Assembly: GCA_037974665.1 (NCBI GenBank)
Contig: CM075769.1
Span: forward strand, 25,173,139 to 25,237,138
Direction: 5' to 3'
Length of the DNA: 64,000 nt
DNA from: Ehretia macrophylla
Taxonomy: Eukaryota; Streptophyta; Magnoliopsida; Boraginales; Ehretiaceae
Positions 1 through 64,000 of the stretch are shown piece by piece. The notes beneath the pieces are model-generated. The model worked only from the letters and a program-made list of their open reading frames with translations. It was not told where the DNA came from and made no database searches. A program made the position numbers and the translations under genes. Within the stretch, counting starts at the first letter, position 1; the number at the start of each line of letters is the position of its first letter.

Positions 1-349
1 AGAGACTGTAAGATCAAGTCTACTTGAAGCCGGGGGTCCATAACGAAACCAAATGCCTCCAGTTGAGTTACCAAGTAAATCATTCTGAGATAGTGTTGGC
101 TTACGTCACCACCCTCTTCAAGTCTCATACTAAAAAGCTCACGGGTCAACTAGAATCTCATGGACTGACTACGCTCACTAAAGGATTCATCCAAACAACG
201 AATGATATCTACGGAATGAGACAGCCCATCATTCAATTCTCTCAAATCGGAGGACTACCCTTAAACTTTTGTACCATTTCTCAAAATTTGGTCCAATTAA
301 ATAATCATGATTAAGGATGGACAAGATAGGATTTATGAATGAAACCATT
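1..349 (-). pseudogene. Fossil start of Ty1/copia gag (element Z)
   Basis: On the minus strand, from about 349 downward, the translation starts with a Met and gives NHDYLIGPNFEKWYKSLRVV, matching the usual N-terminal pattern of plant Ty1/copia gag (L-x-G-x-N-F-x-x-W-Y-x-x-L-R-x-V-L). Further left, another stretch reads EAFGFVMDPRLQVDLILQSL, which matches the gag pattern LGFxMDxxLxxDLxLQSL. These motifs were found by reading, not by a database search. The fossil is broken and continues off the left edge. The plus-strand frame over the same bases is a shadow. Confidence 0.72.
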
Positions 350-2493
350 TGCAAATAAACTGCAGAAAAAGTAAATATAATAGAAAGTAAGATTGCAGGC
401 TAACAAGAATATATGCAAAGCTATTAAATTGTAAGATAAAATAGCTACTCCCACTATTTGTTTTAAAACTCATACTCCCTTTCATGAGAAAACAAGAATC
501 TATAAGAAGACTCTAAGTGGGATGACCAAGTTCCTATGAATAGACATATTTCTCAAACATTTGTGGCTATGTTGAAACATGTATACCAAAGGTCAACAAC
601 TCATTTGTTGTCTATTTCTCCAAATACGGTATGGTCTACTTTAGTCCCTAAATCACTTTGGTCTCAAACCTTTGTGGCTATGTTGATTAAGTGATCTAGT
701 TAGATTGGACCCGACATCACTTAGTTATCCGACAAATTGAATCAACAACCTCAAATCTTTGTGGCGATATTAGTTGTTAGATTTTGGAAGATAACCACAT
801 CTCTATGTTTCATTCTAGCAATTTTAATAAACCTACTTTGAAACATATCCTCTACCTTTAAGTAAAAAGTATTGTATTCATTTAGGTCTTTATTAAATAT
901 CCTAGGATAGTGGAGGATTACGATAAAACTCCTTTTACCATTTTTGATAATCTAATATTCATTTGCACGTAATGAGTCAATATAATCTCATCAAATCATT
1001 AAGTATTCAACATACTATAAACAAATAATCACAATTATAGCTATTTAAATAGTATGAATGCAAAGATATATGAATGGTAGATCATGGGCTTGGCTTTTGG
1101 GCTTAAAGAAATAAAACTATTTTCTTTAAAAGACCTTTAACTCCTTGAAATCTCCATTGGGCCTCCAACTCCTTGGAAAAGTCATTTGGGACTCTATCAA
1201 GCTCTCTTTTTGGAAAATTACATAGAAGTCCTTACTACATAATTCTCTCAAAAGGAAAAAATAAAATTGAGACTTATATCTCAAATTACGATCCAATAAC
1301 TTTTGACCCTAAAGCCCAAATCCATGATCAAATTCACCATTCCCAAGATATAAATATATGCACGATTATTCGTATCAAATATATAATAATCAACATATAA
1401 ATTGCTAGCATTCAAGTTTAATCTACTCAACAAACATGAAAAATTAAACTAAACCAATACCTTTTTGCATAATCATAAAACCCTTTTTTTTTTAATTAAT
1501 GCAAGTCATGATGGCCCATTAATTCATAAGTCATTATAATCAATAATGTTCACATGCAAGTCCAAAACTTAGAGAAAAATACAAGTCCATGGCCCATTCA
1601 CACAAAGTGGCCCAATAGACTAAGATTTAATAGAAACACACACATAAGGCCCAAGCCCAACTCAATATGTCTTTTTGGCCCATGCATATTAATTTTATCC
1701 CAATAGTCTCTTTTAAAAGTATATAGCACTATATAACATCTTTTAACTTTCTTAAACTTAGAAATATCCAAATGTAACTAATTACATAATTTCTAAATTC
1801 AAGATTAGAAGACAATGGCCCAGTTTATGTGAAATCCATTTTGCTAATTTCAAGACATATAGATAAGTTGCATTCTTGACCATCAAACACTTTTAATAAT
1901 CAACTAGTCCTCAAGTTAATCATGTGCATCTCAATAATTAAAATAAGTTCAAAATTAACTTTTAAACTTTAATTTTCACACATACACATATTATATAAAT
2001 ACTTTTGAGGACTACAAGGCAACTACTATCACATTTGTATGTTCAACAAAAAACAAAATCTTCTCATCAACACACAATGTGGATTCGGCCAAGGCAATAA
2101 AAAATGCAAGACTTGTTCTTTTCAACTTTTGACTTTAACATTATGCTAAAAGGATCTATTCTCAATAACATCCTTTTACCTTTTTCTACTACTTAGGATA
2201 ATCTTCATTGGTAAAGATAAATATGCAAAGATCAAAACCAATTTCTCTTTACACATAACAACATCTAACAAGAAGATAAATCATCTCAAACAACCATGTG
2301 AATTTTGGCCATCATCAAGCATTGGTGGAAACATGCATGTTCAAAGTTTGTCTCACATACTCAAGATCTTCATGATCTTCTGACATGCAAAACTCTGATG
2401 CCAACAAACATCCCATTTTCTATATATACACATGGCACACACACAAAATAGACAAAAGCTTAATGAGCTAGTTAAATGGACATGCAAACCAAG
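350..2493 (-). other. Untranslated leader of element Z
   Basis: About 2.1 kb between the gag start and the primer site, AT-rich and without a credible reading frame on either strand. It holds a threefold dispersed repeat (551-775). The rest I read as noncoding leader. A leader this long is unusual for a small copia element but fits the large-LTR lineages. Confidence 0.55.
551..775 (-). repeat. Three spaced copies of a 24-25 bp motif in the Z leader
   Basis: Copies lie near 551-574, 662-686 and 749-775. In Z sense the core is TCAACATAGCCACAAA followed by GTTTGAGA; the third copy is more diverged. Spacing is about 90-110 bp and the intervening sequence is not repeated, so this is a dispersed motif and not a satellite. 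Function unknown. Confidence 0.7.
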
Positions 2494-2505
2494 GCTCTAA
2501 TACCA
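2494..2505 (-). other. Primer-binding site of Z (initiator-Met tRNA type)
   Basis: The minus strand reads TGGTATTAGAGC, one base off the canonical initiator-Met complement TGGTATCAGAGC. It lies two bases inside the LTR end at 2508. It fixes both the orientation of Z and the inner edge of its 5' LTR. Confidence 0.8.
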
Positions 2506-3042
2506 CTTGAAAGTACTAGCCAACAATATAGATCATGTACTACATATACATAAGTTGGATTCAAGATCGAGAAAGACATACATTGATAGCTTGCTAGGGC
2601 CGAAAATATCAAGGCTATATTTCAAAATTTTCTAGCTAACATCAACATACATTCTTTCATCCATGTATATACTAGTTTAGCTCATAATAAAACATATATA
2701 TATCAACCATATTTATAATCAAAAAGGGTGGTACAAGGTATACCTCTTGTAGTCAACTTTGTAGAAGATGAAAATGGAAGACTAGCCCTTGAACCCTTCT
2801 AACTTGAAGGCCCTAGTTGGTCCACCAAGCATCCAAAGCTCTACCACCACTTGAAGATTAAATGTGCTAGTATGTCCTCAAGCTTTTAAGCTATGTATGT
2901 AGGTTACAAAGCAAAACAAGAAATCTATCTTCTCCTCTTAGCTATGGCCGAAACTTGCAAGGAAAAATTGGAGATTTCTTGCTTCTTTTGTTGGTATGTA
3001 TGTTGTGTGAGTAAGAGGCCCTACATGAGAGAGAAAAAGTTC

Positions 3043-3057
3043 TCATCTAATATTATA
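3043..3057 (-). promoter_or_regulatory. TATA-like box of the Z LTR
   Basis: The minus strand reads GGTTTATATAATATT. It lies about 540 bp from the inner LTR edge, the right place for a Pol II promoter with R and U5 downstream. Position and composition are the only evidence. Confidence 0.45.
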
Positions 3058-3634
3058 TAAACCATCATCATAATAGGTGACCAATCACATTTGTCACCTT
3101 TTCATAAGAAGCCATGCAAGCCTTTAGATCTCAATCAATAGCATTAGATGACAAGATTACAACCTTTTCTCTCCTCCTAGGATTGGCTGAAAATTACAAG
3201 TGGATGCAGAGAGAATGTTGTCATCTACTATTATATATATACTTATATAAATATATATATAATCCTAATTTATTAGATAGCCAATCACAATTGCTTTCTT
3301 ACAAAGTTAAAACCATGCAAATCCTAGGATTGTAATCATTACAATCCAAATGTTAACTTTATTCTCTCTCTTGACACTTGGCAAAAATGTTCTATCATGA
3401 AAAGCAAAGACTAATATTTATTTGTCTTTATGCAAGATTCAATCCTAACCATCTAATTCAAATTCAAATGACTAGGATTGATGACATGGACTATCCTAGT
3501 CATCAATCTCTACATGCAAACGCCACATGTAAATATTTAGTCATCAATTTGTAATTTACCTTTTGACAACTAGGATGATGATGTGGCGTTTCACAAATTA
3601 CATCAATAACACATATATAATATATAAACTCCTT

Positions 3635-3640
3635 TATATA

Positions 3641-3683
<43 letters not shown>
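3635..3683. repeat. (TA)n microsatellite
   Basis: A nearly pure run of TA dinucleotides with one TATG interruption, inside the Z LTR. The plus-strand frame through it (rich in I and Y) is an artefact of the repeat. Confidence 0.95.
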
Positions 3684-3687
<4 letters not shown>

Positions 3688-4540
3688 TTTGTTCATTCTA
3701 ATCTCTATTAGAATAAATATATTGAAACTACTTTTCAATAATTACAGTTTGACCCTAAAAGTTTTGCTAATTACAATTTGACCCCAAAACTTTCTGAAAT
3801 TATACTTTTGGCCCAAATACCAATATAGATAACTCTTAACACCTTAAAGCCACCAACCACATTATACATGCTTCCGGTGAACTTATTCATGATACTTATA
3901 AGTGTGTGACCTTCTAGATTCACAATCACATACCGATAAGTGACTGATAAACCTCCTTATCTATTTAAAAAATATCTCTGCTATTTACCGAAATACCCTC
4001 ATGCTCATGAGTGACGCACTAGCAACGAACGTACCATGAGAATGTATATGATAATGAAGATGACGTCTTTTATGAATCCATTAAACTATCGATTATTAGC
4101 GTGCAGTCCGATCCTTCTATTAAAAATTTTCCGATCGGGAAAGGACCATGAAATGGCTAAGTCTGTGACGCCCGGGAATTTTATCACATCATTTAAATAA
4201 CTGTTGTATAAATTACTTGAGCATCTTATGTGCATTACTTTTCTTGTTTAATTGATTTACTATTGAGCACTATTCATAAGAAATTCGAATGTTTAAAAGT
4301 TCGATTTAATATTTTTCCTAAGTCATATGACCCATAAAAGGAATCGGGAACTTGTCATTTCGGACTTTCGAGCTCGGGAACATGCATTTGGAAAATGTTT
4401 TTCGAGTCACTTGAATAGTGTTACGTACGTAACAACTTTTAATATCAACTAGTTAGTAATTGTATGAGTTTTTAACTTAGTTGACTAGGATTTAATGGCT
4501 TTTGACCATACCTAATTACACATACGCTTGCATATATATC

Positions 4541-4555
4541 TTATATAATATATAC
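4541..4555 (+). promoter_or_regulatory. TATA-like box in the B 5' LTR
   Basis: TTATATAATATATAC about 380 bp into the LTR, matched at the same place in the 3' LTR near 18428-18440. Its position implies a short U3 and a very long transcribed R-U5 of about 2.6 kb. No transcript data. Confidence 0.5.
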
Positions 4556-6295
4556 AAGCTATTACTCAACCAAAACAAAACAAAAAAAGGGTCAAAAAAT
4601 CAGCCAAAAAGCACCTACGGGAATAATAATTTTTTGCAAAAAATTGCTATAATTGGCCATTTTCTTCCATTTCAAGCCAGAATTCAACGGTCTAGGGCTT
4701 CTATCAACCATTCTACAACAAGTTTTGGTGAGAGATTCATGTGTTTGTTGCATTTAAAGCTTGTTTTTATTTTTCTTGAAAATTCCTAGATTTGAATTAT
4801 CTTGCTATTTTATGGTTATAATTGCTTCATTTACTCCATAATATGATTATAGAACATTCTTTATTGGTTATTTAGAGATTTTTATGGCTAGAATTGAAAA
4901 ATACATGTTGGGGAAGAAGATGAATAGTGATAATGAATAGTGAAATTCAAAAATTTAGAGTTTTTGATATAATTTGTTAATTAGATTGAATTGAGGCTTC
5001 CTTTAGGAGCTTTAGACATTAGTGAAACTGGACAAAGACTCACGTGAGGTTGAATTGCCCGAAAATGAGTTAAAATGCAAAATTTGTTAACTTTAAAAAG
5101 GGGATTTTTCACGTAATGCAATTCGAGCACGTTTGAGCTTTAGATTAGGTATCCTTGGGGCATGGAAGCACTTATGGTGCTTTCGTTGCATGAAATTGGG
5201 GCCCGAATAGGGTAGTCATGGTTAAAACCCACTCGGGGCCTTTCCGAGCTTTTGCCTCTAAAACGGGTTTTCATGTCTTTAATAAGTGACCTTTGTTATC
5301 CTTAGGGATGTTGTATAGTGGGTTTATAGAGTTGGAGTTTTGAATTTTGTATGTAAGTAGAATAGCCTAGTTGAAAAAGGGGACTTTAGAACGAAGGTTT
5401 GAATTTGTCATGTTTGAATAGCTAGATGACCTTAGATGTGTTAGGAAGCCTCTAAAATGTATTTATAACATGGTTTGGTTAATTGGATTAGGTAACTGTA
5501 GTTCAAATCACTTAAGGAGCTTTTTGGTATTTTTGTGTAATTATGCTTGGAAATGTGGGTTCATGGCATTTAGGTGTATCAAAATGTGGCTAAATGGGAT
5601 TAGTAAAGTTAGATTTGAAGTTTCATATCGTACGTGAAGTTTAGAACCTAATTCGTAAGCAATTGGAAAAGAGTTTTGTTAGAATTTATATGAATTGGTT
5701 GAACTTGTTACTTAGTTAGTTAATTGGACTACTTAATTGCTATATTTGATTTTTAATTGAGTTATATATGTTGTACTTGGGTGAATAAACATGATAATGA
5801 TTCTTCGATTTTATTATAGTTGAATTATGTTTAAGTGTTAAGCATAGTTGTCTTGGTTTAATACTTAGTTTGATATTCCTTTGCAATATAAATGAAGTTG
5901 AATTAGTTATGAAGTTAACTTGTTAAAGTTGATATAGTTAATGTCCTTGGTAAGATTAAAGAAATGTTTTAGAGTTATTCGTTTGATTACTTAGGCTATG
6001 TGGCAATATGACATACTCGAACAATATGTGGTTATTTGGGATTACGTGCTAATGTGGAGTTAATATAATCAATTGCTAAAGTGTTATACTTAAATGAATA
6101 TACTAGGGATTTGCATATTCGAGCTAAAGGAAAGTTGGAGTAACTAAGCCATTTTTACATCTTGAAGCTTGATAAAGGTGAGAGACCTGCATCCTTACGT
6201 GCATTATAGTTTATTTTTTTGCTAAAAGAGTATACTGTTTAGTATAATTGCGTAATTGATATATGCTTATTGTTGCTAAATTGTAATTTGGTGTG

Positions 6296-6753
6296 AGGAC
6301 AACCAACTTTTTGTCCTTAAATGTATTTCTTGATTATATTGTCATTGTTATCATTCTTGCATTGCATCGTGGTTACGCAACCTCATTGTCGCGGTGGATG
6401 CGATGGCCTCGCTGGGCAGCATCGGGCTTGCCAGTGTTGGTTGCCTTAGCTCCATCTGCTATTCCCTCACTCGCCTGGTCCGGAGATTGCCAGGGGGTGT
6501 TGGGTCGTAGGATCGGGTACATCCGTAGTACCTATTGGTATAACGGATACTGGCATATCGAGATTGAGATCGTGGTTCGTGGATCGGGGATCGAAGATTT
6601 GGAGTGATAAGGGTTATCGATTGTATCCTTTTAAAATGTAGTATTAGAATTGTTATTCACTGCTTATTTATTGTATTAATAGTGTTAAGTTGCTGCATTG
6701 CATGCCCGGTATGCTGCATCAACTCCCTCACTGAGTATACATGTTGTATACTC
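6296..6753 (+). other. Four-hairpin RNA-like module, B 5' LTR
   Basis: H1 at 6296-6318 pairs AGGACAA with TTGTCCTT around CCAACTTT. H2 at 6371-6382 is GGTTACGCAACC, one base off the palindrome seen elsewhere. H3 at 6515-6533 pairs GGGTAC with GTACCT around ATCCGTA. H4 at 6733-6753 pairs GAGTATAC with GTATACTC around ATGTT and is preceded by CCCTCACT. TTTCAGG follows H4 about 20 bases later. The order matches C, D, U and V. Confidence 0.72.
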
Positions 6754-7169
6754 ACCCTCATTTCTAACACCTTTCAGGATCAGTGCTATCAGAGGTAGAA
6801 AAGAAGGCTCGAGAGTTTCGTGTTGACTATGCTGGCTTACGTGGATTGTCATTGAATTCAGTTTTGTAATTGTAAAGTTAAGTTTAGAATGTATTGATAG
6901 TTATGAATGGCTTGTAATGTTTTATTAATTTGTAATCTTTACCTTGTTGTCTAGTTGACTTGCATGCTTGTAAGGATGAAATGGATTGAGGTTGAAGATT
7001 ATGGTCTTGTGGTTGTATGTTGTTGTTTGTAGGTTTCTAGATAGTCCTATATATAGGAGAAACTCCATCCGTTTTTTCCTAAATTTCATGCCCGGGGTTT
7101 GGAATTAGGTTGAGAATAGCGTGATAAATAGGAGTCCTGGTCTCGTGAGGGATCGAGACGCTACAGAAG

Positions 7170-7181
7170 TGGTATCAAAAC
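7170..7181 (+). other. Primer-binding site of B
   Basis: TGGTATCAAAAC four bases after the 5' LTR. It matches the initiator-Met complement over its first eight bases. Confidence 0.75.
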
Positions 7182-8102
7182 TTAGTTAGCTCTCAGCCGG
7201 GACATAGTCCTCGGTCTGGTGGGTAGTGAACCTTGAGTGCGTGCATGTGAAGTATGTTTTGAATAGGTATATGCTTGTATGTGGATTTGCATTTGCTTAA
7301 GTGAAAATATGTTCTATAGGTTACATTGGTATGAAATAGGAAGATTTTGTGATATGTATAACTATGTGATTATGAGTGACTTAAGTGGAAATGTGTTTCT
7401 ACGTGATTTGCTTATGTGAAATATGATGATTGTAATAGACGAACAAATATTTGACTAGGAGTACTTTTATATGGGGTATTTGTTAGTATATGTACTTCAC
7501 ATACTATCTATTGCATGCATACATATAATCTCATTTGAATTGGTAAGCAAACTCTCCCCTATAGAGATTGCCATAAGTGGATTTCTAAGGTGTGAACCAG
7601 CAAAGCCAGATATAGTTCATATTTGTGATCAACAAGAAGTCATTCAATAAGCCAGTTTGGGATTCGCTTTGGGTATTTTCTTCGGTATTTTCATTCGGAC
7701 TTCTTGCCTAGAATTGTATTTGGTATTCTTCAGAAATTCTTGTATAGTAATCATGTTGGAGTTCTTATGTGGTGATCACATTCGGAGGGACTCTTATTCG
7801 GACTTCTGGATTGGTATTTTTACTCGGAGCCTTTATTTGGCATTCATAGTTGGGATTTCTTTTGACTTCTCACTCTGCATTTCTCATAGGGTATTCTTCC
7901 AATGTTCATACGAAGATTTTGTTGGAATTCTTATTGGCATTCATGAGTGATAGGGTTCTAGGGAGTTCCATATGAAGGCTCTTATTGGTGTGTTCCCTTG
8001 GTACTTCTACTTGGAATTCTTTGTGATTTCGTATTCAGGGTATTCAAGATGCTTATGTGGATTTCTCTTGAAAAGAAGAAATTGCGAGGATGCAATTTGT
8101 TT
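7182..8102 (+). other. Noncoding interior of B
   Basis: No gag or pol word was found in any frame. The first ~450 bp is rich in short TATGTG/TTATGTGA words like the A-family region after its primer site (10800-10920), suggesting common descent of this leader. The second half is the degenerate repeat at 7640-8080. The interior is far too short for a gag-pol. Confidence 0.7.
7640..8080 (+). repeat. Degenerate short-period repeat in the B interior
   Basis: Twenty or so imperfect units of roughly 20-30 bp built on words such as GGTATTCTT, CTTATTCGGACTTC, TTTGGCATTC and GGAATTCTT. Units vary in length and are not a clean tandem array. A similar word set lies just upstream of the purine tract in element V (minus strand, 57660-58230). 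The open frame at 7657-7950 is a by-product of the repeat's low stop content. Confidence 0.65.
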
Positions 8103-8115
8103 AAGGGGGAGAGAA
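8103..8115 (+). other. Polypurine tract of B
   Basis: AAGGGGGAGAGAA immediately before the TGTGACGCCC start of the 3' LTR. It marks the right end of the interior. Confidence 0.85.
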
Positions 8116-8228
8116 TGTGACGCCCGGGAATTTTATCACATCATTTAAATAACTGTTGCATAAATTACTTGAGCAACTTATGTGCATTACTCTTCTTGTT
8201 AAATTGATTTACTATTGAGCACTATTCA
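8116..8228 (+). repeat. 3' LTR of B, first piece
   Basis: The first 113 bp of the 3' LTR, matching 4164 onward. It ends at the A1 insertion, whose duplicated target ATTCA lies at 8224-8228 and again at 18158-18162. The LTR resumes at 18163 with TAAGAAATTCGAATG, exactly continuing the 5' LTR sequence near 4277. Confidence 0.92.
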
Positions 8229-9615
8229 TGTGAAACCCCACTTTCCTGCATATCTCGTTTTACGTGTTATATCTCGTTTTGCGTGCATATGATCTGTTTA
8301 TGTGCTATAGGACCTAGAAAATTATAATTTTGATGTCAATACTCCTAATACGTGCTAAATGTGCATTCATGAAATTTTCATAAAAAACGGAGTCAGAAAT
8401 TTTATCGTCGATTTTCAATGAATAGTGTTTTTGAAACACGTCCGCTAAAATTTTGAAACTGGTCTTTTTAACCCTTCTAGACCTAGTCCACGGACTTTAA
8501 TAGACCTGTGTTTGATGAAAACGGTTTTAAAATCGGCTTAAGAATTTATTAGGGTTTTTACACCGACTTTTGTGAAAATCGAGTTTTAAGCCGACTCGGG
8601 TAAAATTGTTGGATTGTAAAACTTCTTGTCACCTAAAAATAATCCACTTGAGATATCTTGGGGATTGCATAATTATTTTGAGCTTGGTGAGCAATAAAAT
8701 GAGTTTAAAGTCATTAAAACACAAAAATATTAACTTAAACTACTTTGAATTTGCAATTTTTTTATTTGACCAAGCTTTTAAATACTTCTTGTCATCAACA
8801 CACACTCACACAACACAAAACACACTCCACAAACACACACAAGGCCAAGAGAAAGAAGGAGCAAAAGCCAAAGAGATTTTCAAGCTTTTCAATCCAATTT
8901 TTCAAATAAAAACCTAGTTTTTGTCCGTAGAACTTCGCACCGACTTGGATTCTGCTTGTTGGACACGCATAGCACGCATTCCTAGGCTTATATCGCATCT
9001 AAGGTGAGAGAAAAATTCTAGATCTCAAAATGTCATTTTTATACTTTTGCTCATAAATGAAAATTTAACCGTTAGAATTGAAATCTGATGATAGATTATT
9101 GCTCCTTGCATGCTAGGGATCGTTATATACTAATACTACGAATTTCTGTCGGATGTAGCATAATTTTTATTTTTCGGGTATTTAATTTTGATTAAAATGT
9201 TCAAAGTTGAATTAAATGAGTTGTGTTGATCGAAATCGATTGCCGTCGATTTCTAAATACTTGATAATTACGTGTTAGCGCTGTTGTAATGCCGAATTTT
9301 CGATTACATTGTTCGTGTGAAAATCCAAAAAATCCAGCCATGACATCCTAGGGTTTTAGGGTTATCGGGCATGATTTGGAGGTGTTATGGTGGATTTCCG
9401 AGAGGGCTAATGTAGTAGGTTGTATGGGTGCGTGATAGAAACTGATTTGGCAATGTTTGGATTAATAGATTGTAAGTTATGAATTTTAGAAGTTTAGGTT
9501 GTCATTCTTTAATTTCTTGAACGATGCCTTTAGATGTTTGGGTTGTGTTTGAGTGTTGCATGGTGAGTTGTTGATGAGTAATTTAGAGTTTAATTGTGTA
9601 TATGATGCATGTCTG

Positions 9616-9642
9616 GTTAGATGGCCTACTTTGTCATCTAAC
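9616..9642 (+). other. Hairpin H1, A1 5' LTR
   Basis: GTTAGATG pairs perfectly with CATCTAAC around GCCTACTTTGT. The loop is nearly the one in C, D, U and V, but the stem is quite different, so pairing is kept while sequence changes. Same hairpin at 17086-17112, 30868-30894 and 38353-38379. Confidence 0.75.
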
Positions 9643-9648
9643 TAAGTT

Positions 9649-9790
9649 AATTGATTGATTGATTATTATTGAGTTCGGGAATCGGGCACTTTCGTTGCTG
9701 ATCTCCCAATTTATTGATTGATTATTATTGAATTCGGGAATCGAGCACTTTCGTTGCTGATCTCCCAATTGATTGATTGATTGATGATTG
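9649..9790 (+). repeat. Tandem ~60-bp repeat in the A1 5' LTR
   Basis: Two copies of a unit made of (ATTG)n, ATTATTATTGA, then TTCGGGAATCGGGCACTTTC and GTTGCTGATCTCCCAA. The same pair occurs in the other three A-family LTRs (about 17119-17260, 30902-31050, 38389-38540). The GGGAATC…GATCTCCC ends can pair around ACTTTCGTTG, so each unit may be a further H1-like hairpin. Minus-strand frames rich in NQSIN are artefacts of this repeat. Confidence 0.85.
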
Positions 9791-10136
9791 ATGATGATTA
9801 TGGAGTCTTGGTATGTGTGTGCCACCTCTCGGGCAGCGTTGGGCTGTCGGGTTGATAACGGCATGACTGCCATAGGCTACACCCAGCTCGCATGACGGAG
9901 GTGTCATGGAGGGAGGGGCTAGTGAGGTACCTCGGGTGCGTGAGTAATGGGGAGTTATAAGAAGAACGGTTGAGATCGTGATGGCGTTTGGAGCTACACC
10001 AAATAGAGTATCCTTTATTGATTGGTTATATAGCTATGTGATGATAGTATTATATGTGTTATTGTGTGTTTACTGACTCAAAGGATTATTCCAAGGAGTT
10101 TAGTAGACCTTGTTCGAGATCTATCAGATCCTCACT

Positions 10137-10156
10137 GGGCTTATGTATATAAGCTC
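10137..10156 (+). other. Hairpin H4, A1 5' LTR
   Basis: GGGCTTAT pairs with ATAAGCTC around GTAT, one G-T pair included, preceded by CCTCACT and followed about 25 bases on by TTACAGG. Copies at 17614-17633, 31397-31416 and 38882-38901. It contains a TATATAA string and so could be mistaken for a promoter, but the palindrome and its match to H4 of unrelated LTRs favour an RNA stem. Confidence 0.68.
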
Positions 10157-10687
10157 ACTCTCTATTATTGCATGCTTACAGGTGTTGCAGAGCCGGATTA
10201 CGGGTACGTGCCTCCTGAAGAGGAGAATGTGGAAAATGTGCTTTACGTGGACGAGTCATATGTTCCTGAGTCTTATCCATGATTCTATGTTGTTTAATGT
10301 CATGTATATTAGCTTAATAGACTTTTATATGCTTTATGGTTCTTATTGTAATAAATGTTGAAAGATGATGATCCAAATGATGTTAACTTAGTGGCTTTCT
10401 TTTGTCTATGGTTAAGCTGTAGATGTGTCTCAACTTATTTTTGAAATGTATGATAAGGTTGAGGTATTGTATGTTATGTTGGAACGGAGGCGTATAACGA
10501 GGATGGTTTATTGTATAATATGATTGTGTTGTATGTTGTTGTTTGAATTGAGGAGTTGCTGGATGTATGATGTTTAATGAGGTTGGTTTGGAACCTCGGT
10601 GTCCTATTTACTGTCGTTATACTGCCGAAATTCCGTTGCGTCCTGACTGATCGTAGGAGGGGTCGTGTTGGGGCGTGACAGTTTAAG

Positions 10688-10699
10688 TGGTATCAGAGC
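10688..10699 (+). other. Primer-binding site of A1
   Basis: TGGTATCAGAGC, the exact initiator-Met tRNA complement, seven bases after the 5' LTR end at 10680. Confidence 0.93.
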
Positions 10700-10974
10700 G
10701 CATGTTAGTTGTCAACCGGGGTATTCTCGGAATGTGGGTAATGGGCTTAGCATGAAATATGTATGAAAAGAAAGAAAAGTGAAATATGTATTGGTATGAT
10801 TAAATGATTAAGTGATTATGTGATTTAAGTGCTTATGTGATTATGTGATCAATTTGCTTATGTGATTGAAACTTATGTGATCTATGTGCGTTATATGAAT
10901 TTGTTGTTTATGTGTTAAAAGTTGTATATAACCTGTTTACGTGCTATAACCTGTGCTAACTCTTTGATTAGTAC

Positions 10975-12220
10975 GATGGCCGGTAGACCGAGGACTCGTG
11001 GTAGGCCCGAGATTGTAGAGGAGGTTCCTGGTAATGTGGCACAGGGCAGTAATAGGGGTGATGTCAGGTTAGGGGCAACAATGGATCGGATTGCAGATTT
11101 GATGGCTGGGCAGGCCCAGTTGTTAGCAGGTCAGGCTGTTCAGACTCAGGCGTTGCAGGCTCAGATACAGAATGTACAGGGAGGTAATCACGGTCGAGGT
11201 ACTATGAAGGAATTTCTGGGGTACTATCCTCCTAGATTTCAGGGAGAGCCTGATGATAGGAAGGCCGAGTCGTGGATTAGTAAGTTAGAGAAAATTTTTG
11301 ATTCTCTCGGGTACACTGATGAGAGGAAGGTGACTTGTGCTGTCTATTTGCTTGATGATGAGGCAGAGGATTGGTGGCGCACTGTGAGAGCCAGTTGGGA
11401 GACCCGGGGTGTTCCGTATGTTTGGGATACCTTTCTGACTGCTTTTAGGGATAAGTATGTACCGAGGGTTGCACGGGAGAGGAGAGAGGCTGAGTTCTTG
11501 TCTTTGGTACATGGGGATTCTATTGTGGCTCAGTATGAGGCTACATTCACTAGGTTGTCCCGGTATGCACCGGAGTTTGTAGTTGTGGAGGAGAGGAAGA
11601 CCCGTAGATTTATGTTGGGATTGAGGCCTGAGATTCAGGATGCAATGGCTCTGAATCGCTATGATATCTCTACTGTGGCTTTTGATGCAGCTTCTAGGTT
11701 AGAGAAGAGGAAAGGGGATCAGATTGTCTCCAGTCAGCCTAGTAAGAGGCCGTATCAGCCACAGGGCCAGCAGGTTATATATAGGCCTCCAGTACAGCAG
11801 GTTGTCTACAGGCCACCAGCCCAGCAGAGTTCTTATAGGCCACAGGGTCAGCAGAGTTACTATCGGCCTCAGTTTCAGCAGAGGCCATATCAGGTTCAGA
11901 CTCAGTATAGGCCAGCGCAGTCTCAGGGTCAGTACAGGCCTAGTGTGGTGAGACCTCAGCAGCAGGCTGTATCAGCTGCTTCTTCAGCTTCTGGTTCTTC
12001 TAGGGGCAATGTTAGTGCCACATCATCGCAGTGTAATTACTACAAGCGCCCAGGGCATGTGGAGTCCGACTGCAGGGTAAAGGCAGGGACATGTTTGGGT
12101 TGTGGTAGCATCGATCATAGGGCGAAGGATTGCCCTAGGTATGCGAGGACTGAGGGTCGGGCAGCGACTCAGGGTTACCAGGGTAGGCCTACGGGCAGTG
12201 TACCACAGCAGCAGCGGGTT
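10975..12220 (+). pseudogene. gag fossil of A1
   Basis: Begins [12 protein letters not shown] after a 275-bp leader. In order: a basic N-terminus, an alpha-helical stretch, the retrotransposon-gag domain with [20 protein letters not shown] and the WW-containing block, a Q/R/P-rich repeat segment ([17 protein letters not shown]), and a C-terminal zinc-knuckle region ([21 protein letters not shown]). This is the usual plan of Tekay-type gag, the particle-forming and RNA-binding protein. An earlier in-frame Met near 10922 lies in leader sequence; I prefer 10975 because A2 agrees and the conserved N-terminus starts there. Part of a broken element. Confidence 0.9.
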
Positions 12221-12244
12221 TAGGCTCGGGCTTATGTAGTTGAT

Positions 12245-15200
12245 ATGGAGGAGATGCCTGAGGAAACTGTAGTGGTGGAAGGTAACTTCCTTATACTTGA
12301 TCAACTTGTTAAAGTGCTGATTGATTCTGGTGCTACGCATTCTTTCATTACTCCTGCTTGTGTGCAACGTGTTAAATTGCAACCTGAAAGATTGCCTTAT
12401 GTGGTTGAGATTAGTACCTCTTTGACTGATAAGTATGTTACTGGCTTAGTATGTAAGGATTGTATAATACATGTTAAGGGGCATAATTTTCCTTCAGACC
12501 TTATTTTATTTCCTATCCGGGGGTATGATGTTATTCTGGGTATGGATTGGCTTTCTAAGTATGATGCCCAGTTGAACTGTAGAACCAAGGTAGTACAGTT
12601 TCGCTTGCCGGATCAGCCAGTAGTAGAGGTAGCGGGTAACCGGGGTGCTAAGACGAGTTTTGTTATCTCAGCAACTAAAGCCGTTAAGTTGGTGAGTAAG
12701 GGGTGTTCGGGTTATCTAGCTTATTTGATCAACAAGCCATCTGATAAGCTACAGCTAGAGGAAGTCCCTATTATCCGGGAATATCCTATTGTATTTCCCG
12801 AGGAGTTGCCAGGATTGCCGCCAGAGAGGAATATAGAGTTTGTGATTAATCTTGTTCCCGGTACTCAACCTATTTCTAAATCAGCGTACCGGATGGCACC
12901 AGCTGAGTTGAAGGAGTTGAACACTCAGTTACAGGAGTTATTGAAGAAAGGATTCATTCAGCAGAGTTTTTCACCTTGGGGAGCTCCTGTTTTATTTGTG
13001 AAGAAGAAGGATGGTACTTTGAGATTGTGTATTGATTACCGTGGTTTGAATCAAGTGACCATCAAGAATAAATATCCTTTGCCACTGATTAATGAGTTGT
13101 TTGATCAACTTCAGGGAGCCAAAGTCTATTCTAAATTTGATTTGAGGCAGGGGTATTATCAGCTTCGGATTCGTACGGAGGATGTTCCGAAGTCTGCCTT
13201 CAGGACTCGGTACGGGCATTATGAGTTTGTTGTTATGCCCTTTGGTTTGACTAATGCACCGACAGCATTCATGGATTTGATGCATCGAGTCTTTCAGCCG
13301 TACTTGGACCAGTTCGTGGTGATTTTTATTGATGATATCTTGGTCTATTCTAAATCTGAATCGGAGCACGAGCAACATCTACGGCTTGTATTGGAGAAGT
13401 TGCAGGAGCATCAGTTGTTTGCCAAGTTCAGCAAATGTGAATTTTGGCTGCAACGGATTTCTTTTCTTGGCCATGTTATTACACAGAGCGGTATTTCTGT
13501 AGATCCCACTAAGATTGAATCGGTGATGTCTTGGAAGCGGCCAGAGAGTGTTACTGATGTCCGTAGCTTTCTTGGCTTGGCGGGTTATTACCGTAGGTTT
13601 GTCAAGGACTTCTCGAAGATTGCGGGGCCACTATCTAAGTTGACTCAGAAACGGACTATCTTTAATTGGGATGAGAAGTGTGAGAGTGGATTTCAGGAGT
13701 TGAAAAAGAGGTTAACTACCGCTCCAGTACTTGCTCTACCAGAGAGGACCGATAATATGGTCATTTACAATGATGCATCCAAGGAGGGCTTGGGATGTGT
13801 TCTTATGCAGATGGCCGAGTTATTGCTTATGCTTCTCGAAAGTTGAAGCCTTATGAAGAAAATTATCCGACTCATGATCTTGAGTTGGTAGCAGTTGTCT
13901 TTGCACTCAAGAAGTGGCGTCATTATCTGTGGGGAAGTAAGTTTGAAATTTTCACTGATCATAAGAGTCTAAAGTACTTGTTCTCACAGAAGGAGTTGAA
14001 TATGCGCCAGCGGAGATGGATGGAGCTTCTTGGAGATTATAATTGTTCTATCAATTATCTGCCTGGAAAAGCAAATGTTGTAGCAGATGCTCTCAGCCGG
14101 AAGGCTAGTATTTCTTGTTTGGCTGTCAAGAAGTGGGAGGTTCTTGAGGAGTTTAGTTATTGGAGACCAGAGTTGACTTAGGTTGGGGTGATGTGTTCAC
14201 ATCTCCGTATTCAGCCTTTATTATTGTCTCAGATCAGGGAAGCTCAGCAACTTGATGTTAAACTTCAGAAGATCAAGGATCAGATCACGGGTGATCAGTC
14301 TGACTTCAAACTGCATGAGGACGGTATTCTTCGGTTTCGGAACAGGGTTTGTGTTCCCGATGAGCCGGGCTTGAGGCGAGGTATTCTGGAAGAAGCTCAT
14401 AATTCTAAATATACTATTCATCCCGGTGGAACCAAGATGTATCGGGATTTGAAGCAACATTACTGGTGGAACAACATGAAGAGAGAGGTTGCTCAGTTTG
14501 TGTCTAGATGTTTGACTTGTCAGAGAGTGAAAGCCGAGCATCAACGACCTGCAGGTTTGCTTCAGCCGTTGGCTATACCAGAGTGGAAATGAGAGCATAT
14601 TACGATGGACTTCGTCACAGGGTTGCCTAGATCACCGAGGGGTAATGATGCAGTTTGGGTTGTCGTGGATCGTTTGACGAAAACAGCTCATTTTATTGCA
14701 ATGAGGATAGGAGATGAGGTTACAAAGCTGACGGATCTCTATCTGGATCAGATTATTAGACTTCACGGTATTCCTTCTAGTATTGTCTCTGATCGAGATC
14801 CTCGATTTACTTCTCGTTTGTGGGAGAACTTCAGGAGACCTTAGGTACTCAGTTGAACTTCAGTACCGCATATCATCCACAGACCGACGGTCAGTCTGAG
14901 CGGACTATTCAGATTCTGGAAGATATGCTTAGGGCTTGTGTTCTGGACTTCGGGAAGAACTGGGAGAAACATCTACCACTTGCCGAGTTTGCCTATAACA
15001 ATAGTTATCAAGCTACTATTGGGATGGCACCTTTTGCAGCTCTTTACGGTCGTAAGTGCCGTTCACCTTTATATTGGGACGAGGTAGGAGAGATGAAGAC
15101 TGTTGATCCGACTATTATGCTAGAACTTCTTGAGAAGATTGAGAATGTTCAGTTAATCAGGCAGAGAATGCTTACGGCGCAGAGTAGATTCAAGAGTTAT

Positions 15201-15690
15201 GCTGATAAGTGTCGTCGAGACTTGGAGTTTGCAGTCGGAGATCGGGTTTTCTTGAAATTATCTCCTCGAAAGGGGTTTGCTCGTTATGGTAAGGGTGGTA
15301 AGCTGAGTCCGAGATTTGTTGGGCCATTTGAGATTACTGGCAGGGTTGGTAAGTTGGCATATCGGTTGGCTTTACCGGAGAACTTCTCTAATGTCCACGA
15401 TGTATTTCACGTGTCTAATTTGCGGAAATATAATCCGGATCCTTCTCATATTTTTGAGCCAGAGCCGTTACAGCTTCGAGAGAATTTGACTTATGACGAG
15501 CGTCCGATTCGTATTCTAGATCAGATGGACCGAGAGTTGAGGTCGAAGAGGATTCCGATGGTTAAGGTGTTGTGGAAGCATCACGGCATTGAGGAAGCTA
15601 CGTGGGAGAGACGAGATCAGATGCAGCAGCAATACCCAGATCTTTTCCGTACATCAAGTAAGAATTTCGAGGACGAAATTTCTATAAGGG
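12245..15690 (+). pseudogene. pol fossil of A1 (PR-RT-RNaseH-INT-chromodomain)
   Basis: Order of parts: aspartic protease with DSGATHSF (12323 on); reverse transcriptase with [23 protein letters not shown] and the FIDD catalytic box at 13325-13336; RNase H with [19 protein letters not shown] and ADALSR; integrase zinc-binding region (HPGG…CLTCQRVKAEHQ, about 14410-14550); integrase core (MDFVTGLPRSPRG, AYHPQTDGQSERT); then a chromodomain-like tail (VLWKHHGIEEATWERRDQM, 15560-15625). RT before RNase H before integrase is the Ty3/gypsy order, and the tail places it in the chromoviruses, Tekay type. Broken; not a functional gene here. Confidence 0.92.
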
Positions 15691-15698
15691 GGGGAGAA
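15686..15698 (+). other. Polypurine tract of A1
   Basis: AAGGGGGGGAGAA directly before the 3' LTR at 15699, following the GAGGACGAAATTT stretch common to this group. Confidence 0.9.
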
Positions 15699-18157
15699 TG
15701 TGAAACCCCACTTTCCTGCTTATCTCGTTTTACGTGTTATACATCGTTTTGCGTGCATATGATCTGTTTATGTGCTATAGGACCTAGAAAATTATAATTT
15801 TGATGTCAATACTCCTAATACGTGCTAAATGTGCATTCATGAAATTTTCATCAAAAACGGAGTCAGAAATTTTATCGTCGATTTTCAGTGAATAGTATTT
15901 TCGAAACACGTCCGCTAAAATTTTGAAACTGGTCTTTTTAACCCTTCTAGACCTAGTCCACGGACTTTAATAGACCTGTGTTTGATGAAAACGGTTTTAA
16001 AATCGGCTTAAGAATTTATTAGGGTTTTTACACCGACTTTTGTGAAATTCGAGTTTTAAGCCGACTCGGGTGAAATTGTTGGATTGTAAAACTTCTTGTC
16101 ACCTAAAAATAATCCACTTGAGATATCTTGGGGATTGCATAATTATTTTGAGCTTGGTGAGCAATAAAATGAGTTTAAAGTCATTAAAACACAAAAATAT
16201 TAACTTAAAATACTTTGACTTTGCAATTTTTTTATTTGACCAAGCTTTTAAATACTTCTTGTCATCAACACACACTCACACAACACAAAACACACTCCAC
16301 AAACACACACAAGGCCGAGAGAAAGAAGGAGAAAAAGCCAAAGAGATTTTCAAGCTTTTCAATCCAATTTTTCAAAGAAAAACCTAGTTTTTGTCCGTAG
16401 AACTTCTCACCGACTTGGATTCTGCTTGTTGGGCACGCATAGCACGCATTCCTAGGCTTATATCGCATCTAAGGTGAGAGAAAAATTCTAGATCTCAAAA
16501 TGTCATTTTTATACTTTTGCTCATAAATGAAAATTTAACCTTTAGAATTGAAATCTGATGATAGATTATTGCTCCTTGCATGCTAGGGATCGTTATATAC
16601 TAATACTACGAATTTCTGTCGGATGTAGCATAATTTTTATTTTCCGGGTATTTAATTTTGATTAAAATGTTCAAAGTTGAATTAAATGAGTTGTGTTGAT
16701 CGAAATCGATTGCCGTCGATTTCTAAATACTTGATAATTACGTGTTAGCGCTGTTGTAATGCCGAATTTTCGATTACATTGTTCGTGTGAAAATCCGGAA
16801 AATTCAGCCATGACATCCTAGGGTTTTAGGGTTATCGGGCATGATTTGGAGGTGTTATGGTGGATTTTCGAGAGGGCTAATGTAGTAGGTTGTATGGGTG
16901 AGTGATAGAAACTGAATTGGCAATGTTTGGATTAATAGATTGTAAGTTATGAATTTTAAAAGTTTAGGTTGTCATTCTTTAATTTCTTGAACGATGCCTT
17001 TAGATGTTTGGGTTGTGTTTGAGTGTTGCATGGTGAGTTGTTGATGAGTAATTTAGAGTTTAATTGTGTATATGATGCATGTCCGGTTAGATGGCCTACT
17101 TTGTCATCTAACTAAGTTAATTGATTGATTGATGATTATTGAGTTCGGGAATCGGGCACTTTCGTTGCTGATCTCCCAATTGATTGATTGATTATTATTG
17201 AATTCGGGAATCGGGCACTTTCGTTGCTGATCTCCCAATTGATTGATTGATTGATGATTGATGATTGATGATGATTATGGAGTCTTGGTATGTGTGTGCC
17301 ACCTCTCGGGCAGCGTTGGGCTGTCGGGTTGATAACGGCATGACTGCCATAGGCTACCCCCAGCTCGCATGACGGAGGTGTCATGGAGGGAGGGGCTAGT
17401 GAGGTACCTTGGGTGCGTGAGTAATGGGGAGTTATAAGAAGAACGGTTGAGATCGTGATGGCGTTTGGAGCTACACCAAATAGAGTATCCTTTATTGATT
17501 GGTTATATAGCTATGTGATGATAGTATTATTTGTGTTATTGTGTGTTTACTGAGTCAAAGGATTATTCCAAGGAGTTTAGTAGACCTTGTTCGAGATCTA
17601 TCAGATCCTCACTGGGCTTATGTATATAAGCTCACTTTCTATTAATGCATTCTTACAGGTGTTGCAGAGCCGGATTACGGGTACGTGCCTCCTGAAGAGG
17701 AGAATGTGGAAAATGTGCTTTACGTGGACGAGTCATATGTTCCTGAGTCTTATCCATGATTCTATGTTGTTTAATGTCATGTATATTAGCTTAATAGACT
17801 TTTATATGCTTTATGGTTCTTATTGTAATAAATGTTGAAAGATGATGATCCAAATGATGTTAACTTAGTGGCTTTCTTTTGTCTATGGTTAAGCTGTAGA
17901 TGTGTCTCAACTTATTTTTGAAATGTATGATAAGGTTGAGGTATTGTATGTTATGTTGGAACGGAGGCGTATAACGAGGATGGTTTATTGTATAATATGA
18001 TTGTGTTGTATGTTGTTGTTTGAATTGAGGAGTTGCTGGATGTATGATGTTTAATGAGGTTGGTTTGGAACCTCGGTGTCCTATTTACTGTCGTTATACT
18101 GCCGAAATTCCGTTGCGTCCTGACTGATCGTAGGAGGGGTCGTGTTGGGGCGTGACA
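15699..18157 (+). repeat. 3' LTR of A1
   Basis: 2459 bp, nearly identical to the 5' copy, with one short ATTGATG length difference in the repeat region. It ends GGGGCGTGACA and is followed by the target duplication ATTCA at 18158-18162. Hairpins H1 (17086-17112) and H4 (17614-17633) are both intact. Confidence 0.95.
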
Positions 18158-18162
18158 ATTCA

Positions 18163-20294
18163 TAAGAAATTCGAATGTTTTAAAAGTTCGATTTAATATA
18201 TTTCCTAAGTCATATGACCCATAAAAGGAATCGGGAACTTGTCATTTCGGACTTTCGAGCTCGGGAACATGCATTTGGAAAATATTTTTCAGGTCATTTG
18301 AATAGTGTTACGTACGTTACAACCTTTAATTTCAACTAGTTAGCAATTGTATGAGCTTTTAACTTAGTTGACTAGGATTTAATGGCTTTTGACCACACCT
18401 AATTACACATACTCTTGCATATAAATCTTATATAATATGTACAAGCTATTACTCAACCAAAACAAAACAAAAAAAAAAGGGTCAAAAAATCAGCCAAAAA
18501 GCACCTACGAGAATAGTAATTTTCTTGCAAAAAATTGCTATAATTGGCCATTTTCTTCCATTTCAAGCTTGAATTCAAGGGTCTAGGGCTTCTATCAACC
18601 ATTCTACAACAAGTTTTGGTGAGAGATTCATGTGTTTGTTGCATTTAAAGCTTGTTTCTATTTTTCTTGAAAATTCCTAGATTTGAATTATCTTACTATT
18701 TTATGGTTATAATTGCTTCATTTACTCCTTAATATGATTATAGAACATTCTTTATTGGTTATTTAGAGATTTTTATGGCTAGAATTGAAAAATACATGTT
18801 GGGGAAGAAGATGAATAGTGACAATGAATAGTAAAATTCGAAAATTTAGAGTTTTTGATATAATTTGTTAATTAGATTGAATTGAGGCTTCCTTTAGGAG
18901 CTTTAGACATTAGTGAAACTAGACAAAGATTTACGTGAGGTTGAATTGCCCGAAAATGAGTTAAAATGCAAAATTTGTTAACTTTAAAAAGGGAATTTTT
19001 CACGTAATGCAATCCGGGCATGTTTGAGCTTTAGATTAGGTATCCTTGGGGCATGGAAGCACTTATGGTGCTTTCGTTGCGTGAAATTGGGGTCCGATTA
19101 GGGTAGTCATAGTTAAAACCCACTCGGGGCCTTTCCGACCTTTTGCCTCCAAAGTGGGTTTTCATGGCTTTAATAAGTGACCTTTGTTATCCTTAGTGAT
19201 GTTGTATAGTGGGTTTATAGAGTCGGAGTTTTGAATTTCGTATGGAAGTAGAATTGCCTAGTTGAAAAAGGGGACTTTAGAACGAAGGTTTGAATTTGTC
19301 ATGTTTGAATAGCTAGATGACCTTAGATGTGTTAGGAAGCCTCTAAAATGTATTTATAACATGGTTTGGTTAATCGAATTAGGTAACTGTAGTTCAAATA
19401 ACTTAAGGAGCTTTTTGGTGTTTTTGTGTAATTATGCTTGGAAATGTGGGTTCATGGCATTTAGGTTTATCAAAATGTAGCTAAATGGGATTGGTAAAGT
19501 TAGATTTGAAGTTTCATATCGTACGTGAAGTTTAGAACCTAATTCGTAAGCAATTGGAAAAGAGTTTTGTTAGAATTTATATGAATTGGTTGAACTTGTT
19601 ACTTAGTTGGTTAATTGGACTACTTAATTGCTATATTTGATTTTTAATTGAGTTATATATGTTGTACTTGGGTGAATAAACATGATAATGATTCATAGGT
19701 TTTGTTATAGTTGAATTATGTTTAAGTGTTAAGCATAGTTGTCTTGATTTAATACTTAGTTTGATATTCCTTTGCAATATAAATGAAGTTGAATTAGTTA
19801 TGAAGTTAACTTGTTAAAGTTGATATAGTTAATGTCCTTGGTAAGATTAAAGAAATGTTTTAGAGTTATTCGTTTGATTACTTAGGCTATGTGGCAATAT
19901 GACATACATGAATAATATGTGGTTATTTGGGATTACGTGCTAATGTGGAGTTAATATAATCAATTGCTAAAGTGTTATACTTAAATGAATATACTAGGGA
20001 TTTGCATATTCGAGCTAAAGGAAAGTTGGAGTAACTAAGCCATTTTTACATCTTGAAGCTTGATAAAGGTGAGGGACCTGCATCCTTACGTGCATTATAG
20101 TTTATTTTTTTTTGCTAAAAGAGTATATTGTTTAGTATAATTGCGTAATTGATATATGCTTATTGTTGCTAAATTGTAATTTGGTGTAAGGACAACCTAC
20201 TTTTTGTCCTTAAATGTATTTCTTGATTATATTGTCATTGTTATCATTCTTGCATTCCATCGTGGTTGCGCAACCTCATTGTCGCGGCGGATGC
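18163..20294 (+). repeat. 3' LTR of B, second piece
   Basis: Continues B's 3' LTR after A1 and matches 4277 to about 6410 of the 5' LTR. It contains H1 at 20188-20212 (AAGGACAA pairing TTGTCCTT around CCTACTTT, a better match to the shared loop than the 5' copy) and H2 at 20264-20275 (GGTTGCGCAACC). It stops at the insertion of C, whose target GATGC is at 20290-20294. Confidence 0.92.
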
Positions 20295-23200
20295 TGTGAC
20301 ACCCGAGAACTTCAACGTACATTTATTTACTGTTGCATCTACTATTTGCGCATTTCTTCTGTGCTTTACTTGTTACTTTAAGTGGCTACTATTCATTCCA
20401 TTTTTCAACTACTTAATTATTTTGAATTAGCATTTTTCTTAAATCATATTAATTGTTTTAGGAATGAGAAAAATATGCTTTTGAGCTAAGAGCGATCGGA
20501 GCACTCGTTTAGAAAATATTTTGTCAATCTAATGAATAATATTACGTAATTTAACTTAGTATTTTAATTAGCTAGCACTCATCTTGCACCTTAGACTCGT
20601 TTTAAAGCTTATTAGACTCATTTTAGAAGACCATATATGCCCCAACTTAAACCCAACTTAATATATATCTAACCAAACACAACATAAGCTCATAACTTAG
20701 CAAAAAAAAAAGTGCAGGAATTACTGTTCAAAATCCGAACAGCCCTTAGCAGCCAAGAGGGAGATCTTTTGCTCATCAAATCCTCATTCCAAGCCAAGCC
20801 AAGCTAGGTGCAAGTGGTTTAGGGTGTTTACTTGCCTCCTAGGAGCTCCTACGCGCAATAGGTGAGGGATTTCATACCTATTTTTACATTTAAAAAATGT
20901 GACAATTTTCTTGAATTTCTTGTTTTGCTCTTAAATGCTAATGCAATGCTCAAATATGCTTATGTATGTTATATATAAGTAGTAGAGACCTAATTTATGC
21001 TATTGTTTCGTAGTTTAATTGGTTAAAATTACTTGTTGAATATTTGGCATGAATAGTGACGGGAATGTTAGGGTTTTGTGAAATTGGACTTTATAGCTTG
21101 AATCAATGATCCTAATAGGTGCTTTAGATGTTAATGAAAGTATTGTAAAGGCCTCATAACATTTAATTGCTCATAACCTAGCAAAAGAATGAAATAGCCG
21201 ACTTTTAGAAATGGGTTTCGGGGTTATCGCGAATCCGGATTGAATTGGCCTCCACATTTAGTAATCCTAGGCTATTTAGGACCTAACTAAGCTTTGCTAG
21301 CTCCCATTTGAGTCCCGGTTGAGGTACGTGTAGTACAAAGTCAAAAGAGGAAATTTGGGGCTTTCGGGCTAAATGCAGGTAATTGCGTGACTTCGATAGT
21401 CCTAAGGGTGCCTAAGGGATTAACTAGAAGTTTAGAATAGGCCGCTTGCTAATCTAGAACCATAACATGAGTTTGGAAGGAAAAAACAGGTTGAGTTACA
21501 AACGGGTTTAAGTGCAAATTCGATTGTCTCACGCTTCTAAGACCTTGTCACGACTCCTTGTGTGTTTAAATAGTTTCAAGATGTTTTGGAGCTTTTGGTA
21601 TAGTTCTATGAGAATTTTGTAAATGCCCTTTGTAATTTGCTTAATTGTTATATGAAATTGCTTCTATTGTTATTGTTATATTTGTTGTTGTTGTTAATTT
21701 GCTATCTTTGGACATGTGTAGGCTAGATGTTTGATAAAAATGCTTAATGAAGTGTGCAACAGTTATATATGCTTGAATAATGTTTAAAACTAGCTAGGAA
21801 TGTAAGGGAACCAAGCAAAATTCACGCGTGCACATATGTGTGTTCAACCGTGGCTGTCCAAATTTTCTTTCAGCAAAACTAAGGCAATTTCGAGCTTAAA
21901 ACTGTACTAATTGGAGAAGGATTAGGGGTTGAATTATATACCGTTAGAAAGCCTTACAAGTCTAATTTCTAATGCTTTTTACGGTGCATTAATTGGAGTT
22001 TTCTAGAATAAGTTATGATCATTTTAATGAGATGTGTCAGAACTGTCCTATTGCGCGAGAATCTGAATTTCATTGTTATTTTGCTAGAAGTGATGATATA
22101 TTTCAACTCTAATTGAATATCTTCGATCAAGACTTTATTGTGTAGTGTTCTTGGATGATTAGTAGCGTAATGGAGCTCTTATAATTATGTAAATTGTGAT
22201 ATAATTGAGATTGAATGAGTAAATAGAAATCATGAGTTAGTATGGAATGCAGCTGCCCTTTCCCTTGCCCTTTTACCCATCTTGCTAAAATGTGAACTCA
22301 TTTATTAAGTCATGTAGAGGTTAACTATAGGTTGAATGTCATACTACCTACATGAAAATAATTGTTTAGTTATAAATAAATGTGTTTTATATTTTTTGTT
22401 TTCCTTGAATCCTATTTTGATTGGAAATGAATACATGTGTTTTGGTGTAGCATCTATTCTTTAAGCTTATGATTTAATTTCAAATTGAAGAGTTAGTTTA
22501 ATTGTGTAGGTGTTTAGTTAGAATGTAAGTTAATTGTGAAGTAGTTATTTATTGGCTTGTTAAATGTTATCTTTAATTTGAGTTTGCTATGAAAGTGGGA
22601 TGAAATTGTTCTTATTTTCAATTGCTATCAAGTTAACGTTGAAGTTATGGATAGATAGGCTCCCTATCCCGTGTCTTACTTGTGAAATAATGAGTTATAA
22701 GTTATATTAAAGTTTGCTGAGCTAGATAATGATATGATTAGGATGGTTTGTTATTAGTTATAAAGTCTTAAATGAAACACTTATTTCTTGAATAGTTAGC
22801 TAACTAAGAACTGGAATGTTGGTTGAGTTAAATATTATGCACCTAACTTTAATATTCTAGTTGAAATACTCCCTTCTTGAGTTGTTAAGTTATCCTTTTA
22901 CTTTTAACCCTACGTCTGCTAGTGAGAAGCTTCTAACTTAGATTACTTATTTTAGGATCATGCTATGTAATATTTCCACTTGCTTAACTCATGAAATTAA
23001 TGAATTGAAATTGTGAGTTTAATTTCCTACAAGTAAATTGCTATTTATATGTGAATTATTGGATTATTAGTGGTTGTTACAAAAAAAAAGGTATTTGATT
23101 GAGCTTGTTATAAAGGTTACTTTGTAAAATATTAATATAGTTAATGCCATCTAGGAGGTTACGAAATATTTTATAGCCACAAGAATGCTTTGGTTGACTA

Positions 23201-24495
23201 TCCAAAATGTTTGGGAGTGAAACCAATTCTTGCATCTTGGAGCTTGGTAAAGGTGAGGGATTTTCATCCTTTTGTGCATTTTGGTTCATCTTCTCTTTAA
23301 TAAATTGTATGACTTAAGATAATTGCTTGAGTTATATTCTTTTTATATCTTAATTGTTTTCGAAGGCAACCTACTTTGTTGACCCTGCTATGTGTTATTG
23401 CCCTATATTTGGTTATACTGTCATTGGATTTCAGTGCATTGCATAGTGGTTGCGCAACCATAGTGTCAGGGGCGGTTGTATTGAATATCGGCTGGGCGGC
23501 GGCGGGCTTGCCAGTGGATATTCGATCTCCGTACCCTATTCCCTCACTCGCCTGGTCCGGAGATTTCCAGGGGGTGTTGGGTCGTAGGATTATCGGGGTA
23601 CATCCGGAGTACACCCACTGGAGTGATTGGGGTTATGCCGGCACATTGATCGTGGTTCGTGGATCGTTGTCAAAGATAAGAGAATCATGGAGTGTTGGGA
23701 TTAAGTGTATCGTATCCTTTGATATGTGTGGTTATTTACTGTTCTAAATGTACTTTACTTGCCTTTCTTGTTAACTGTTATATTTAATGCATTGCACGTC
23801 CTGATTGGCCTTTATCCCTCACTGGGCAACAGTGGTTGCTCATACCTCGCTAACATGTTTCAGGAGACCCTGGGGTTGAACCCCAACTTGTTTTTGTTGA
23901 AGGTGAAAAGCTGGAGGTCCAGGCGGATTAGTTACCTTAGTGGCAGTGTCTAATTGCGTGAAGTGGATTTATGGTTCTTGCTGTTATGTAGAGATCTTGT
24001 TTGCTTTACCTTATTTTCTATTTTGTAGCCTAAGTAGTTATGTACATGTTTGAGTGATTGTAAGCTAAATGCTAGTTGATTGTAGTAGGAGATATGAACT
24101 ATGGCATGTAATAACTTATATTTCTGCTCTTAGCTTCTTTGCATGCTTGGGAGTGAATGACTGGTTGTTTTCAATTTCTAAGAATGATTAAAAGCTATCA
24201 TGGAATGACATGATAAGCAGTTTTGTAAAAAAGTTAAGTTATGAATGCATGCTTGTGTGTATCTAAACTGTTTGTATGTCTTAAGGCTCGGATGGCCTTA
24301 AAGTTGGGATCTTTATTTTGGAAATGGATTTATTGTTGTTCTATATCTTATTGAATGTTTTTAGGTTTTCAGAATGTCCAGAGTACTAGGGAAACTCTGT
24401 CCGTTTTTCCCTAAAATTTGAGACTGGGTTGGAATTGGGTTGAGAATAGCTTGGTTATTAAAGCTTCTGATCTCGTGAGGGATCGGGGCGTTACA
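20295..24495 (+). mobile_element. Element C: solo LTR, 4.2 kb
   Basis: 4201 bp from TGTGACACCCGAGAAC to GGGGCGTTACA, bounded by target duplication GATGC (20290-20294 and 24496-24500). No primer site, purine tract or coding region lies between, so this is one LTR left by LTR-LTR recombination. Internal landmarks: TTAATATATATC TATA-like box near 20660, GGTGAGGGA near 20859 and again near 23253, and the hairpin module at 23365-23841. At 4.2 kb it is long for a plant LTR. Frames at 23376-23747 and 23726-23953 cover the hairpin module and resemble no protein I know. Confidence 0.9.
23365..23841 (+). other. Four-hairpin RNA-like module, solo LTR C
   Basis: H1 at 23365-23383: GG-CAAC pairs GTTG-A-CC around CTACTTT. 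H2 at 23448-23459: perfect palindrome GGTTGCGCAACC. H3 at 23595-23616: GGGGTAC, ATCCGGA, GTACACCC. H4 at 23824-23841: GGGCAAC pairs GTTGCTC around AGTG with one G-T pair. TTTCAGG follows H4 about 20 bases on. Confidence 0.75.
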
Positions 24496-24500
24496 GATGC

Positions 24501-25264
24501 GATGGCCTCGCTGGGCGGCATCAGGCTTGCCAGTGTTGGTTGCCTTAGCTTCGTCTTTTATTCCCTCACTCGCTTGGTCCGGAGATTGCCAAGGGGTGTT
24601 GGGTCGTAGGATCGGGTACATCTGGAGTACCCATTGGTGTAAGGGATGCCGGCATATCGAGATTGAGATTGTGGTTCGTGGATTGGGGATCGAAGATTTA
24701 GAGTGATAAGGGTTATCGATTGTATCCTTTTAAAATGTAGTATTAGAATTGTTATTCACTGCTTATTTATTGTATTAATAGTGTTAAGTTGCTGCATTGC
24801 ACGCCCGGTATGCTGCATCACCTCCCTCACTGAGTATACATGTTATATACTCACCCTCGTTTTTAACACCTTTCAGGATCAGTGCTATCAGAGGTAGAAA
24901 AGAAGGCTCGAGAGTTTCGTGTTGACTATGCTGGCTTACGTGGATTGTCATTGAATTCAGTTTTGTAATTGTAAAGTTAAGTTTAGAATGTATTGATAGT
25001 TATGAATAGCTTGTAATGTTTTATTAATTTGTAATCTTTACCTTGTTGTCTAGTTGACTTGCATGCTTGTAAGGATGAAATGGATTGAGGTTGAAGATTA
25101 TGGTCTTGTGGTTGTATGTTGTTGTTTGTAGGTTTTCAGATAGTCCTATATATAGGGGAAACTCCGTTCGTTTTTTCCTAAATTCCATGCCCGGGGTTTG
25201 GAATTAGGTTGAGAATAGCGTGATAAATAGGATTCTTGGTCTCGTGAGGGATCGGGACGCTACA
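24501..25264 (+). repeat. 3' LTR of B, third piece
   Basis: Resumes with GATGGCCTCGCTGGG exactly where the 5' LTR would continue and ends GGGACGCTACA, followed by the target duplication AAGTC. It holds H3 (24614-24632: GGGTAC, ATCTGGA, GTACC) and H4 (24832-24852: GAGTATA pairing TATACTC). The sum of the three pieces, 3009 bp, agrees with the 5' LTR. Confidence 0.92.
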
Positions 25265-25269
25265 AAGTC

Positions 25270-25967
25270 CACTTCCGATACTATGTATAAATCTGAACCG
25301 GTAAAACGAGAGATGACTACCACGGAAAAACTCATTTCCATCACTTCATACTCACCTTAGCCAAGTACTTTCTCGTTTAACGACCGATCTCAGATATCAT
25401 AGGATATCGCCTTACGCCGGAGGTTAACAGATCCTATCTTGACAATTACCTGTCGATTCATACAACAAAACTAAAATGCGAAAGGTCGTAACCCACCTTA
25501 TGGAAGACTGGAATTGTCCAGACGCAGTATTTAGCCCCTGATGTAACCAACAGCCATAATCTCTTAAGTTTGAGAATTAATTTGCACAATTCCCAACTAA
25601 ATAGTAAACTATTAACCTGAAATTATGCGATTCACTATTTATTGTCACATTCAATGATTCGTGCACTGACGATCACTCATATGTTTATTAGTGCACATCA
25701 TTATGTTGTTCTGGCACTTTGTTTGCCATCCTTTATCATTGACATCACTATGTTAATCAAAGGTAATAACATATGATAACTCGTACTCAATTATTCTAGT
25801 CCCGGTTGAATAATCTGAAGGGCTATGAATGGATTCTTAATGTTTATCATATCGAAGAAAAAGTGCAAAATATCCTAAACCCTTTTAGAACATTTTTCTT
25901 CTCGGATAAGCATTAGGGATATATTCATATCAATGCGGAGAATATAAATATCTTACAAATAACATAG
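25270..25967 (-). mobile_element. LTR of Z, middle segment
   Basis: The 698 bp of Z LTR between insertions B and D. It begins CACTTCCGATACTATG, continuing from 4163, and ends at the D target CATAG (25963-25967). No coding sequence. Its minus-strand reading (…GGCTAAATACTGCGTC…) reminds me of large copia LTRs, from memory only. Confidence 0.8.
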
Positions 25968-28516
25968 TGTGACGACCGAGAACCTCTTCATATTCATTTT
26001 AAATTGTTGAATGTCTTATTTGAGCATTAAATGTGCATTTATTTAATTTTTAGCATAAGGCACTATTCATAAGAAAAATTTACTGTTTAATTTTTCTGAA
26101 ACTGTATTTTTTCTCCTGTCACATATTATGTAGGAGGAATGTGAAAAATATTATTTTGTGTATTTAATGTTGGGAGTATGTATTTAGAAAATAGTTTTCG
26201 TCTTGAATGAATAATGTTACGAAAGAATAGTAACTTTTTGTAGAATTTTTATTTGAGCTTCTAGTGAATTAGTTAGATATTGGACTTTTATTAGACCCTT
26301 AAATATGTTTAATTAGACCCAATTTACTAACTCAAACCCATTATTTCCTTAGTCTATTATTTATATAACATAATAAGAGCCAAAACAAAAAAAAAAGAGG
26401 AGAAAAGCTGGAATTATTGTAGCAAATCCGAAAATGGCATAGGAGGAAAATTTCTTCATCAAACCTTAGAGTTGAGTTCTTGGCTTGCTTAGGGAGGATT
26501 CTAGAGCACCTAGGAGCTTCACCACCTTGCCTACATCTTCATACAAGTGAGGGAGTTGCATTTTTATAATTATCAAAGTTTATGTTCATATATTGAAATT
26601 TTTGATTTGTTGATTATTGCTATAATACTTGTTATAAATGCTTAATATGTGTTTATTAGAGCCTATAGAGTAGACTTTTAAAGCTTGTTAGCAAATTTTA
26701 TGGCAGAATGCATAGATTGATTGAAAGAGATGATGAATAGTGTAGTGAATAGTAAAATTCAAAAATTTAGGATTTGTTTTTTTTTATATAATTTGTTAAT
26801 TAGATTGAATTGAGGCTTCATTTAGGTGCTTTAGAGATTAGTGAAACTAGACAAAGACTCATGTGAGGTTGAATTACCCGAAAATGAGTTAAAATGCAAA
26901 ATTTGTTAACTTTAAAAAGGGGACTTTTCTCGTTGTGCAATCCGGGTGCATTTGGGCTATGGTTTGGGTATCCTTGGGGTAAGGAAGCACTTTTGGTGCT
27001 TTCGTTACGTGAAAATGGGGTTCGGTTAGTATAGTTGTAGTTCAAACCCGCTCGGGGCCTTCCCGAGCTTTAATTTCTAAAATGGATTTTTATGATCTTA
27101 ATAGGTGTCTTTGGGCTTAATTAAGAATATAGTATGATTAGGATGTGGTTTGGAAACTTTGAAACATGCATAGGGAAAGAAATCTTGGTTAAAGAAAGGA
27201 GAAAAGTAGTTTTTAGCCATTCTTGTTGCATTGAGAACTTGTTGTTGAGTTGATTTGTATTGTATTGACTATCCAAAGTATAATGAAGTTAATTGAGTTG
27301 ATTGTGAGGAAAGATTTGGTTGATTGCTACTTTTAATTCTCTAAAGCCAATTTGTGCTATTGTGAACTTATATTGTGCAAATATGTGAAGGCGACCTACT
27401 TTGTCGACCCTCTTATGTGTTATTTGATATATTGAATGCTTGTGACTTGTCTCGGGGTTGCGCAACCTTATCGGACATGGTAGCGTCGAGAAACACAGGC
27501 GGCATCGGGCTTGCCGTGCTCCCTCGACTACCATGGTGCCTATTCCCTTCTCGCTGAGGCATACTCCACTACCCCAGAGGCGTGGTTCACCTGCTGGGCA
27601 TGGACCTACCTCAGGAGAAAGGGTCGTAGGATCGGGATACATCCGGAGTATCCCAACTTATTGGTGTATGGGTTTGCCGGCACTTGCGTAAAGTTTGTGG
27701 CTCGTGGTTCGAGATCGAAGACTTGAAGTGGAACCGTATCCTTTTTAATGTGGTTAATTACTTGACTATTGATCCTGTTGTTTTATGTTATATATGACTT
27801 CTTGTGATTGCATATCATATTGCACGCCCCGGTATGCTGCATCACCTCCCTCACTGAGTAACTTAGGTTACTCATTCCTCATTTTAATATGTTACAGGGG
27901 CAGTTAGAATAACTACCTTGAGTGCCTTGTTGCGGGTTGCCTATCGCGCTGAGGTTGGATGCCTACATGTGAATTGTGTGAAGTTTCTGTTATATGATCT
28001 ACTTTGAAGCTTGGCCTTGTATGTATTGGTTAGGCTTGAAGGAGTTTGTTTTGTAATTTAAAGTTTAAGCTCGTGTATTAGTAGTTGGGATGTAATATTT
28101 AAAGTTAGGCTTTACCGCTTTGAATGCATGCTTGTGTGGACGATGAAAACTAATTAGTTGGTTGGACACAAATTATAAGAAAGCTTGTTTGTTAATATAG
28201 AGTGGTATGATAAGTGGATTAAAAAAATAGAATTTCAATGGGTTTAATTTTGTATGCTTGTGTACCTATTTTATTAAGTCTAAGGCTTGGATGGCCTTGA
28301 GACGAGGCATAGCTTAGTGGTTGAAGTTGAAGTATATGAGAATGTTGGATTATGGTTTTGTAGTTGTATTCTATTATTCGCAGGTTTTTGATCAGTCCTA
28401 TAAACAGGAAAGATTCCGTCCGTTTCTCTCTAAATTTCGTGCTCGGGGTTTGGAATTGGGTTGAGAATAGCATGATAAATAGGAGTCCCGGTCTCATGAG
28501 GGATCGGGGCGTTACA
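25968..28516 (+). mobile_element. Element D: solo LTR
   Basis: 2549 bp from TGTGACGACCGAGAAC to GGGGCGTTACA, with target duplication CATAG (25963-25967 and 28517-28521), inserted in Z's LTR. No interior. It has a TATA-like box near 26355, AAGTGAGGGAG near 26545, a stretch at 26790-26930 strongly like B's LTR at 4966-5110, and the hairpin module at 27390-27873. It ends with the TCCGTCCGTTTC stretch shared with the others. Confidence 0.9.
27390..27873 (+). other. Four-hairpin RNA-like module, solo LTR D
   Basis: H1 at 27390-27409: CGAC pairs GTCG around CTACTTT, where C has CAAC/GTTG, a compensated change. H2 at 27456-27467: GGTTGCGCAACC. H3 at 27634-27654: GGGATAC pairs GTATCCC around ATCCGGA, compensated relative to GGGGTAC/GTACCCC. 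H4 at 27856-27873: GAGTAAC pairs GTTACTC around TTAG. TTACAGG follows. This copy gives the clearest covariation. Confidence 0.76.
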
Positions 28517-28521
28517 CATAG

Positions 28522-28601
28522 TGCATAAAATGCATAAATATACTCTTATTAAACCTTAATAAGGTCATCTCAAACTATAGTATTAGGGCATATCCCCAAC
28601 A
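28522..28601 (-). mobile_element. LTR of Z, outer tip
   Basis: The last 80 bp of Z's LTR; the minus strand starts TGTTGGGGATATGCCC at 28601. The next bases, ACTTA (28602-28606), would be one copy of its target duplication; the other copy is off the left edge, so this cannot be checked here. Confidence 0.75.
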
Positions 28602-29479
28602 ACTTATACTCTAAATACTTAGCAAAAATTAGGGCAAAACACATCCCTACCAAGCCTCAAAACTGACGGCTGCCATAGCTAAGGAAGAGAAGAAGATTTC
28701 ATCTAGTCTTGCAAATTGGACTTCAAGCTAAAGTTTGGAGGTTATTTTGGAGCATCCTAGCCTACTACAAAGCATCTACATCTTGAAATGTGAGGAAAAT
28801 TTCACATTATATGCATTTTAAGTTCTAGGGTTTTATATATGATTTTGCAATTGTTGATCCTTGTTAGTTCTTTTCTTATAAATGCTTCTAGTAGCTTTTA
28901 ATATGTCTAGAAAAAACTCTTTTGAAGGTTGGTTACAATTGTAATAGTTAGGTTTTGAGAATTAAAGTTGTAGTAGAAGATGAATAGTGTATATGAATAG
29001 TAACCTGTGAACTTTGGGATTTTTACATTTCTAATTATTTTATTGCTTTTAATAGTTGCTATAACCCTTGAGAATACTATATGTAACATAAAAATGGTTA
29101 TATCTTGGCTAGAATTAGAATTATAGCTTAAATTACGAGGGGACTTTGGAACGAAGCAGTGAATTTGACTCGTTTGCTTATGTAGGTAGTCTTAGATATG
29201 TATGGAAGCTCTTAAAATGTAATTATGGCATGGTTTACCTAATCAAATTATATAATTGTAGTTCAAATAACCTAAAGAGCATTTCGGAGTTTTTATGTTA
29301 ACGTGACTTAAAATATGATTTTGTTGTGTTTATGGGCATCATAATGCGACTACATGATATTTGTAAAGTTAGATTTGGAATTCGTTATCATGTGTAAAGT
29401 TAGAACCTAAATTGTAAGCATTGGACAAAAGAGTTTTGTGTAAAACGATAATCCGGGTGCAATTGAATGTCATGGTTAG
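28602..29479 (+). mobile_element. LTR Y, left piece in this window
   Basis: Right flank of Z. It resembles the transcribed part of the B/D-type LTRs: an AAACTTATACTC TATA-like area, a leader, GAAATGTGAGGAAAA near 28787, then a block at 29130-29290 matching B's LTR near 5380-5520. The beginning of Y must lie beyond Z, off the left edge. It is interrupted at 29480 by A2 (target GTTAG). Confidence 0.72.
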
Positions 29480-31944
29480 TGTGAAACCCCACTTTCTTGC
29501 TTATCTCGTTTTACGTGCTATACCTCGTTTTGCGTGCATATGACCTGTTTATGTGCTATAGGACCTAGAAAGTTATAATTTTGATGTCAATACTCCTAAT
29601 ACGTGCTAAATGTGCATTCATGAAATTTTCATCAAAAACGGAGTCATAAATTTTATCGTCGATTTTCAGTGAATAGTATTTTCGAAACACGTCCGCTAAA
29701 ATTTTGAAACTGGTCTTTTTAACCCTTCTAGACCTAGTCCACGGACTTTAATAGACTTGTGTTTGATGAAAACGGTTTTAAAATCGGCTTAAGAATTTAT
29801 TAGGGTTTTTACACCGACTTTTGCGAAAATCGAGTTTTAAGCCGACTCGGGTGAAATTGTTGGATTGTAAAACTTCTTGTCACCTAAAAATAATCCACTT
29901 GAGATATATTGGGGGTTGCATAATTATTTTTAACTTGGTGAGCAATAAAATGCAATTAAAGTCATTAAAAATACAAAAATACCTATTTAAACTAACTTTG
30001 ACTTTGCATTTTTTTATTTGACCAAGCTTTTAATTATATACTATCACCTACACACACTCACACAACACAAAACACACTCCACAAACACACACAAGGCCGA
30101 GAGAAAGAGGGAGAAAAAGAGAAGAGAAAACTCAAGCTTTTCAATCCAATTTTTCAAAGAAAAACCTAGTTTTTGTCCGTGAAACTTCGCACCGACTTGG
30201 ATTATGCTTGTTGGGCACGCATAGCACGCATTCCTAGGCTTATATCGCATCTAAGGTGAGAGAAAAATTCTAGATCTCAAAATGTCATTTTTGTGTTTTT
30301 GCGTATAAATGAAGATTGAACCGTTAGAATTGAAATCTGATGATAGATTATTGCTCCTTGCATGCTAGGGATCATTATATACTAATACTACGAATTTCTG
30401 TCGGATGTAGCATAATTTTTATTTTCCGGGTATTTAATTTTGATTAAAATGTTCAAAGTTGAATTAAATGAGTTGTGTTGATCGAAATCGATTGCCGTCG
30501 ATTTCTAAATACTTGATAATTACGTGTTAGCGCTGTTGTAATGCCAAATTTTCGATTACATTGTTTGTGTGAAAATCCAGAAAATCCAGCCATGACATCT
30601 TAGGGTTTTAGGGTTATCGGGCATGATTTGGAGGTGTTATGGTGGATTTCCGAGAGGGCTAATGTAGTAGGTTGAATGGGTGAGTGATAGGAACTGATTT
30701 GGCAATGTTTGGATTAGTAGATTTTAAGTTATGAATTTTAGAAGTTTAGGTTGTCATTCTTTAATTTCTTGAACGATGCCTTTAGATGGTTGGGTAGTGT
30801 TCGAGTGATGAATGGTGAGTTGTTGATGAGTAATTTAGAGTTTAATTATGTATATGATGCATGTCCGGTTAGATGGCCTACTTTGTCATCTAACTAAGTT
30901 ATTTGATTGATTGATTATTATTGAGTTCGGGAATCGGGCACTTTCGTTGTTGATCTCCCAATTGATTGATTGATTATTATTGAATGCGGGAATCGGGCAC
31001 TTTCGTTGCTGATCTCCCAATTGATTGATTGATTGATGATTGATTGATGATTGATGATTATGGAGTCTTGGTATGTGTGTGCCACCTCTCGGGCAGCGTC
31101 GGGCTGTCGGGTTGATAACGGCATGACTGCCATAGGCTACCCCCAGCTCTCATGACGGAGGTGTCATGGAGGGAGGGGCTACTGAGGTACCTCGGGTGCG
31201 TGAGTAATGGGGAGTTATAAGAAGAACAGTTGAGATCGTGATGGCGTTTGGAGCTACACCAAATAGAGTATCCTTTAATGAATGGTTATATAGTTATGTG
31301 ATGATAGTATTATTTGTGTTATTGTGTGTTTACTGACTCAAAGGATTATTCCAAGGAGTTTAGTAGACCTTGCTCGAGATCTATCGGATCCTCACTGGGC
31401 TTATGTATATAAGCTCACTCTCTATTAATGCATGCTTACAGGTGTTGCAGAGCCGGATTACGGGTATGTGCCTCCTGAAGAGGAGAATGTGGAAAATGTG
31501 CTTTACGTGGACGAGTCATATGTTCCTGAGTCTTATCCATGATTTTATGTTGTTTAAATGTTTGTATATTAGCTTAATAGACTTTATATACCTTATGGTT
31601 CTTAATGTAATAGATATTGAAAAGATGATGATCCAAATGATGTTAACCTTGCGGTTTTCTTTTGTTTATGGTTAAGTTGTAAATGTGTCTCAACTTATTT
31701 TTTTTTGAAATGTATGATAAGGTTGAGGTATTGTATGTTATATTGGAACGGAGGCGTATAACGAGGATGGTTTATTGTATAATATGATTGTGTTGTATGT
31801 TGTTGTTTGAATTAAGGAGTTGCTGGATGTATGATGTTTAATGAGGTTGGTTTGGAACCTCGGTGTCCTATTTACTGTCGTTATACTGCCGAAATTCCGT
31901 TGCGTCCTGACTGATCATAGGAGGGGTCGTGTTGGGGCATGACA
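29480..31944 (+). repeat. 5' LTR of A2
   Basis: 2465 bp, TGTGAAACCCC…GGGGCATGACA. TATA-like TTTTAATTATATAC near 30028, GGTGAGAGAAAAA near 30256, H1 at 30868-30894, the ~60-bp repeat near 30902-31050, H4 at 31397-31416. It differs from the A1 LTR in the TATA region and leader, so A1 and A2 belong to slightly different sublineages. Confidence 0.95.
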
Positions 31945-31951
31945 GTTTAAG

Positions 31952-31963
31952 TGGTATCAGAGC
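31952..31963 (+). other. Primer-binding site of A2
   Basis: TGGTATCAGAGC, exact initiator-Met complement, seven bases after the LTR. Confidence 0.93.
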
Positions 31964-32238
31964 GCATGTTAGTTGTCAGCCGGGGTATTCTCGGAATGTG
32001 GGTAATGGTCTTAGCATGAAATATGTATGAAAGGAAAGAAAAATGAAATATGTATTGGTATGACTAATTGATTAAGTGATTATGTGATTTAAGTGCTTAT
32101 GTGATTATGTGATCAATTTGCTTATGTGATTGAAACTTATGTGATCTATGTGTTTAATATGAGTTTGTTGTTTATGTGTTAAGAGTTGTATATAACCTGT
32201 TTATGTGCTATAACCTGTGCTAACTCTTTGATTAGTAC

Positions 32239-33480
32239 GATGGCCGGTAGACCGAGGACTCGTGGTAGGCCCGAGATTGTAGATGAGGTTCCTGGTAATG
32301 TGGCACAGGGCAGTGATGGGGGTGATGCTGGGTTAGGGGCAGCAATGGGTCGGATTGCAGATTTGATGGCTGGGCAGGCTCAGTTGTTAGCAGGTCAGGC
32401 TGTTCAGACTCAGGCATTGCAGGCTCAGATACAGAATGTACAGGGAGGTAATCACGGTCGAGGTACTATGAAGGAGTTTCTGGGGTACTATCCTCCTAGA
32501 TTTCAGGGAGAGCCTGATGATAGGAAGGCCGAGTCGTGGATTAGTAAGTTAGAGAAAATTTTTGATTCTCTCGGGTACACTGATGAGAGGAAGGTGGCTT
32601 GTGCTGTCTATTTGCTTGATGATGAGGCAGAGGAATGGTGGCGCACTGTGAGAGCTAGTTGGGAGACCCGGGATGTTCCGTATGTTTGGGATACCTTTTT
32701 GACTGCTTTTAGGGATAAGTATGTCCCGAGGGTTGCACGGGAGAGGAGAGAGGCTGAGTTCTTGTCTTTGGTACAGGGGGATTCTACTGTGGCTCAGTAT
32801 GAGGCTACATTCACTAGGTTGTCCCGGTATGCACCGGAGTTTGTAGCTGTGGATGAGAGGAAGACCCGTAGATTTATGTTGGGGTTGAGGCCCGAGATTC
32901 AGGATGCAATGGCTCTGAATCGCTATGATATCCTTACTGAGGCTTTTGATGCAGCTTCTAGGTTAGAGAAGAGGAAAGGGGATCAGATTGTCTCCAGTCA
33001 GCCTAGTAAGAGGCCGTATCAGCCACAGGGCCAGCATGTTATATATAGGCCTCCAGTACAGCAGGTTGTCTACAGGCCACCAGCCCAGCAAGGTTCTTAT
33101 AGGCCACAGGGTCAGCAGAGTTACTATCGGCCTCAGTTTCAGCAGAGGCCATATCAGGTTCAGACTCAGTATAGGCCAGCGCAGTCTCAGGGTCAGTATA
33201 GGCCTAGTGTGGTGAGACCTCAGCAGCAGGCTGTATCAGCTGCTTCTTCAGCTTCTGGTTCTTCTAGGGGCAGTGTTAGTGCCACATCATCGCAGTGTAA
33301 TTACTGCAAGCGCCCAGGGCATGTGGAGTCCGACTGCAGGGTAAAGGCAGGGACATGTTTGGGTTGTGGTAGCATCGATCATAGGGCGAAGGATTGCCCT
33401 AGGTATGCGAGGACTGAGGGTCGAGCAGCGACTCAGGGTTACCAGGGTAGGCCTACAGGCAGTGTACCACAGCAGCAGCG
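32239..33480 (+). pseudogene. gag fossil of A2
   Basis: Starts [17 protein letters not shown]. Same plan as in A1: basic N-terminus, helical [19 protein letters not shown] segment, core gag domain ([13 protein letters not shown] … DDEAEEWWR), a Q/Y/R/P-rich repeat region, and two CCHC zinc knuckles, [14 protein letters not shown] and [14 protein letters not shown]. The knuckles are known in this family to bind genomic RNA. gag reads into the protease region without an evident boundary, as in many Tekay-type elements. An upstream Met near 32186 lies in the leader and is less likely. Part of a broken element. Confidence 0.92.
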
Positions 33481-36400
33481 GGTTCAGGCTCGGGCTTACG
33501 CAGTTGATATGGAGGAGATGCCTGAGGAAACTGCAGTTGTGGAAGGTAACTTCCTTATACTTGATCAACTTGTTAAAGTGTTGATTGATTCTGGTGCTAC
33601 GCATTCTTTCATTACTCCTGCTTGTGTGCAACGTGTTAAATTGCAACCTGAAAGATTGCCTTATGTGGTTGAGATTAGTACCTCTTTGACTGATAAGTAT
33701 GTTACTGGCTTAGTATGTAAGGATTGTATAATACATGTTAAGGGACATAATTTTCCTTCGGACCTTAATTTATTTCCTATCCGGGGGTATGATGTTATTC
33801 TGAGTATGGATTGGCTTTCTAAGTATGATGCCCAGTTGAACTGTAGAACCAAAGTAGTACAGTTTCGCTTGCCGGATCAGCTAGTAGTAGAGGTAGTGGG
33901 TAACTGGGGTGCTAAGACGAGTTTTGTTATCTCAGCAACTAAAGCCGTTAAGTTGGTGAGTAAGGGGTGTTCGGGTTATCTAGCTTATTTGATCAACAAG
34001 CCATCTGTTAAGCTACAGCTAGAGGAAGTCCCTATTATCCGGGAATATCCTAATGTATTTCCCGAGGAGTTGCCAGGGTTGCCACCAGAGAGGGATATAG
34101 AGTTTGTGATTAATCTTGTTCCCGGTACTCAACCTATTTCTAAATCGGCGTACCGGATGGCACCAGCTGAGTTGAAGGAGTTGAAGACTCAGTTACAGGA
34201 GTTATTGAAGAAAGGATTCATTCAGCAGAGTTCTTCACCTTGGGGAGCTCCAGTCTTATTTGTGAAGAAGAAGGATGGTACCTTGAGATTGTGTATTGAC
34301 TACCATGGTTTGAATCAGGTGACCATCAAGAATAAATATCCTTTGCCACTGATTGATGAGTTGTTTGATCAACTTCAGGGAGCCAAAGTCTATTCTAAAT
34401 TTGATTTGAGGCAGGGGTATTATCAGCTTCGGATTCGCACGGAGGATGTTCCGAAGTCTGCCTTCAGGACTCGGTACGGGCATTATGAGTTTGTTGTTAT
34501 GCCCTTTGGTTTGACTAATGCACCGGCAGCATTCATGGATCTTATGCATCGAGTCTTTCAGCCGTACTTGGACCAGTTCGTGGTGATTTTTATTGATGAT
34601 ATCTTGGTTTATTCTAAATCTGAATCGGAGCACGAGCAACATCTACGGCTTGTATTGGAGAAGTTGCAGGAGCATCAGTTGTTTGCCAAGTTCAGCAAAT
34701 GTGAATTTTGGCTGCAACGGATTTCTTTTCTTGGCCATGTTATTACACAGAGCGGTATTTCCGTAGATCCCACTAAGATTGAATCGGTGATGTCTTGGAA
34801 GCGGCCAGAGAGTGTTACTGATGTCCGTAGTTTTCTTGGCTTGGCGGGTTATTACCGTAGGTTTGTCAAGGACTTCTCAAAGATTGCGTGGCCACTATCT
34901 AAGTTGACTCAGAAACGGACTATCTTTAATTGGGACGAGAAGTGTGAGAGTGGATTTCAGGAGTTGAAAAAGAGGTTAACTACCGCTCCAGTACTTGCTC
35001 TACCAGAGGAGATCGATAATATGGTCATTTACAGCGATGCATCCAAGGAGGGCTTGGGATGTGTTCTTATGTAGGATGGCCGAGTTATTGCCTATGCTTC
35101 TCGAAAGTTGAAGCCTTATGAAGAAAATTATCCGACTCATGATCTTGAGTTGGCAGCAGTTGTCTTTGCACTCAAGAAGTGGCGTCATTATCTGTGGGGA
35201 AGTAAGTTTGAAATTTTCACTGATCATAAGAGTCTGAAGTACTTATTCTCACAGAAGGAGTTGAATATGCGCCAACGGAGGTGGATGGAGCTTCTTGGAG
35301 ATTATAATTGTTCTATCAATTATCTGCCTGGAAAGGCAAATGTTGTGGCAGATGCTCTCAGCCGGAAGGCTAGTATTTCTTGTTTGGCTGTCAAGAAGTG
35401 GGAGGTTCTTGAGGAGTTTAGTTATTGGAGACCAGAGTTGACTCAGGTTGGGGTGATGTGTTCACATCTCCGTATTCAACCTTTATTATTGTCTCAGATC
35501 AGGGAAGCTCAGTAGCTTGATGTTAAACTTCAGAAGATCAAGGATCAGATCACGGGTGATCAGTCTGACTTCAAACTGCATGAGGACGGTATTCTTCGGT
35601 TTCGGAACAGGGTTTGTGTTCCCGATGAACCGGGCTTGAGGTGAGGTATTCTGGAGGAAGCTCATAATTCTAAATATACTATTCATCCCGGTGGAACCAA
35701 GATGTATCGGGATTTGAAGCAACATTTCTGGTGGAACAACATGAAGAGGGAGGTTGCTCAGTTTGTATCTAGATGTTTGACTTGTCAGAGAGTGAAAGCC
35801 GAGCATCAACGACCAGTAGGTTTGCTTCAGCCGTTGGCTATACCAGAGTGGAAATGGGAGCATATTACGATGGACTTCGTCACTGGTTTGCCTAGATCAC
35901 CGAGGGGCAATGATGCAGTTTGGGTTGTCGTGGATCGTTTGACGAAGACAGCTCATTTTATTGCCATGAGGTTAGGAGATGAGGTTACAAAGCTGACGGA
36001 TCTCTATCTGGATCAGATTGTTAGACTTCACGGTATTCCATCTAGTATTGTCTCCGATCGAGTTCCTCGATTTACTTCTCGTTTGTGGGAGAAACTTCAG
36101 GAGACTTTGGGTACTCAGTTGAACTTCAGTACCGCGTATCATCCACAGACCGACGGTCAGTCTGAGCGGACTATTCAGATTCTGGAAGATATGCTTAGGG
36201 CTTGTGTTCTGGACTTTGGGAAGAACTGGGAGAAACATCTACCACTTGCCGAGTTTGCCTATAACAATAGTTATCAAGCTACTATTGGGATGGCACCTTT
36301 CGCAGCTCTTTACGGTCGTAAGTGCCGTTCACCTTTATATTGGGACGAGGTAGGAGAGATGAAGACTGTTGATCCGACTATTATGCCAGAACTTCTTGAG

Positions 36401-36955
36401 AAGATTGAGAATGTTCAGTTGATCAGGCAGAGAATGCTCACGGCGCAGAGTAGATTCAAGAGTTATGCTGATAAGCGTCGTCGAGACTTAGAGTTTACAG
36501 TTGGAGATCGGGTTTTCTTGAGATTGTCTCCTCGAAAGGGGTTTGCTCGTTATGGTAAAGGTGGAAAGCTGAGTACGAGATTTGTTGGGCCGTTTGAGAT
36601 TACTGGCAGGGTTGGTAAGTTGGCATATCGGTTGGCTTTACCGGAGAACTTCTCTAATGTCCACGATGTATTTCACGTGTCTAATTTGCGGAAATATAAT
36701 CCGGATCCTTCTCATATTCTTGAGCCAGAGCCATTACAGCTTCAAGAGAATTTGACTTATGACGAGCGTCCGATTCGCATTCTAGATCAGATGGACCGAG
36801 AGTTGAGGTCGAAGAGGATTCCGATGGTTAAGGTGTTGTGGAAGCATCACGGCATTGAGGAAGCTACGTGGGAGAGACGAGATCAGATGCAGCAGCAATA
36901 CCCAGACCTATTCCGTACATCAAGTAAGAATTTCGAGGACGAAATTTTTATAAGG
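33481..36955 (+). pseudogene. pol fossil of A2 (PR-RT-RNaseH-INT-chromodomain)
   Basis: Protease DSGATHSF from 33587; RT with [25 protein letters not shown] and FIDD at 34589-34600; RNase H with [10 protein letters not shown] near 35030 and [11 protein letters not shown] near 35216; integrase zinc region ending CLTCQRVKAEHQ near 35800; core MDFVTGLPRSPRG near 35870 and AYHPQTDGQSERT near 36135; conserved VHDVFHVSNLRKYNPDPSH near 36660-36715; chromodomain-like VLWKHHGIEEATWERRDQM near 36830-36890. In chromoviruses the tail guides integration, often into heterochromatin, which suits a nest like this. Broken. Confidence 0.92.
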
Positions 36956-36964
36956 AGGGGAGAA
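36952..36964 (+). other. Polypurine tract of A2
   Basis: AAGGAGGGGAGAA directly before the 3' LTR at 36965. Confidence 0.9.
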
Positions 36965-39429
36965 TGTGAAACCCCACTTTCTTGCTTATCTCGTTTTACG
37001 TGCTATACCTCGTTTTGGGTGCATATGACCTGTTTATGTGCTATAGGACCTAGAAAGTTATAATTTTGATGTCAATACTCCTAATACGTGCTAAATGTGC
37101 ATTCATGAAATTTTCATCAAAAACGGAGTCAGAAATTTTATCGTCGATTTTTAGTGAATAGTGTTTTCGAAACACGTCCGCTAAAATTTTGAAACTGGTC
37201 TTTTTAACCCTTCTAGACCTAGTCCACGGACTTTAATAGACCTGTGTTTGATGAAAACGGTTTTAAAATCGGCTTAAGAATTTATTAGGGTTTTTACACC
37301 GACTTTTACGAAAATCGAGTTTTAAGCCGACTCGGGTGAATTTGTTGGATTGTAAAACTTCTTGTCACCTAAAAATAATCCACTTGAGATATCTTGGGGG
37401 TTGCATAATTATTTTTAACTTGGTGAGCAATAAAATGCAATTAAAGTCATTAAAAATACAAAAATACCTATTTAAACTAACTTTGACTTTGCATTTTTTT
37501 ATTTGACCAAGCTTTTAATTATATACTATCACCTACACACACTCACACAACACAAAACACACTCCACAAACACACACAAGGCCGAGAGAAAGAGGGAGAA
37601 AAAGAGAAGAGAAAACTCAAGCTTTTCAATCCAATTTTTCAAAGAAAAACCTAGTTTTTGTCCGTGAAACTTCACACCGACTTGGATTCTGCTTGTTGGG
37701 CACGCATAGCACGCATTCCTAGGCTTATATCGCATCTAAGGTGAGAGAAAAATTCTAGATCTCAAAATGTCATTTTTGTGTTTTTGCGTATAAATGAAGA
37801 TTGAACCGTTAGAATTGAAATCTAATGATAGATTATTACTCCTTGCATGCTAGGGATCATTATATACTAATACTACGAATTTCTGTCGGATGTAGCATAA
37901 TTTTTATTTTCCGGGTATTTAATTTTGATTAAAATGTTCAAAGTTGAATTAAATGAGTTGTGTTGATCGAAATCGATTGCCGTCGATTTCTAAATACTTG
38001 ATAATTACGTGTTAGCGCTGTTGTAATGCCAAATTTTCGATTACATTGTTTGTGTGAAAATCCGAAAAATCCAGCCATGACATCTTAGGGTTTTAGGGTT
38101 ATCGGGCATGATTTGGAGGTGTTATGGTGGATTTCCGAGAGGGCTAATGTAGTAGGTTGAATGGGTGAGTGATAGGAACTGATTTGGCAATGTTTGGATT
38201 AGTAGATTTTAAGTTATGAATTTTAGAAGTTTAGGTTGTCATTCTTTAATTTCTTGAACGATGCCTTTAGATGGTTGGGTAGTATTCGAGTGATGAATGG
38301 TGAGTTGTTGATGAGTAATTTAGAGTTTAATTATGTATATGATGCATGTCCGGTTAGATGGCCTACTTTGTCATCTAACTAAGTTATTTGATTGATTGAT
38401 TATTATTGAGTTCGGGAATCGGGCACTTTCGTTGCTGATCTCCCAATTGATTGATTGATTATTATTGAATGCGGGAATCGGGCACTTTCGTTGCTGATCT
38501 CCCAATTGATTGATTGATTGATGATTGATTGATGATTGATGATTATGGAGTCTTGGTATGTGTGTGCCACCTCTCGGGCAGCGTCGGGCTGTCGGGTTGA
38601 TAACGGCATGACTGCCATAGGCTACCCCCAGCTCGCATGACGAAGGTGTCATGGAGGGAGGGGCTACTGAGGTACCTCGGGTGCGTGAGTAATGGGTAGT
38701 TATAAGAAGAACGGTTGAGATCGTGATGGCGTTTGGAGCTACACCAAATAGAGTATCCTTTAATGAATGGTTATATAGTTATGTGATGATAGTATTATTT
38801 GTGTTATTGTGTGTTTACTGACTCAAAGGATTATTCCAAGGAGTTTAGTAGACCTTGCTCGAGATCTATCGGATCCTCACTGGGCTTATGTATATAAGCT
38901 CACTCTCTATTAATGCATGCTTACAGGTGTTGCAGAGCCGGATTACGGGTATGTGCCTCCTGAAGAGGAGAATGTGGAAAATGTGCTTTACGTGGACGAG
39001 TCATATGTTCCTGAGTCTTATCCATGATTTTATGTTGTTTAAATGTTTGTATATTAGCTTAATAGACTTTATATACCTTATGGTTCTTAATGTAATAGAT
39101 ATTGAAAAGATGATGATCCAAATGATGTTAACCTTGCGGTTTTCTTTTGTTTATGGTTAAGTTGTAAATGTGTCTCAACTTATTTTTTTTTGAAATGTAT
39201 GATAAGGTTGAGGTATTGTATGTTATGTTGGAACGGAGGCGTATAACGAGGATGGTTTATTGTATAATATGATTGTGTTGTATGTTGTTGTTTGAATTAA
39301 GGAGTTGCTGGATGTATGATGTTTAATGAGGTTGGTTTGGAACCTCGGTGTCCTATTTACTGTCGTTATACTGCCGAAATTCCGTTGCGTCCTGACTGAT
39401 CATAGGAGGGGTCGTGTTGGGGCGTGACA
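36965..39429 (+). repeat. 3' LTR of A2
   Basis: 2465 bp, the same length as the 5' copy and over 99% identical by eye. H1 at 38353-38379, ~60-bp repeat near 38389-38540, H4 at 38882-38901. Followed by GTTAG at 39430-39434. Confidence 0.95.
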
Positions 39430-39434
39430 GTTAG

Positions 39435-42100
39435 TATTTATTAGGTTAGGAGGGGCTTAAAATGATTTTGTGGCACTAAATTGGGGGTTGGTTGAGGTAC
39501 TTGTAGTTCAAACACACTTAAGGCGATTAGAGCTTTTCGGTGTACTATAGTTAAATGTATGATTTCATGGTTCTAAATGGTGTCATAATGTGTATTTGGA
39601 AGTGTAGTATAGTTGGTTTATAAATTGAGAAATTTGTAGTTAGTATGTACCTTGAATTGGGTCTTGAGTTAAAAAGAGAGTGTTTGACCAAGTGTTGACT
39701 TTGCTCAGTTTGAGTGTTGGTATAGTTTTGGTAGGGCATGTAAGCACTTCTTGTGTAGTTGTGGCGTTGTTTGGGCGTTCGGTTAGTATAGCTATAGTTC
39801 AAACGGGCTAGGTGGACTTTCGAGGTTCTGTTAGGAAAGTAAGGTTTCGTAGTATAGAATTGTGCCATATTGTGCCTAAGAATGAGTGGTAAAATTAGTT
39901 TTCATACCTTGTAGCTCATTTGTATGTAGTAGCCTTTAGAAGTTAGATATATGAATAGTATATTGTTGAGTTTAGTAGTTTTAGCTCAAATGAATGTTAT
40001 AGTGCTTACATTAAGTACCATAAATGTTCGAGTATATGGATTGATGGTCTGACTGAGTAGAATATGATTGAAGTTTGTTATGAATGGTTGGAATGCTAAG
40101 GGGTGAAAATGTGTCTTCGTGGTTTAAAGGTTAATTGCTTGGTTTGGTGATGTGGATGGGTGCCATAAGTGTTAGATTGATTAATCTGTTGTTCAGAGGT
40201 GCTAGAATATGGATTGAACTTGTGGAGAGCTGATTGATCATAAAAGGGCCTTTTGATGGTTTTGGACCACGTGTGTGTTTGTGTTATAGAGAGTTTAGTT
40301 GTGGTTCCTACTTGATAGTGGAGTGTGTGGAATGTTTTTATGTATCTCCGTGGGTATATGGTGAAATTTATAGTTATGAAGTGTTTATTATACTATTAAA
40401 GTAGTCTTGCTTGGAAATTGGTTTAATTAGTTGCTAGAAATGTGGAGTACTATATTATGTATTATGTGTTAGTTCTAGGTACATTAAGTGTTATGCTATA
40501 GTTAGTTTGAAATGTTTAAACTCGTAGAAGTCTCATTGTGTTAGTTGTTGTTATTTTCTTGAAATTGACTAGCTAAGTATCTAATTGAGCTTGTATGGTG
40601 TTTAGCCAGCAAGGTGTGTGAATGTGTGTAACTGAGATAAGTTCGTAGTTAATAAATGGTTATGTGGTGTTTAGGAAGATTGTGAGGTAGTTTTGTTACT
40701 TTTTTGTCCTTTAATTTTTATATAGTGGTAATATTTGTATATTTGAGCTAAATACTTGATATAATGGTAGATTCATACTTGAATTGATTAGAATATGGTT
40801 AGAACTCATTGTAGGTATTGAGAATGAAATTTTGGACCAATTCTTGCAGCTTAGAACGTGGTAGAGGTGAGGGAGTCTTCATCCTTTTTGTGCATCTTAG
40901 CTTATTTTATTGCTTTTAGATTATATGATTTAGTTTAATTGATAAAGTTTATATGTACTATTTACTTGCTATCTTGTGGGTTCTCGTGATATCTTGTGTT
41001 TTATTGTGCTTATTTGATATTATCTTGTGAATTCTTGAATTCGTATCGGGTTGCGCAACATTTTTGGACATGGTAGTGTCAATAAACTCTGGGCAGCATC
41101 GGGCTGTCGGTCTCCCTCGACTACCATGGTACCTATTCCCTTTCTCGCTAAGTATACTCCACTACCCCAGAGGCGTGGTTTACCTCGTTGGGGCATATGG
41201 ACCTACCTCGGGAGAAATGGGTCATAGGATCGGGGTACATCCGGAGTACCCCATTTGAAGGAATAAGGGGTTTTCCGGTATTTGCTTGAAGATCATGGCT
41301 CATGGTTCAAGATTGAAGACAAGAAGATGAATCGTATCCTTTTTAAATGTGTTTAAAGTTATTCGATTAACTTGCTATATAGTATTACTTGTGTTATTGT
41401 CCTTGTTGCATTGCCCGAAATGATTTTCAAAAACACTCCTGGTATATTGTATCCCTTCCCTCACTGAGTAACTTTGGTTACTCATTTCTCGTTTCAACAT
41501 GTTACAAGTGTAGTTAGAACAACTACCTTGAGTGTTGTGTTGTCGGTCGCTTATCTACTGATATTGAATGCCATTGAAGATGTGTTATTGTAATATGTCT
41601 TATTTTGAGACCTTTGAGGTCTTGTATGTATTAATGATAAATTTGGTGGGTTGTAATTGAAGTTGTAGTCTTGAATAGTTAGTGGCATAGTTTGTACATA
41701 ATAGTTAATGATAGATTTTACTGCCTTTTGACTGCATGCTTGTATGTTAAAGGAAGTTGAGTGATGGACTTAATATTTAAATAAGTATGGTAATTAGAAT
41801 TAGAGTAATATGATAAGTGGATTTATACGATAAGATTTCAATGGATTTTAACCTTGCATGCTTGTGTGTTATTATATTGGGTTCCAAGGCTCGGATGGTC
41901 TTGAGGAGTTTGTTGTATATGATGATGTTGGAGGATAAGATTGTATCTTGGAGTCGGATTGTAGCTTTGAGGATAAATTTATTGTTTGCAGGTAAACTAA
42001 TTATCCTATAAACAGGGGAGACTCCGTCCGTCGTTCCTTGTTTTCGTGACCTCGGGTATTGGATCGAGGCTCTGGTCTCGAGAGAGATCGGGGTGTTACA
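39435..42100 (+). mobile_element. LTR Y, right piece, to its 3' end
   Basis: Continues Y after A2 and ends GGGGTGTTACA at 42100, the same terminal form as C and D. It holds GGTGAGGGAGTC near 40867 with CATCCTTTTTGTGCAT after it, then H2-H4. Y's two pieces total about 3.5 kb with the start missing, so the LTR is near 4 kb, like C. Whether Y is a solo LTR or the 3' LTR of a longer element cannot be told here. CGAGA (42101-42105) may be its right target duplication. Confidence 0.75.
41048..41483 (+). other. Hairpin module of LTR Y (H2-H4)
   Basis: H2 at 41048-41058 is GGTTGCGCAAC. H3 at 41232-41252 pairs GGGGTAC with GTACCCC around ATCCGGA, all seven pairs perfect. H4 at 41466-41483 pairs GAGTAAC with GTTACTC around TTTG. 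I find no H1 upstream of H2. H4 is followed about 20 bases on by TTACAAG where the others have CAGG. Confidence 0.7.
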
Positions 42101-42105
42101 CGAGA

Positions 42106-43822
42106 GGTGGCACACACTATCATGACTCACGACAATAACATTAAACATTTTATATTCCGAGAAGACAACAAAGTAGGTTGTCCTCCGGTACAATAATAAT
42201 CATCAATCAATTAACAATATTTCAACCAACATAACATTAATTAAGCAACTAAGACAACCAAGTTATGTGACAAAGTAGGCCACCCAACTTAACACACATT
42301 TCAACATGCATTCAAACCTGAACCTACTCAACAACAATCCAAGAAATAACTACACAATCACTACCAAACAACTAAAGACAACATTTAGCATTTCAAAGAA
42401 AGACTACACAAACTTCTAAAATTCATAACTTATAATCTATCAATCAACCAACCCCCAAACCTTTTCCCATCACTCAACCATACATGCAACTACATTAATC
42501 CCCTCGGAAACCAACCAAAAGCCACCCAAAACAAGCCCAACAAGCTAAAAATGGCAATGTGCTCATGGCTGATTTTTTCGACTTTTGCTATGGCATTCAA
42601 ATTGAAAATTTGGCATTACAACATTATTACACAATAATTAACAAGGCTATAGAAGCAACTACAACTCAATTTCAACTTCTACAACAACAATTATTCAAAT
42701 ATAAGCCAAATAATCAATTTAAATACCTGAAGAAAAAAAAATACAAGCTACTACTGTTTAAAATGGCTACAAATGCATATAATTGGTCCTTATCATCTAC
42801 TAAGCAATAATCTAACATCAATTTAACAAAATAGAAACTACAAATGCATCAACAAAAAATTCAACTCAACTTTAAAATAATGAACTATATTTTTGCCTCA
42901 CTTTTGATCCAAAGTAATGCTAGGAATAGGTAGAATATGTGCCCAACAAGCAATTTCGAGCTTTGAATGACTCAATTTGACTTTGAAATGAAGATTCTAG
43001 GCAAAATTTACTTTGTAAACCTAACTAAAAAATATTTATTCCTTTTCCCGCAAGGTGAAAGACCACTAGGTGAGAAATGAGTGGGTTTTGAACTTATTTT
43101 TCTAAATTAAAAGTGTATTTTGCATATATAATAGTATATTCAACATTTTTGCAAAAGTCAAAGTTGTCAACTTTTGTTGTTTTTAGTTGTTTTTGCCTAC
43201 AAAGCTTATTTTTACTAAATCTACTTATAGTATATATTAAGTGGACTATTTTTAGTTGATAACATTCAATATATGCATACATATACATACAACCTAGGTA
43301 CAAAACCTGATTTTGCAAAAGAAGTTAAAAAGTCACCGTATTTGTTTTGCAAATGTATTTTAATGCACAACCAATATATAATCACTTAATACCACATATA
43401 AATTCATATATATCATTTATAATATATATTAGGTCAACAAAAATCAACGTAAGAATCAGGTTCAGTAGAAATCACAATTCGGCTTAAAAACGCTACTTTT
43501 TCGCCTGATAATTCTATTTTAAATTCTTAATCTATTTTGGAAATAATTTTTATTAAATCACAGGTCTTTTAATAATGGAGAACTAGTTTTTAAAAAAGTT
43601 TAAAAGACCAGTTTCAAAAAATTTAGCGGAAAGGTCCTCAAATGCTATTTAAAAGGCACTTTAAATGAGATTTTCAATAAAAATCTTTATGAAAGTTTTA
43701 TGAATGCACATTTAATCTAAGATCACTTAATAATACATATATATACATTTATATTAATTCTAATAGCATTTAAACAGATGAAATCACGTAATTGCAAATA
43801 AGGGTAAATTCAGGGTCTCACA
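42106..43822 (-). mobile_element. Element X: 3' LTR of an old minus-strand gypsy-like element (part)
   Basis: The minus strand starts TGTGAGACCCTGAATTTACCC at 43822 and runs left until Y interrupts it. Diverged A-family words are visible: CCGCTAAATTTTTTGAAACTGG (around 43605-43630) and a TGCATTCATAAAACTTTC stretch (43690-43710), and at the Y junction GTGTGTGCCACCTCTCG, an A-family LTR string. It is thus an older relative of A, in reverse. The remainder of this LTR should lie beyond Y, off the left edge. Confidence 0.7.
42161..42290 (-). other. Two H1-type hairpins in the X LTR
   Basis: The minus strand holds two CCTACTTTGT loops about 100 bp apart. At 42290-42260 the stem is AAGTTGGGTG against CACATAACTT (A-like, imperfect). 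At 42186-42161 it is GAGGACAAC against GTTGTCTTC with a G-T pair (C/V-like). The second lies where A-family LTRs have their ~60-bp repeat. Confidence 0.6.
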
Positions 43823-43835
43823 TTCTCCCCCCTTA
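43823..43835 (-). other. Polypurine tract of X
   Basis: The minus strand reads AAGGGGGGAGAA abutting TGTGAGACCC, preceded by GACGCAATTGTTTT. This fixes X's orientation and shows its interior lies to the right. Confidence 0.8.
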
Positions 43836-44740
43836 AAACAATTGCGTCTGCGCAATTCTCAAATTCACAGACATCGAAATCCTCAATTGTTACACTTCAA
43901 CAATACTTCTCTTAGTTCCCATTTATCTCCCAGGATGACTCTTGAACAAAGACTTCAAAAGAAATAAACATAATTGACTGCAAATTGATGATCACAATTC
44001 CAAGACAAGCCTCAATTCATAATTCACTCCCACCTAACATCATATGGCATATAAAAGAAATCACAACTCTAAGGTCTTAGTATGACACTGCTACTTATCA
44101 ATCATCCCCTTACAACACAAAATGGGCTCTATAGACACCGTGAGGGTTTCAAAACTCATTCACAATAACTTGAACGATTACTGATCAAAGGAATATCTCA
44201 AAAGTGACCTTAGTTAAAATGTGGCTCTTACAAAATTTACAAGGGAATAAGGATATGTAAAATCATATATGAGCCAACAATCAATTGTACCAAAGGTCAA
44301 AGAAATTAGAGAATCAAGAGGCTAATAGTTCAATAGGAAAGCATTATAACCAAGATAAGGAATGTCTCAGCACCTATCAGTTAAATAAGTGCGAACAAAT
44401 GATGATGATGATGAGACAAAGCAGTGTTGAGTTTGTTGGATGAACATTCCTATACAAGTACACATTTCAATTCTCGATGATTGTTCAAGGAACGAACAAG
44501 TAAGTTGTACTTGAGGTGAAATGAAATTGAAAGCTAAGAGATTATTAATTCAATAGAAGACATGAGTGGCAACATAATGAGTATCTCAGTATGCAATACC
44601 AAAGAAGTACAAATAAGAAATGATAACAATAGGACAGTGTTGAGTACTTTGAGCAAGTAATTACAAGCAAGGTAATGGCTCAGCATTTACTAATAAAACA
44701 ATAGGATTAACAAGGATTAACAAGAATGACAATGGTTAAA
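43836..44740 (-). other. Noncoding interior remnant of X
   Basis: About 900 bp with no recognisable gag or pol. It has loosely repeated words (CAGTGTTGAGT at about 44425 and 44637, AATGATGATGATGATGAG at 44398, several CTCAG/TCAAT words). It resembles in texture the degenerate repeats next to the purine tracts of B and V. It ends where the truncated first LTR of the W array begins. Confidence 0.5.
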
Positions 44741-46008
44741 AACTACATAGGACCCAAACTATGGCAAAAATCCTCAATTAAATTATACTATAATAAACTA
44801 AGGTTCGATATGGTTCCAACTCATTCAACCGTGCCTCAATCCGACATCGGTAGCTCGCAGAATCACTAAAACAAGTTCTTTGCATGTTGGTCAAACCAGT
44901 AGACCCTAGAGCCACCGGTCAACTGGTCGTGCAAGGGTCTTCTGCCCGAGGCTTCATTAGTGGACGACCCCTTCCCCCATCGATCGATCGGTGAAGCATG
45001 GGTCCTCCGGTCATGTTGTATACGGGAAAATACAAACTCTACTAACAATCAAGCATAAAACATCACAATCCTCTACTAACAATCAAGCATGCTCAAGGGG
45101 ATTTATTAGGCATCATATAGGGATTCAAACACCAACCAACACATCCCATATGAACAATCAACATCCAACCCACCTAGAATCCAATATAGCTCATACACCA
45201 AGCTTTATACTCTAAATGCAAAAATGCTAACCCCATGTTCCAATTCTTGCATACAAGCTATACATATAATCCATACACATACAAGAGCAACACAAACTCA
45301 TCTTCCAACTTCTCAAGAACATTCAACATGGATTTGGCAAGTCCTCGATCTACAACACACAAAATGCTCAATCTTCTCAACTAAGCTTTGGTATGCAAGC
45401 TATAGCAATATTAACACCAAATGAGCATTTAAAACTCAGTTTTGAAGAATCCCTCACCTTTGCTTTGAGTTCTAGATGTAAAATGAGCAAGAAAAACCTT
45501 TGGAGAAATCTTGATATGCAAAGGAAAAGCTTGGAAATGGCTGGAACTTCTTTTTTTCTCCTTCATTCTTCTCTCTTCTCTACTTTCTCTCTTCCATTTG
45601 GTTGAAAATCAAAGAGTGTGTGTGTCTCGAGTGGGTGAATGTGAAATAGTGTGTGTTTGTGTGTTTTAGTTGAGCAAGAATAGTGTTAGGATATTTTGTT
45701 ATTTTGCTTTAGGACAAGAGTACCCCTCAACTAACTTGTGTATTACTAGTTTGCTATCCTAGCATTAATTCTAATTGTTTTAGTTCTAGTTTAGTTACTC
45801 TAGCTAGCTATTTAACTTGATAGGTTTTAATTACTAACATTGCTATATTAATTACCCAAATAACGTTAACTGAAGAAATGCACGTAAATTGAGACAAATG
45901 CGCGTAAATCAATTTAAAAACACATAAAACAAGATAAATGCATATAAAATGATTTAATTATGAATGTGATGATCTATATGCATATGTGGTCTCGTGCTAG
46001 GACTTACA
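44741..46008 (-). repeat. W LTR 1 (partial)
   Basis: Matches 49336-50620 of LTR 2, starting at AACTACATA. It ends TTACA next to the purine tract at 46009. Sequence left of 44741 does not match the rest of the LTR, so it is truncated against X. It contains the CCGGT-rich palindromic cluster near 44900-45000. Confidence 0.85.
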
Positions 46009-48341
46009 ACCTCCCCTCCTTAAAAGAATTATACCCTCACAATTCCTAAATTACCTTGCAAACATGAACTGGTATTGTTGTTCCATCTGGTTACCCCTTT
46101 CCCAAGTTGCATCCTCAACTCCATGGTTATTCCAAAGTACATTCACCATGGGAATACTCTTGTTGCGCAACTCTTGATCTTGCTCATCCAGAATCCGCAC
46201 GGGCCTTTCCTCATACGACAAGTTCTCCCGAAGTTCTAGCGGTTCCAATTCTAGAATATAAGAGGAGTCGGGATTGTACTTCCTCAACATCGAAACATGG
46301 AATACGTTGTGAATGTTGGAGAGATTTGGTTGTGTACCCGGTAGTGTATCAATCACGAACTCAATCTCCCTCGCAGGTGGTAATCTCAGTAACTCTTCTG
46401 GAAATACATCAACATACTCCTTAACCACCGGCACTTACGCTAACTTGCTTTGATCCGTTGGCTTGTTGATTAGATAAGCCAAATATCCTTTGCAACCTCT
46501 CCTCATAACCTTCACAACTTTGATTGAAGATATCACCATCTTCTCTGATAAATCACGCTTACCTCTTACCTTAAGCACAGGTTGCCCCGGTACCCGAAAC
46601 TCTATAACCTTTGTTCGGCAATCTAATCGTGCATGATGTTGGGATAACCAGTCCATCCCCAAGACAACTTCACAATCCCGAAAGATTAGTACTATAAGAT
46701 CAGCCAAAAACTCTCGATCCTCAATCCTTATCTTACACGCTTTACATGCCAATCTAGTAGTACATTTAGATCCCATTGGGGTACTAACCTCTACATGGTA
46801 TGATAAGTTTTCCACCGGTAACTTAGTGTGATACATTTAGGAGTTATGAATAAATGGGTGGCTCCAGTATCAATAAGCACCTTAACACATTGATTTTGAA
46901 TCGAGAAAGTACCTTCAACAACAGCTGCATCATCTGGAATTTATTCTTGATCCATTGCATAGGCTCTAGCTTGAACTCTCTAGCCTGGAGCATTCCTCGC
47001 AGGCTGATTCTGTACACCCTTGTTCTGCCACCTCGGGCAATCCTTAACTTGATGTTTGTCACTTTCACACCCCAAGCACGTGCCAAGTTTCTTCCAACAT
47101 TGGGTTTGCATATGCCCCCATCTTTTCGTAATACTTGTATACAATATTCTGAGTAGCAGTAGCAATATCTGTTGTACTAGGAGTCAGTTGAACAGTTTAG
47201 GCATTAGATAGAGGTCTGTTAACAGCTGGCCTTGCTTGAGGTTGCTCTTGACTTTGAGTTTGATAAGGCCTCTGTGGTGCTTGGCCTAAGAATGGCCTTT
47301 TGTTAGGTTGACTCGGCCCACCTTGTTGCTCAAACTTCCTCTTCTCAACCCGCGCCGCCGAGTCAACCATGTCCGCATAGGTAGTAAAATGGTGGGATAC
47401 AATAAAATCCTAAATTTTGGGCCTCAGTCCCCGAATAAAGTGTTTGATCCTTCTATTTTCTGTTTAGACCAATTCCGATAAGTACTTAGAGGGTTTGCTG
47501 AATCGGGCTTCATATTGTACCACAGACAAGCTTCCTTACCTCATAGATAGAAATTCTTCCTATTTTCTCTCCTGAGCCACCTCCCATATATAGTTTCCTC
47601 TAAAGGACTCTACAAAGTTAGCCCATGTAGTTAGAGTACCATTATGTTCCCATTGGCTCTTCTCATTTCTCTATTATTCATCCGCATCCTCCTCAAGTAA
47701 GAAAGTTTCAAAGGCCACCTTCTTCTCGTCGTTGTAGTCCATGGAAACAAAGATCTTTCCCACATTGCCAAGCCAAGCCTCTGTCTTCTCACTGTCAGGC
47801 TCTCCCAAGAATTTAGAAGGTCCATACCCTAGGAAGCCTCTCAATGTATCATCTCCATTACCTCGATGGTTGTTATTGTTGTTACCACCACCACTGTTGT
47901 TAATATCACTATTATTATTACCCGCAGCATTGTTTCTTTGTTGCTCCATTACCCTACTCATGCGATCTATCGCATTTACCATCATATTAAACAAAGCTGT
48001 TCCTGGATTGCCTTGATTCGCATTCCCAGTTCCTTGAGGTCCAGGGTTGTTGCGGGTGTTACGTCTTGTTATCTATAGATATAGAACAAATGCCACTCAC
48101 GATTATAGGATATGTATGCATGATATGAGATGTAAATATATGTACTAACAATGCTCCTAACACCTATGTTACACATAGGCAAAAGGCAAGTACATCACGT
48201 TAAGCACATAAGTTCATATAAGCACATAAGTTCCTAAAGGTACTTCGACATATTCTCACCTCAAGTTTCCTACCCACTAACCAGGGGTTCTAAATCCAGC
48301 TTACGCATAGATAATTAGCTGAGCTCTGATACCAACTTAGG
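46009..48341 (-). pseudogene. W interior 1: gag/protease/chromodomain-end fossils
   Basis: Minus strand, read right to left. Primer site TGGTATCAGAGC at 48334-48323. gag fossil from about 48080 to 46980 with FNMMVNAIDRMSRVMEQ, an N-rich linker, LRGFLGYGPSKFLGEPDSEK (aligning with the A-family [13 protein letters not shown]), and a knuckle CLGCESDKHQVKDC. Protease-region fossil at about 46900-46440 (VVLGMDWLSQHHARLDCRTK). Then VVKEYVDVFPEEL, and an end segment NIHNVFHVSMLRKYNPDSSY … VLWNNHGVEDATWE as in chromovirus tails. Central RT, RNase H and integrase parts are absent. Purine tract at 46021-46009. Broken. Confidence 0.82.
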
Positions 48342-50620
48342 CATCATGCCTCGGCCCGGACACCTACGAAGGCTAAGGTCGGTACGTGACTTATGTAACC
48401 CAAAATATGTGGAATTGATAACTTAATAACCGGTACATTCTCATATACTGCATAAAGGTTCAAGAGTCTTTCAATTACATCGAACTTAGAAAAGGAATCC
48501 ATAATTAGTTATATATGTACAAGACCTCAAGTCACCCGTTCCATCATAAGATCTAACCAACAATCAAGTGTCTAGGTCCCAAAAGAATAAGAATACTAAA
48601 TTTAAATACATATAGTTGTCCAGAAGAATATTACATAACCAGGTTGTCTAAATTGTATTTGACTTCAGATAACCAATATACTAGTCACAATAAACAGAAA
48701 TCATTCTCGTCGAACCAGGTTCTCTATCTTCAACTTGAGTGACCTGCTCGGGATCAACCTCACCTAAAATGTCAAAAGTGGGGTTAGCTAATCTTGCATA
48801 TTGCTCAGTGAGGATTGATTAGGATGGGTTTTCACAAAGGTTTTCATCTTTTTGTAAACAGTTTGAGAAATCATGCCATGCACATAAGAGTATTCAAACG
48901 AGAATGCAAGATATACAATCAAGCTTTAATATAATTTAAATAGTCTAACTCTTCCAAGATATTATTGGGTCTCGACCCACAGGAATATCAATGGGTCTTG
49001 AAAGAGAAATAGTGAATACTTTGGTAGGTGAGATATACCAGCAAGCCTTACCTCTAACTGGAGGTCTCGTTACTACCTCGGTAGGCGAGATACACTGGCG
49101 AGCCCTACCAGCGAGCCCGTTGCTGCCCGGAGGTCTCGTTACTACTGCATTCATTAATTGTTGCAACCAATATGCTTAAACAATTAAAATGCATTCACAA
49201 TTATCAATGATTTAGCAAGAAAACATGTAGACCTCTTGTGGTAATAAATTATTAATCAATGGCATTCCAAGCAAACATTTATTCATCATGCATTTATCAC
49301 ATGTCCTTAGTCTCCTAAGCAATGTATAGTAATTAGCAACTACATAACACCCAAAATATGGAACAAATCCTCAATTAAATTCTACTATGATAAAATAGGG
49401 TTCAATAAGGTTCCAACGCATCCAACCGTGCCTCAATCTGACATCAGTAGCTCCCGGAATCACTAAAACAAGTTCCTTGCATTTTGGTCAGACCGGTAGA
49501 CCGTAGAGCCACCGGTCAACCGGTCGTGCAAGGGTCTTCTGCCAGAGGCCTCATCAGTGGACGACACCCCCCACCTCCCCCACCGGTCAATCGGTGGCGT
49601 AGGGGTCCCCCGATCGTGTTGTATATGAGAAAATACAATCTCTACTAACAATCAAGTATACAACAACACAATCCTCTACTAATAATCAAGCATGCTCACG
49701 GGAATTTATTAGGCTTCATATAGGGGTTCAAACACCAACCAGCACATCCCATATGAACAATCAACATCCATCCACCTAGAATCCAATATAGCTCATGCAC
49801 CAAGATTTACACTCCAAATGCAAAAATGCTAACCCTATGCTTCTAATTCTTGCATATAAGCTATACATATAATCCATACACATACAAGAGCATCACAAAC
49901 TCATCTTCCATCTTATCACGAACATTCAAGATGGATTTGGCAAGTCCTAGATCTATAACACACAAAATGCTCAATCTTCTCAACCGAGCTTTGGTATGCA
50001 AGCTATAACAATATTAACACCAAATGAGCATTTGAACATCAGTTTCAAAGAATCCCTCACCTTTGCTTTGAGTTCTAGATGTAAAATGAGAAAGAAAAAT
50101 CTTTGAAGAAAGCTTGAAATGTAAAGGAAAAGCTTGGAAATGGCTGGAACTTCTTTTTTTTTTTTTTTCTCATTCCTTCTTCTCTTTTATCTTCTTTCTC
50201 TATTCTCTTTGGTTGAAAATCAGAGAGTGTGTGTGTGTCGAGTGGGTGAGTGTGAAATGGTGTGTATTTGTGTGTTTTGGTTGAGCAATAATAGTGTTAG
50301 GATATTTTGTTATCTTGCTTAAGGACAATAGTGCCCCTAAACTAACTTGTGTATTACTAGTTCGCCATCCTAGCATTAAATCTAATTGTTTTAGTTCTAG
50401 TTTAGTTACTCTAACTGGCTATTTAACTTGATAGGTTTTAATTACTAACTTTGCTATATTAATTACCTAAATGCAGGTTAACCGAGAAAATGCACGGAAA
50501 TTGAGACAAATACACGTAAATCAATTTAAAAACACATAAAACAAGATAAATGCATATAAAATGATTTAATTATGTATGAGATGATCTATATGCATATGTG
50601 GTCTCGTGTTGGGCGTTACA
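48342..50620 (-). repeat. W LTR 2 (complete)
   Basis: 2279 bp; the minus strand starts TGTAACGCCCAACACGAG at 50620 and ends beside the primer site at 48342. It includes an H4-like stem near 48785-48806 (CCTCACTGAG in sense), a GGTTGCAAC string near 49155-49170 where others have GGTTGCGCAACC, a twofold repeat of CGAGACCTCC…GGGCTCGC at 49020-49140, and ACCGGT palindromes near 49490-49600. Confidence 0.88.
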
Positions 50621-52913
50621 ACCTCCCCTCCTTAAAAGAATTGCGCCCTCACAATTCCTTAATTACTTTGTAAACATAAAAGGGTATTGTTGCTCCATCT
50701 GGTCACGCCTTTCCCAAGTTGCATCCTCAACTTCATGGTTATTCCAAAGTACCTTCACCATGGGAATACTCTTGTTGCGCAACTCTCGATATGGCTAATC
50801 CAGAATCTACACGAGTCTTTCCTTATATGACAAGTTCTTCCGAAATTCTAGCGGTTCTGGTTCCAGAATATAAGAGGGGTTGAGATTGTACTTCCTCAAC
50901 ATCGAAACATGGAATACGTTGTGAATGTTGGAGAGATCTGGTTGTGTACCCAGTAGTGTATCAATCACGAACTCAATCTGCCTTGCGGGTGGTAATCTCG
51001 GCAACTCTTTTGGAAACACATCAACATACTCCTTAACCACCGGCACTTCCGCTAACTTGCTTTGATCCATTGGCTTGTTGATCAGATAAACCAAATATCC
51101 TTTGCAACCTCTCCTTATAAACTTCACAACTTTGATTGAGGATATCACCATCTTCTCTGACAAATCATGCTTACCTCTTACATTAAGCATAGGTTGCCCC
51201 GGTACCTGGAACTCTTTGTCTAGCAATCTAATTGTGCATGATGTCGGGATAACCAGTCTATCCTCAAGACAACTTCATAATCTTGAAAGATTAGTACTAT
51301 GAGATCAGCAAAAAATTCTCGATCCTCAATTCGTATCTTACACACTTTAGATGCCAATCTAGTAGCATATTTAGATCCCATTGGGGTACTAACCTCTACA
51401 TGGTATGATAATTTTTCCACCGGTAACTTAGTGCGATATGCACATTTGGGAATTATAAATGAATGGGTGGCTCCAGTATAAGCACCTCAACAATAGCTGC
51501 ATCATCTGGAATTTCTTCTTGATCCATTGCATAGGCTCTAGCTTGAACTCTCTGGCCTGGAGCATTCCTCGCAGGCTGATTCTGTACACCCTTGTTCTGC
51601 TGCCTTGGGCAATTCCTAACTTTATTTTTGTCACTTCCGTACCCCAATCACGTGCAAAGTTTCTTCCAACATTGGGTTTCTACATGCCCCATATTCCCGC
51701 AATACTTGCATACAACATTCTGAGTAGCAGTAGCAGTACTTGCAGTACTAGGAGTCAGTTGAATGGTTGGGGCATTAGACTGAGGTCTGTTATCAGCTAG
51801 CCTTGCTTGAGGCTATCCTTGACTTTGAGTCTGATAAGGCCTCTGTGTTGCTTGGCCTAAGAATGGCCTTTTGTTAGGTTGACTCGACCTACCTTGTTGC
51901 TCAAACTTCCTCTTCTCAACCCACACCGCTGAATCAAGCATGTCTACATAGGTAGTAAAACGGTGGGATACAATAAAATCATGAAATTCGGGCCTTAGTC
52001 CCCGAATAAAGTGTTTGATCATTCTATTCTCTGTTTAGACCAATTCTGGCAAGTACTTGGAGAATTTGTTGAATCGGGCTTCATATTGTACCACAGACAA
52101 GCTTTCTTACCTCATAGACAGAAATTCTTTCTCTTTTTTTCTCCTGAGCCACTTCCGACACATAGTTTCCTCAAAAGGACTCTACAAAGTTAGCCCATGT
52201 AGTTAGGGTGCCATTATGTTCTCATCGGGTCTTCTCATTTCTCTACTATTCCTCTGCATCCTCCTCAAGCAAGAAAGTTGCAAAGTCCACCTTCTTTTCG
52301 TCGTTGTAGTCCATGGCAACAAAGATCTTTCCCACCTTGGCAAACCAAACCTCGGCCTTCTCACTGTCAGGCTCCCCCAATAATTTAGAAGGTCCATACC
52401 CTAGGAAGCCTCTCAAGGTATCATTTTTGTTACCTCGGTGGTTGTTCTTGTTGTTGCCACTACCACCAATGTAGTTATCACTATTATTATTACCCGCAGC
52501 ATTGTTTGTTTGTTATTCCATTACCCTACTCATGCGATCTATTGCATTTGCCATCATATTAAATATAGCTTCTCTCGGATTGCCTTGATTCACATTCCCA
52601 GTTCCTAGAGGTCCAGGGTTGTTATGGGTGTTACGTCTTGCCATCTATAGATATAGAACAAATACCACTTACGGTTATAGGTTATGTAAGCATGATATGA
52701 GATGTGAATATATATACTAACAATGCTCCTAACACCTAGGTTACCCATAGGCAAAAGGCAAGTACATCACGTTAAACACATAAGTTTACATAAGTACATA
52801 AGTTACTAAAGGTTCTTCGACATATTCTCACCTCAAGTTTCCTACCCACTAACCAGGGGTTCCAAATCCAGCTTACACCTAGCTAATTAGCTAAACTTTG
52901 ATACCAACTTAGG
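50621..52913 (-). pseudogene. W interior 2: gag/protease/chromodomain-end fossils
   Basis: Homologue of interior 1. Primer-site remnant TGGTATCAAAGT at 52906-52895. The gag fossil starts MARRNTHNNPGPLGTGN at about 52643 and contains HFIRGLRPEFHDFIVSHRF, RPFLGQATQRPYQTQSQ and [20 protein letters not shown]. Then protease-region fossils and a segment ending NIHNVFHVSMLRKYNLNPSY. The same central pol parts are missing as in interior 1. Purine tract at 50633-50621. Broken in many places. Confidence 0.8.
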
Positions 52914-54174
52914 TGTCACGCCCCAGCCCGGACACTTACGAAGGCTAAGGCCGGTATGTGACTTACGTAACCCAAAATCTGTGGAATTGATAACTTAATA
53001 ACCGGTACATTCTCATATACTCCATAAAGGTTCAAGAGTCTTTCAATTACATCGGCCTTAGAAAATGAATCCATAATTAGTTATATATGTATAAGACGTC
53101 GAGTCACCTGTTCCACCATAAGATCTAGCCAACAATCAGGTGTCTAGGTCCCAAAAGAATAGGAATACTAAATTCAAATACATATAGTTGTCCAAAAGAA
53201 TATTACATAACCAGGTTATCTAAATTGTATTGGACTTCAGATAACCAACATACTGGTCACAATAAACAGAAATCATTCTTGTTGAACCAAGGTTCTCTAT
53301 CTTCAACTTGAGTGACCCGCTCGGGATCAACCTCACCTGAAATGTCAAAAGAGGGTGAGCTAATCCTACATATTGCTTAGTGAGGATTGATTAGGAAGGG
53401 TTTTCACAAAGGTTTTCATGTTTTCATAAACAGTTCGAGAAATCATGCCATGCACATAAAAATATTCAAACGAGAATGCAAGATATACAATCAAGATTTA
53501 ATATCATTTAAATAGCCTAACTCTTCCAAGATATTATTGGGTCCTGACCCGTAAGAAGATCAATGGGTCTTGAAATAGAAGGATTGAATACTTTGGTAGG
53601 CGAGATATACCAGCAAGCCCTACCTCTGTCTAGAGGTCTCGTTACAACCTCGGTAGGCGAGTATACCGGCGAGCCCATTGTTGTCTGGAGGTCTCGTTAC
53701 TACCGTATTCATTAATGGTTGCAACTGACATACTTAAACAATTCAAATGCATTCACAATTATCAATGATATAGCAAGAAAGCCTATAGACCTCTTGTGAT
53801 AATAATTGATTAATCAATGGAATTCCAAGCAACCATTTATTCATCTTGCATTTATCACATGTCCTTAGTCTCCTAAGCAATGTATAGTAGTTAGCAAGTA
53901 CATAGCACCCAAACTATGGTACAAATCCTCAATTAAATTCTACTATGATAAACTAGGGTCTGATACGGTTCCAACGCATCAAACTGTGACTCAATCCGAC
54001 ATCGGTAGCTCCCGGATTCACTAAAATAATTTATTTGCATTTTGATCAGACCAGTAGACCCTTGAGGCACCGGTCGACCAGTTGTGCAAGGGTCTTCCAC
54101 CCAAGGCCTCATCAGTGGATAACCCCTCATTCTCCCCCTTCCCCCCTTCCCCACCGGTCAACTGGTGGAGCAGG
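52914..54174 (-). repeat. W LTR 3, piece left of V
   Basis: In plus coordinates starts TGTCACGCCCCAGCCCGG next to the primer site and follows LTR 2 for 1.26 kb until V interrupts it in the CCGGTCAACTGGTGG palindrome region. H4-like stem at 53355-53380: in sense CTCACTAAGC-AAT pairs ATT-A-GCTC with one bulge, then CATTTCAGG. The rest of this LTR would be beyond V, off the right edge. Confidence 0.85.
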
Positions 54175-57100
54175 TGTAACAACCTGTTCCCTCACGGAAA
54201 CATAGGCTATATAAATCCACTATATACAACCCGATCCCAATCCCAAGTCATGAAAAATGAGGAAGAACAGACGGAGTCTCCCCTGTTTATAGGACTAACC
54301 GATAACCTGTGAACAATCGAATATAATCACAAAACCATAATCCAATATTCTCCTACAAATACAACTATAACCAACCAGCTATGCCCCAACTCAAGGCCAT
54401 CCGGGCCTTAGATAAAACAACAAGATAAGCACACAAGCACGCGTGGGATTCAACCATTGAAATACTATGTTATAAAATCACTTATCACACCACTCTAACC
54501 TTGTCTATAAACCCTTCTAGTAATTAAAGACCGTCAATCATCTATTTATCACACCTAAGCATGCAAGAAAGACATATAGTGAAAGTACATTAAGTTATAA
54601 CAGTCATTTACAATCCTGCCAAACATGTTGGCTAAACCTACAACACTTTATAAGATTCAAAAGGTCGAGAATATATACAAGACCATAGGTCACAAAATAG
54701 ACTATAAGCAACTAACATCTACTTGGCGCTAGGGCCCACGAAGCATATACAAGTATCCACAAAATTAGCAGCAAGGTATCATGTAGTCAAGGAGTCTGAC
54801 AAGTCTTGTCCTCAGCAGGCTCAAGGGAAGCCGAACTTGCTTTACCGGAAATTGTTAGCAACGAGGGTGAGCATACCAAACACGTATGCCCAGTGAGGAA
54901 GGGGAAACGGGAACAGTATCTCTGGGTTTGTGCAATGCAACAAATACATGTATTATACAATAAATAGACACAAGAATTCAATGAAATACCACACAATAAA
55001 AAGGATATAATCTCGATGATCCTGAATAATCTAATTCTCGAACCACGATCCTCGAACCGCGAACAACGAACAGAAAATCTGAAGAATAATGTCACTGATA
55101 ATGATAAGCCGGCATCCCCTTATAACTCCAAGTTGGGTGTACTCCGGACGTACCCCGAAATCTTACGACCCAACTCTCCCTGGGCGGTATCCCAAGCGAG
55201 AGGGGGACTGGGCAACCATGGTAGCCAAGGTAGACCGGCAAGCCCGATGCTGCCCAGTTTCCACGATACTACTATGCCCAAATGGTTGCGCAACCACGAT
55301 GCAATGCACTCAAAATGATAACAATAGAATAAATCAATAAACACATGATTGAGGGTCAACAAAGTAGGTTGCCCTCACACACAAGACATAGACAATAAGT
55401 GCACGTAATATATGTACAAGTACATAAACTATTATGCACATAAAGATAAAGACTCCCTTACCTGGATTAAGCCAATCACGCAAGAGAATGGCTCCAATTT
55501 TCCCGAATTACTGTGAATATGTAACCCTAGGGTATTCATATAAGTTTAGCAATTAACTATAACAATTCCAACTCAACTCTTATTAACTCAACCCTACAAC
55601 AATAGATGTTATATTTATAATCACTTATTCACACAAGTTCATATTCCACATACAATTGGGCTACAAAGTTCACCTTACCATATCATTAGACAGCATAAAA
55701 GACATTTAAAGTATCAAATACCGTCAAGTTAAGATTATAAGTTATAAATTCCAATTACTCTTATTTACAACAATCAATAATCATATAACTAGATGGGCTA
55801 TCCTTGTAGTCCTACTCATTTAGCATACAATGTCTATTAGAATTTGATCTCTAACAAAATACAATTAATATAAACATTAGAACAAGATCTAAACATTAAA
55901 TATGAAAATAACTATATGTGCACAAAGGGGTCATCAACACATTTTTCACGAAACTCTGTAAAAAGCTCAAATATACTCTAGAATGTATTCAAATACACAA
56001 CAAGCAACTACCTGATAATACAAGTGCCAAAACACCCGATTTTCGCATTTTTCCCTTTTGTTATCTTAAGTCATTCAACTCCAAACCGAAGGCTAAGGCT
56101 CAAGATTCACAAACTAACTATTCTAATCTTCTAGTTACACATTATGGCACACTTAGAACCCTTGAAATCATTCATTAACCCGTATTAGCCACAAAAGCCC
56201 CGATTACCCATTTGCGCGTTTGTACTACAAGTATCTTAACCAAAGCTCAACCAAGAGTTAGAAAAGCACATTTAGTCCCTACTTACCCTAAAAACACCAA
56301 ATATAACAATCAAATTCACCTGGATTTACGTTTGACCCAAAACTCCTTTGTTCACCAAGACTAATTAGCCTCCACACGGAATACAAAGTTCAAGATACGC
56401 AACCAAGCTATACTACCTTCCTATTGACACTTAATGACACCACTTAGTACCTTGAAATCACACTTTAAATCATAATTACCTGAGAAGTCTGAATTTACAT
56501 CTTTATGCATTTACACTACAAGTACCATAACCGGAACTCAACCGAGGTTTAGAAAAGCATATCTAGCACCTATATAGCCTAAGAACACTAAATATGATGA
56601 CTAAATTAACCCGGATTCGCATTACACCCAAAACCCCTTTTTAAAAGTCGCCTATTTCATGTGTTAGCCAATTTTTGAGCAATTTAATGTCATGTAGCTA
56701 TTAAACTATCTTTATTAACATCTAAGGCACCTACTAGAAGCAATGAATTAAGGCATATCACACAATTCAATAAAACCCTAGAAAAATGTCACTCTTTATG
56801 TCATACAATCAACGAACGAATTCAACCGTTTAAACTACGAAACAATAGCTTAAATAAGGTCTCTACTACTTGTATACAACATACAGAAGCATCTTTAAAC
56901 ATTACATAAGTGTTTGATAGAAAATCCATGAATTCAAGAAAAGAGCAACATTTTTAAAATGCACAAACAAGCATGAAATCCCCCACCTAAAGCGCGTAGA
57001 AGCTCAACAAAGGTCAGTAGACACCCTAAACTACTTGGACCTAGCTTGGCTTGGCTTGGAATAGAGATTTGATAAGTTAAAACTCTCCTCCTTGGCTGCA

Positions 57101-57565
57101 CAAAGCTGTTCGGATTTGTTACAGTATTTTAAGCTTTTGCACTCTTTTTTTTTGGTTCTTCTTATGTTATATAGATAATAGACTTAGGAAATAATAGGTT
57201 GGGTTAGTAAATTGGGTCTAATTAAACATATTTAAGGGTCTAATAAAAGTCCAAAGTCTAGCTAATTCCCTAGAAGTCCAAATAAAAATTATACAAAAAG
57301 TTACTATTCTTTCATAACACTATTCCTACGAACCACTAGAACATTTTCTAAACGAATGCTCCTAACGCATTTAGCCCAAATTCACATTTTTCTCATTCTT
57401 AAAATAATTAATATGATTTAGAAAAAATACTAATTCAAAGAAAATAAGTGGTTGAAAAATGTGATGAATAGTAACTACAAAAAGTAACAAGTAATACATA
57501 GTAAAAATGTGCAAATAGTGGATGCAATAGTTAATAAGTGTACGGTAGTGATCTTGGGCGTCACA
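54175..57565 (-). repeat. 3' LTR of V
   Basis: 3391 bp, TGTAACAACCTGTTCCC…GGGCGTCACA in plus coordinates. Sense landmarks, right to left: short U3, AGGTGGGGGATTTCATG near 56995, AGGTAAGGGAGTCTTTATC near 55465, the hairpin module (55375 to 54869), then AGGGGAGACTCCGTCTG near 54285. Frames such as 55016-55340 and 55918-56178 lie in this LTR and resemble no family. Confidence 0.9.
54869..55375 (-). other. Four-hairpin RNA-like module, V 3' LTR
   Basis: In sense: H1 at 55375-55351, GAGGG-CAAC pairing GTTG-A-CCCTC around CTACTTT, one bulged A. H2 at 55294-55283, GGTTGCGCAACC. H3 at 55156-55135, GGGGTAC, GTCCGGA, GTACACCC. H4 at 54891-54869, GGGCATAC pairing GTATGCTC around GTGTTTG. Same order as in the plus-strand LTRs. 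Confidence 0.74.
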
Positions 57566-57579
57566 TCCTTCCCCCCTTC
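57566..57579 (-). other. Polypurine tract of V
   Basis: The minus strand reads GAAGGGGGGAAGGA, abutting TGTGACGCCC. Confidence 0.85.
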
Positions 57580-57659
57580 AACAAATTGCGACCTCGCAAT
57601 TTCTCATTCTCCAAAAGATCTCGAATCAATTGACACAACTCCAAACGGATCTGCGGCCA

Positions 57660-58230
57660 AAGAAGTGCACTGACCAAGAGAATACTCATACTAACATCGC
57701 TGAGGAATCTATTGAAAATACTAGAAGCTTTACAGAAGGAATCCTAATAATAAAGCCAAATAAAGGCTCTTCTGTAAACACTGATTAGAAGTCCGCATGT
57801 GAATACCATATGAAAATCCTCTCTAATAGTGCCGAGGAGTATCACTAGAATATCTATATAGAAATACCAGGAATGAAGTTAAGTAGGGTCCAATAATGAT
57901 TCCCACATACGAATGCCATCGAGAAATGCCAAGTAGAATATTAAGAAATACCATGAGTGAAGTTCCGAGTAAGAAATTCGAATAAGGAGACATGTTAAGG
58001 ATGTGGGCGGAATATTTACACACACACACACACACACACAAACACACACATATATATATATATGAGCTCTTCCAAATATAAGTACCCGACAAGAATTCTA
58101 TAAATGACGCCAAATAAAAGGTCCAAGATATCCATTCGAGATTCCCAGATGATACTACTGATAGAAACGACACTAAAGATCACTGTTAACAAGTAGCTCC
58201 CAACGAGAATGCCCAAAATGAATACCCCTC
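57660..58230 (-). repeat. Degenerate short-period repeat in the V interior
   Basis: In sense: imperfect units on words like CTTATTCGAATTTC, TTACTCGGAACTTC, CTTTTATTTGGCGTC, GGTATTTCTT and GGCATTCTC. Position next to the purine tract and word set parallel B's repeat at 7640-8080. Interrupted by a CA/TA microsatellite. Minus-strand frames here (57823-58216) are by-products. Confidence 0.6.
58018..58062. repeat. (AC)n(TA)n microsatellite
   Basis: About 32 bp of AC repeats with one interruption followed by TA repeats, inside the V interior. Confidence 0.95.
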
Positions 58231-58289
58231 AACAATTTCATCCGTGTATAACATTTCTCCAAAGGTCATAGGTTACACATATATATAGA

Positions 58290-58834
58290 TTATGCTAGAC
58301 GCCTTAATCTCATAAATATAATATAATCACATAAGGATATTAATTGCAGCGATATAAAAGGATTCATTTTTGCCCTTACTTGTTCTGTGAAGTTCTCCTT
58401 GTCGATCAGGCTGCTGTGTTGAATCATTATCTGCAACTCTAGGTTGACTACCCTGACCAGAAGTCCATATCCTGGCATTTTTAAATCTGAGGCATTCCCT
58501 GACCCTATGCTGACTACTGTCGCATCCTGTACATCTGCTAGTCCTCTTCCAACAATTGATGACATCATGACCCTCACGGAAGCAATAAGTGCATTTTTTA
58601 AGCTGACGGGGTCTTTTACCTCTTTGACTCGGTCCTGCCTTACTCTTAACTTTCCTTTTCTCAACCCTAGGTGGCATTACCAAAGTCTCACGCTGAACTT
58701 GTTGCTCAAATACTTGTACCAATCTAGTAAAGCATCTGCCACATTCAATAATGCCTGCTATTCTATTGATGTCTAACTAACTGGCCCCTCTTCTGGTTGA
58801 CTCTTATCTCGAGAAGATCCACTGCTGGCCATCT
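58290..58834 (-). pseudogene. gag-like fossil with zinc knuckles (element V)
   Basis: The minus strand opens MASSGSSRDKSQPEEG at about 58834. Further on are FEQQVQRETLVMPPRVEKRK, a basic RGKRPRQLKK stretch, and two CCHC knuckles, CTYCFREGHDVINC and CTGCDSSQHRVREC (C-x2-C-x4-H-x4-C each). Basic linker plus paired knuckles is the nucleocapsid end of a Ty3/gypsy gag; the main gag domain is not recognisable. The parent is non-autonomous. Broken. Confidence 0.75.
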
Positions 58835-59524
58835 TTCTATAGGGGAAAAGATTTCTTACCAGTTTAAAAGGGGTAGTATATGTATGCAATAAAAATCACT
58901 TAAGCATCCTTGTTATGCGCAAACATATTAATTGTACTTTTCACACATTAAGTAACTAACATTGATACATAGTTGATATACCAACTCATTATGCAACTAC
59001 TAATTATATCGTAAGCAGTTAACATTCATTTTACTTAGCATCTACTTTATTCCATATAATTACCTAAGTTAGTGACTCAAGTGTAAGTTTTCTTAATAGA
59101 AACTAAGGTAAGTAACATAGACAGTTAAAAAGTATATGTATCACATTTATTCATTGTACACCTTTATAAATACCACTCATACAAGGTCAAGGCACATTAG
59201 TACACATGGTCACATAAGTATACATTCTGATCAAACTATACAAGTGCACATAGTCACATTTTTGTACATTTAACACATTCTTCATATTTCCCATAGGTAA
59301 TTCACGTAGAACCACGTTTTCGTTTAAATCATACATATTCACATAGTTATACATTTCACCTAAACTTTCTCTTTCACGCAAATATAATTCATAAGAGCAC
59401 ATTTTACCCAAATAAACATAACCCATATCCAATGACAACCTTTTTCAAAAATCACTTCACATGCACGTACTCGAGGTTCGCTACTCAACAGACCGAGGAC
59501 CCTGTCCTGGCTAAGAGCATTTAA
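58835..59524 (-). other. Noncoding leader of V
   Basis: About 690 bp between gag start and primer site, with repeated ACATAGT/TACATTT words and no credible reading frame. This texture (short TATGTGA-type words in sense) also occurs after the primer sites of A and B. Confidence 0.55.
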
Positions 59525-59536
59525 GCTATGATACCA
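59525..59536 (-). other. Primer-binding site of V
   Basis: The minus strand reads TGGTATCATAGC, one base off the initiator-Met complement, two bases from the LTR edge at 59539. Confidence 0.82.
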
Positions 59537-59538
59537 AC

Positions 59539-60039
59539 TGTAACAACCTGTTCCCTCACGGAAACAAAGGCTATATAAATCCACTATATACAACCCGATC
59601 CCAATCCCAAGTCACGAAAAATGAGAGAAAACGGACGGAGTCTCCCCTATTTATAGGACTAACCAATAACCTGTGAACAACCGAATATAATCACAAAACC
59701 ATAATCCAACATTCTCCCACAAATCCAACTCTAACCAACCAACTATGCCCCAACTCAAGGCCATCCGGGCCTTAGATAAAACAACAAGATAAGCACACAA
59801 GCACGCGTGGGATTCAACCATTGAAATACTATGTTATAAAATCACTTATCACACCACTCTAACCTTGTCTATAAACCATTCTAGTAATTAGAGACCGTCA
59901 ATCATCTACTAATCACACCTAAGCATGCATGAAAGACATATAGCGAAAGTACATTAAGTTATAACAGTCATTTACAATCCTGCCAAACATGTTGGCTAAA
60001 CCTACAACACTTTATAAGATTCAAAAGGTCGAGAATATA
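59539..60039 (-). repeat. 5' LTR of V, inner piece
   Basis: 501 bp matching 54175 onward, up to the insertion of U in …GGTCGAGAATATA. Target duplication ATATA at 60035-60039 and 62530-62534. Confidence 0.92.
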
Positions 60040-62529
60040 TGTCACGCCCCGACCCAACCCCCAAGCTAAAGGTTAAGTCCGAACCCGACACACGGACAGA
60101 GTCTCCCCTGTACCGTGGACATTCTAAAAACCTGTAAACACTTAAACAAAGTCCCAACAATACAATACAAGCTTTTCTTAAATAAACAACAAAGTTCTAA
60201 GGCCATCCGAGCCTTATGGTACACAATAGTTCCAAAACACACAAGCATGCGAGAACTTATTATCAACATAGTTTTATAATCATGACATTCTAGGAAATCA
60301 ATTAAACATAATTGGAAGACGAAACATTTCTACTTTAAGTCATTCACTCCCAAGCAAGCAAAGCGAATAGAAGTAGATCATAAGTTATTACAGTTCATAG
60401 GCTTTCAAAGCTACAACACAACCAACTAGTCTTCAACTTATATAACAAGCATATACATAGCCCTTGGGCTACAAAATAGTACATAAAGTAATCAGATGAA
60501 TCTTCCACATAGCAACAATTCATTAACCACCTCAAGCTATTAGGCACAGCAACTAAGGTAAAGGCTCAATCTGAACTTCTTCTTCATCAACTAAATCAAC
60601 AAGCTGGGGATCACCCTTAACGTCTCCTGAAACAGATATCGAGGTATGAGCAACCACTGTTGCCCAGTGAGGGATATAGTCCCGAGGCGTGCAATGCAAC
60701 ATATAATACAATTATACAACAATAACACTTAGACAATTAAAGAAACAATGATAACTTAAATAACCACACATTTAAAAGGATACATTTCACACAATCCCCT
60801 ATACACCAATCTTCACAGGTCTTCAATCACGATCCACGAACCACGAGCACGATCACAATAAGCCGGCATAACCCCAATCACTCCAGTGGGTGTACTCCGG
60901 ATGTACCCCGAATCCTACGACCCAACATCCCCTGGCAATCTCCGGACTAGGCGAATGAGGGACTAGGGCACGGAGTTTGAATATCCACCGGCAAGCCCTC
61001 TGCCGCCCAGCCGATATTCAACACATCCGCCCCTGACACTATGGTTGCGCAACCACTATGCAATGCACTTAACGATGACAAGTTAAAAGCAATAATATAA
61101 GCATTAACACATATGAGGATCAACAAAGTAGGTTGACCTCGATGCAATGAGAATAGAACAATTATATAAGCAAATATGCAGTTTTGCAAAGAGACATTAC
61201 AAAATAACCATAGAATTATACCAAAAGCTCCAAATCAACTTAATATCACATATAAACACTCAAGAAGACATGCCGTGGGTTTAGAAATGTGAGACAACCG
61301 AAATTGCACTTAAACCCCTTTATTTTACAAACTATTTCTCTTCCAAACCAAAGTTAATGATTTCATTTTCAAAGGGAACTCTCCCAACCTTCTAACTAAC
61401 CCTCAAGGTACCCTCTCAACCCTCTAACTCATTCAAATGCCCGCGATTACCCTGAAAGCCCCAAATTTCCTCTTATGGCTTTAAACTACGCGTACATTGT
61501 CCGGGCTTCAAACAAGGGATATCAAGGCATCTATAGCACCTAGGTAGCCTAAGGATACTAGAATTGAAGCCCGAATCCACCCAGATTCGCATTAACCCCA
61601 AAAGCCCCAAGTTAAAGTCGGCTATTTTCCATTTTAGGCGATTTAAAGACAATGCAAGTACACGGGGCTATTAGGTTACCTTCACTAGCACCTAAGGTGT
61701 CTATTAGAAGCATTAAATCAAGCTAATTCGAGCAATTACGCAAAACCCTAGAAAAACGTCACTATTCACCCAAAATTTCAAATTAACGATTCTAACCGTT
61801 TAAAAAGCGAAACAACGGCTCAAATGTGTTCTCTAGCATTCATATAGATGGTATATTAGCATAGATAACAATTACAATGGCATTTAATCATATTTTCAAC
61901 AAATCAAGAAATGAGCAACTATTTAAAAATGCAAAAATAAGCCGTGAAATCCCTCACCAATACGCGTAGGAGCACCTAGGGACCTTGCAAACACCCTACA
62001 CTAGTTGCTCAAGGCTTGGAGAGGCTTGGATTGGAGGCTTGGTGAGCAAAATCTCCCTCTTTTCTTCTCTTGGAGCTGTCGGGTTCAGCACAGTGTTTTC
62101 AGCTTTCAATTTTTTTTTTCTTTTGCATTTTATGAGCTTAGGTGATATATAAAAGGGGCTAAGTTGAGGTGGGGTCATTTGGGTGCTTAAGTGATCTATT
62201 ATAATGCGCGTTGCTAACTCTAAAACGAGGCTAATGTATAAAACTTAGGCTAGCTAATTAAATCTATAAAGTTATTACGTAACACTATTCACTTGACTAC
62301 TAAAATCATTTTCTAAATGAGTTCTCCTATCGCCTCTAGCTCAAATGCACATTTTTCCCACTACTTTTACAATTAATATGATTTAATAAAAATGCTAATT
62401 AACTGATAGAAGGCAGTTTAAAAATGGAGTGAATAGTAACTCAAGAAGGCAGTCAATAATGCACAGAAGGAAATGCGCAAACAAGGATGCAACAGTAATC
62501 AAATGTATGGCTAAATCTCAGGCGTCACA
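60040..62529 (-). mobile_element. Element U: solo LTR
   Basis: 2490 bp; the minus strand runs TGTGACGCCTGAGATTTAG to GGTCGGGGCGTGACA, with target duplication ATATA on both sides. No interior. Its sense start resembles C (…ACATTTGATTACTGTTGCATCC against ACATTTATTTACTGTTGCATC), as does its hairpin module, so it is probably a shorter relative of C. A TATA-like TGATATATAAAAGG (plus-strand bases) lies near 62143-62156; GGTGAGGGATTTCACGG near 61958 in sense. Confidence 0.9.
60648..61140 (-). other. Four-hairpin RNA-like module, solo LTR U
   Basis: In sense: H1 at 61140-61115, GAGGTCAAC pairing GTTGATCCTC around CTACTTT with one bulge. H2 at 61054-61043, GGTTGCGCAACC within a longer TGGTTGCGCAACCA. 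H3 at 60909-60888, GGGGTAC, ATCCGGA, GTACACCC. H4 at 60665-60648, GGGCAAC pairing GTTGCTC around AGTG. TTTCAGG follows H4, as in C. Confidence 0.75.
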
Positions 62530-62534
62530 ATATA

Positions 62535-64000
62535 TACAAGACCATAGGTCACAAAATAGACTATAAGCAACTAACATCTACTTGACGCTAGGGCCCACGA
62601 AGCATATACAAGTATCCACAAAATTAGCAGCAAGGTATCACGTAGTCAAGGAGTCTGACGAGTCTTGTCCTCAGCAGGCTCAAGGGAAGCCGAACTTGCT
62701 TTACCTGAAATTGTTAGCAACGAGGGTGAGCATACCAAACACGTATGCCAGTGAGGAAGGGGAAACGGGAACACTATCTCTGGGTTCGTGCAATGCAACA
62801 AATACATGTATTATACAATAAATAGACACAAGAATTCAATGAAATACCACACAATAAATAAGATATAATCTCGATGATCCTGAATAATCCAATTCTCAAA
62901 CCACGATCCTCGAACCACGAATCACGAATAGAAATATGAAGAATAATGTCACTGATAATGATAAGCCGGCATCCCCTTAAAACTCCAAGTTGGGTGTACT
63001 CCGGATGTACCCCGAAATCCAATGACCCAACTCTCCTTGGGTGGCATCCTAAGCGAGAGGGGGACTGGGCAACCATGGTAGCCGAGGTAGACCGGCAAGC
63101 CCGATGCCACCCAGTTTCCACGACACTACCATGCCCAAATGGTTGCGCAACCACGATACAATGCACTCAAAATGATAACAATAGAATAAATCAATAAACA
63201 CATGATTGAGGGTCAACAAAGTAGGTTGCCCTCACACACAAGATATGGACAATAAGTGCACGTAATCTATGTACAAGTAAATAAACTATTATGCACATAA
63301 GGATAAAGACTCCCTCACCTGGATTAATTCAAGCACGCAAGAGAATGGCTCCGATTTACTTCAACTTTCCCGAATTAACGTGAATATGTAACCCTAGGGT
63401 ATTCATATAAGTTTAGCAATTAACTATAATAATTCCAACTCAACTCTTATTTAACTCAACCCTACAACAATAAAAGTTATATCTATAATCACTTATTCAC
63501 ACAAGTTCATATTCTATATACAATTGGGCTACAAAGTTCACCTTACCATATCATTAGACAACATAAAAGACATTAAAAGTATCAAATACCTTCAAGTTAA
63601 GATTATAAGTTATAAATTCCAATTACTCTTATTTACAACAATCAATAATCATATAACTAGATGAGCTATCCTTGTAGTCCTACTCACTTAGCATACAATG
63701 TCTATTAGAATTTGATCTCTAACAAAATACAATTAATATAAACATTAGAACAAGATCTAAACATTAAATATGAAAATAACTATATGTACACAAATGGGTC
63801 ATCAACACATTTTTCACGAAACTCTGCAAAAAGCTCAAATATACTCTAGAATGCATTCAAATACACAACAAGCAACTACCTGACAATACAAGTGCCAAAA
63901 CACCCAATTCACGCGTTTTCCCCTTTTGTTATCTTAAGTCATTTAACTCCAAACCGAAGGCTAAGGCTCAAGATTCACAAACTAACTATTCTAATCTTCT
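62535..64000 (-). repeat. 5' LTR of V, outer piece, cut by the window end
   Basis: Resumes V's LTR after U (matches 54674 onward) and leaves the window. About 1.4 kb of the LTR lies beyond 64000. Contains the second copy of the V hairpin module: H1 63233-63208, H2 63152-63141, H3 63013-62992, H4 62749-62728. Confidence 0.92.

Follow-up and report, generated by a model that had tools for sequence, protein, structure and literature searches.

Covarying hairpins between splice-like sites in LTRs of a Ty3/gypsy group of Ehretia macrophylla, a candidate mark of unspliced genomic RNA

In Ehretia macrophylla, a large group of Ty3/gypsy elements carries in its long terminal repeats (LTRs) a module of six hairpins, in four of which (H1, Hx, Hy and H4) base-pairing is under selection. 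The module was analysed in a window of 64,000 nucleotides (C6:25173139-25237138), the whole stretch of DNA under study, from a 1.58-Gb genome of 20 contigs. Its stems show compensatory changes, and in most families it sits between a donor-like GTGAGGGA and an acceptor-like TTTCAG|G, with complementarity between the donor and the flank of H4. We favour, at a probability of roughly one half, the reading that the module is a selected six-hairpin RNA domain within an optional leader intron of LTR R-U5, where it would control or mark the unspliced genomic RNA. Its presence in RNA is predicted from the TATA-like sites upstream, and from the sequence we infer roles in splicing, packaging and dimerisation.

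In RNA order the module comprises H1, H2, Hx, Hy, H3, a GTATCCTTTTAA box, CCCTCACTG, H4 and TTTCAG|G. A first-pass annotation had described H1 to H4, in this order, in seven LTR copies, with H1 lacking in Y; order and places are borne out in all seven, and the spacings it gave fit the solo LTR C, where the hairpins start near 23362, 23447, 23595 and 23824. Hx and Hy, two extra stems in the H2-H3 interval, are first recognised here. The original list of copies was incomplete, as the module is also found in A (LTRs from 8229, 15698, 29480 and 36965), in X (minus strand, near 49100 and 53600) and in the second LTR of B, and two H1-like hairpins occur in W. Stems vary between families while loops stay constant. 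H1 is a stem capped by a CTACTTT loop, with arms GTTAGATGGC/GTCATCTAAC in A, GAGGGCAAC/GTTGACCCTC in V and GAGAGTAAC/GTTATTCTC in copy L041b. Allowing one mismatch, the window contains 14 occurrences of the loop sequence CCTACTTTGT, of which 12 lie inside module-bearing LTRs. H1 is absent from Y and L042b, and none was seen in X. Within the C family (L012-L039) the H1 variants GAGGGCAAC/GTTGACCCTC, GAGGTCAAC/GTTGATCCTC and GAGGGCAAC/GTTGTCCCTC seem to be subfamily markers.

The second hairpin, H2, is GGTTGCGCAACC. C, D, U, V2 and L041a share it as a long palindrome, L050 has another long palindrome, and Y and L052 have a shorter one; it is broken in B and L051, and no palindrome beyond chance was found at H2 in A1, B, X48, L041b, L042, L049 or L051. 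Hx is a long stem with an apical GGGCAGCATCGGGCTTGCC, Hy reads CCCTCACTCGC...GTTGGG and H3 reads GGGGTACATCCGGAGTACACC. H4 adjoins the acceptor and contains a branch-like CTCAC or CTCAT in its 3′ arm. In the H1-Hx interval of an A LTR (9670-9790), a further hairpin, GGGAATCG[GA]GCACTTTCGTTGCTGATCTCCC, is present in two tandem copies.

The window contains large nested LTR retrotransposons, and the bearers of the module include elements with and without coding capacity (Table 1). Two ORFs of A2, the copy of A covered by our Pfam scan, encode gag, protease, reverse transcriptase (RT) and RNase H, followed by integrase. No chromodomain was among the Pfam matches of these ORFs at E 0.001, and A is not assigned to the Tekay/Del chromovirus lineage, which has a chromodomain at the pol end. 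Five proteins related to its Gag, among them ones from Coffea, Diospyros, Henckelia and Salvia, share 26-33% identity. TG...CA ends and 5-bp target duplications are present in A, C, D and U, and primer sites in A, B, V and X. B, whose second LTR is split by the insertion of C, and V, which has a primer site and a purine tract, are non-coding elements; their internal regions are nowhere free of stops for more than 99 and 149 codons, respectively. As the first-pass annotation had noted, both keep the module with little coding sequence. The gag-pol-bearing elements carry it as well, however, and its presence in A means that B and V have it in common with possible helpers. The module had also been placed just upstream of the primer site; the two are in fact some 420 bp apart in B and 530 bp apart in A. 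Both X copies lie in two stretches of about 4.9 kb (44741-49606 and 49338-54177), which are 88% alike and in the same orientation.

Table 1. Elements, module copies and associated sites, in window positions.
Feature	Position	Strand	Remarks
A1, gag-pol-bearing Ty3/gypsy element	8229-18157	+	LTRs ~2.46 kb
A2, gag-pol-bearing Ty3/gypsy element	29480-39429	+	LTRs ~2.46 kb
A1 primer site TGGTATCAGAGC	10688..10699	+	~530 bp 3′ of H4
C, solo LTR, TGTGACACCC...GGGGCGTTACA ends	20295..24495	+	target duplication GATGC; sits in B second LTR
D, solo LTR	25968-28516	+	target duplication CATAG
U, solo LTR	60040-62529	-	5-bp target duplication
C TATA-like AATATATAT	20660..20668	+	~200 bp 5′ of outer donor; putative, from reading
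C outer donor-like AATAG|GTGAGGGA	20862..20869	+	
C inner donor-like GTAAAG|GTGAGGGA	23253..23260	+	
C H1, loop CTACTTT	23361..23388	+	
C H2, palindrome TGGTTGCGCAACCA	23447..23460	+	
C Hx	23468..23538	+	core GAATATC...GGATATTC 23483-23524
C Hy, CCCTCACTCGCCTGG...CCAGGGGGTGTTGGG	23541..23582	+	
C H3, GGGGTACATCCGGAGTACACCC	23595..23616	+	covariation weak
C TCCCTCAC	23815..23822	+	complement of donor GTGAGGGA
C H4, GGGCAAC...GTTGCTC	23824..23841	+	
C acceptor-like CTAACATGTTTCAG	23850..23863	+	putative exon 2 starts 23864
B first LTR module	6178..6777	+	inner donor 6178, outer donor 4728, acceptor before 6778
B first LTR hairpins	H1 near 6296, H2 6371-6382 (variant), H4 6733-6753	+	
B second LTR, split by C	20069..24860	+	donor 20069, H1 loop 20196, H2 20264, H4 24825-24853
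D module	26547..27897	+	donor 26547, H1 near 27385-27413, model match 27440-27662, H4 27856-27873, acceptor before 27898
U module	60627..61957	-	donor 61957, H1 loop near 61132, model match 61070-60881, H4 60665-60648, acceptor near 60627
V2 (V 5′ LTR)	62700..63318	-	inner donor 63318, H1 loop 63225, model match 63168-62985, H4 from 62756
V1 (V 3′ LTR)	54840..55461	-	inner donor GTAAGGGA 55461, H1 loop 55368, model match 55311-55128, H4 from 54898, acceptor mutated to TTCCGG
Y	40867..41500	+	inner donor 40867, without H1, model match 41033-41260, H4 from 41459, acceptor altered (ACAAG)
A1 first LTR (8229-about 10680) module	8776..10181	+	TATA-like 8776-8784, donor 9004, H1 about 9616-9642, Hx-like 9831, H4 10137-10156, acceptor before 10182
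A1 second LTR model match	17240..17412	+	E 0.016; donor 16474, H1 loop 17095
A2 first LTR model match	31033..31187	+	E 0.0095; donor 30256, H1 loop 30877
A2 second LTR model match	38518..38672	+	E 0.0008; donor 37741, H1 loop 38362
X	48764..50060	-	donor 50060, model match 49185-49076, H4 from 48813 (weakly paired), acceptor TTTTAG
X second copy	53356..53748	-	model match 53748-53476, H4 from 53385
W, A-like LTR cut by Y	42160..42291	-	two H1-like hairpins
Acidic peptide sites	10182-10312; 23864-23931	+	
Acidic peptide sites	60626 downward; 48764 downward	-	
Acidic peptide sites	L041, L050, L051, L052		

Under neutral decay of one ancestral hairpin, the two arms of a copy would pair no better with each other than with arms from other families. 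In the window, own arms gave lower duplex energies than swapped arms for H1 (-11.5 against -7.0 kcal/mol; permutation p 4/20001), H4 (-10.5 against -6.7; 1/20001), Hx (-26.9 against -21.8; 3/20001), Hy (-24.0 against -19.7; 129/20001, with arms overlapping) and H3 (-10.0 against -8.7; 643/20001). With non-overlapping arms of Hy in 10 copies, 0 of 20000 permutations reached the observed value. The proportion of arm-swap pairs at p 0.01 was 9/16 in H1, 7/9 in H4, 5/14 in H3, 21/174 in Hy, 4/159 in Hx and 0/2 in H2. Control pairs outside single hairpins reached p 0.01 in 44 and p 0.002 in 6 of 792 cases, which makes the arm-swap p-values about four- to five-fold optimistic.

Because of this optimism, we ran neutral simulations, with a simple one-rate substitution process, along a FastTree tree of LTR pieces. 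The observed difference between own and swapped arms was reached by none of 750 neutral replicates for H1 (-3.10, 12 copies) and H4 (-3.70, 15 copies), by none of 600 for Hx (-4.91, 15 copies) and Hy (-3.31, 13 copies), and by 33 of 600 for H3 (-1.08, 12 copies), which is borderline. The annotation had proposed a selected RNA structure and named common ancestry without selection on pairing as its rival. For H1, Hx, Hy and H4 this rival is rejected by the simulation; H3 stays at the border and H2 varies too little for a test of pairing.

Counts of paired positions, taken from window coordinates as MAFFT alignments misplaced the loop gaps, agree for H1 and H4. In H1, 67 of 71 cells are paired and both sides have changed in six of nine pairs (2/20000 shuffles of the right arm reach this); when a one-base bulge in four families is not skipped, 61 of 71 cells are paired and 135/20000 shuffles reach the count. 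In H4, 61 of 63 cells are paired, with both sides changed in four of seven pairs (3/20000). A scan of 5396 column pairs that was blind to the hairpins, and in which MAFFT misaligned A at H1, gave 11 pairs at p 0.001 where about five were expected; nine of the 11 fall within H1, Hy and H4. When the eight new copies were taken alone, all stems showed the same direction, strongly only for H4 (50/20000, 6 copies); with five copies each the values were 3002/20000 for H1, 993/20000 for Hx, 968/20000 for Hy and 2029/20000 for H3. RNAalifold gives a less clear picture of the H2-H3 alignment: 11 of 42 pairs have a double change, and the covariation term, at +0.37, is slightly unfavourable. The module as a whole has an uninformative folding energy, ordinary in C (z -0.75) and V1 (z -0.54) and low only in A (z -2.99).

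Matched changes could also arise without selection, since template switching can correct imperfect palindromes. We regard such a mutational origin as highly improbable here: the G-U pairs, the H1 bulge common to several families and the conserved loops are unlike the product of copying one arm, and the order and position of the hairpins are retained across families.

Model matches in the window are confined to LTRs. A covariance model of the H2-H3 interval, trained on B, C, D, U, V1, V2 and Y, gave 15 matches there (E up to 1), every one in an LTR and on its sense strand. These comprised the seven training copies, both halves of the B second LTR, two copies in X (E 7e-5 and 3e-4) and the four A LTRs (E 0.0008, 0.0095, 0.016 and 0.2, the last a piece of 25 positions), so that six of the 15 lie in A and X, families outside the training set. 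Together with the covariation of four stems, this recovery of copies on which the model was not trained supports a selected RNA structure in LTR sequence 3′ of a TATA-like site. Six of 15 preset 10-kb genome stretches contained matches to the model, eight in all; one lies near U, one near D, and two are apparently the LTR pair of one element. A rough extrapolation from these eight matches in 150 kb suggests that module-bearing LTRs may reach tens of thousands per genome. In 28 loci chosen by similarity to C there were 30 matches (E up to 0.01), one of them partial and on the opposite strand. Rfam gave no match in the window at the gathering score. Viral contigs contained five stretches with the exact H3 core, none with the other marks of the module that were looked for, and no relative was found in viral contigs searched with the RT protein. 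Six loci in contigs of bacterial genomes (L006-L011) encode Ty3/gypsy-like RT at 46-66% identity, probably as foreign DNA in the assemblies.

Splice-like features surround the module. A stretch poor in ATG and T terminates at GTGAG[AG]GA in six families (A, B, C, D, U and X), four of which (A, C, D and U) have a TATA-like site some 200 bp 5′ of this donor-like sequence. The exon-1-like stretches of A (8806-9003), C, D, U, X and B contain 0, 0, 1, 0, 1 and 0 ATGs, against 38, 77, 30, 24, 37 and 49 in the putative introns, and their T content is 20-27% against 33-38%; these limits were drawn visually and miss some acceptors by a few bases. In 15 of the 16 copies examined, H4 is followed some 20-30 nt further on by an acceptor-like AG|G, the exception being Y, whose site is altered. 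The acceptor is altered too in V1, which is outside these 16, and reads CAAG in five of 27 C-family copies. Lying between donor-like and acceptor-like sites, the module looks intronic, and the annotation's placement of it in the 5′ leader of genomic RNA should be amended accordingly: it is probably in an intron and not in a plain leader. A second, inner donor-like site, some 110-130 bp 5′ of H1 or of its place, is present in B, C, V and Y and leaves the 5′ end of the intron ambiguous.

The eight bases of the donor are complementary to TCCCTCAC 5′ of H4. Across the putative intron (0.6-3.0 kb), the CCCTCAC flank of H4 is the best partner of the donor in six of eight window families: in A (three of four LTRs, namely both of A1 and one of the two of A2), C (both donors), D, U, V1, V2 and Y. 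It is not the best partner in B or X. Among eight further copies, it is the best partner in all three for which a donor was found. Shuffled introns reached the observed energy in 1/60 cases for C, 0/60 for D, 0/60 for U, 3/60 for V2 and 5/60 for Y; in A1 (50/60), B (58/60) and X (51/60) the shuffles reach it so often that the pairing means little there. Donor position +9 changes together with its partner, being T-A in C, U and L041a, G-C in D, V, L049 and L051, and G-U in Y; on the tree these changes amount to few events, and donor and flank give an arm-swap p of 0.12. The sequence GTGAGGGA is also present about 20 bp before several LTR ends (7145, 24475 and 25244 on the plus strand; 54195 and 59559 on the minus strand), and is there another possible partner of TCCCTCAC.

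We weighed two other accounts of this arrangement. In the first, the leader would be an ordinary one that is never spliced, with the hairpins serving packaging or dimerisation, and other reasons, such as pairing of GTGAGGGA with the H4 flank, would preserve the GT and AG motifs. The covariation and the presence of the module in coding and non-coding elements alike fit this account. So do the imperfect donors of D and its relatives L049 and L051, which have no G before the GT yet retain GTGAGGGAG and its complement, and the statement, in the accessible text of a 2025 review, that introns are generally absent from plant LTR retrotransposons (PMC12786077). This account leaves aside the shortage of ATG and T that extends up to the donor in six families, and the AG|G following H4 in nearly all copies, and we consider it rather doubtful. 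In the second, a host-like first intron would be regulated, through the amount of splicing or intron-enhanced expression, and the module would have no packaging role. The donor-flank pairing and the position of H4 beside the acceptor, with its branch-like 3′ arm, speak for such control, and structured RNAs at splice sites are known from plant genes, according to the available part of one report (PMC12218528). In C, however, H1, Hx and Hy lie about 200-450 nt from the acceptor and covary as strongly as H4, and their conserved loops suggest a binding partner. We therefore hold splicing control by itself to be unlikely.

Downstream of the acceptor the picture is less simple. Beyond its first 100 nt or so, the putative exon 2 matches the intron in its richness in T and ATG (in A, 16 ATGs within 250 nt), so that a clean leader would not result from splicing alone. 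The many ATGs of the module region might call for a translation element, in which the hairpins would let ribosomes cross or enter the leader of unspliced RNA by shunting or internal entry; shunting in plant pararetroviruses is reportedly the subject of one published study. The module lies several hundred bases from gag, with more ATGs in between, and is retained in non-coding B and V, both of which make this role very improbable. No match to an intron-less junction of A was found in the genome among five candidates scored, a result that is uninformative if splicing never occurs.

Directly 3′ of the acceptor-like site, nine of 16 copies read, in one common frame, as a short acidic peptide (for example GEVEVNPQLLEVEEEEEVHVD in L051 and GVVEADPLEVIEEEEQVEVFP in L041b). 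A purine-rich splicing enhancer and a coding exon are both possible identities of this stretch; the exon-1-like stretch of A has no ATG ahead of the peptide. By eye, ATG-opened stretches before the inner donors of C (23200-23252) and Y (40845-40866) read as similar short peptides, whose frame would join the acidic one; they were not seen in B or V.

Returning to an optional leader intron that holds the selected domain, we can outline how it might work. Transcription would start about 170-200 nt 5′ of the donor, and the leader would be spliced part of the time, removing the module. The donor-flank stem and H4, with the branch-like CTCAC or CTCAT in its 3′ arm, would slow splicing. Unspliced RNA would retain the module and serve as genome, and spliced RNA would not be copied, LTRs derived from it being expected to lose the intron stretch. 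Acting in cis, the module would have the genomic RNA dimerised (through H2) and packaged or exported, and its retention in non-coding relatives would reflect their use, in trans, of the same machinery. We tentatively speculate, as a possibility short of our preferred reading in confidence, that the genome mark is thus kept in an LTR intron, where the hairpins and the donor/H4-flank stem form a switch that sends spliced RNA to protein and unspliced RNA to copying, with non-coding relatives riding along. The module offers a defined sequence for tests of packaging, dimerisation and splicing, and a handle on non-coding elements and their helpers.

Among the matches listed in a literature search, mostly without subscription papers, no title or abstract opening describes the motif or an LTR-leader intron in such elements, and a letter search for the motif sequence returned only papers unrelated by title. 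In leaders of the HIV-1 type a splice donor, a dimerisation hairpin and packaging stems occur together. The present module is similar in having covarying hairpins near a donor-like site, one with a self-complementary core in some copies, and a possible means of telling unspliced from spliced RNA; it differs in lying inside the LTR, 5′ of the primer site and between the donor-like and acceptor-like sites. LARDs are non-coding LTR elements for which a conserved internal RNA structure has been proposed. B and V resemble them in consisting of LTRs and a primer site with little coding sequence, but their structure is in the LTR and not internal. The introns of the plant elements Ogre and EVD are situated in coding regions.

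The review cited above, in its accessible text, names Ogre and EVD as plant LTR elements with functional introns, said to make subgenomic RNAs (PMC12786077); the elements described here would share the possession of introns, putative in our case, and the text available mentions no covarying module for Ogre or EVD. As that review calls plant LTR elements generally intron-less, a leader-intron module would be noteworthy if true. In the available part of a sunflower study, the Tekay clade is missing from the expressed set (PMC7730604). BARE, a Ty1/copia element of barley, has separate RNAs for translation and copying, one form being spliced, and its parasitic partner BARE2 is said to retain dimerisation and packaging signals; the packaged RNA of other LTR elements is described there as little known (PMC3735527, accessible text). 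Separate RNA pools and a parasitic partner in a plant LTR element are what we propose from sequence here, whereas BARE, a member of another superfamily, has its intron at the gag end, outside the LTR. The terms transpos, LTR, retro and gypsy do not occur in the main text of the report on plant-gene splice-site stems, which, in the part available, may control splicing (PMC12218528). Those stems, like ours, are at or near splice sites, but they lie in host genes.
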